Positions 1-33,698 of a stretch of 33,698 nucleotides of DNA are shown piece after piece; position 1 is the first letter of the stretch, and each line of letters begins with the position of its first letter. This stretch comes from an uncultured Verrucomicrobiota bacterium (GTDB lineage: Bacteria; Verrucomicrobiota; Verrucomicrobiia; Limisphaerales; AAA164-E04), in the NCBI GenBank assembly GCA_913061285.1, contig CAJXVR010000037.1:1-33698 (forward strand). The letters are read 5' to 3'. The notes under the pieces are model-generated. The model had not been told where the DNA came from. It was given only the letters and a program-made list of their open reading frames with translations, and made no database searches. A program made the translations under genes and the position numbers.

Positions 1-50
1 TACGAGATGTAGAGAGGTCTCGTGGGCTCGGAGATGTGTATAAGAGACAG
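1..50 (+). other. Nextera i7 index primer and mosaic-end adapter (sequencing artefact)
   Basis: Bases 1-8 (TACGAGAT) match the 3' end of the P7 tail, 9-16 (GTAGAGAG) match an 8-base Nextera i7 index as written in the primer (N707, read as CTCTCTAC), 17-31 (GTCTCGTGGGCTCGG) match the Nextera read-2 linker, and 32-50 match the 19-bp Tn5 mosaic end used in tagmentation. The four blocks are contiguous and in the exact order of a library molecule. This is untrimmed adapter at the contig edge, so genomic sequence starts at base 51. It should not be read as a native transposon end. Confidence 0.97.
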
Positions 51-52
51 CC

Positions 53-541
53 GACGGAGAGCTCGAGACCGGTATCCTGGCAACCCCAGTGAATGATAGT
101 CTGCTTGAGGAACTCGAGCTCTTCGAAGAACCCTTTTTCCTAGCGGTTCCTACACGGCACCGCCTTGCACGTCAGAACAAGGTTGAGGTGCCAGATCTCG
201 GGACCGATCAACTCCTCCTACTCAAAGACACCCACTGCCTCAAGGAACAGGTAGTTGGGTTTTGCACCGCCCATCGTGTCGATGGAAACCAGCAGTCTGC
301 GGCCTCGAGTATCGCCACTCTGCTGGCCCTCGTCAGATCTCACGGCGGAATCACTTTCCTCCCACAGATGGCAATCGAGCATCCAAACAAACCGACGGGC
401 ATTCGCTGCCTTCCAGTCACCCCCTCTCCCACACGAAAAATTCGTCTTGTTTTCCGCAAGACGTCTCATGTCGGACGCCGGCTTGCAGAGGCCCTTCAGT
501 TGTGTCTCGATCCTCAGTCAAACGCATTAACCATAAGTTAG
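53..541 (+). CDS. oxyR: OxyR-type LysR-family peroxide sensor, C-terminal part (5' truncated by contig edge)
   Basis: This is the substrate-binding/regulatory domain of a LysR-type transcription factor. The frame is open from the first genomic codon (53), and codons upstream of the GTG listed in the ORF track (89) still read as family sequence (DGELETGILATPV), so that GTG is not the start. The N-terminal winged HTH is missing because the contig starts here. The motif 'THCLKEQVVGFC' matches the E. coli OxyR segment with Cys199 and Cys208 at the same spacing of nine residues, so both cysteines of the peroxide-responsive disulfide are present. 'GITFLPQMA' and the RKIRLVFRKTS strand also match OxyR. 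It presumably activates catalase/peroxidase genes outside the window. Its target genes cannot be told from this fragment. It ends 85 bases before a sulfatase on the same strand, with no clear terminator between them. Confidence 0.88.
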   Translation, partial: DGELETGILATPVNDSLLEELELFEEPFFLAVPTRHRLARQNKVEVPDLGTDQLLLLKDTHCLKEQVVGFCTAHRVDGNQQSAASSIATLLALVRSHGGITFLPQMAIEHPNKPTGIRCLPVTPSPTRKIRLVFRKTSHVGRRLAEALQLCLDPQSNALTIS

Positions 542-626
542 TGACTAAGCATGACACCTCTACATAGACGGCTTGTTATCGAGCCCAAATCTGTCATGAT
601 TCCGCCACAAGCTCTCCCACACGAAA

Positions 627-2234
627 ATGAACATGAAGACGCTGTCCATTCGAATCCTCTTTCTCGTCACGTTATTGGCACCTCGCTTCGGCTACGCTGA
701 AGCGAATCGTCCCAACATCGTCTTTCTTTTTAGTGACGATCTGACCACCCAAGCCATCTCTGCCTACAATTACGGCCTAAAACTTCCGCCGACACCCAAT
801 TTTGATCGTCTGGCACGCGATGGGATGCTCTTCGAGAACAGTTTTTGCGGGAACAGCATTTGCACGCCATCACGAGCAACCGTGATGACCGGTCTCCACA
901 GCCACAAGAACGGCATCGTCAATCTAGGCGGCGCGCTCGATCCACATCGCCCATCGTGGCCGAAGAAACTCAAGCAGAGCGGCTACACCACTGCCGTCTT
1001 CGGTAAATGGCATATGAAGACGAAGCCAAACGGATTTGACGATTGGGAAGTTTTCAGCGGCCAAGGCAGCTACTACAACCCCGATCTTTTTAGCGCCAAA
1101 GGCAACCGACGCGTGGAAGGACATTCTACAGATGTTGTTACCGACGTCGCTTTGAATTGGCTGGATAACCGGGATCACTCTAAACCCTTCGCCCTCCTAA
1201 TTCAGCACAAGGCTCCCCATCGAAACTGGAAACCCAGCATCAAGGAACTCGAACTCTATCGCGACATGACGTTCCCCGAACCTCCGAGCCTTTTTGACAA
1301 CTACGAGAGCCGCATTGCCGCCAAGAACCACAAGATGGGAATCGACGAGCACATGCGCATGGACTCGGATCTCATGATGTTCCGAGGCGACCAAGCCAAT
1401 AGAGTTCTGGGCCGCTTCACCCCAGAACAGCGTGAAGCCTATCTCGCCGCTTTCCAAGAAGAGAATGATGCTTTCATAGCAAATCCGCCAACGGGCAAGG
1501 CATTGGTTCGCTGGAAATATCAACGCTACATGAAGAATTACCTCCGCTGTGTCGCCGGGGTGGACCGCAATGTAGGCAAGGTGCTTGATCGTCTTGACGA
1601 GCTGAATCTTACCGAGAACACGATTGTTGTCTACTGCGCCGACCAAGGCTTCTACCTGGGCGAACACGGATGGTTTGACAAACGATGGGCCTATGAAGAA
1701 TCCCTCCGCATGCCTCTCATCGTCCGATGGCCTGGCACAGTGAAGAAAGGCAGCCGTTCTTCGGCGATGGTTCAAAACATCGACTACGCCCCCACGCTCC
1801 TCGACATGGCCGGAGTCAAACTCGACTGGGAGGTCCATGGCATCAGCCTTCTCCCTTTGCTAAAAAATGGAGGCGCAGCCCCCGAGAACTGGCGCTCAAC
1901 GATCTACTATCGCTACATCGATGGCGGCCACGGAGTCCCGCAACATAGTGCGATTCGAACGAAGGACTTCAAGCTCCTCCATTTCGATCAACCAAGAAAC
2001 GCGGCGGAAGAAGCCAGTATCTGGGAACTCTTCGATCTCAACCAGGATCCTCAAGAGATGCTCAATCTTGCCGGAAAGAGAACCCATGCAACCAAACTTA
2101 AGTCAATGAAGGCGCTCTTTCACAAGACCAAGCAGTATTACGGTGATTCGGACGAAGGAGTTTGGACAAACCGACGAGGCGTGCGATTCGCCGACGAAGA
2201 CTACATTCGCCCTCCTCGTCCTCGACGTCGATAA
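627..2234 (+). CDS. Secreted formylglycine-dependent sulfatase (type I, CTPSR)
   Basis: Hydrolyses sulfate esters, probably of a polysaccharide or glycoconjugate, after export. The start at ATG 627 gives a signal peptide (residues 1 to about 24, hydrophobic core ILFLVTLLA, cleavage likely after GYA). An ATG two codons later (633) is also possible. Metal ligands Asp37-Asp38 lie in FLFSDDL. The catalytic Cys79, to be converted to formylglycine, sits in CTPSR followed by the usual ATVMTG. The KWHM motif supplies the conserved Lys/His, and a C-terminal 'ADQGFYLGEHGWFDKRW' block carries the second metal Asp. That block and the length (535 aa) resemble sulfatases annotated as N-acetylglucosamine-6-sulfatase/heparan-type enzymes (SulfAtlas S1_11-like), but substrate cannot be fixed by eye. 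First gene of a + strand series with GDPD, a second sulfatase, a membrane hydroxylase and a third sulfatase. Confidence 0.93.
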   Translation: MNMKTLSIRILFLVTLLAPRFGYAEANRPNIVFLFSDDLTTQAISAYNYGLKLPPTPNFDRLARDGMLFENSFCGNSICTPSRATVMTGLHSHKNGIVNLGGALDPHRPSWPKKLKQSGYTTAVFGKWHMKTKPNGFDDWEVFSGQGSYYNPDLFSAKGNRRVEGHSTDVVTDVALNWLDNRDHSKPFALLIQHKAPHRNWKPSIKELELYRDMTFPEPPSLFDNYESRIAAKNHKMGIDEHMRMDSDLMMFRGDQANRVLGRFTPEQREAYLAAFQEENDAFIANPPTGKALVRWKYQRYMKNYLRCVAGVDRNVGKVLDRLDELNLTENTIVVYCADQGFYLGEHGWFDKRWAYEESLRMPLIVRWPGTVKKGSRSSAMVQNIDYAPTLLDMAGVKLDWEVHGISLLPLLKNGGAAPENWRSTIYYRYIDGGHGVPQHSAIRTKDFKLLHFDQPRNAAEEASIWELFDLNQDPQEMLNLAGKRTHATKLKSMKALFHKTKQYYGDSDEGVWTNRRGVRFADEDYIRPPRPRRR

Positions 2235-2262
2235 CAGGCAAACTACCCCGAGCGCACCCGAC

Positions 2263-3237
2263 TTGAATGCTCTGCAAACAGTCAGTGCGACAGGCCCTCG
2301 ATTCATTCGCACAGCCGTCGCCGTCGCCCTAGCTATCCTCGCATCGACGGTCGCTCCAACCTGCCATATGACGGCAGCGGAGCAAAATAAAGGGGCCGCC
2401 CTTGGCATCGGCCCCAGCAATGTTGAGCGAACCTTAACGGCGATCCGCGATCCCAATTCCTCGGTCGTTCTTGTGGCAGCCCACCGAGGCGGCTACAAGA
2501 ACGACAAACTTGACCTCGCTCCAGAGAACTCGATTGAGAACATTCTAAATTGCCAGCGGAAGGGATACGATCTCTACGAAACCGATATTCAGCGCACGAA
2601 AGATGGTCACTTTGTCATCATGCATGATCCGACCATCGACCGAGAGACCAACAGCCATGGGGAGGTTCGCAACCATTCTCTGAAGGCGCTCAAACAGCTC
2701 CACAAGCGATATCGCGATGGCACCTTGTCGACAGCAAGAATGGCGACCTTAGCGGAGTTTCTGACGCAAGGGGATGGACGCACAATATTCAAGGCAGACC
2801 TCAAACCAGGTGTCAGCACCTACTTTAAAGAACTCCTCACGCTTATCGAGGAGCAGGATGGCTTTGACAAAGTCATCTTTCGGGTGCCCTACCATGAACT
2901 GCCGCGATTCATTCAGTACAAGACCGACGGCCTCGTTTGGCCCCGTCACAGCCTCATGTTCCGAATTAAGAATCGATTCGAGTTGGACCACGTCATTAAG
3001 GAATTCAATCCCTCACTCATCCATATCGATGTGAAACGCAACGACCCAGCAAACGACGAAACCCTCGATCTCATTCGCGATGCCCGAGACCGCGGGCTTC
3101 ATATTCAAACCCACGCCGAGGGTGAGCCCGAAGATTGGTCAAAACTTGTCTATGCTGGGGTGCGTATGTTCCATACGAGCGCCCCAGACCAACTCGCGCT
3201 CTTCTGTCGGACACTCAACGCATCAGCCCACCGATGA
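2263..3237 (+). CDS. Glycerophosphodiester phosphodiesterase family protein, exported
   Basis: TIM-barrel enzyme expected to hydrolyse glycerophosphodiesters to an alcohol and glycerol-3-phosphate. Visible family motifs are the catalytic 'AAHRGG', PENS, the metal-binding 'YETDIQRTKDGHFVIMHD' block, the following IDRETN segment, and a Lys-containing 'FKADLKPG' strand. The track start (GTG 2143) lies 92 bases inside the upstream sulfatase and is unlikely. TTG 2263, 28 bases after that stop, gives about 324 residues and retains a signal-peptide-like segment (FIRTAVAVALAILASTVAPT). ATG 2368 would remove the export signal. No good Shine-Dalgarno sequence marks either start. The position between two secreted sulfatases suggests a shared extracytoplasmic substrate, perhaps the head group of a sulfated phospho- or glycolipid. 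Family assignment is firm, start and substrate are not. Confidence 0.85.
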   Translation: MNALQTVSATGPRFIRTAVAVALAILASTVAPTCHMTAAEQNKGAALGIGPSNVERTLTAIRDPNSSVVLVAAHRGGYKNDKLDLAPENSIENILNCQRKGYDLYETDIQRTKDGHFVIMHDPTIDRETNSHGEVRNHSLKALKQLHKRYRDGTLSTARMATLAEFLTQGDGRTIFKADLKPGVSTYFKELLTLIEEQDGFDKVIFRVPYHELPRFIQYKTDGLVWPRHSLMFRIKNRFELDHVIKEFNPSLIHIDVKRNDPANDETLDLIRDARDRGLHIQTHAEGEPEDWSKLVYAGVRMFHTSAPDQLALFCRTLNASAHR

Positions 3238-3299
3238 GCCACGCCGTCTGCGCCGCCCGAGGGCGAGACAATTCTGCCCAACCCGTCCCAAGAGAATCA

Positions 3300-4736
3300 A
3301 TGAAACCGACTCGATCTAAACTCGCCGCCATTCTACTGTTGGCCCTACTACTCTCCGTCACTGGGCAAGGCGCAGATCGCAAATCGCAAACCGCCCCAAA
3401 CAGACCAGCCAAACCCAACATCATTTTCATCTTCATCGATGACCAAGGTTACTACGACCTCGCTTGCTACGGCGCAACCGAGGTCAAGACTCCGCGAATC
3501 GACGCGATGGCAGCGTCCGGGACACGCTTCACCGACTACTACGCAGCGGCACCCATTTGTAGCCCCTCAAGAGCCGGTCTTTTGACGGGGTGCTACCCCA
3601 GACGAATCGGCAACGAGATTTGGGTACACCGCGCCGATTCCCGCTCAGGAATTCATCCCGACGAACTAACCATTGCCGAACTGCTAAAGGAGAACGGTTA
3701 CACCACTGCCTGCGTCGGAAAATGGCATCTCGGATTTCGCGAGCCATTCCTCCCGCGCAATCAAGGCTTCGATCACTACTTCGGCTTACTTCACAATCTA
3801 GACCCGGTTGAGATCATCTACTTTAAGGACACAGGCGGCGTTCCATTGATGCGCAACGACACCGTTATCAAACGCCCAGCCGATCCCGCCGAACTGACAG
3901 AGCGATATACCGATGAAGCGATTCACTTCATCGAAAAAAATAAGAATCACCCCTTCTTCCTGTATCTTCCACACACCATGCTACATAATCCGCTTGGCGT
4001 TAGCGACGCGTTCAAGGGTAGCTCAAACTGGGGCGAATACGGCGACGCCATCCAAGAACTCGACTACAACGTCGGCCGCATCTTCGATTCGCTAACGCGC
4101 TTCGACATCGATGAGAACACCATAGTGATCTACGCGTCAGACAATGGCCGAGGTCCCGGAAGAACTCCGGAACAGAAGATTCGGGGACGAAAACTTTCAA
4201 CCTATGAAGGCGGTATTCGAGTTCCTGCGATCGCCTGGGGTCCCGGCTTAGGTTTACAAGAAGGGCAAGAATCATCCACTCCTGTTCGTGCCATGGACTG
4301 GTATCCAACACTGGCGACCTTTGCTGGCATACGTGTCCCGGAAGGCAGAACTATTGACGGACGTGATATCAGCCCCTTACTCAAAGGGGAGACTCGCAGT
4401 GTGCCTTCCCCCATGGCAAATCAGTCACTGAACGCCTCCATACCACTACGACGACGATGGGATCCAGCGGGCGAATGGGCGCCCCTCTTCAGCCGCGAGG
4501 AATACAACGATGCTTTTTTCTATCATGGAAGCCACGGTGCACTCGCAGCCGTCCGATGGAGTCATTGGAAACTCACGCTCCACCCAACGCTCCAACTCTT
4601 CGACCTCACCAAAGATCCGGGAGAATCCCAGAGCATGCGCAATCGCGAAATCTCGCGCAAGCTACGCGGCATGACAGTCTTGTTTCAGGAAGAAATGCGT
4701 CTTGACGCTCGCCCCGCAGGAGACGCCCTCGATTGA
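3300..4736 (+). CDS. Secreted arylsulfatase-like sulfatase (CSPSR)
   Basis: The track ORF starts at a TTG inside the upstream gene. ATG 3300 is preferred because it opens a classical signal peptide (MKPTRSKLAAILLLALLLSV, cleavage around residue 25) and leaves a 62-base gap. The mature enzyme has Asp47-Asp48 (FIDDQG), formylglycine precursor Cys87 in CSPSRAGLLTG, GKWHLG, and 'YASDNGRGPG' for the C-terminal metal site, followed by the 'YEGGIRVPAI' strand. At 478 residues it is of normal length for arylsulfatase A/galactosamine-sulfatase-type family S1 enzymes. Within CSPSR the bases are those needed for anaerobic (anSME) or aerobic (FGE) maturation, but neither maturase is encoded in the window. 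Likely co-transcribed with the GDPD and the other sulfatases. The exact sulfate position it attacks is unknown. Confidence 0.92.
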   Translation: MKPTRSKLAAILLLALLLSVTGQGADRKSQTAPNRPAKPNIIFIFIDDQGYYDLACYGATEVKTPRIDAMAASGTRFTDYYAAAPICSPSRAGLLTGCYPRRIGNEIWVHRADSRSGIHPDELTIAELLKENGYTTACVGKWHLGFREPFLPRNQGFDHYFGLLHNLDPVEIIYFKDTGGVPLMRNDTVIKRPADPAELTERYTDEAIHFIEKNKNHPFFLYLPHTMLHNPLGVSDAFKGSSNWGEYGDAIQELDYNVGRIFDSLTRFDIDENTIVIYASDNGRGPGRTPEQKIRGRKLSTYEGGIRVPAIAWGPGLGLQEGQESSTPVRAMDWYPTLATFAGIRVPEGRTIDGRDISPLLKGETRSVPSPMANQSLNASIPLRRRWDPAGEWAPLFSREEYNDAFFYHGSHGALAAVRWSHWKLTLHPTLQLFDLTKDPGESQSMRNREISRKLRGMTVLFQEEMRLDARPAGDALD

Positions 4737-4827
4737 AGCTTCAAACTCGAATTGAAGCGACTCATCCGACTATTTTCTATCGTTTCGCTCTCGAGTCCCC
4801 TTGGGCTCGTCCGCTACACTCGCTGAA

Positions 4828-5832
4828 ATGGCAGGAACGGACGCAAAGAAATCAGACGATCGAGACACGTGGAATCACACGACTCCCGTGACGTTCTCGC
4901 CCCTATTTGATTGGCCTCCAAGCCCAAAGGATATTCTCCTCACCCTAACGAAACGTTGGGTCACACTGACGCGAAATGTCCTCTTTCTCTTGATGGCGTG
5001 GTTGGTCTATCGAGTTTCGCTCCAAGATTTGACAACCTTTCAGTCACTGTCAGCGAACTGGATCCTCCCAGTTTTCTTGAGAAACTTCCTTTTCATGACA
5101 CTGATCGCGGGCGGACTTCATCTCTACCTTTTCACCCTGAGAGCCCAGGGAAAGAAGCTCAAATACGACCACCGTGACGATCTAGAAAAAAGCGGAAAGT
5201 TTTCGTTTCGAAATCAAGTCTGGGACAATGTGTTTTGGTCCCTGGCAAGTGGTGCGACAACGTGGTCACTCTATGAAACCTTCTATTTATGGGCCCTAGC
5301 AAATAGAATGGTGCCGAGCTTTGCTATCACTGATCATCCTTTCATCTTTGTCGCCTGGCTCCTCATTCTCCCCGTTCTGACCTCCTCGCATTTTTACCTC
5401 GTGCATCGCTTGCTTCACTGGCCTCCCCTTTACAAACGTGTCCACCGCCTCCACCATCGCAACATACACATCGGCCCCTGGTCGGGGATGTCAATGCACC
5501 CTGTCGAGCACGTCATCTATCTCTCATCCGTCCTCGTGCATTTCGTCCTTCCATCGCATCCCGTGTTGATGCTCGTACACCTGTATAGCCGTTCCCTGGG
5601 GCCCGCGTTCTCTCACTCCGGATTTGAGAAACTATTAGTCAAAGATACCGCCATTTTTGATTCCGCCGATTTCCACCACCAACTGCATCATCGCTTTTTC
5701 GAATGCAACTACGGCACCGTCGACGCTCCCTGGGACCGATGGTTTGGTTCCTATCACGATGGATCCGACGAGGCAACCCGACGGGTTCGGGAACAGAGAA
5801 AGCGCATGTATCGCAGCAAGCCCGCAGACTAA
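4828..5832 (+). CDS. Sterol desaturase / fatty acid hydroxylase superfamily membrane protein
   Basis: Integral membrane di-iron oxygenase of the fatty acid hydroxylase superfamily (PF04116 type), which introduces OH groups or double bonds into sterols, fatty acids or ether lipids. With start ATG 4828 (334 aa; a TTG at 4801 is the alternative) the histidine clusters appear in canonical order: HRLLH (193-197), HRLHH (206-210), HPVEH (224-228) and HHQLHH (283-288). About four to five hydrophobic helices precede and separate them (for example LFLLMAWLVY, FLFMTLIAGGLHLYLF, FIFVAWLLILPVL and VIYLSSVLVHFVL). It lies between two secreted sulfatases, 91 bases after the first and 51 before the second, which is unusual company and hints at a lipid or steroid substrate. 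The exact substrate cannot be deduced. Confidence 0.88.
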   Translation: MAGTDAKKSDDRDTWNHTTPVTFSPLFDWPPSPKDILLTLTKRWVTLTRNVLFLLMAWLVYRVSLQDLTTFQSLSANWILPVFLRNFLFMTLIAGGLHLYLFTLRAQGKKLKYDHRDDLEKSGKFSFRNQVWDNVFWSLASGATTWSLYETFYLWALANRMVPSFAITDHPFIFVAWLLILPVLTSSHFYLVHRLLHWPPLYKRVHRLHHRNIHIGPWSGMSMHPVEHVIYLSSVLVHFVLPSHPVLMLVHLYSRSLGPAFSHSGFEKLLVKDTAIFDSADFHHQLHHRFFECNYGTVDAPWDRWFGSYHDGSDEATRRVREQRKRMYRSKPAD

Positions 5833-5846
5833 GAACACTCACATCG

Positions 5847-5859
5847 GCGGTGAAACCGC
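5847..5859 (+). other. Small stem-loop between hydroxylase and sulfatase genes
   Basis: A perfect 5-bp stem with a three-base loop (GCGGT-GAA-ACCGC) lies 15 bases after the hydroxylase stop and 25 before the sulfatase ATG. No T-run follows, so it is more likely an mRNA processing/stability element than a terminator, or chance. Confidence 0.25.
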
Positions 5860-5883
5860 TGGTAGATTGATACAAACAGAACG

Positions 5884-7308
5884 ATGAAAACCCTTTTCCT
5901 ACTTCTCTTGTTTTTGCTGGCCAGCCCGATTGCAACGGCACGAGACCACGCAAGACCAAATATCATATACTTGATGCTCGACGAATGGGGCTATTTCGAG
6001 TCGGGCCACATGGGGCATCGTGAACTACTGACACCCAACATTGACCGATTCGCGAGTGAAGGAATGCGCTTTACAAACGCCCTAGCCGGCGCCCCCGTAT
6101 GCGGCCCCACTCGTTGCACTCTACTCACAGGCCTTCATTCAGGCCACACATCCATGCGTATCAACAACGGCTTCGCTCCAATCCGAGAAGAGGAACCAAC
6201 GATTGCGAGCATGTTAAAGAAACGCGGTTACGCAACCGGCGGATTCGGCAAGTGGGGTATCGGAGGTCGCGGCACCTCAGGCGTCCCTGAGAAACATGGC
6301 TTCGACGAATTCTTTGGCTACTACGATCAAGTTCACGCCCACACATTCTACCCCAAGTATTTGATCCACAACAGCGAGGAAGTCCCACTCAAGGGCAACA
6401 AAGGAACGAGCTTCTACGAAGGAGAAACACATGCTCAAACTGAAATATTCAAAGAGTCCGTACGCTTCATTCGCGAGAACAAGGACACGTCCTTCTTCTG
6501 CTACCTCCCCTGGACACCACCCCACGGTCTCTGGGGCATCGACGAAGACGATCCGTCCTGGCAACTCTTCAAGGACAAACCCTGGAAAGCGGGGCAACGA
6601 ACCGAGAACGACGCCAAAGTCTACGCCGCATTCATCCATATGATCGATCGGCAACTTGGAAAGATTATCGCTCTCCTCAAAAAACTCGGGATCGACAACA
6701 ACACCCTCTTCATTCTCTGTGGCGACAACGGCGGCCAAGACTACTTTAAGAGCGCAGAACGCCCTCACGGTTTCTTTGGGCCCAACCTCAACCCAAACAC
6801 CGGAGAACGATTTCGAGCCGGTAAAGGCTCTCTCTACGAAGGCGGGCTCAGAGTTCCCTTTCTAGTGCGTTGGCCCGGACATATCAACGCCGCGTCCGTT
6901 TCCGACCACCTCCTTTACTTCCCTGACGTGATGCCGACCCTAGCGGCCCTCACCCAATCGAAGAGCCCTAAAACGGACGGCCTTTCTTTCCTTCCCACGC
7001 TCCTTGGCAAACCCGGGCAAGCAGAGCACGAATACCTCTATTGGGAATATCAGGGACAAACAGCAGTTCGCGCGAGAAACTGGAAGGCCTATCACTCAAG
7101 AAATGGCGATTGGGAGCTCTACAATCTCGCGAACGACATCGAAGAACAAAACAACCTCGCAGACACCGAGCCAGGAACATTAAGCCGCCTCACAACATAT
7201 GCCAAAATCGCCCATGAACCAGTGAGAGCAGGCAAGATCTACAATCGCACCCTCACGGAAAAAGATCACCGCCAGGCCCCGCACCAGAGAAACCAAAAAA
7301 GGCGTTAA
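5884..7308 (+). CDS. Secreted sulfatase with CGPTR active-site motif
   Basis: Signal peptide at residues 1-19 (KTLFLLLLFLLASPIATA). Metal pair is Asp33-Glu34 (LMLDEWG) where most family members have Asp-Asp. The formylglycine precursor Cys73 is in CGPTR, so the usual serine is threonine, which still fits the C-x-P-x-R consensus used by the aerobic generating enzyme. GKWGIG replaces the commoner GKWHLG, with Gly in the His position. 'LCGDNGGQDYF' and 'YEGGLRVPFLVRWPG' complete the fold; length 474 aa is normal. ATG 5884 is the only start consistent with the signal peptide. Third sulfatase of the + strand series and apparently its last gene. The two departures from consensus (DE, KWGI) suggest a distinct subfamily, not inactivation, because Cys and Arg of the nucleophile elbow are intact. 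Confidence 0.9.
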   Translation: MKTLFLLLLFLLASPIATARDHARPNIIYLMLDEWGYFESGHMGHRELLTPNIDRFASEGMRFTNALAGAPVCGPTRCTLLTGLHSGHTSMRINNGFAPIREEEPTIASMLKKRGYATGGFGKWGIGGRGTSGVPEKHGFDEFFGYYDQVHAHTFYPKYLIHNSEEVPLKGNKGTSFYEGETHAQTEIFKESVRFIRENKDTSFFCYLPWTPPHGLWGIDEDDPSWQLFKDKPWKAGQRTENDAKVYAAFIHMIDRQLGKIIALLKKLGIDNNTLFILCGDNGGQDYFKSAERPHGFFGPNLNPNTGERFRAGKGSLYEGGLRVPFLVRWPGHINAASVSDHLLYFPDVMPTLAALTQSKSPKTDGLSFLPTLLGKPGQAEHEYLYWEYQGQTAVRARNWKAYHSRNGDWELYNLANDIEEQNNLADTEPGTLSRLTTYAKIAHEPVRAGKIYNRTLTEKDHRQAPHQRNQKRR

Positions 7309-7317
7309 CATCTGCCG

Positions 7318-7422
7318 AGCCTTATCGTTTCATGCGCTCCGGATGCGAAGGCGCATCGCTCAGGCTAACGGGACTCGGTAATCGACAAGCTTGTGATTTC
7401 TTCCAGAGAATCAGATAAGGCT
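7318..7422 (+). repeat. Structured intergenic region: nested inverted repeats after sulfatase gene
   Basis: A 9-bp perfect inverted repeat (AGCCTTATC at 7318-7326, GATAAGGCT at 7414-7422) encloses a 6-bp hairpin with tetraloop (GATGCG-AAGG-CGCATC, 7342-7357) and a 10-bp palindrome (ACAAGCTTGT, 7385-7394). It follows the sulfatase stop by 9 bases and precedes the first small membrane protein gene. It may fold as a 3'-end or leader RNA element. No known RNA family was recognised, and no terminator-like T-run is present. Confidence 0.4.
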
Positions 7423-7478
7423 GATTTGAAATTCCCTTAGATCTAGCCCCCCCACGCTTACATTGGTCGAGACAAGAA

Positions 7479-7700
7479 ATGAAAATTGCCAAAACACCCT
7501 TAGAATCAATCCGAATCAAGTGGACAATCTACGGCATCCTTACGGCAGCTATTCTCCAAGGATCAATCGCGGTAATCAACTTCTTCCTCGGTAGACCAGT
7601 CGATGGACAGGACGTCATTCCTTCTATTGGGGCCGTATTTGCCATTATTTTTGCTGTTCACGGAGCCACCTATTCAGCAGCAAGGACACAGAAGAAATGA
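7479..7700 (+). CDS. Small two-helix membrane protein, unknown function
   Basis: Seventy-three residues with two predicted membrane helices (IYGILTAAILQGSIAVINFF, and IPSIGAVFAIIFAVHGATYS) joined by a short polar loop (GRPVDGQD), and a basic C-terminus. ATG 7479 is preceded by a weak GACAAGAA purine stretch. I do not recognise a family. It is the first of three tiny membrane proteins lying in the same direction at 7479-8475, each with a helix hairpin and charged tail. The third (8251) has the same plan, helix, acidic loop, helix, then an aromatic/Ala-Tyr segment and charged tail, so the two may be distant paralogs. The preceding intergenic region ends in a C7 tract (tagccccccc), also seen after the third gene. 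Confidence 0.55.
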   Translation: MKIAKTPLESIRIKWTIYGILTAAILQGSIAVINFFLGRPVDGQDVIPSIGAVFAIIFAVHGATYSAARTQKK

Positions 7701-7772
7701 CCACTCACAACAAAACGACAAGGGGCGTTTCCGGAGTGGGAAAACCCAGGGAGAATTTCAGGGAGTAGACAA

Positions 7773-7952
7773 ATGAAAGCAAAGCAGAAAAGCAACAGGT
7801 CTGCATTTGGACTTGGCTTCGGAATACTAGTGGGAGCACTCGTCGGCCTAGCCATTGGGCATCTCGTTTGGGGGCTGCTTGGAGGGATGATGTTCGGTTT
7901 GGTATTCGGGGCAAGATCAGGCGATAAGACAAACGACGATCGAGGCATCTGA
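7773..7952 (+). CDS. Tiny glycine-zipper membrane protein (below ORF-track cutoff)
   Basis: An ORF of 59 codons not in the supplied track. ATG 7773 follows a good Shine-Dalgarno-like GGGAG at 7761-7765. The protein has a basic start (MKAKQKSNR), one long Gly-rich hydrophobic hairpin (FGLGFGILVGALVGLAIG then LLGGMMFGLVFGA) with GxxxG spacing typical of glycine-zipper proteins, and an acidic/basic tail ending DDRGI. Function unknown; similar glycine-zipper miniproteins occur widely in Planctomycetota/Verrucomicrobiota. The ribosome site, composition and consistent direction with both neighbours support it as a real gene. Confidence 0.6.
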   Translation: MKAKQKSNRSAFGLGFGILVGALVGLAIGHLVWGLLGGMMFGLVFGARSGDKTNDDRGI

Positions 7953-8250
7953 GTTAGGACCTCAAACTAGCCAGAAACCCAAGTCGATCGCCTTCGCTAT
8001 TCAAGGCACGGCAATGACACATTGATCTCGAGGAACAAATGAAACAAAGAATTAAGGACATAGATCTAGGCAACCAAAGGATTGATTCGATTCAGATGTG
8101 AGTACAAGTATCAACTCCCAGTGGGCTATATTACGTCACCGCCTTCAGCACTGTGGTGCCAATAACGATGCCAAAGCAACCACATTTTCCATTGAAAACA
8201 ACCAGCTAGCAACCTACCTTTTCGCCCACTAGCAACCCACTTTCGAACCA
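7953..8250. other. Intergenic region between small membrane protein genes; possible 20-codon ORF
   Basis: No confident gene. ATG 8039 preceded by GAGGAACAA opens a 20-residue ORF (MKQRIKDIDLGNQ...) ending at TGA 8099-8101, too short to judge without conservation data. The rest shows no hairpin, repeat or promoter that I can support. Confidence 0.3.
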
Positions 8251-8475
8251 ATGAACAAACCCATCAAAATTGCTCTTTTGTCTACTGGAGTAGGAACTGC
8301 TGTCGTCATTGCAATCGCTTCGGTTTACCGGTTCACCGATATCAGCGACGACCCGATGCCAGTCGGTGTCGCGGTAGGAGTGTTTGTCGGCATGATCTTT
8401 TCATCGACAAACGCGGCCTACATCCAAGGAAAAAAAGACGCCATAAAGGACGCGAAGACTGTAGATCAAACCTAG
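8251..8475 (+). CDS. Small two-helix membrane protein, unknown function
   Basis: Seventy-four residues: a basic start (MNKPIK), helix 1 (IALLSTGVGTAVVIAIASVY), an acidic loop (TDISDDPMP), helix 2 (VGVAVGVFVGMIFSSTNAAY) and a lysine/aspartate-rich tail (GKKDAIKDAKTVDQT). ATG 8251 is the only sensible start, with no strong ribosome site. Layout matches the 7479 gene, suggesting related small membrane proteins; no family recognised. The stop codon is followed by a C8 tract and the palindrome CTCTCGAGAG (8483-8492). Confidence 0.55.
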   Translation: MNKPIKIALLSTGVGTAVVIAIASVYRFTDISDDPMPVGVAVGVFVGMIFSSTNAAYIQGKKDAIKDAKTVDQT

Positions 8476-8849
8476 CCCCCCCCTCTCGAGAGAAAATCAA
8501 TTGGCTCCTCAATGGAATCAATGGCAGGACGCCATAACCCCTTTGAGAAGGTCTACGGTTGAACTACCCCACTACTCTGGTTTCGTGAAAGAACCGGGCT
8601 CCAGAGGCAGATCTTCGGCCTTCAACCCACTGGTTAACCACCAGCTCATCCCGATCACTCCAACGCGGACGAGAACACTCATCGAAAAATTCCGTCGAAC
8701 CGCATGGATGGAGTTACCTGTGTGCTTAAGCTTAAGCCAGGCAAACGCTTCCTTAGCATTTTCTAGATTTCAAAAGCCCTGCGCACTACCGCTCCACGCG
8801 GCGTTCGTTATCATCTGATGAATTCTTGGCGAAGCTTTAGATCGCTACC
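8476..8849. other. 374-base gene-free stretch with palindromes
   Basis: Lies between the last small + strand gene and the 3' end of the - strand transporter gene. It contains a C8 tract right after the stop, the 10-bp palindrome CTCTCGAGAG (8483-8492) and a perfect 14-bp palindrome GCTTAAGCTTAAGC (8724-8737). The 105-codon ORF at 8501-8818 starts at TTG, has no ribosome site and no protein-like features, so I do not call it. No RNA gene recognised. Confidence 0.4.
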
Positions 8850-10346
8850 TTAGACCAGACCGAAGATTTTCGCAGCTAACCACAAACCAACCACCAGCAA
8901 GGCAAACGAAGACAGCCACAGAAACACATCCCAGATCAACCGAGGTTGAAAGTTCTTGGAGGTACAGCGATAGCGGTAGTAGAGCGCAGCAAATCCTAGA
9001 ATGGGCAGTAAGAAGGTGTTCATCATTCCGGCTAAGAGGATCAAGAACTTTGGCTCTGGGAAAAAGACGAACATCACAAACGAGACGACCGGCAGCCCCA
9101 AACTCAGCCAGGGACGAAACCATTCTCGTTCGATCGGCTTCCGCCCCGCTTTGGTAAACAACGAAAGCGCATCCGAGAAGACTAGCACAATGCTGGCAGT
9201 TCCGACAAAGAAGGTGGAGAACAGAACAGCAATGGACCCAAAAAGGAATAGCGTCACCCCGGCATCATTAAAGGCGGGTTCATACATCGCAGCGAGTGTC
9301 CGGATCAAATCAAGCCCTTCTGGTCGCAAATCTGCGCGACTCAGAACCGCCGCCCCCATGAGGTAGAAAACGACCGTAGAGAAAGTATAGACGACCATCG
9401 AAAGCCAGGCGTCCCATCGCATGACTCGATTCCACCCGATCGCCCGCGCTTCCCACTCAGCGGAGTTCTCAGGCGGTCCGATAAACCGAGCGTACCCCTT
9501 CTCCAAACACCAATAGGGATAGTAGACAAGCTCCCCGGCTGCCATGCCGATAATTCCAAAAGTGGCGAGCGCCGTCGCAATCGGTTGGAGGCCTTCCCTT
9601 GCTGGTGGCAGCCGAAAGCTCAAGCCATTCAAGATATCGGACATTTGAACCGCCCAGGTCGCATTCTGCTGTAGCAAGACCAGATTGCCGATGGAGAGCA
9701 CGGTAAAGCCTCCAACCATGATCATCACTGTTTTCTCGATCACCCCATACCGCCCCCAGAACAGAATACCACTAGTAAACACCGTCAATAGGAAGGCCCA
9801 ATAATAGGCGTCACGCCCGGAATCTAACGGCTCTGCGGAGGTCACCGTTTCTTCCGTTGATTCCGCCGCCACCGCAGCCCCCTCACCTGTCACCAGAGCG
9901 ATCTGAGCCTTCACCTTGGCATCAGCAGCTTCGTTGAACGCTTTTCCTTCCTCAGAAAGTGGCACTGCAATCGTTACCGATTGCCCAATGGACCCAACAA
10001 TCCCCCCGTACTGTCCCACGCTCGCGATTAACATTAATAGCCAAAGCCAAACCGCCCAGTGAACCCCTCTCGGCTTTGCCCCTGGCAGTTGGGAGAGTCC
10101 CTCCAGAGCGGTCTTCCCAGTAGTAATCGTATAGCGCCCGATCTCTAGTTGAGCAAACACCTTGATCACACAGCCAACCAAGATCAACCACAACAGCCAG
10201 AATCCCGCTTCCGCCCCCGTCAAGGTGGTCGCGATCAACTCACCGGATCCCACAATCGACCCGGCAACAATCAAGCCAGGGCCGAGCTCTTTGAGAATCC
10301 CTATTACGGTCGTCGGAGCGGGGCGAACCCCTTCTCTACTTTTCAT
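8850..10346 (-). CDS. Nramp-fold transporter lacking the metal-binding motifs (paralog 1)
   Basis: A 498-residue, roughly 11-helix membrane protein of the Nramp (PF01566) fold. The opening 'GPGLIVAGSIVGSGELIAT' aligns with the MntH helix-1 segment GPG...DPGNFAT, so the metal-coordinating DPGN is replaced by GSGE. In helix 6 the MPH motif is replaced by AAGELVYYPYW. The two discontinuous helices therefore both carry G/A-x-GEL-type motifs. A polar insertion of about 55 residues (after IAVPLSEEGK, rich in Ala/Glu/Thr) sits between helices 3 and 4. Such proteins are usually annotated as divalent metal transporters, but the canonical site is absent and the neighbours are carbon/nitrogen catabolic enzymes, so an organic or other substrate is an open possibility. 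ATG 10346 is 43 bases after the dehydratase-like gene, so it is probably the last gene of that transcript. Confidence 0.85.
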   Translation of the reverse strand: MKSREGVRPAPTTVIGILKELGPGLIVAGSIVGSGELIATTLTGAEAGFWLLWLILVGCVIKVFAQLEIGRYTITTGKTALEGLSQLPGAKPRGVHWAVWLWLLMLIASVGQYGGIVGSIGQSVTIAVPLSEEGKAFNEAADAKVKAQIALVTGEGAAVAAESTEETVTSAEPLDSGRDAYYWAFLLTVFTSGILFWGRYGVIEKTVMIMVGGFTVLSIGNLVLLQQNATWAVQMSDILNGLSFRLPPAREGLQPIATALATFGIIGMAAGELVYYPYWCLEKGYARFIGPPENSAEWEARAIGWNRVMRWDAWLSMVVYTFSTVVFYLMGAAVLSRADLRPEGLDLIRTLAAMYEPAFNDAGVTLFLFGSIAVLFSTFFVGTASIVLVFSDALSLFTKAGRKPIEREWFRPWLSLGLPVVSFVMFVFFPEPKFLILLAGMMNTFLLPILGFAALYYRYRCTSKNFQPRLIWDVFLWLSSFALLVVGLWLAAKIFGLV

Positions 10347-10389
10347 ATCTGGATTAGTTATTTCGATTCGCGGCCGTCTCCAACATCAC

Positions 10390-11496
10390 TCAAGTGACCT
10401 TGGTCTCATCTTTCAAGTATGGCGCCAGTTTGTCCCAATCGAACGAAACTCCGATCCCCGGTTCATCGGGCGCAATCGCACGATGATTACGAATCTGGAC
10501 CGGTTGCTTGGTATACTGGTCAATCGGAAAACTATGGTACTCCATCCATCCTCCGTGGGCCTGAGAAGAAACGAGACTCACCGCTAGCTCTTGCATCCCG
10601 TGGGAACAGACCGGAACCTTATGCTTGGCGGCCAAGGCAGCTACTCTGAGCCATCCCGTAATCCCCCCACAATTCGATGCATCGGGCTGAATGAAGGAGA
10701 GCTGTGATTGATCGAAGGCGTAGCCAAACTCATGGATCGTATGAAGATTTTCCCCCATCGCCAAAGGAATCTGAGTCCGGTGGGCGATCCGAGCGTAGCC
10801 CTGATAGTCGTCAGGAAGTGTGGGCTCTTCAAACCACATAATATTGAATGGTTGAAACCGCGTGGAGGCCTCAATCGCTTGCTCAACGCTCAGTGAATAG
10901 TTCGCATCAACCATGAAGACGATTTGATCACCGATCAAGTCGCGTACCGCCCTGACCCGCTCGACATCTTCGTCCAAGGATTCTCGCCCAACTTTGATCT
11001 TAACGGCTTCAAAGCCTTGTTCTAGATACGAACGAATATTGTTGAGGAGTTTTGGCAAGGGAAACATGAGGTCTATCCCACCGGCATAGGCTCGGCAAGA
11101 ATTCCCGGCTCCACCAGCCCGTTGCCATAGAGGGCGACCTTCTCGACGGCAGCGAATATCCCAGAGACTGATATCAATGGCCGAGATGGCAAACGAAGCA
11201 ATGCCTCCACGCCCGACATAGTGAATTCGCCATTCGCAGAATTCATTGATCGCTTCTACCTCTGATCCGTTGCGACCGATAAGGTCTGGAGCCAGATCAT
11301 AGTCGATCATCGCCTTGATCGCGCGCCCGCCTTTCCCCCCTGTATAGGTGTATCCCGTGCCTTGGCTCCCATCGGATAGCTCAATTGTGGAGGTAACGAG
11401 CTCGAAATGACTATGGGCAGGATGCTTCGCATCCATCAGAACTTCGGCAAGGGGCACCTCAAACCGTTGTGTCCTGATACTAGTAATTGTTGCCAT
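10390..11496 (-). CDS. Mandelate racemase/enolase-superfamily sugar-acid dehydratase-like enzyme
   Basis: Enolase-superfamily enzyme of the mandelate racemase subgroup, which abstracts an alpha-proton from a carboxylate and usually dehydrates or epimerises sugar acids. With ATG 11496 as start (the track's TTG 11532 adds 12 unlikely residues) the protein has 368 aa and every catalytic residue falls close to its mandelate racemase position: Lys166-x-Lys168 (VKIKV), metal ligands Asp197 (VDAN), Glu223 (WFEEP) and Glu249 (GEN), and the Asp272/His299 dyad ([15 protein letters not shown]). The N-terminal capping domain (about 1-125) includes the flexible 20s and 50s loops that select substrate. It is therefore likely active; galactarate/talarate or other aldarate/aldonate dehydration is plausible but unproven. 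Flanked by a NagA-like deacetylase upstream and a Nramp-fold transporter downstream, both on the same strand. Confidence 0.9.
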
Positions 11497-11696
11497 ATCG
11501 ATTCCCGATCCCCAATTCACAGAGCCCCCCAATAATGAGCTGAGGTTAGCGTCGGCGGATAAGCTCCCACCTTGCCGGATTCACGGATCGGAATCAAGTA
11601 TCACCCGCATCAAGGTTCTGCAACACCCGCGCGAACCAAGTCGGGCAAAGGTGCCACATCACGAAGCGCCTCCGTTATCTTAGACCGAAGCCGCAC

Positions 11697-12887
11697 TCAA
11701 ATCGTGAGCTCTATCCCACCGATGAAGCTACGATGCACATTCAGTCCTTCGTCCAAGACAAGAAGATCGGCTCTTTTCCCAACCGAAAGACTACCCAGCT
11801 CGGTATCCATACCTATGCGAGAAGCGGGCGTCAGGCTTGCCATTCTTACTACATCCGGAATCGAGGCACTGGTATCCTTGACCATCGTTCGGACAAGATG
11901 CGCCATCCCTGATACGGAGCTTGCCAATGAGCCGTTCTCAACAAAGCCCACGTTGCCATCGCTCTCAAACCAGGCCCCATCCTCTTGGGGACCAAAGCGA
12001 TACTTGCCTGGAACGAGATCAAGTGCTCGATTCGCATCCGTAACCAAACAAAGTCTGTCGGCCCCGATCATTCGATAAGCAAACTCCAATAGATCAGGAG
12101 CTAAATGCTGGCCATCCGCAATGACCTCCGTGCTCATTTCGCGATTCATCAAGACGAACTGTTCCATACTCGCCTGGAACGGAGCTCCCAATCGCTGACG
12201 AATCGTTGAAACGCTGCTCATCGCACACCAGAAATGATCCACATGACGCATCCCGGCATCGAAGGCAGCTTGCATCTCTTGAAAACTGGCATTCGAATGA
12301 CCGCAGGTCACCAAGCACCCGCGCGCCTTGGCTTCTCGATAAAAGGCCTCTGCTCCAGGGAGCTCGGCAGCACAAGTGGCTACTTTGATGATTTCGAAAT
12401 CAAAGGCAGCCTGATACTCATCGGCCGAAGGATCTCGCCTTCCTTCCACCGAGTGACACCCAACCTTGTCGGCGGCAAAATATGGCCCATAGTAGTGAAC
12501 ACCACCAATCCGCGCGCCCTGACTAGTCCCCCAAGCGGCTTTGACATCCACACAGGCTTGAAGCATTCGTTCAAGTTGAACCCGCGAGCCAGTCGTTGTG
12601 GTAGGAAAGATGGTCGTTGTCCCATGGCGGGCATGAGCTCGGTTCGCCGTGATCACGGCATCGGGCGTGCCATCCATATAGTCCGCTCCATTCCCGCCAT
12701 GGACGTGCAAGTCGACATATCCAGGACCGAGAAAGGCGCCTGCCAGATCAATCCGCTCACCAGCAGTCCGAGACAAGATACTCTCGGATGAACCGACTTC
12801 TAGAATGCGCCCCTCAGAAACAACCAGGGCCGCATTGTCAAGGAGGCGATCCTCCAAGATGATGCGGCCCTGGTGAAAAACGATCAC
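11697..12887 (-). CDS. NagA-like amidohydrolase (N-acetylglucosamine-6-phosphate deacetylase family)
   Basis: Amidohydrolase-superfamily TIM barrel related to N-acetylglucosamine-6-phosphate deacetylase. GTG 12887 is preferred to the track TTG 12953, which would overlap the upstream gene by 59 bases; it gives 396 residues and the normal NagA start (VFHQGRI). Numbering from there: His61-x-His63 (DLHVHGG), His197 (CGHSNA), His218 (DHFWCAM) and catalytic Asp284 (VTDA) match the family, and 'VIADGQH' supplies the substrate-side histidine. The glutamate that ligates the metal in characterised NagA (HLEGP) is replaced by tyrosine in 'GVHYYGPYF', residue 133. The overall fold is clear, but this change suggests a different metal site or substrate, so the symbol nagA is withheld. 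It lies 7 bases after the Bax-inhibitor-like gene and about 200 upstream of the dehydratase-like gene. Confidence 0.85.
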   Translation of the reverse strand: MIVFHQGRIILEDRLLDNAALVVSEGRILEVGSSESILSRTAGERIDLAGAFLGPGYVDLHVHGGNGADYMDGTPDAVITANRAHARHGTTTIFPTTTTGSRVQLERMLQACVDVKAAWGTSQGARIGGVHYYGPYFAADKVGCHSVEGRRDPSADEYQAAFDFEIIKVATCAAELPGAEAFYREAKARGCLVTCGHSNASFQEMQAAFDAGMRHVDHFWCAMSSVSTIRQRLGAPFQASMEQFVLMNREMSTEVIADGQHLAPDLLEFAYRMIGADRLCLVTDANRALDLVPGKYRFGPQEDGAWFESDGNVGFVENGSLASSVSGMAHLVRTMVKDTSASIPDVVRMASLTPASRIGMDTELGSLSVGKRADLLVLDEGLNVHRSFIGGIELTI

Positions 12888-12894
12888 GGAACGA

Positions 12895-13629
12895 TCAATC
12901 GCGACGTTGCAGTTTTGAAAGCAATCGGAGAATTTCCAGGTAGAGCCAGACAAGGGTCACGAGCAGCCCAAAGGCCCCATACCACTCCATATACTTTGGA
13001 GCACCCGCCGCAGCTCCGTTCTCGATGAAGTCGAAATCGAGCACGAGATTCAATGCCGCGATCACCACCACCACCAAACTGAATCCAATCCCGAAAATTC
13101 CTGTCGAATGAATCAAGGGAACATCCACACCGAACATTCTGAGAATCATCGCGACGAAGTAAAACATCATGATGCCCCCCGTCGCAGCAAAAAGACCGAG
13201 TCTAAAATTCTCCGTCACTTTGATCCAACCGGTTTGATAGACGAACAAGAGACTGAAGAGCGTACCGAAGGTCAGACAAACGGCATTAAAGACAATCCCT
13301 GGAAATCGCATCTCGAACACCGCTGAGATCCCGCCCAAGAATAGCCCCTCAAGCCCCGCATAGAGAGGCGCTGTGAACGGAGACCACTCTTTCTTAAAGG
13401 CCGTCACCAAAGCCACAATAAAGCCACCAATGGCCCCTGCGATCACCCACCCCGAGGATTGCCCCGTAGCCATGGCCCGGTTCCAAGTAAAGATGGCACC
13501 GCATACGACCAGGAGCAGCAAGGCCCCGGTCTTCAAAGCCGTGCCATTGATCGTCATGGTATTGGTATCACCAAACGACCGCATCCCTGAAAAGGTCTTG
13601 GCGTTTAGAATTGGATTGGCTGTTCTCAT
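12895..13629 (-). CDS. Bax inhibitor-1/YccA family membrane protein
   Basis: A 244-residue protein with about seven membrane helices. The N-terminal 'MRTANPILNAKTF' motif is characteristic of the bacterial YccA-like branch of the Bax-inhibitor-1 (TMBIM) family, and the aspartate-containing C-terminal half (NLVLDFDFIENG) carries the acidic residues that in the B. subtilis homolog YetJ form a pH-sensitive calcium-leak site. Members in bacteria act as calcium leak channels or modulate membrane protease FtsH. ATG 13629 is supported by the motif. It sits between the aminotransferase (30 bases upstream) and the NagA-like gene (7 bases downstream), so it is almost certainly co-transcribed with catabolic genes, although this family is not known as part of such pathways. 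Confidence 0.9.
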   Translation of the reverse strand: MRTANPILNAKTFSGMRSFGDTNTMTINGTALKTGALLLLVVCGAIFTWNRAMATGQSSGWVIAGAIGGFIVALVTAFKKEWSPFTAPLYAGLEGLFLGGISAVFEMRFPGIVFNAVCLTFGTLFSLLFVYQTGWIKVTENFRLGLFAATGGIMMFYFVAMILRMFGVDVPLIHSTGIFGIGFSLVVVVIAALNLVLDFDFIENGAAAGAPKYMEWYGAFGLLVTLVWLYLEILRLLSKLQRRD

Positions 13630-13659
13630 AAAATCAATTTCGACTCAACTTCGATCAAA

Positions 13660-14748
13660 CTACAACTGGGCCAAGCCTTTGTCTAGAGCCGTATAGAGAG
13701 CCTGCATTGTTTCTTCAGTCTCATCTCCCATGTTCGACAGCCGGAAGGTCGTTCCCTTCACTTTCCCATAACCGCCGTCGATGAGAATTCCCTGCTCCTT
13801 CACATTCTTTTGCAATTGCGCCACATCAACGACTCGACCACCGCTTCGAGCACCATTGTTGATACACGTCAAGGTCTGCGACTCATAGCCCGATTCAGGA
13901 AAGAGGGTGAATTCATTCTTCGCTGCCCACTCCCGAGTCAGCGCTGAGAGCTGTGCATGGCGCTGATAGCGGTTTTCGAGTCCTTCACTAAAGATGTCTT
14001 CAAGCTTCGACCGCAAGGCGTAGATATGCCCAATCGAAGGAGTACTCGGCGTCATGTTTTTCTCGGCGTTTTTCTGGAACTCGAGAAAATCAAAGTAATA
14101 GCCGCGATCATTAAGGGTCGCCGCTTTTTCTAAGGCAGCAGGAGAAACTGCGAAGACGCCAAATCCGGGCGGTAGCGCCAGTGCCTTCTGGCTACCAGTG
14201 AGGAGCACATCTATCCCTAGCCGATCGAACTCGATCTTCACGGCAGAACAGGACGTCACGGAATCAACAATGAACATCACGTCGGGATATTTCTTTTTCA
14301 ACGCCATGATATCCTCCAGGGGATTCATGACACCGGTCGACGTTTCGTTATGAACCAAGGTGATCGCATCGAACTCACCCGTCGCCAATTTCTCATCGAT
14401 CTGATTCGGCAGAATTGGTGACCCCCAATCCACTCTGAGGGCGTCCGCCTCCTTACCGCAGCGCTTGGCCACATCTAACCACTTATCCGAAAACGCACCA
14501 CACATGCAGCAGAGCACCTTCTTACTCACCAAATTGCGAAGAGAGCCTTCCATCACCCCCCAGGCAGAGGAGCTGCTGAGAAAAACCAGCTGTTCGGTGT
14601 AAAATAGTTTCTGCAGCTGTGGCTGAATCTCACCATAGAGATCCTTAAAATCCTGGCTGCGGTGTCCGATCATCGGAGTGCAGAAGGCGCGATAAGTTTT
14701 CTCGCTCACTTCAACAGGCCCGGGGATGTGTAATTTCAGATTTCCCAT
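13660..14748 (-). CDS. Class V PLP aminotransferase (alanine/serine-glyoxylate type)
   Basis: Fold-type I PLP enzyme of 362 residues, of the alanine-glyoxylate/serine-pyruvate/2-aminoethylphosphonate aminotransferase group. Visible landmarks are the N-terminal 'HIPGPVEVSE' with 'MIGHRSQDF', the small-residue phosphate-binding run SSSSAWGVME, VHNETSTGV, 'FIVDSVTS' (Asp to the PLP ring nitrogen), the Schiff-base lysine in GSQKALALPPG, and the C-terminal 'TFRLSNMGD' with the carboxylate-binding Arg. It probably moves an amino group between a small amino acid or amino-aldehyde/phosphonate and glyoxylate or pyruvate in the cytoplasm. ATG 14748 fits the family start. Located 111 bases downstream of the second Nramp-fold transporter and 30 upstream of the Bax-inhibitor-like gene. 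Exact substrate pair cannot be chosen from sequence alone. Confidence 0.9.
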   Translation of the reverse strand: MGNLKLHIPGPVEVSEKTYRAFCTPMIGHRSQDFKDLYGEIQPQLQKLFYTEQLVFLSSSSAWGVMEGSLRNLVSKKVLCCMCGAFSDKWLDVAKRCGKEADALRVDWGSPILPNQIDEKLATGEFDAITLVHNETSTGVMNPLEDIMALKKKYPDVMFIVDSVTSCSAVKIEFDRLGIDVLLTGSQKALALPPGFGVFAVSPAALEKAATLNDRGYYFDFLEFQKNAEKNMTPSTPSIGHIYALRSKLEDIFSEGLENRYQRHAQLSALTREWAAKNEFTLFPESGYESQTLTCINNGARSGGRVVDVAQLQKNVKEQGILIDGGYGKVKGTTFRLSNMGDETEETMQALYTALDKGLAQL

Positions 14749-14859
14749 AAGAAAGGGAGCAAATCTTCCACATCGAAAGAGTCATGGCAAGGGGGGAATG
14801 CTTCTGGTTTGGCGGAGCTTTTCGCCATTATCAGCCACAATGCAGCCCCCTTGCAGCCC

Positions 14860-16377
14860 TCAACCCCACTCTCGAAGCGCAGGAAACACCCGAGAAACGG
14901 CAAGCCAGGCGCCTGCCAATAACATCCCCAGCGCCGACAGCCAAAGAAAGCAGTCCCAAAGCCGCCCCGGCGTCAAACGCGCATCCGTTCGCCGATATCT
15001 GAAATACAATGCCGCTCCAGAGAGCATCGGAAGCAATAAGGCCTGAGTAAATCCCGCGGCCAAAATCAGCTGCGTGGGTTTTGCGAAGCAGGCGTAAACG
15101 ACAAAACAGGACAACGGGAAGAAGGCGCTGAAGAACATTAACCATCGCTTATGAGACACAGCCCCCTGGCTTCTGAGGCCTAGCACACTTAAGGCATCGG
15201 TTGCCAAACGAGCCTTGCTGGCATTGGTAACGAAGAAGGTCGAATACAACACCGCAAACGAACCAAATAACAATACGGTTCCCGCCCAGTCCCCAAACAC
15301 AGGACGATACATCACAACGAGGGTCGAAATCAATTCCATCCCTTGCGGTTTCATCCCGACCCGATGAAGGATCGCTGCCCCGAGAAGATAGAAGGCAACA
15401 GTTGAAACGGTATACACCACCATCGAGCAAAAGGCATCCCAACGAAGCACACGTAGCCATCCTTCTGCCCGACGATACCAGGCCTCACTCCCATCCCGGG
15501 GACCGACGAAGCGCCCATAGCCTTTCTCTTGGCACCAATAGGGATAGAAGACGAGCTCCCCCGCACCGACACCAATGATACCGAAGGTCGCGAGTGCCGT
15601 GGCCAAGGGATAGAGATCGCCCGTTTTCGGCGGGAGGCGAAAGCTTAAACCGGCAATAATGTCAGACCACTGAATCGCCCATCCCGAATGACTTTGAAGG
15701 AGAAAGACATTGATGACCGTCATCAATGTGAAGAAGGCGACCAAGGTCGTCGCCAAGGCTTCGATAAACCGATAGCGACCAAATACTAAGAATGCCGCGG
15801 TCAGAACTGAAATAATGCCAGCCCAGATGTAGTGATCTTTGACCTGGGTTTTAAGACGCCCCACCTCCCCCGCATAAGAATCTCCCTCAGAAATACTTCC
15901 CGTCTCCGTTGCGCTGGCAACTAATGCCTGGGTTTTCTGGGCAACGAGTTCATTGTAGGCCGTTCCGCTCTCCGTCAATGGGGCAGCAATCTGCAGCGCT
16001 TGCCCAACGCCCCCGACGATTCCCCCAAGCTGTCCGACACTGAACAGAAACATGATAAACCACAAGAGAACGAGCCAGTTCAGACGTCCCACCCGCGGCC
16101 CAGGAATTTCCGAAAGAGCGGACAAACTCGTCTTCCCTGAGACGATCACATAGCGGGCAATCTCAACTTGGACAAAAACCTTGACGACGCAACCGAGAAT
16201 TATAAGCCAAAGCAACCAAAACCCCGCCTCCGCGCCGGTCACCGTCGTCGCAATCAATTCGCCCGATCCCACAATCGCCCCAGCAACCAACAAGCCGGGC
16301 CCGAGCGATCGGAGAATCCCTCCCACGGTAGAAGGTGCTTCTTTGTAGTCACGATCGGATGCCGGGGTCTTTGCCAT
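14860..16377 (-). CDS. Nramp-fold transporter lacking the metal-binding motifs (paralog 2)
   Basis: Paralog of the 8850-10346 transporter, 505 residues, sharing nearly unbroken helix-1 and helix-2 blocks (LVAGAIVGSGELIAT, TGAEAGFWLLWL) and the helix-6 block GVGAGELVFYPYW. As in paralog 1 the DPGN and MPH metal motifs are absent and replaced by matching G-x-GEL motifs. It too has a polar insertion of about 55 residues between helices 3 and 4 (after APLTESG), though with a different sequence, which argues for an old duplication with conserved function. ATG 16377 is the natural start and lies 98 bases downstream of the cytoplasmic sulfatase stop. The polytopic part (GPGLL onward) begins only at about residue 26, after a charged cytoplasmic tail. 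Confidence 0.85.
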   Translation of the reverse strand: MAKTPASDRDYKEAPSTVGGILRSLGPGLLVAGAIVGSGELIATTVTGAEAGFWLLWLIILGCVVKVFVQVEIARYVIVSGKTSLSALSEIPGPRVGRLNWLVLLWFIMFLFSVGQLGGIVGGVGQALQIAAPLTESGTAYNELVAQKTQALVASATETGSISEGDSYAGEVGRLKTQVKDHYIWAGIISVLTAAFLVFGRYRFIEALATTLVAFFTLMTVINVFLLQSHSGWAIQWSDIIAGLSFRLPPKTGDLYPLATALATFGIIGVGAGELVFYPYWCQEKGYGRFVGPRDGSEAWYRRAEGWLRVLRWDAFCSMVVYTVSTVAFYLLGAAILHRVGMKPQGMELISTLVVMYRPVFGDWAGTVLLFGSFAVLYSTFFVTNASKARLATDALSVLGLRSQGAVSHKRWLMFFSAFFPLSCFVVYACFAKPTQLILAAGFTQALLLPMLSGAALYFRYRRTDARLTPGRLWDCFLWLSALGMLLAGAWLAVSRVFPALREWG

Positions 16378-16475
16378 GGTGCAGGAGTTGCGATGGTTCG
16401 AGTGCTAATGAGAACTACAAACGTTCGAATGAGTCTTAGAACATGCCAGTCGCTCGATGGAAACGACATCCCACG

Positions 16476-17906
16476 CTATCGCCATTGGGCTGCCCAGGTT
16501 GACGTTTGGAATTGGCTTCGAATATTCCACTCACGTAGCTCTGCAAGGAGTCGCTCCTTCTCACCCTTGACGTCCTTTTGGTTCCAAAGATTCTCTAGCT
16601 CGTTGGGATCGTTCTGTAGGTCAAACAATTGCCCCCAGGGCTCATCAAGAAAATGGACGAGTTTCCATTGCTTATCTCGAACCATCGTCATGAATTGTGA
16701 GGTCGTAAAATTGCCATCGCCCGATTGTTCGGCATACACATAGGAGCGCCCGGCATCGCTCTCACCCTCCAAGGCCGCGCGTAATGAAAGGGCTTCAAGT
16801 GGCTCAGGCTTCTTCGCGCCCGCTAACTCCAGCAGGGTCGGGCCGATATCCATCTGCTGGCAAAGGGCCTCCACAACTCGACCGCCACTAAATCGCTTTG
16901 GAGCCCAAACAATCATCGGCACCCGGGTCACCAAATCGTACATCGTCCACTTCTGGCTATGCCCGTGATCCGTCAAACAGTCGCCATGATCTGAAGTAAA
17001 TACCACAATCCCGTTCTCCAAGTATCCCTGCTCTTCCAAAGCCGCCAGGATCTCGCCAATCTTCTCATCGATCATCGTCACGTTGGCCGAATAATAGGCA
17101 CGCTGCCGATGGCGTTGCTCGTCACTCGGCTGCAACAGATGGACCACCGAGTCATGATCGACTTCGGTGTTGTGACGCCTCATCCCGTGAAAAGGTTTCG
17201 GTTGCCCCGCTAGTTCCTTCTCCGTCACCGGCAATATGGGTAGTTGTTTACTCAGATAGCGCTCTGCATACCGAGGGATCGGATCATACGGGGGATGGGG
17301 GCCAGGAAAACCAATCTGTAGAAACAGAGGATCCTTCTTAGGATAATTCTTAATCCACCAGGTCGCCAAATCCCCAACAAAGAAATCGGGATGCGAATCT
17401 TCAGGCAATTCCCACTCAAAGGCACCCAATCGCTCCCGATAGTCGGGGAGCTGACGGTAGAGTTCACGCTGTTGTTTCACCAATCCACGTGCCCGTAAGG
17501 CTTTGTCCCACTCATCGAGATAATAGCGCCCTTCCAAGTAGCGATCTTTATTCTCCACAACAAAGCGCTGATCAAATCCCAGGGGCGTCTCAAATGGCCA
17601 GGTATGCATCTTCCCAATGTTAGTACAGTGGTAACCCGCCGAATTGAGCGTTTCGACCCAGGAATGCCGCCACTCGTCGGCGTTCTTCAGAATGCCTGTT
17701 GTGTGGGGATATAATCCAGTGAAGAGACTCGCGCGCGCGGGAGCGCAGGAAGCAGCGCTGACGAAACAATGCTCGAAACTAACCCCTTCCCGAATCAAGC
17801 GATCGAGCACAGGAGTCTCCATGTGATCAAAGCCTAGTCCATTAATGGTATCGTACCGTTGCTGATCGGTAATGATGAAAATGATATTTGGTTGCTCGGA
17901 GGCCAT
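16476..17906 (-). CDS. Cytoplasmic sulfatase (no signal peptide, CAPAR motif)
   Basis: Family S1 sulfatase of 476 residues that starts directly with the fold (MASEQPNIIFIITDQQR) and has no signal peptide, so it should act in the cytoplasm, unlike the other four in the window. Metal residues Asp14-Gln15 are the DQ variant common in choline-sulfatase-like and glycosaminoglycan-type 'TDQQR' enzymes. Formylglycine precursor Cys54 lies in CAPAR, with alanine in the usual serine position but consistent with C-x-P-x-R. GKMHTWP supplies the Lys/His pair, and 'FTSDHGDCLTDHG' the C-terminal metal site. It is the 5'-most gene of a seven-gene - strand run with two transporters, an aminotransferase, a NagA-like deacetylase and a sugar-acid dehydratase, which suggests it removes sulfate from an imported small molecule. 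Confidence 0.92.
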   Translation of the reverse strand: MASEQPNIIFIITDQQRYDTINGLGFDHMETPVLDRLIREGVSFEHCFVSAASCAPARASLFTGLYPHTTGILKNADEWRHSWVETLNSAGYHCTNIGKMHTWPFETPLGFDQRFVVENKDRYLEGRYYLDEWDKALRARGLVKQQRELYRQLPDYRERLGAFEWELPEDSHPDFFVGDLATWWIKNYPKKDPLFLQIGFPGPHPPYDPIPRYAERYLSKQLPILPVTEKELAGQPKPFHGMRRHNTEVDHDSVVHLLQPSDEQRHRQRAYYSANVTMIDEKIGEILAALEEQGYLENGIVVFTSDHGDCLTDHGHSQKWTMYDLVTRVPMIVWAPKRFSGGRVVEALCQQMDIGPTLLELAGAKKPEPLEALSLRAALEGESDAGRSYVYAEQSGDGNFTTSQFMTMVRDKQWKLVHFLDEPWGQLFDLQNDPNELENLWNQKDVKGEKERLLAELREWNIRSQFQTSTWAAQWR

Positions 17907-18191
17907 AGCAGATACACCCCACCCAATCTACAAACCCTCAACGACTGCACAGAATCGTCAACATAAACCCGGCGACGTAAGGCACGACTCTAGACGCTTC
18001 TGCCCTCACCGTCGAGTAGGATCCGCGGTTGAAGAATCACCTCGAGCCCCCATTGCTCCAACGATCGTCACAACCAAACACGCGATTCAGTGAATGGGAA
18101 CCGACCGTGAGAAGAACCCGCCTTAACGAGCCTCGGAATTTCCGGAACATGTCGTGTTGGCATCGGAGCAGAACCATGCTAAGTCTCATAC
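17907..18191. other. Divergent intergenic region between - strand catabolic run and + strand VOC gene
   Basis: About 285 bases that must hold promoters for both directions. I see no convincing -35/-10 pair, operator palindrome or RNA element. The ORF at 17872-18093 begins inside the sulfatase gene and lacks protein-like character. Confidence 0.4.
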
Positions 18192-18539
18192 GTGCAAGTT
18201 GAGAAACTCAAATACATCATCTGGGCCAAGGATCTGGATCGCGCCGTCTCGTTCTACCAGAGCGTCTTCGACGCCGAGGTCGTCAAACAATCCGAGGTCA
18301 TGGCCGAGCTCTCAATTGCCGGGACGCTGATCGGCATCCACAGTGGCGGTGAGGGCAAGAGGACTTGGACAGGCATGAGTTTTCAGATCAGTGATCTCTT
18401 TGCCGGTTGCGAATTACTTCAAGCCCAGGGCGGTACCGTGATCCGCCCGCCAGAAGACACCCCAGAAGAACCGGCCCATCTCGCAATGTGTGCCGACACG
18501 GAAGGGAACGAAATCATGCTGACGAAGAAGCGAGGTTAG
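18192..18539 (+). CDS. VOC-family (glyoxalase/bleomycin-resistance-like) protein
   Basis: 115-residue single-module vicinal-oxygen-chelate protein. It opens with 'YIIWAKDLDRAVSFYQSVF', the standard first beta-alpha unit, and ends with 'HLAMCADTEGNEIMLTKK', matching the D-P-x-G-N-x-[IFV] type close of the fold (here DTEGNEI). This places a potential C-terminal metal glutamate in the usual spot. VOC proteins include glyoxalase I, dioxygenases and antibiotic-binding proteins. A lone short member like this cannot be assigned a reaction. GTG 18192 is used because no in-frame ATG precedes the first strand. It is followed after 180 bases by the STAS fusion gene, with a possible terminator in between, so it is probably a separate transcript. 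Confidence 0.85.
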   Translation: MQVEKLKYIIWAKDLDRAVSFYQSVFDAEVVKQSEVMAELSIAGTLIGIHSGGEGKRTWTGMSFQISDLFAGCELLQAQGGTVIRPPEDTPEEPAHLAMCADTEGNEIMLTKKRG

Positions 18540-18543
18540 CACT

Positions 18544-18578
18544 CCGGGAGAGCCCCCCGGGGACGAGACGTTTTTCTC
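18544..18578 (+). terminator. Possible weak terminator after VOC gene
   Basis: Just after the VOC stop, CCGGG-AGAGCC-CCCGG (18544-18559) forms a short GC stem, followed by CGAGACGTTTTTCTCG (18564-18579), itself a small hairpin containing a T5 run. The arrangement could terminate transcription, but both stems are only 5 bp. Confidence 0.28.
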
Positions 18579-18719
18579 GCACTGGGCACCGTCACACGAC
18601 ACATCTTCCAGGCGAGGCACAATGCATTGCGATAAACAAAGGGAGCATTCATTACCAGGGGGAGGTACAGACCTGAACAATCCCCCCAACAAGGTGATGA
18701 GTGAGCACAGCAGCAAGAT

Positions 18720-20246
18720 ATGACGGAGAGCATCGGTAATTCCCGCAATCAAAAAATCTCCCCCCAGATCGTAGGCAGAGAGACGGTGCCCAGTCCCGAG
18801 GCGGCAAGATCATTTCCGGTCTGCTTGCTTGGCCTACCGCTCTTTGCCCCGGTTACTGAAATTCTAACCTCAGCTATCCGCCGAACCAATTCATCGAAAA
18901 CGCAGCGTGCTAAGTATTTTGCTACGGCCTGCTTCGAAACCTTGTTGACAGCCGCGGAAGACAGCGAAATCCATCGCTTCTTGTCCAACGCCGACCATCT
19001 CTTTCCCAGTGGTCTTCCTGCCCGTTTCGCGAGCAAACAATTCGGCTTATCCTTTCAGAATAGTCACTCGCAACGAACGATTACGAATCAGCTACTCGAC
19101 TATGCAGAAGCCAACGACAAGTCACTCTTTATCGTCGGGCAACGACCACAAAAACACGCCAAACCGGCGAGCAATATCTCAAAGCGCCGACCTCAACTCA
19201 AACTTGCCGGTGAGCGCTGGATCTGGCCAAAGGATTGGACAAACAAAGACGCGTTTGAACTCAACAAGCTACTGCAAGAGCGACGCCCGGATATCATTCT
19301 TTGCTCTCTAAAATACATCCCGGCAAAATCATGGATGGCTGAAAACGGCCGAGCCTTAGCAAAATCGATTGTTTTCGAACTTGGCTCGAGCGACCTTCTT
19401 TTCGAATCCATCACTGGGGTTCGTTACCAAAACAACTTCCACTCGTGGCTCCTACGTCCCTTCAATCGCTTTAAATTCCTTGCTCGATTTAATCTCCAGT
19501 ACTTCAAGCGACTAGGAAAATTCATTGCCCAAAACTTCAGCCAACGACAGGTTCTGCGAAGCTGCCAAAGAAGAACGCAAGCCCATCCCAAGGACGCCCT
19601 CTTTCCTAGGGTTCCTGCCGAGGAGTTTGATCTCATTACCCTCCCCAGCCGATTCGACATATCGTTTCTACGGCGATTTCATTCAGAGTGGCACCAGCTC
19701 GCAAACGCGACCCAGGGGGTCGTTCTCAACGCGGCAGCTGTCGAGTCATTTGATATGATGACGCTAGGGACCCTCCTACACCTCACCCAAGCCCTCCAAC
19801 AAGCAGGCCATCACCTTGTCATCCAAGACCCACCTCTTTCATTGGTTCGATTCATACAACACGCTAAACTCTCTTCAAGCCTGCATACTCGATACAATCA
19901 AGCTTCCGCAGAAGAGCTTGCTAGAGAAAGTGCATGGACCAGGGCCGGCGCTGTCGATCCCACAAGTGAAGCGATCGTGTGGAAAGGCAACGTTACCGCG
20001 CAGACCATCGATCGTATCTGGGAGGATACAACAGGAACGATCAAGCGGAAGGAACAAACCACCCAAAGCTTTCAAGTCGACCTAAACAAAGTCACCCTGC
20101 TAGATAGCACAGGCATTGGCACGATGATTAAGTTGAAAAAGCGTCTGAGCAAACAAGGATACCGCATCGCTTACGTTAACCCGAATCAGAACGTCCGAAA
20201 GGTTCTGGAGATGACCCAGCTTTCTGAATACCTCCTCAAGGACTAA
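18720..20246 (+). CDS. Degenerate WecG/TagA-like glycosyltransferase domain fused to two STAS domains
   Basis: 508 residues with an unusual architecture. Residues about 35-270 follow the WecG/TagA/CpsF (GT26) pattern: 'FATACFETLLTAAEDSEIHRFLSNAD' parallels the helix before the active site, 'SLFIVGQRPQ' the central strand and glycine loop, and 'RRPDIILCSLKYIPAKSWM' the nucleotide-binding segment. But the catalytic Asp of the conserved P/ADG is missing (FPSGLP), G-x-P-K-Q-E has become KYIPAKSW, and the GVGG loop is ELGSSD, so enzyme activity looks lost. Residues about 303-392 form a first STAS domain without the D-S-x-G phosphoacceptor (SFDMMTLG). Residues about 415-506 form a second STAS domain with it intact (DSTGIG, 462-467). 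ATG 18720 gives the full fold. It is followed by a stand-alone STAS gene and a CsaB-like gene. The GT26 call rests on motif pattern by eye and needs a profile search. Confidence 0.7.
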   Translation: MTESIGNSRNQKISPQIVGRETVPSPEAARSFPVCLLGLPLFAPVTEILTSAIRRTNSSKTQRAKYFATACFETLLTAAEDSEIHRFLSNADHLFPSGLPARFASKQFGLSFQNSHSQRTITNQLLDYAEANDKSLFIVGQRPQKHAKPASNISKRRPQLKLAGERWIWPKDWTNKDAFELNKLLQERRPDIILCSLKYIPAKSWMAENGRALAKSIVFELGSSDLLFESITGVRYQNNFHSWLLRPFNRFKFLARFNLQYFKRLGKFIAQNFSQRQVLRSCQRRTQAHPKDALFPRVPAEEFDLITLPSRFDISFLRRFHSEWHQLANATQGVVLNAAAVESFDMMTLGTLLHLTQALQQAGHHLVIQDPPLSLVRFIQHAKLSSSLHTRYNQASAEELARESAWTRAGAVDPTSEAIVWKGNVTAQTIDRIWEDTTGTIKRKEQTTQSFQVDLNKVTLLDSTGIGTMIKLKKRLSKQGYRIAYVNPNQNVRKVLEMTQLSEYLLKD

Positions 20247-20289
20247 CCAAGAGAAGAGCGGCTCGCTTCGATTTCATTCGGGGTCAACA

Positions 20290-20301
20290 AATTTTAAAAT
20301 T
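20290..20301. promoter_or_regulatory. AT-rich perfect palindrome upstream of STAS gene
   Basis: AATTTTAAAATT is a perfect 12-bp palindrome 59 bases before the STAS gene ATG. It overlaps a plausible -10-like TAAAAT with GGTCAA further upstream. It may be a promoter or operator, or simply AT-rich sequence. Confidence 0.25.
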
Positions 20302-20360
20302 CTATCGTGGTTCCCACCAGGTTCGCTGTATTATTCCCAGAAATCCGAGCGATAAGGACA

Positions 20361-20681
20361 ATGCAACTAGAAACTCAGGGCACCAAATTGGTTGTCTCAA
20401 AGGTTCCGGAGCTGACGGCGAGCAACGCGTCAGACATCAAGACGGAAGTTAAGGCTGCGATCGAGGACACGCATACTCAGATCGACATCGACCTTTCAAC
20501 AACGGGCTTCGTCGATAGTAGTGGCCTCGGGGTGCTAATTGGGCTGCACAAGGCGATGGTAGCGAAGCAGGGATCGATCCGAATTCTCAATCCGGGCGAG
20601 AGCGTTCAGCAAGTCCTGGAGCTCACGCGCCTCCACCGCCTCTTCGAAGTCGTCATTTCAAATCCGAATGCTACCGAGTAA
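20361..20681 (+). CDS. Stand-alone STAS protein (anti-sigma-factor antagonist family)
   Basis: With ATG 20361 (106 aa, preceded by AAGGACA) this is a single STAS domain of the SpoIIAA/RsbV type. The track start, GTG 20307, adds 18 residues with no domain similarity. The phosphoacceptor motif DSSGLG (residues 52-57) is intact, and the usual 'TRLHRLFEV' C-terminal helix is present. In characterised systems such proteins switch partners (an HPK-like kinase/anti-sigma factor) on phosphorylation. No kinase, phosphatase or sigma factor gene is seen nearby. Its neighbours are the GT26-like double-STAS fusion 114 bases upstream and the pyruvyltransferase-like gene 81 bases downstream, so it probably acts with them. 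All three in one direction suggests an operon. Confidence 0.9.
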   Translation: MQLETQGTKLVVSKVPELTASNASDIKTEVKAAIEDTHTQIDIDLSTTGFVDSSGLGVLIGLHKAMVAKQGSIRILNPGESVQQVLELTRLHRLFEVVISNPNATE

Positions 20682-20762
20682 GGCACCCGTCAGATCTTGA
20701 GTTCGTGAGCGTGTCAAACCTCCTGAGCAATCAGATCTCAAACACCTCACACGCCCCCACAA

Positions 20763-21992
20763 ATGGAGGAAGAACCTACGAACAAGCCCCGAATCCTCAT
20801 CGGTGGCGTTCCCTTCGGGCGCGGCAATGTTGCTGATGAAGCGGTTGCGGAAGCGGTCGTAACGATCGTCCGTGAACTCTGCCCAACGGCAGAAATATCC
20901 GTCAGCACAGATCAGGAAGCTCCAACGCGGAAAAGGCTTAGCATAAAAACCAGCCCACTGATTGAGTTTCCGGATTCAAAGATCAGCCAGGAAATGACCC
21001 GTGAAATCATACGGGACCAGGACTGGATTATTTGGGCTGGCGCGTTTGGGCTTTCCGATTATCCGCTCGAAGCGCTGAGCCTCCTCGATCAGGCGCAGCA
21101 GGAAGGTGTCAAAACCATTATTTTCTGCGTTGGCCAGGACTCTCGGGCAACACGCCCCACTACGTCAGGCGCGAAGAAAGCACTCTTCGGAACGATTCGC
21201 TTTCTCACCGCTGGAATCGTCGATCTCAACGCAGAATCAGAGGCGAAGCGGGATGCGTCCCTCGTTGAAATAATAAACCGAGTGATCCCCAAGACGGATC
21301 TCGTCATCTTGAGAGATCACGCAACGGCCAACGAACTCGGCAAGCTCCTCGATGCACCGGAACCAAAGCTGATTGGGGCTGACCCGATGATCTCATTGAC
21401 TTGTCAGGACATCGACACCTGTCGTTTTCCACGAGATACGATGGACTTTCTCGAACGATCCGATTTCAAGATCGCGCTCAGTATTTCTAGCGATTATCCT
21501 GCGGCCTCTTTGCGGAGAATCAAAAGCACACTGGATTCACTCATCACGAACAAGCAAGCCAAGTTCCTCGGTATCCCCTTGAATCCATCGACGGATACTC
21601 AGGCGCTTACCGAACTTCAATCCCAACTTGAAACTCCAGCAGCCATGCTTGTCCTCAAGGGAAGCTATGACCCGGACGAAATCATGGCGGCTACAAGCAG
21701 AGTTGACGTAGTGATTAGTGACCAACGCGAACTCCTCTTCCTAGCAGCGAACACGTTGACTCCCTTCGTCAACCTTGGACCTCACTCGTCTAGCAAAACG
21801 TTGGCCGAGCAATTTGGTCTTCCGACTGTTAACAATTGCAGCGATGTGGAATCCGAAATCTTCGCAAAGGAGATTGCGGAGCTCACGGAGATTCGAGCCT
21901 CCTTTCGAAAGAAAGCCATCACGGTGAAACTCGACATGCTCGCCCAGCTCAAAGCCGCAAAACAGCAGTTGAGTGATACGCTTAACCGCTAG
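20763..21992 (+). CDS. CsaB-like polysaccharide pyruvyltransferase-family protein, possibly inactive
   Basis: 409 residues of the polysaccharide pyruvyl transferase (PF04230) type, a GT-B-like fold that in CsaB adds ketal pyruvate to cell-wall polymer. The N-terminal 'GGVPFGRGNVADEAVAEA' matches the family G-x-G-N-x-G-D-E-A motif. 'IWAGAFGLSD', 'IIFCVGQDS' and 'DLVILRDHATANELGKLL' followed by ADPMISL match the central blocks. The C-terminal R-x-H segment (usually G-x-R-L-H) is REL in 'VVISDQRELLFLAANT', so a residue important in characterised pyruvyltransferases is absent. In Bacillus and cyanobacteria csaB and tagA-type genes are often adjacent, and the same pairing here supports both family calls. 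Ends about 100 bases before a strong terminator. Function may be structural or regulatory rather than catalytic. Confidence 0.75.
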   Translation: MEEEPTNKPRILIGGVPFGRGNVADEAVAEAVVTIVRELCPTAEISVSTDQEAPTRKRLSIKTSPLIEFPDSKISQEMTREIIRDQDWIIWAGAFGLSDYPLEALSLLDQAQQEGVKTIIFCVGQDSRATRPTTSGAKKALFGTIRFLTAGIVDLNAESEAKRDASLVEIINRVIPKTDLVILRDHATANELGKLLDAPEPKLIGADPMISLTCQDIDTCRFPRDTMDFLERSDFKIALSISSDYPAASLRRIKSTLDSLITNKQAKFLGIPLNPSTDTQALTELQSQLETPAAMLVLKGSYDPDEIMAATSRVDVVISDQRELLFLAANTLTPFVNLGPHSSSKTLAEQFGLPTVNNCSDVESEIFAKEIAELTEIRASFRKKAITVKLDMLAQLKAAKQQLSDTLNR

Positions 21993-22089
21993 CAGCAAGC
22001 CACCCTTTTCCCTGGCTCCATAACCTTTTGAGGTCGGCACCACACGGTTGCCCCGTCCAACGAAGGTCTCTTGTCCTACAAGAATAAAA

Positions 22090-22119
22090 AAAGGATGAGA
22101 ACCTAAGTTCTCATCCTTT
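22090..22119. terminator. Strong bidirectional intrinsic terminator
   Basis: A perfect 10-bp GC-containing stem (GGATGAGAAC, 22093-22102; loop CTAA; GTTCTCATCC, 22107-22116) is flanked by A-run on the left and TTTA on the right, extending pairing to 13 bp. It lies between the converging CsaB-like (+) and pseudopilin (-) genes, where a bidirectional rho-independent terminator is expected. Confidence 0.88.
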
Positions 22120-22162
22120 AAAATGATTGCCACTAACCTGAAAGGACAGCGGCGGCTGTCAA

Positions 22163-22177
22163 ATCCCTATGAGGGAT
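22163..22177 (-). terminator. Short hairpin at the pseudopilin stop, probable - strand terminator
   Basis: ATCCCT-ATG-AGGGAT is a perfect 6-bp stem that overlaps the stop codon of the - strand pseudopilin. Read on the - strand it is followed by TTTG. It may supplement the stronger hairpin 44 bases further on. Confidence 0.35.
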
Positions 22178-23034
22178 CAACGTGCTGGAAGTGAGTGACC
22201 GGTCTTTCGCTGCGTGCGAAGAGCCAACCACAAGATATCGGCATCCGTCGTTGACTGTGGCGTAGGCTTGACCCAACGGAATCGAACAGGGTTGATTCCT
22301 TGAGAGGCAGAAGCACTCCACTTATGAATCTCTGCATGTCCGTCAGCGAAGGCCAATCCACCAGCACTGTTATGATAGCTAGCAGGAAGGTCAACCCAAG
22401 GGTTGCCACGTTCCAATTCAGGAGTAAAACAACCAGCATCATTGATGCTATCTGGGTTCTCATCCATGTATACCCATGTTTGCGATGGTCCTGGATCGTT
22501 CAATCCTGAAGCCTTAGCAGTGTAGGTAGGATAATCGCGGGATGCCCAAGCATTGGTGTCATCACCGATGCGGATATTCCCAGAGATACTTCGAACACGC
22601 TCTGTCCAACCGAGACCACGTTGAGTTGGGCTCACTTTGTTGTCAGAAGGGCACTTGAATATATTTCGTGCGTTGGAGAAGTAGGTCGCGAGGACGGAAT
22701 ACTTCGGATCCAAGAGGAAGTTGACATTGGTGTTGTCTTGCCGGCTATCCCACGTCAACCAACCAGTGACCCAAGCACCTTGAGCGGTTGATCCACCATG
22801 ACGAGCAGTAGGAAAACTGTCCTCGTTGTCACCCAAATACATGTGACAAGCAAGCATGAGCTGCTTGTTGTTGCTCATACAAGAAACGCCCTTGGCTTTT
22901 TCCTTGGCTTTGCCCAAAGCAGGCAAAAGCATTCCAGCTAGAATCGCAATAATCGCGATCACGACGAGCAGCTCGATAAGCGTAAAAGCTCCTCGGGCCC
23001 CGATTGACCATTTTTTATTCTTCAAGTTTTTCAT
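22177..23034 (-). CDS. Prepilin-type N-terminal domain protein (PVC pseudopilin) 1
   Basis: 285 residues with a type IV prepilin signal: a basic leader, then [11 protein letters not shown] with cleavage expected before Phe (after Ala) and methylation of the new N-terminus, followed by the single hydrophobic helix ([15 protein letters not shown]). The conserved Glu at +5 is present. The globular part has the PVC motif near the end '[20 protein letters not shown]', containing the H-x...-DG signature of DUF1559-like/PVC major pseudopilins. Exported and probably anchored in, or assembled from, the inner membrane by a type II secretion/pilus machine encoded elsewhere. Nearly the same C-terminal motif occurs in the gene at 25017. 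Divergent from a sigma-54 activator gene, with a possible sigma-54 promoter between them. ATG 23034 lacks a clear Shine-Dalgarno sequence. Confidence 0.92.
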
Positions 23035-23155
23035 ACGTACGAATAGAAAAAATCTACAGCTTTTCCTTCTAGACTTGGCCGGAAATTACACAGCGGAAGG
23101 GCCAAAGGCAAGTGTGCATTTAGCCGCACATGGAGTTTGACTAGGCTTTCAGGCC

Positions 23156-23176
23156 TCAGCAAGGCCCATTCCGCTA
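23156..23176 (-). promoter_or_regulatory. Candidate sigma-54 (-24/-12) promoter for pseudopilin 1
   Basis: On the - strand, GCGGAATGGGCCTTGCT contains GG, a 10-base spacer and GC, with a good -12 element (TTGCT). The -24 side (GGAAT) is a weak match to TGGCACG. It lies about 125 bases upstream of the pseudopilin ATG and next to an enhancer-binding-protein gene, with inverted repeats in the upstream activator position. Confidence 0.4.
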
Positions 23177-23203
23177 CGTTCCGGCTCAGGTTTCTCATGC
23201 ACC

Positions 23204-23272
23204 GCAATATTCGACGTGAGCCGGGAAAGTCAAATGGATCACCCGCTGTTCTTCGCTCCATTTGAATATTGC
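23204..23272. repeat. Nested inverted repeats between pseudopilin and sigma-54 activator genes
   Basis: Two perfect 9-bp inverted repeats: GCAATATTC (23204-23212) with GAATATTGC (23264-23272), and TCAAATGGA (23230-23238) with TCCATTTGA (23257-23265). The right arms overlap by two bases, so both stems cannot fully form together. The position, roughly 30-110 bases upstream of the candidate -24 element and 38 before the activator ATG, suits binding sites for the adjacent enhancer-binding protein. Confidence 0.5.
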
Positions 23273-23309
23273 ATTTGCAAAATACTCACGATAGAAACAG
23301 TGCAATTGC

Positions 23310-24665
23310 ATGATTGTAGCTATTTTTGAAGGAGCATCAAGCGGGCAGATTACCCATCAGATCGAAACGCTGGGTCATCGGCATCAAACATGTGATGAAG
23401 CTGGGATCAGTGAACTAAGCCACCATTCTACCGGCCTGGTCTATGTGTTTCCCATCGCTGTCACCCAAACCTCCCTTTGGCCCAGCCTCCGAGTCCGACT
23501 TGCTCACACGAATCGGCTTTATATCGTTGCTGGCGAGAATGCGCCGACGGACCAAATCGTCTCAGCAGTCAGGGACGGTGCGTACGACTATTTAGACCTC
23601 AACGACAGCGATACCCGTTGGAATAAGGCCCTCGAAAAGGCGGTGGAATCCCAAAGTCTTTGGATCCAACTCTATGGTGGAGCCCCGATGGAGACGGAAG
23701 ATATGTTGATTGGACAGTCTCCCGGTATGCAACATCTCAAAGAGGCGATTTCTCGACTTGGGCCAACGGACGCTACCGTGTTAATCCTTGGAGATTCAGG
23801 CGTCGGCAAAGAACGGGTCGCCGAGGCCCTTCATAAGGCGAGTGGGAAAGGTCCCTTTGTCCCCATTAATTGTGCTGCGATCCCCAAAGACTTGATTGAA
23901 GCCGAACTCTTCGGCGCAGTTAAAGGGGCCTACACGGGAGCTCTCAAAGACCGCCAAGGCCTGGTAGAACAAGCCCGTGGGGGAACCCTTTTCCTGGACG
24001 AAATCGGTGAATTCGATATCAGCCTCCAACCAAAGCTGCTCCGCTTCCTCGAAACGAGAATGGCAAGAAAGGTGGGTGGAACGAGTGAGTACAAAGCAGA
24101 TCTACGTTTGATCTCAGCAACCAATCGCAATCTCCAAGATGATATCGACTCAAATAGCTTCCGAGCGGACCTTTATTACCGTCTGTCAGAAATCACCCTC
24201 CGCGTTCCTCCCCTTCGGCTTCGACTGGAGGACATTCCATTGTTCACGATTAGCTTCATGCAGAAAGCTGGGGAACGTTTCGGCAAAATGTTTGATCAAG
24301 TCGAACCAGGCCTAGTCAAACGATTTCAAAGCTACGATTGGCCAGGGAATGTGCGGGAGCTTAAAAGTCATATAGACCGAATGGTTATCCTGTACGATGG
24401 ACCGATTCTCAGGGAGGCATGGTGGGATCAACCCCAGAGCGGGCAGGCTCGGGCCCAACAAGCCGCAGGAACGACCGATCCAGCAAAAACCAGATTTCCA
24501 CACGACCTTTCCGCCCCCCCCACGAGAATCCCCTCACAAAAGGAGCGAATCGAGCGAGCCAAGGAACTCTTGGCCAACGACGACCAGAATTTGAGCTGGG
24601 TATCAGCTCAGCTAGGAATCCACCCCACGACGCTCTATCGCTGGAGAAAACAAGGCAAAGTATAG
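23310..24665 (+). CDS. Sigma-54-dependent transcriptional activator with degenerate receiver domain
   Basis: 451-residue NtrC-family enhancer-binding protein. The AAA+ domain begins near residue 131 (MLIGQSPGM) and has Walker A GDSGVGKE, sigma-54 contact loop GAYTGA (Phe to Tyr variant of GAFTGA), Walker B GGTLFLDEIG, and 'FRADLYYRL' for the arginine finger. A Fis-type HTH follows at the C-terminus (LSWVSAQLGIHPTTLYRWRK). Residues 1-120 keep a receiver-like pattern ('QIVSAVRDGAYDYLDL' matches helix 4/strand 5), but no phosphoacceptor Asp is present at strand 3 (LVYVFPIAV) and the conserved Lys is Asn/Asp, so it is probably not controlled by phosphorylation. ATG 23310 is the track start and no better one was found. 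Its divergent neighbour, a pseudopilin with a possible sigma-54 promoter, is the likely target. Confidence 0.92.
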   Translation: MIVAIFEGASSGQITHQIETLGHRHQTCDEAGISELSHHSTGLVYVFPIAVTQTSLWPSLRVRLAHTNRLYIVAGENAPTDQIVSAVRDGAYDYLDLNDSDTRWNKALEKAVESQSLWIQLYGGAPMETEDMLIGQSPGMQHLKEAISRLGPTDATVLILGDSGVGKERVAEALHKASGKGPFVPINCAAIPKDLIEAELFGAVKGAYTGALKDRQGLVEQARGGTLFLDEIGEFDISLQPKLLRFLETRMARKVGGTSEYKADLRLISATNRNLQDDIDSNSFRADLYYRLSEITLRVPPLRLRLEDIPLFTISFMQKAGERFGKMFDQVEPGLVKRFQSYDWPGNVRELKSHIDRMVILYDGPILREAWWDQPQSGQARAQQAAGTTDPAKTRFPHDLSAPPTRIPSQKERIERAKELLANDDQNLSWVSAQLGIHPTTLYRWRKQGKV

Positions 24666-24688
24666 CCAATCGGCCCACAAGGAAGCCT

Positions 24689-24880
24689 TCACACCCCGTT
24701 GGAAGCCATCTCGAGGGAGGGAATTCGCAGATCCCAACCGTCCTCGGCACACTCACGGCAAACAGCGAGCGAGTCTTGGAACCGACCGCAGATGGGACAG
24801 GTTCCCTTCCAGATCCGATTCTTGTCCGCGGGTTCGCTATTTGATTCTAAGGACAACAGTTGGAATAGGTTACCTTTCAT
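24689..24880 (-). CDS. Possible small zinc-ribbon protein
   Basis: 63-residue ORF on the strand opposite both neighbours, filling most of the 351-base gap between the activator and the second pseudopilin. It contains two C-x2-C knuckles (CPICG and CREC) 11 residues apart, the plan of a four-cysteine zinc ribbon, within 'WKGTCPICGRF' and 'AVCRECAEDGWDLRIP'. ATG 24880 has only a distant GGGAA upstream. Apart from the Cys pairs no family was recognised. The paired cysteines are unlikely to arise by chance in a non-coding frame, but the gene is short. The remaining bases of this gap show nothing I can support. Confidence 0.45.
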   Translation of the reverse strand: MKGNLFQLLSLESNSEPADKNRIWKGTCPICGRFQDSLAVCRECAEDGWDLRIPSLEMASNGV

Positions 24881-25016
24881 CGCGATCTAGATTCCCAACA
24901 AATACCGACGATTCATCGTCAAGCGGGAAACAGATGAGTGACATTCTCTAGAATCGATCCATTGCCAACACCCTCGTCCTAGCTCAGACTAGACCGTTCA
25001 TTCACCCGAAATCGGC

Positions 25017-25859
25017 ATGAAATTAAAGACGATGAATCCCCGTGTTTTTCTTTCGACGAAGCAGCGCGCCTTTACGCTCATCGAACTCTTGGTGGTGATC
25101 GCCATCATTGCCATTCTTGCAGGGATGCTGCTTCCGGCTCTCAGCAAAGCCAAAGGTAAGGCCCACGGCATTTTCTGCATGAACAATCAACGCCAGATGA
25201 CCCTGAGTTGGATGATGTATGCTGACGACAACGATGATCGGATTCCACCGAATCACATCAATGGACGAAATCGAAACGTCACCTGGGTGCAAGGATGGCT
25301 GGATAACGCCTCTCCTGTCTCAGATAACACCAATACCGTTTTCCTCATGGAGAGCCATCTCTGGCCATACCTCAACTCTATTAAATCCTGGCGCTGTCCC
25401 GCAGATAAGAGCCTTTCCAAACACGGAGGAAAACAGATTCCGCGTGTCCGGAGTGTTTCTATGAACAACTGGCTCAACCCCAATCAGATATGGTCCGGCC
25501 AGACAGAATTCAAAGCCTACCGAAAAATCGCGGATATGACGCGCCCTTCACCCACCGGCATTTGGGTCGTTCTCGATGAGCGGGAAGACCGGATCAACAA
25601 TGGCTTCTTCGTAGTCGATATGCAGGGATTTAGCCCCCAAAACCCCCGCCATTACGAAATGGTGGACATGCCGGCAAGTTATCACAATGGAGCGGCTGGG
25701 GTTGCCTTTGCTGATGGACATTCCGAAATTCACAAATGGAGGGATTCCCGAACAACGCCCCCAGTGAGAAAAGGGCGTAATCTTCCTCTTACCGCAGGAT
25801 CAAGAGACAATGTGGACGTCGCCTGGCTTCAACAGCGTAGCACAGGACTTGTCCGTTAG
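25017..25859 (+). CDS. Prepilin-type N-terminal domain protein (PVC pseudopilin) 2
   Basis: 280 residues with the prepilin leader and helix ([23 protein letters not shown], Glu +5 kept, no glycine before Phe but Ala, as in the first pseudopilin) and the C-terminal '[20 protein letters not shown]', almost identical to the 22177 protein, so the two are paralogs. The first 18 residues form a longer than usual basic leader ([17 protein letters not shown]). An alternative start at ATG 25032 (MNPRV) would shorten it. Probably processed by a prepilin peptidase and displayed as a pilin-like particle. First gene of a + strand trio with a TIM-barrel protein and a sulfatase, an arrangement implying co-expression with sulfated polysaccharide use. 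Confidence 0.92.
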
Positions 25860-25944
25860 CAGCACTGCAGCGCTGAAGAGAGAACCGATTTTTTTCACCC
25901 CGCGCTTGGCCCAAGCAGGCAGACCCCCTAGGCTCGCCCAGCCA

Positions 25945-26808
25945 ATGACGGACTCATCAAAGTATCTGCCAAAACGTGAAATCGGATGTTCGGAACATGG
26001 TCTTCGTGCCCTTTCGCTTCGCGAACGATTCGAGCTCCTCAAAAACCTAGGGATTGAAGCACTCGAACTTCGACTGGGAAAAGAACTGTCGGAGGATGCC
26101 GCCAAGCTTGCGAACGAAGAACAGCTCGCCGCGCTACGCAGCCTCCGCGACCAATTCAAAATCAGTACCCCCTTTTGCTCCGTCGAGTGCGATCTCACTT
26201 CAATCAACTCGGCCGATTCGAATCAAAATCTGCCCCAAGCCATTGAACACTTTCGGACCGCAGCAAGCATTGGAGCGAGGACAATAAATCTCACCGTCAC
26301 ACAGGTTCCTACGATCGAAGTGACTGAATCGATTTGGGAGCGTTTCGTTGAGTCCCTTTGCCAACTCGGTGAAGAAGCGAGTCAGCTAGGCCTCAGTATC
26401 GCCCTTAAAACCAACGGACACATCGAAGAAGAAACTCAGTCCGGTCTTTTTATTGTCGAAACGCTGATGACAAATCGAAGCACATTGACTCGACTGATGC
26501 CGACACTCCCGAGCAACGTTGGATTCGGATACAGTCCAGGAATGTTCAAGGCGGTCAATCCCAGCGACCTGCGATTCGGAATCGATATCATCGAAGAACG
26601 AACTGAAACCTGTTTTCTCCAAGACTGGAGACAGCAGAATCGCAGTCTCACAGGCGCGGTGATTGGCGCCGATGATCTCGACTATCGCTCTCTCTTGCGA
26701 CGGCTTCCAACCAATACCCCTTGCCTTATTTCGCTCCCGTCAATCAAGTCGGCCAAAGTAGAAATCGAAACGAGCATGGCCTATCTCAATAGAATTCTCG
26801 CCCCATGA
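25945..26808 (+). CDS. Sugar-phosphate-isomerase/epimerase-like TIM-barrel protein
   Basis: With ATG 25945 (287 aa) the protein begins just before the first barrel strand; the track start at 25810 lies inside the pseudopilin gene. 'GLRALSLRERFELLKNLGIEALELRLG' is the typical first strand-helix unit of AP-endonuclease-2/xylose-isomerase-like (IolE/IolI-type) barrels, and the helix-strand alternation continues (SIGARTINLTVTQ, QLGLSIALKTNGH). The positions that usually bind the metal are poorly kept: the 'YDPGH' type site reads 'GYSPGMFKAVNPSD', with neither Asp nor His at the expected place. So it may be inactive or have a different site. Its TGA overlaps the sulfatase ATG (ATGA), so the two are translationally coupled. 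Substrate unknown; a desulfated sugar is a reasonable guess. Confidence 0.6.
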   Translation: MTDSSKYLPKREIGCSEHGLRALSLRERFELLKNLGIEALELRLGKELSEDAAKLANEEQLAALRSLRDQFKISTPFCSVECDLTSINSADSNQNLPQAIEHFRTAASIGARTINLTVTQVPTIEVTESIWERFVESLCQLGEEASQLGLSIALKTNGHIEEETQSGLFIVETLMTNRSTLTRLMPTLPSNVGFGYSPGMFKAVNPSDLRFGIDIIEERTETCFLQDWRQQNRSLTGAVIGADDLDYRSLLRRLPTNTPCLISLPSIKSAKVEIETSMAYLNRILAP

Positions 26809-28430
26809 AGAAGCCCGCAACGAGAAAGGCAAGGTTCTGGCGAGGACAAGAGCCCTGGCCTGTCTCTCTACTACACAGGTTCCTTGCAGTCATCTCGCTT
26901 AGCCTTGGGATTGCGACCAATATTGCCCTTAGCGCTCCTGCGGAAGCGCCCGCCAACATCGCACCACCTCAGTTCACATCCATTTCCGTCAATGCTGAGT
27001 CCTCCGGGATCGAACTCAAGTGGATCTCAGCAAACGGCTCACGCTACAATCTAGAATCCTCCTCTGATCTAATCTCGTGGTCACGCGGAACAACGGTCAC
27101 AGGGGGGACCCATTTCATTGACACCACCGAAGAGTTCTTCGAACAGCGATTCTTTCGTCTCACTCTAACCAGCACCCCAAAGCTACATAATATTCTCCTT
27201 ATCATCGTGGATGATTGGGGCATCGATTCTAGTCCGATCGACAACCCTACAGGGTCCAACCTGCCCCTAATGCCGAATCTCGAATCACTGGCCGAAACCG
27301 GAATCCGGTTTCAAAATGCCTACGCCCTCGCCAAGTGTTCACCAACTCGGGCGAGCATCATGACAGGGCGGTATCCCTTCAGACACGGCATTGGTAGTCC
27401 CGCTGGAGCAGTGCTCCCGGTCTCGGAACTCACGCTTCCCGAGGCCCTAAGCGACTGTAGCGCCTATGCACTGGGCAGCTTTGGAAAATGGCATCTCGGA
27501 GGGGGCAATTCAGGACCAAGAAACAATGGAGGATGGCCGACCTTCGCTGGAGGCCTCGGTTCGGGAGTCGCAGATTACTACAATTGGCAAAAGACAATTC
27601 TTACTGACAACGAACCGCCCCAAACGTTGGCCACGACGAGCTACACTACGACCGACACCACAAACGATGCGATTAAATGGATTGCGGACCAGGAAGACCA
27701 GCCTTGGTTCTGTTGGCTTGCCTACAACGCAGCTCACTCACCCTTTCACGCCCCACCGATCACGGTAGCCGGACAGACTAATCCAAACCCCACTGCGCGC
27801 AATAATCGTGATCGATTTGAAACCATGCTCTGGGCAATGGATGCCGAAATCGGGCGTCTCATCGATACCATTGACCGCACCAATACCAATATCATTCTCC
27901 TCGGCGACAATGGCACTCCCGCAGGGGTGATCCAACCCCCCTTCGATCGCACACACTCAAAGGGAACTCTCTACGAAGGCGGCACACATGTCCCCATGAT
28001 TGTTACCGGGCCCATCGTTTCTACCCCCGGTAGCGTCAATGAACAACTGGTCCATTGTGTCGATGTCTTCCCGACGATTTTAGAATTGGCCGGAGGCGAT
28101 CCCAAAAGCCTTACCACAACTCTCGATGGCATCAGCCTCATTCCGAACCTTCAAGATCAGGGCCAAAGCAATCGAGCAATCGTCTGCGAAGCCTTTGGGC
28201 GCACCGAAAGCAGCCCCGGTAGAGCAATCAGAAACGGTGACTACAAACTGATTATCTTCGACGATCCGAGCCGCTCGACGGACACGGCTGCGCTAGAGCT
28301 CTACTATCTTCCTAGCGACCCCAACGAGTCAAACAACCTCCTGTCGAGAGAGCTCACGGACGTTCAGCGAATTGCCTACGACCAGCTCCTCGAGATCAAC
28401 CTAGAACTTGGGGGCAATTTCAACCAATAA
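26805..28430 (+). CDS. Secreted sulfatase with N-terminal Ig-like module (CSPTR)
   Basis: 541 residues. The leader (MKKPATRKARFW...) is long and basic before a hydrophobic stretch (LAVISLSLGIATNIALSA), giving a signal peptide ending around residue 45. Residues about 53-122 form a beta-sandwich module typical of Verrucomicrobiota exported proteins ('YNLESSSDLISWSRGT' ... 'QRFFRLTL', the Y-x-V/L-E-x-S-x-D-L-x-x-W pattern). The catalytic domain follows: Asp136-Asp137 (IVDDWG), Cys178 in CSPTRASIMTG, GKWHLG, 'LLGDNGTPAG', and 'YEGGTHVPMIVTGP'. Residue 3 of the motif is proline and residue 4 threonine, consistent with C-x-P-x-R. Starts within the ATGA overlap of the TIM-barrel gene. The N-terminal module probably mediates anchoring or carbohydrate binding outside the cell. 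Confidence 0.9.
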   Translation: MKKPATRKARFWRGQEPWPVSLLHRFLAVISLSLGIATNIALSAPAEAPANIAPPQFTSISVNAESSGIELKWISANGSRYNLESSSDLISWSRGTTVTGGTHFIDTTEEFFEQRFFRLTLTSTPKLHNILLIIVDDWGIDSSPIDNPTGSNLPLMPNLESLAETGIRFQNAYALAKCSPTRASIMTGRYPFRHGIGSPAGAVLPVSELTLPEALSDCSAYALGSFGKWHLGGGNSGPRNNGGWPTFAGGLGSGVADYYNWQKTILTDNEPPQTLATTSYTTTDTTNDAIKWIADQEDQPWFCWLAYNAAHSPFHAPPITVAGQTNPNPTARNNRDRFETMLWAMDAEIGRLIDTIDRTNTNIILLGDNGTPAGVIQPPFDRTHSKGTLYEGGTHVPMIVTGPIVSTPGSVNEQLVHCVDVFPTILELAGGDPKSLTTTLDGISLIPNLQDQGQSNRAIVCEAFGRTESSPGRAIRNGDYKLIIFDDPSRSTDTAALELYYLPSDPNESNNLLSRELTDVQRIAYDQLLEINLELGGNFNQ

Positions 28431-28460
28431 AGAGCCTCGGCGTCATAAACGGCATCCTGG

Positions 28461-29573
28461 CTAAGGCGTGGGTCTTACCACAATAACACGGTGGTTCTCA
28501 CTATCGCCAACATAGACACTCCCATCCTGATCAACATAGATGCCGTGAGGACGGTTCGACTCGCAATGGAGCGGATCGACGGAAAAGGCAGCCCCTCGTT
28601 TTCCTGTCCCCAAGAACAATTCGATTGTCCCTGTCGACCGGTCAAGATAGCGAACAGAATGACTTTCCGTATCGGCGAAATAAACATCACCGTTAGGCGC
28701 GATCGCAATCCCCTTTGGGCCTGATAAGGTTGCTTCCTTAGCCGGTCCACCATTCCCTGAAAAACCCTTCTTTCCAGTTCCGGCTTCGTGATGAAAGAGC
28801 TGACGATCTAGATCGAGACGAAAGATCGCATTTCCTTCGCGCAGGGCCAACCAAAGGTTACCCGCTGAATCGAAATCCGAAGCCCTCGGTCCATTGACCG
28901 AGCAACCGACAAATGATGCCCCATCGGGGGTTGCGCGCTTTCGCCCGTCTCCAACGAGTGTATGAATCAATCCGGTTGCAACATCGATTCTTCGCACACG
29001 ATGATTGCCGATGTCACAAATATAGAGTCCCTTTCCATCCGGACTGAATTGGATACTGTGGGGACGATTTAGCATCGCTGAAGAAGCGGCACTACCGTCA
29101 CCCGAAAAGCCAGATTCCCCAGTGCCAGCGATTGTCGCAATACGATTACTTATCGCATCGACCCGCCGAATCAGATGGTTCGGCATCTCCACAAAGAACA
29201 AATTCCCTTCCCCATCAAAGCGGATCTCATAAGGTTGATTGAGTCGAGCTGCCGTCCCCAATCCACCATCACCAGAATACCCTTGTTCACCCGTCCCCAC
29301 CACCGTGGAAATCAGCCCCGCGGAATCAATCCGACGAATAACATGATTATCGATATCACAAACATAGAAAGCATCATCGGGGCCTCTAACGAGTCCATAA
29401 GGATTATTGAGTCGGGCACGGGTCGCCGCCTCCCCATCCCCAGAATAGCCCTTCTCGCCGGTTCCGGCAAAGATCGACGCACGCCAAGACTCGGCCGCTT
29501 GAGAAACGAAAGACTGCAAGCCACTGAGAAAGACAAAGACCGCAAAGAGAGCTGAAGAATAAGTCCGTTTCAT
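28461..29573 (-). CDS. Exported NHL-repeat beta-propeller protein
   Basis: 370 residues with a signal peptide (MKRTYSSALFAVFVFLSGLQSF, cleavage near AAE) and then about six repeats of the form AGTGExGYSGDGxxAxxAxLNxPxG followed by xxVCDxxNHxIRRID. The repeats begin near residues 32, 88, 144, 200 (diverged, GDGRKRATPD), 265 and 320. NHL propellers of this spacing bind proteins or sugars, or act as scaffolds; some are enzymes, but no catalytic signature is visible. Ends 30 bases from the convergent sulfatase. Last gene of a - strand run after a pseudopilin, a dehydrogenase-like propeller and a triheme protein. Confidence 0.9.
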   Translation of the reverse strand: MKRTYSSALFAVFVFLSGLQSFVSQAAESWRASIFAGTGEKGYSGDGEAATRARLNNPYGLVRGPDDAFYVCDIDNHVIRRIDSAGLISTVVGTGEQGYSGDGGLGTAARLNQPYEIRFDGEGNLFFVEMPNHLIRRVDAISNRIATIAGTGESGFSGDGSAASSAMLNRPHSIQFSPDGKGLYICDIGNHRVRRIDVATGLIHTLVGDGRKRATPDGASFVGCSVNGPRASDFDSAGNLWLALREGNAIFRLDLDRQLFHHEAGTGKKGFSGNGGPAKEATLSGPKGIAIAPNGDVYFADTESHSVRYLDRSTGTIELFLGTGKRGAAFSVDPLHCESNRPHGIYVDQDGSVYVGDSENHRVIVVRPTP

Positions 29574-29650
29574 AAATAATGAGAATAAGAACCCTCGACT
29601 AAGACATTCACCGTCTTACGAACCCATGAAAGATCCATACTACCCGTCAT

Positions 29651-30418
29651 TTAATAATAGCTATGCCAATTACCAGAGTAACGCCACCTTAGTTTTGCGC
29701 GGGGCCGTGTTTCGACGTGACCGTCACCAAAGAGTAAATTCACCGAATCTACCCTGCCCTGATAGGGATGGCCGTCCCCCGCATCCTCAATATTCGGCGC
29801 TCCGTCGGCGGCGGCGTTCTGACACCGGTCCGTCAATATTGGTTGTGATGAAACACGATAATCATCCTGCCTCAACGGCCATCCCCGTTCGTCGAGATGT
29901 TTATTCGCTCCCCTCACCCCTTCTGGAGCCGGGAACCAGTTATTCCCGCCCGCCGCGCGCGGCACCCACCAGCTATGGAAGAAGATGGCAAAGTTACCAA
30001 AACTTCGGCGATGGAAATCATTGAGATCCGAGACCGTTTGAATACTGTGTCCGTCTCCGTTGTTCTCCTTGAACCACTCGTTAGCAGCACGAAAATTGGC
30101 GGGCCGTGTCGGGCAGAACCACATTGGCACGGTCAAGCCATAGGGCTCAAGGAGCAGAGGAAAATCGACCCCAACATCCCAAGGATTGAGTCCTGTATTT
30201 GGCATCTCCGCAGAAGGAAACCGCCCCTGAGCATCGTCCCCAGCATACATCACCACCGCCAAGGCCCACTGCCGATAGTTGGATGTGCAGTTGGATACCT
30301 TTGCCTTAAACTTTGCCTTTCCGAGCGCGGGCAGCAGCATACCGGCAAGAATCGCAATGATAGCAATCACGACGAGCAGCTCGATCAAAGTAAACCCGGA
30401 ATGGCGAACGCTTCTCAT
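29651..30418 (-). CDS. Prepilin-type N-terminal domain protein (PVC pseudopilin) 3
   Basis: 255 residues with a short leader and prepilin site ([23 protein letters not shown]; here the classical Gly precedes Phe, and Glu +5 is kept). The globular part differs from the other two: after the helix comes '[20 protein letters not shown]', the family block shared with them, and near the end '[18 protein letters not shown]', carrying DGH, but the YHN...EIHKW pattern is lost. It is thus a more distant member. ATG 30418 lies 37 bases downstream of the dehydrogenase-like propeller gene, so it is likely in the same transcript. Function is inferred only from the prepilin signal; the secretion/pilus motor is not in the window. 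Confidence 0.9.
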
Positions 30419-30455
30419 AACGAAACAATTCCTCCCGGACTTACTTCCAAGAAAA

Positions 30456-31988
30456 CTAGAGAACGCCCCGGGGAATGTAGTTCAAGGTATAGTAGGCTGT
30501 AGCATGGAGCAAGGGGTTTCCTGAAAGCGACCGAAGCCCGGGCAGCTTTAACTCGTGCACGTGCCCGATCTGCAGACTATCAAGATACAACCGCGCTCTC
30601 AATCCATCCTCGGAAACGACAACCTTCTCGATCTTAGGTTTCGTTTGATCCACTTCAGGACTGCCGTAACTACTTTGATAAATGTAGGTATACGTTTCGA
30701 TCTTGTAGCTGTCCAAAGATACGGCAGATCGCCGATCCACGGGTTCTGTAAAGACCAACTCAAAGCCATCTTCTTGAGCCCTCATTTCTTTCACTTCAAA
30801 GGGAGTTTTCCCAGTCCATACCGCGCGCTGAAGTGCAAAGGGCTTTCCTCCCCGAGCGCCCCAACCTCGATCGGTTCCACCAACAAAAAGTGATCCGTCG
30901 TCAGCAAATTCTAAGCTAAGATTTCCGGAATCAAACCCACTCATGAAGGGAAACAAGGCTCCCTGGTAACGCCCGTTTACCTTCTCTAAGAAAACTCGCA
31001 TCACCGTACTATGCGTTTGATCTCCAACATAAAGCTGATTTTCGAAAGGCCCGAACTTGCCTCCACTCAGATCACAGGCGATGCCGCTCGCCGATTGCCC
31101 CATTTTTCCATAAGGGAAATAGATCGCCGTGGGAACGAGTTCAGGAATCTTCGCCGCCTCAATGTGCATCCGACTTCCGCTGATCGGATCATCCGGCCGC
31201 GGCCCTAAGGCGTCCGTCAAGGAATACCACTTATTTCCCGTGGGGTTTCCCATGAACCCACCCGGCTCAAGATACTTCAAACCCGAGGTTCCATTCCAAA
31301 CACCTTGGTTATCGGTATAGAACATATCGCCATCGGCATTCATTCCGATGCCACCGGGGGAACGAATCCCACTGCAGGTTGGCACCATGGTTCCATCAGG
31401 CTTAATACGGAGGCACCAGCCTCGATACTCGGTCTCACTGGTAAAAGAACCCGTCAAACAATGCACCACCCAGAGATCCCCATTACGGTCAAATTTGGAA
31501 CCAAAGGCATACTCGTGGTAGTCCCCGGTGATTCCCCAATCGTCATTAACCGTCTCGAAGACATCCGCACGTCCGTCGCCGTCCTCATCCTTCATTCGGG
31601 TCACCTCACATCGTTGAGTGCAATACAGCCATCCATCACGATAGGCCAATCCCAATACCTCATGTAAGCCAGATGCAAAGGGTTTGAAACGAACCTCTTC
31701 AGCTGGATCTCCAAACCCGCCTTCGACAACGTAGATATCTCCTAGACGGGTCGAAACGGCGATTTTCTGATCCTCAAGAATCTGAATAGCGCCCGCTTCC
31801 AAGACAATTCCTTCCGGAATGGAAAGCGTCAAAATACGATAGTAGTCTGACTCGGTCGCCTCAGCGCCTCCCACCGAGACAGACCAAGACAGCCCCGCCA
31901 ACACCGTAAGCAGCCATGAACCAAATCCGCACCGCCCCACTCTCTCAACACTCTGTTTCATCATCGTCATTCGTGTTTTGAAATTCAT
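30456..31988 (-). CDS. Exported PVC-type beta-propeller dehydrogenase-like protein
   Basis: 510 residues, with a signal peptide (core [18 protein letters not shown], after a basic leader; cleavage near GGAEA). The body resembles the propeller of soluble PQQ-dependent glucose/sorbosone dehydrogenases as found in PVC 'membrane-bound dehydrogenase' proteins: '[37 protein letters not shown]' blade pattern, '[14 protein letters not shown]' and '[17 protein letters not shown]'. Calcium-site-like '[14 protein letters not shown]' (D-x-D-x-D type loop) follows the second blade. A C-terminal beta-rich domain (about 400-510) is added. Its ATG 31988 is only 2 bases beyond the stop of the triheme gene, so the two are co-transcribed and may pass electrons from a sugar substrate to haem. 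No substrate can be named. Confidence 0.82.
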
Positions 31989-31990
31989 TC

Positions 31991-33698
31991 TTACCAGACT
32001 ATGTCGACATCGATGCGACCCTCACCGTTCACGAACTCGACCGGAACGAGCAGCTCACTTCCCGTCTCTTTCTCTCGTATGATCGGCTTCATTTTGCCTG
32101 GTAAGTCGATCGAAAGCTGGAGTTTCCCATCAACCGTGAAAGCCCCATTATTCTTACGGCTGATCCGATCCCCGACAGCGAGTCGCATCCAAACGTCCAC
32201 GACCCGTGCTTTGGAACGAAACCGCAGTTGCCGATGAAACGTCGCGTCCAGCTCCGTATCAACGGCAACGGAATAATCTTCAACCTCAATGTTTCGGAAC
32301 GAATAGAGAAACGTTGGCCGCCGTTTTTCATCCAACCGATATCCTCTAAATTGGTATCCTCCCGCTTTCCCGACCGCCTCAGGCCACTTGATATCGCGGT
32401 CTGGAAGAATCGCGAGCGGAGGCCCCTCGGGCAACATGAGCTTATTGTGACCAAGAGGCGGTTCAAATCCTTGACCACGCCCAGAGCTATGACGGGCCGC
32501 ATCAATAAAGGGTCCATGCCAAATCATGGCCACTCGCATGGTCGAGGCATCGAAGGAGAGATTGCCTTTTTCTGGGTAACCTACCCCAATGGATCGAGGC
32601 CCTGAACCGGCGATAAAGTTTCGATAGATAACAGCCTCGTCGGAGGCGACGATTTCCTTCGTTCCCTGTACAAGCCCGTCGGGCGGATTGGTCGCATCGG
32701 CGATCTCAAGAAATCCCCAAAGGGCTTGAATCTGTCGCTCGGTATCGCCTTCAAAGATTTCTTCGTTCACGCTCTTTCCCTCCGGAAAAAACGATGGCAT
32801 CCGTGTCCCCGGTCGAAGTGAGGCCGGGTGGATCAAATAATCTCGAAACCAACTTCGTTTCAATCGATGACTCATCTGGGTTAGATCGATGGCAGGAACC
32901 CCCAATGACGGATAAGGACCATAGGTATGGCAGGTGATACAAGCCATACCCTTGATCCCCAAGAGGCGGCGTCCGTATTTCGTATCCATCAATGACACCT
33001 CAGTCGTGGGATCGTCGGGACGAGGATCATCAACACGATTCAACAACTCCGGCAGATGCCCAACGTTTGCAACACCAAATTGAGGCATGCGGGTTGCCAT
33101 ATAGGGACGGACCGCCCCCCCCTCAAGCAATACCTTCTCAATCCATTCGGGGCGAAGTTTGGCACCAACCCCATTGAGATGCGGCGGCAATCGACCTTCA
33201 TCTCCCAGGTCTACTTCAGCGGTCGTTCCAAAGAAGGCCGATCCGGCAATCGACGGCCCACCGAATCCTTCCCGTTCGTGGCAGGCATAGCAATTGAGTT
33301 GATTCAAGGTCTGCGAGACTTTGACGCCATCGGAATGGGCGACGGCTAATCCTTGGGGGTCGTCCAAGACCTTTCTTATTGCAACACGCTCCGTTTCCCG
33401 GAGAAAGTAGCGGCTCGCCCGGCTCGATGGGACACTACTCAAACATCCTTCTCTTTTTGTGGAGGCAAGCGTCGCTAACGATGCCGCATACTCACTCGTC
33501 CCCTTAACTGAATCCCCAATATCGTGGCATTGGACACAGCCGTAGCTCACGAAATGGCGCCTTCCAATTCTAGCCTTCTCCAAATCGACAGCAAACCCTT
33601 CATCCCCCAAAGGCTTCATGAGTTGACCAAGATAAGAAAACCGTTCGGCAGGAATCAATTGCTTTGGAATCCCTGGCCCCTCAAACAAGGCCGTCAAT
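31991..33698 (-). CDS. Triheme cytochrome c-like protein, C-terminal part (5' truncated by window end)
   Basis: The ORF runs off the right edge; the TTG listed at 33697 is not a real start and no signal peptide is visible. The visible 569 codons contain three c-type haem sites: CVQCH, CYACH and CITCH, the last in a typical PVC cytochrome domain ('[24 protein letters not shown]'), with Met-containing '[11 protein letters not shown]' as a likely axial-ligand segment. After about residue 360 a beta-rich, haem-free domain follows. Proteins of this layout are common in PVC bacteria as exported electron carriers. The downstream propeller gene starts 2 bases after its stop, which supports a shared electron-transfer role. 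Confidence 0.88.

Follow-up and report, generated by a model that had tools for sequence, protein, structure and literature searches.

Verrucomicrobial exopolysaccharide enzymes that have lost catalytic residues as probable STAS-bearing parts of a partner switch

A partner switch controlling polysaccharide production is known from the syp polysaccharide locus of Vibrio fischeri, where it consists of SypA and SypE (PMC10120452, PMC4517449); the mechanism by which SypA exerts this control has been described as as-yet unknown (PMC4517449). As in this system, the genes considered here comprise one for a single STAS protein of a polysaccharide locus and one whose product unites a serine kinase and a PP2C-type phosphatase. 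In SypE, however, kinase and phosphatase flank a receiver domain, whereas here they flank a GAF domain, the receiver being a protein of its own. In addition, neither a glycosyltransferase-STAS fusion nor a dead enzyme has been described for V. fischeri syp. In the SiaA/SiaB/SiaC-SiaD system of Pseudomonas aeruginosa (PMC8457831), a kinase and a phosphatase determine whether an antagonist-like protein is phosphorylated, and this phosphorylation state directly controls an enzyme and not a sigma factor. That enzyme is an active diguanylate cyclase, in contrast to the fused GT26 glycosyltransferase fold found here, which is eroded in the copy under study. Anabaena all4160 (cited in PMC8256260) also has a STAS domain fused to a glycosyltransferase involved in envelope polysaccharide; this STAS domain is single and N-terminal, and a loss of catalysis is not reported. 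No paper joining STAS and WecG was found in the open-access literature.

We analyzed a 33,698-nucleotide stretch of DNA (the window) from an uncultured Verrucomicrobiota bacterium. Three open reading frames on the + strand were found at 18720–20246, 20361–20681, and 20763–21992, where the original prediction had placed them, and its domain assignments (WecG/TagA-STAS-STAS, STAS, and CsaB-like) agree with Pfam/NCBIfam matches. Contig C6 of the same genome, used for comparison below, is an exosortase/PEP-CTERM exopolysaccharide (EPS) locus. The features are as follows.

18720..20246, + strand: GT26(WecG/TagA)-STAS-STAS fusion, 508 aa, GT26 domain catalytically eroded (Pfam/NCBIfam, C6 paralogue, AlphaFold2, Foldseek)
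18990..19391, + strand: stretch under the GT26 (WecG) profile match (profile search)
19008..19010, + strand: Ser97 codon, site of the GT26 catalytic base Asp65, P-S-G for P-D-G (alignment; Asp65 role from PMC6493773)
19323..19328, + strand: Ala202-Lys203 codons, site of Gln167-Glu168, KYIPAKSW for GCPKQEKW (alignment)
19635..19859, + strand: STAS domain 1, residues 306–380, without the phosphosite motif, SFDMMTLG in place of the family's F-x-DSTG (Pfam STAS_2)
19986..20231, + strand: STAS domain 2, residues 423–504, LLDSTGIG intact, Ser463 codon at 20106–20108 (Pfam STAS)
20361..20681, + strand: single STAS protein, 106 aa from ATG 20361 (124 aa from GTG 20307), DSSGLG intact (Pfam; C6 homologue)
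20763..21992, + strand: CsaB-like (PS_pyruv_trans) protein, 409 aa, PEP-binding residues lost (Pfam/NCBIfam; alignment with C6 homologue)
21717..21731, + strand: S-D-Q-R-E in place of S-S-R-L-H, CsaB R306 to Gln and H308 to Glu (alignment; roles from PMC10435577)
23310..24665, + strand: sigma-54 activator, outside the interval of the original prediction (orthologue in related EPS/PEP-CTERM loci, 47–54% identity)

Scanning the trio for promoters and terminators yielded counts at chance level. Since the intergenic gaps are 114 and 82 bp and no promoter was seen in the scan, the operon status of the trio is unproven.

The WecG/TagA profile (Pfam PF03808) matches residues 91–224 of the fusion with 38.8 bits (cut-off, 27.4). 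Foldseek searches with an AlphaFold2 model of the fusion (pLDDT 82.8, pTM 0.80) returned TagA/TarA structures (PDB 5wb4, 7mpk, and 7n41; TMt 0.80–0.85), the model being derived from an alignment of relatives and so biased towards them. Profile and fold searches thus agree in assigning the N-terminal domain to GT26; a placement outside this family, which the original prediction had named as grounds for abandoning it, did not come up. Compared to TagA/TarA (PMC6493773, also the source of residue roles), the window fusion has the same fold but has the base and most pocket residues replaced and two STAS domains added. The losses were assessed against the GT26 part of 80 fusions, where 58 columns are conserved at ≥95%. 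The window protein retains 19 of these columns, the C6 paralogue 55, and T. italicus TagA 39. Asp65, the proposed catalytic base of TagA, is replaced by Ser, and five further pocket residues are altered as well (N39 to C, R83 to S, Q167 to A, E168 to K, and R221 to F), while T37 and R214 are retained. N39, D65, R83, Q167, and R221 are each present in 78 of the 80 fusions, and E168 in all of them. As judged by alignment, the GT26 domain of the window fusion has lost its catalytic residues.

The GT26-STAS-STAS architecture occurs in at least 80 loci, nearly all of them in Verrucomicrobiota, with the catalytic residues retained in almost all, and the window protein belongs to this family by its domain order and full-length similarity. 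The predicted fusion is real, but it is not unusual as an architecture, being common in this phylum with an intact enzyme. Sequence comparison identified all three window genes as diverged in-genome paralogues of genes of the C6 EPS locus: the fusion is 26% identical to its counterpart over the entire length (blastp 2e-41), the single STAS protein 61%, and the CsaB-like protein 43% (blastp 3e-111). As the C6 counterparts are not adjacent to one another and a canonical CsaB+WecG locus is present on contig C273 of the same genome, the suggested classical pairing of TagA- and CsaB-type genes did not hold. The assignment of nearest paralogues is based on the second STAS domain (STAS2), whose best family match is the C6 paralogue, and on the single STAS and CsaB-like genes. 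The long branch of the fusion (6.54 changes per column compared to a median end branch of 0.53) makes its position in a whole-length tree unreliable. No orthologue of the fusion was detected among 384 genomes of the class, and a related-locus search with it as the single query, which is too diverged, returned nothing. Constraint is inverted between the two domains: STAS2 is better conserved than GT26 in the window-C6 pair (38 and 25% identity), whereas GT26 is better conserved than STAS2 between C6 and intact orthologues (53–57% and 32–37%).

The CsaB-like protein barely passes the cut-off of the PS_pyruv_trans profile (PF04230; 25.4 bits, cut-off 25.3) and scores 54.8 bits with the CsaB model TIGR03609, under its equivalog cut-off of 213.1. 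A PDB sequence search with this protein gave no match. It shares the profile family and R148 with Paenibacillus alvei CsaB, but the other residues of the PEP-binding set (R148, R306, H308, and K328; roles from PMC10435577) are replaced: the RLH motif reads QRE (R306 to Q, H308 to E), and K328 is S. Because an AlphaFold model built from a two-row alignment was too poor (pLDDT 59, pTM 0.43), the assessment of the pocket is based solely on the sequence alignment. The CsaB-like protein lacks a STAS domain and is without precedent as a regulator. Both catalytic losses, originally called by eye, are thus confirmed against the 80-fusion family and the CsaB alignment. The retention of the folds, of T37 and R214 in GT26, and of R148 in the CsaB-like protein would also be compatible with altered chemistry, i.e., with enzymes that use other donors or acceptors and carry STAS domains as ordinary regulatory tails, and the P. 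alvei CsaB variants H308K and H308S are partly active (PMC10435577). With the GT26 base, the Arg83 region, Gln167/Glu168, and Arg221 all replaced, with so few family-conserved GT26 columns left, and with R306, H308, and K328 all changed in the CsaB-like protein, we consider this explanation very unlikely.

The loss of catalytic residues in two of the three genes, the very long branch of the fusion, and its lack of an orthologue in the class could alternatively indicate that the trio is the remnant of a duplicated EPS module that drifts out of function and has no role. Two genomes of the order (G045 and G075) have a CsaB-like gene that is split between frames, which also favors this reading. 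However, all three window frames are open across 1023 codons, though only 26–61% identical to their paralogues, and omega = 1 was rejected on the window branch for the CsaB-like gene (2dlnL 19.4) and for GT26 (2dlnL 12–17, saturated). It was not rejected for the single STAS pair alone (2dlnL 0.6–1.5). Since the fusion has no orthologue in the 384 genomes, its own constraint is estimated from saturated comparisons. Loss is also domain-selective, STAS2 and the single STAS protein being retained, and another clade, eroded separately, has been conserved across 13 genomes. Decay therefore appears unlikely.

The two STAS domains of the fusion score 66 bits (STAS_2) and 59.5 bits (STAS) with Pfam profiles. 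The first reads FDMMTLG and lacks the D-S-[ST]-G phosphosite, which is present in the second (DSTGIG). The single STAS protein (55.7 bits) also has the phosphosite (DSSGLG; candidate serine, Ser53) and is not degenerate; its start is likely ATG 20361, because the C6 homologue begins there. The sole strong SpoIIAB-type ATPase of the genome is encoded on C6 (77 bits; next, 32) and is absent from the window. It is part of a 603-aa HATPase_c_2-GAF-SpoIIE protein, which combines a SpoIIAB/RsbW-type kinase with a PP2C-type phosphatase and is followed by a receiver protein gene. In relatives, the kinase-phosphatase gene is linked to STAS genes, and the order STAS, kinase-phosphatase, receiver recurs in their EPS loci (L098, L103, and L123; on the other strand in L140 and L137); in L098, the three genes directly precede the fusion. 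Of the cultivated relatives, Rubritalea marina encodes a fusion together with kinase-phosphatase and receiver proteins, and Haloferula luteola encodes a fusion. By its gene content, the set of STAS, kinase-phosphatase, and receiver genes would form a partner switch.

Erosion also occurred separately in a second GT26-STAS-STAS clade, which was found in 13 genomes, outside EPS loci. Asp65 is lost in 11 of 12 readable members, and the C-terminal appendage is deleted in all 13, while the STAS2 phosphosite is retained, as in the window fusion. Median omega is 0.27 for GT26 and 0.19–0.21 for STAS, and kinase-phosphatase and receiver genes lie directly upstream in 6 of the 13 genomes. Because Gln167/Glu168 are largely kept, the GT26 domain of this clade may have residual function. 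It is conceivable, though rather doubtful, that the partner switch directly sets GT26-STAS-STAS activity and that at least twice, in the window genome and in the 13-genome clade, GT26 became a pseudoenzyme head for sensing or scaffolding, which could, for example, bind a lipid-linked polysaccharide intermediate or the membrane and report to the STAS domains and the kinase-phosphatase. The altered C-terminal appendage of the window GT26 still has basic and hydrophobic residues, and TagA has been proposed to change between two forms, a dimer without activity and a monomer that is active at the membrane (PMC6493773); mixed dimers with an inactive paralogue are thus conceivable. The pseudo-fusion and pseudo-CsaB might accordingly be structural subunits that hetero-oligomerize with the active C6 paralogues or with an EPS membrane complex, stabilizing or inhibiting them without phospho-switching. 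This is quite improbable, as it leaves unexplained both why STAS2 is the conserved part and why, in loci that lack EPS enzymes, the other eroded clade is linked to genes for the kinase-phosphatase.

The sigma-54 activator downstream of the trio is orthologous to the EPS-locus activator (513 bits versus 238 for the next), which is divergent beside a PEP-CTERM gene in six loci. When the window and the C6 locus were scanned for sigma-54 promoters, counts were at or near chance (L017: 14 matches versus 8.2 expected); plausible candidate sites were found only before PEP-CTERM genes in L107, L110, and C6. PADLOC gave no defence reading for the trio, and the activator matched generic RtcR-type AAA models only.

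Overall, the trio most likely goes back to EPS enzymes that have become non-catalytic, STAS-bearing components of the EPS partner switch, a reading of the sequences that we favor with some reserve. It is in line with the partner-switching regulator built on polysaccharide-enzyme folds that had been predicted, which is favored by the kinase-phosphatase and receiver neighbors, the second eroded clade, and the adjacent EPS activator. The trio arose by duplication from EPS-locus genes for a GT26-STAS-STAS glycosyltransferase, a single STAS antagonist, and a CsaB-like pyruvyltransferase. Both enzyme domains subsequently lost catalytic residues, while purifying selection probably preserved the fold, the STAS2 phosphosite, and the single STAS protein. 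The HATPase_c_2-GAF-SpoIIE protein would add phosphate to the STAS serines and remove it. The pseudo-fusion may serve as an alternative or titrating STAS partner that determines the amount of switch kinase and antagonist available for acting on the active GT26-STAS-STAS protein and on expression; both the partners and the direction of control are presumed. The pseudo-fusion may act together with the EPS-type sigma-54 activator, whose gene lies 1.3 kb downstream, and the CsaB-like protein could also have a role in the switch.

The physical fusion of STAS domains to a polysaccharide glycosyltransferase across a phylum names a direct, testable target of a partner switch. Two separate catalytic losses with STAS kept amount to a natural separation-of-function experiment. 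If the proposed reading is true, these proteins would be bacterial glycosyltransferase pseudoenzymes acting in signaling.

The window belongs to a draft verrucomicrobial genome of 8.0 Mb (G000, contig C37; 88.9% complete, 3.3% contamination). Profile searches agreed with the original prediction of three adjacent forward-strand genes, domain calls included. These genes and nearby features are as follows:

627–7308, 16476–17906, and 26805–28430, sulfatases around the three genes (five by sequence; the one at 26805–28430 Pfam-confirmed)
18720–20246, + strand, GT26-STAS-STAS fusion, 508 amino acids (aa)
20361–20681, + strand, single STAS protein (best start, ATG at 20361)
20763–21992, + strand, CsaB-like protein, 409 aa
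22090–22119, − strand, likely terminator (13-bp perfect stem and T tail) between the CsaB-like and DUF1559 pilin-like genes
23310–24665, sigma-54 activator

An AlphaFold2 model of the fusion (pLDDT 82.8, pTM 0.80) is biased toward the fold of its relatives, since it was built from an alignment of 41 of them; Foldseek ranked TagA first (TMt 0.80 to 0.85) and STAS proteins next.

The TagA active site is lined by T37, N39, D65 (the proposed base), R83, Q167, and E168, and R214 and R221 are supplied by the C-terminal appendage (PMC6493773). In that order, the aligned residues are T, C, S, S, A, K, R, and F in the window fusion and T, N, D, R, Q, E, R, and R in a paralogue that the genome carries on contig C6. 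For the CsaB-like protein, the reference is CsaB, whose binding of phosphoenolpyruvate (PEP) depends critically on R148, H308, and K328, with R306 as a docked contact (PMC10435577). The window protein retains R148 but carries R306Q, H308E, and K328S in the alignment. These replacements indicate that the catalytic losses originally called by eye in both proteins were called correctly.

The fusion architecture itself is ordinary; erosion of its GT26 part is not. Searching 293 genomes of the order with the C6 paralogue, we found full-length fusions in about 55. A second collection comprised 80 fusion loci across Verrucomicrobiota, those of Haloferula luteola and Rubritalea marina having one STAS domain each. 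D65, Q167, and R83 are each retained in 78 of these 80 members and E168 in all of them. Of the 58 GT26 columns conserved in at least 95% of the 80, the window fusion keeps 19 and the C6 paralogue 55. One of the 80 loci lies outside Verrucomicrobiota, in a record titled Luteimonas panaciterrae (L141:9929–12148, a 740-aa open frame), possibly through horizontal transfer or a misassigned contig.

The C6 paralogue lies in a large exosortase/PEP-CTERM exopolysaccharide (EPS) locus that also holds STAS and CsaB-like genes, the three not being neighbors of one another. Identity between window and C6 copies is 26% for the fusion, 61% for the STAS protein, and 43% for the CsaB-like protein. A canonical CsaB-WecG pair sits in a distinct locus on contig C273, and a search of 384 genomes of the class yielded no orthologue of the window fusion. 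The C6 locus also encodes an H-NOX (heme-NO-binding) protein (L018:12726–13268) next to an HNOBA-domain hybrid histidine kinase (L018:9828–12713), a pair that may make EPS responsive to NO or oxygen.

Between the intact C6 fusion and three orthologues, identity is 53 to 57% in GT26, 28 to 40% in STAS1, and 32 to 37% in STAS2; between the window and C6 fusions, the order is reversed (25, 24, and 38%, respectively). The window fusion has lost the STAS1 phosphosite and retained that of STAS2. Constraint thus appears to have moved off the enzyme domain and onto the STAS portion. On the window GT26 branch, ω = 1 was rejected (2ΔlnL of 12 to 17) with synonymous sites saturated, so that selection on this fusion is gauged at saturating distance only. 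A three-taxon codon model gave ω of 0.04 for the CsaB-like window branch and rejected ω = 1 (2ΔlnL of 19.4); this test is powerless for the single STAS gene.

In G006, a genome of the same genus, a 413-aa CsaB-like gene adjoins the same two hybrid histidine kinases as border the C6 EPS locus. Its locus (L063, contig C328, 1969–11439) reads histidine kinase, hydrolase, HNOBA-type histidine kinase, CsaB-like gene, in the order of the C6 flank, and EPS genes are absent there. This protein carries H308P (motif SRLP) and K328Q, and ω = 1 was not rejected for its gene (2ΔlnL of 3.1, codon model). The case hints that a CsaB-like protein is able to persist without EPS enzymes; a regulatory role for it is conjectural. 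In G045 and G075, the CsaB-like gene is broken across reading frames (L066:5602–6989 and L067:1224–2487), either by true lesions or by assembly errors.

The genome's only strong SpoIIAB/RsbW-type ATPase (77 bits; next, 32) is on C6, apart from the contig of the three window genes. It is part of a 603-aa HATPase_c_2-GAF-SpoIIE protein (hereafter, kinase-phosphatase), followed by a receiver gene. Relatives have this pair immediately after the single STAS gene in their EPS loci: L098, for example, reads STAS, kinase-phosphatase, receiver, fusion, and the first three recur in L103 and L123 and, on the opposite strand, in L137 and L140 (Rubritalea marina). A full partner-switching set is therefore part of the phylum's EPS locus, as in the syp polysaccharide locus of Vibrio fischeri (PMC10120452). 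Homologues of the window sigma-54 activator, 47 to 54% identical, lie within EPS loci, in six of them divergent from a PEP-CTERM gene. Within G000, the window activator is their clear orthologue (513 bits; next, 238), and no activator of this type was present in the C6 locus stretches read; the window thus pairs the activator with the eroded genes. Sigma-54–like TGGCA(C)-N5-xTGC sites with 8 to 9 of 11 matches occur 5′ of PEP-CTERM genes in L017 (7895–7910, − strand), L107, and L110.

A second eroded group is represented by L151 and L152, whose fusions have N39G and D65E, lack R83, and have the appendage deleted. Both fall in a clade of orthologues from 13 genomes of a single genus (60 to 72% identity to L151). 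All 13 lack the appendage, 11 of the 12 readable members have E or G at position 65, and no member has lost either STAS phosphosite. The lesions are not those of the window copy, and in the tree the sequences group with intact fusions of another family, so the event is a separate one. At dS below 2, the GT26 domain has a median ω of 0.27 (maximum, 0.43) and the STAS domains have about 0.2; GT26 of intact relatives has 0.05 to 0.10. Six genomes (G272, G260, G615, G250, G276, and G613) have the kinase-phosphatase and receiver genes directly upstream and in the same orientation, in one case after a STAS gene. By similarity to C6, no EPS biosynthesis genes were found in five clade loci of 16 to 19 kb. 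In L151 (6734–13571), kinase-phosphatase, receiver, PEP-CTERM protein, eroded fusion, and CheA-like protein genes are consecutive. This clade shows that selection can maintain a fusion devoid of a GT26 active site next to a partner-switch kinase-phosphatase.

The likeliest reading is that the window proteins are noncatalytic members of the EPS partner switch. Their kinship, catalytic loss, and selective retention are observed, as is the gene linkage in relatives; phosphorylation, partners, and direction of control are inferred. The kinase-phosphatase would set phosphorylation of the STAS serines, and the pseudo-fusion would compete for, or bridge, the kinase-phosphatase and STAS partners. In one precedent, SypA/SypE, polysaccharide output is governed by a STAS protein; in another, SiaC/SiaD, an antagonist-like protein directly controls an enzyme (PMC8457831). 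The pseudo-fusion would thereby tune the active GT26-STAS-STAS protein and, together with the neighboring sigma-54 activator, may adjust EPS expression.
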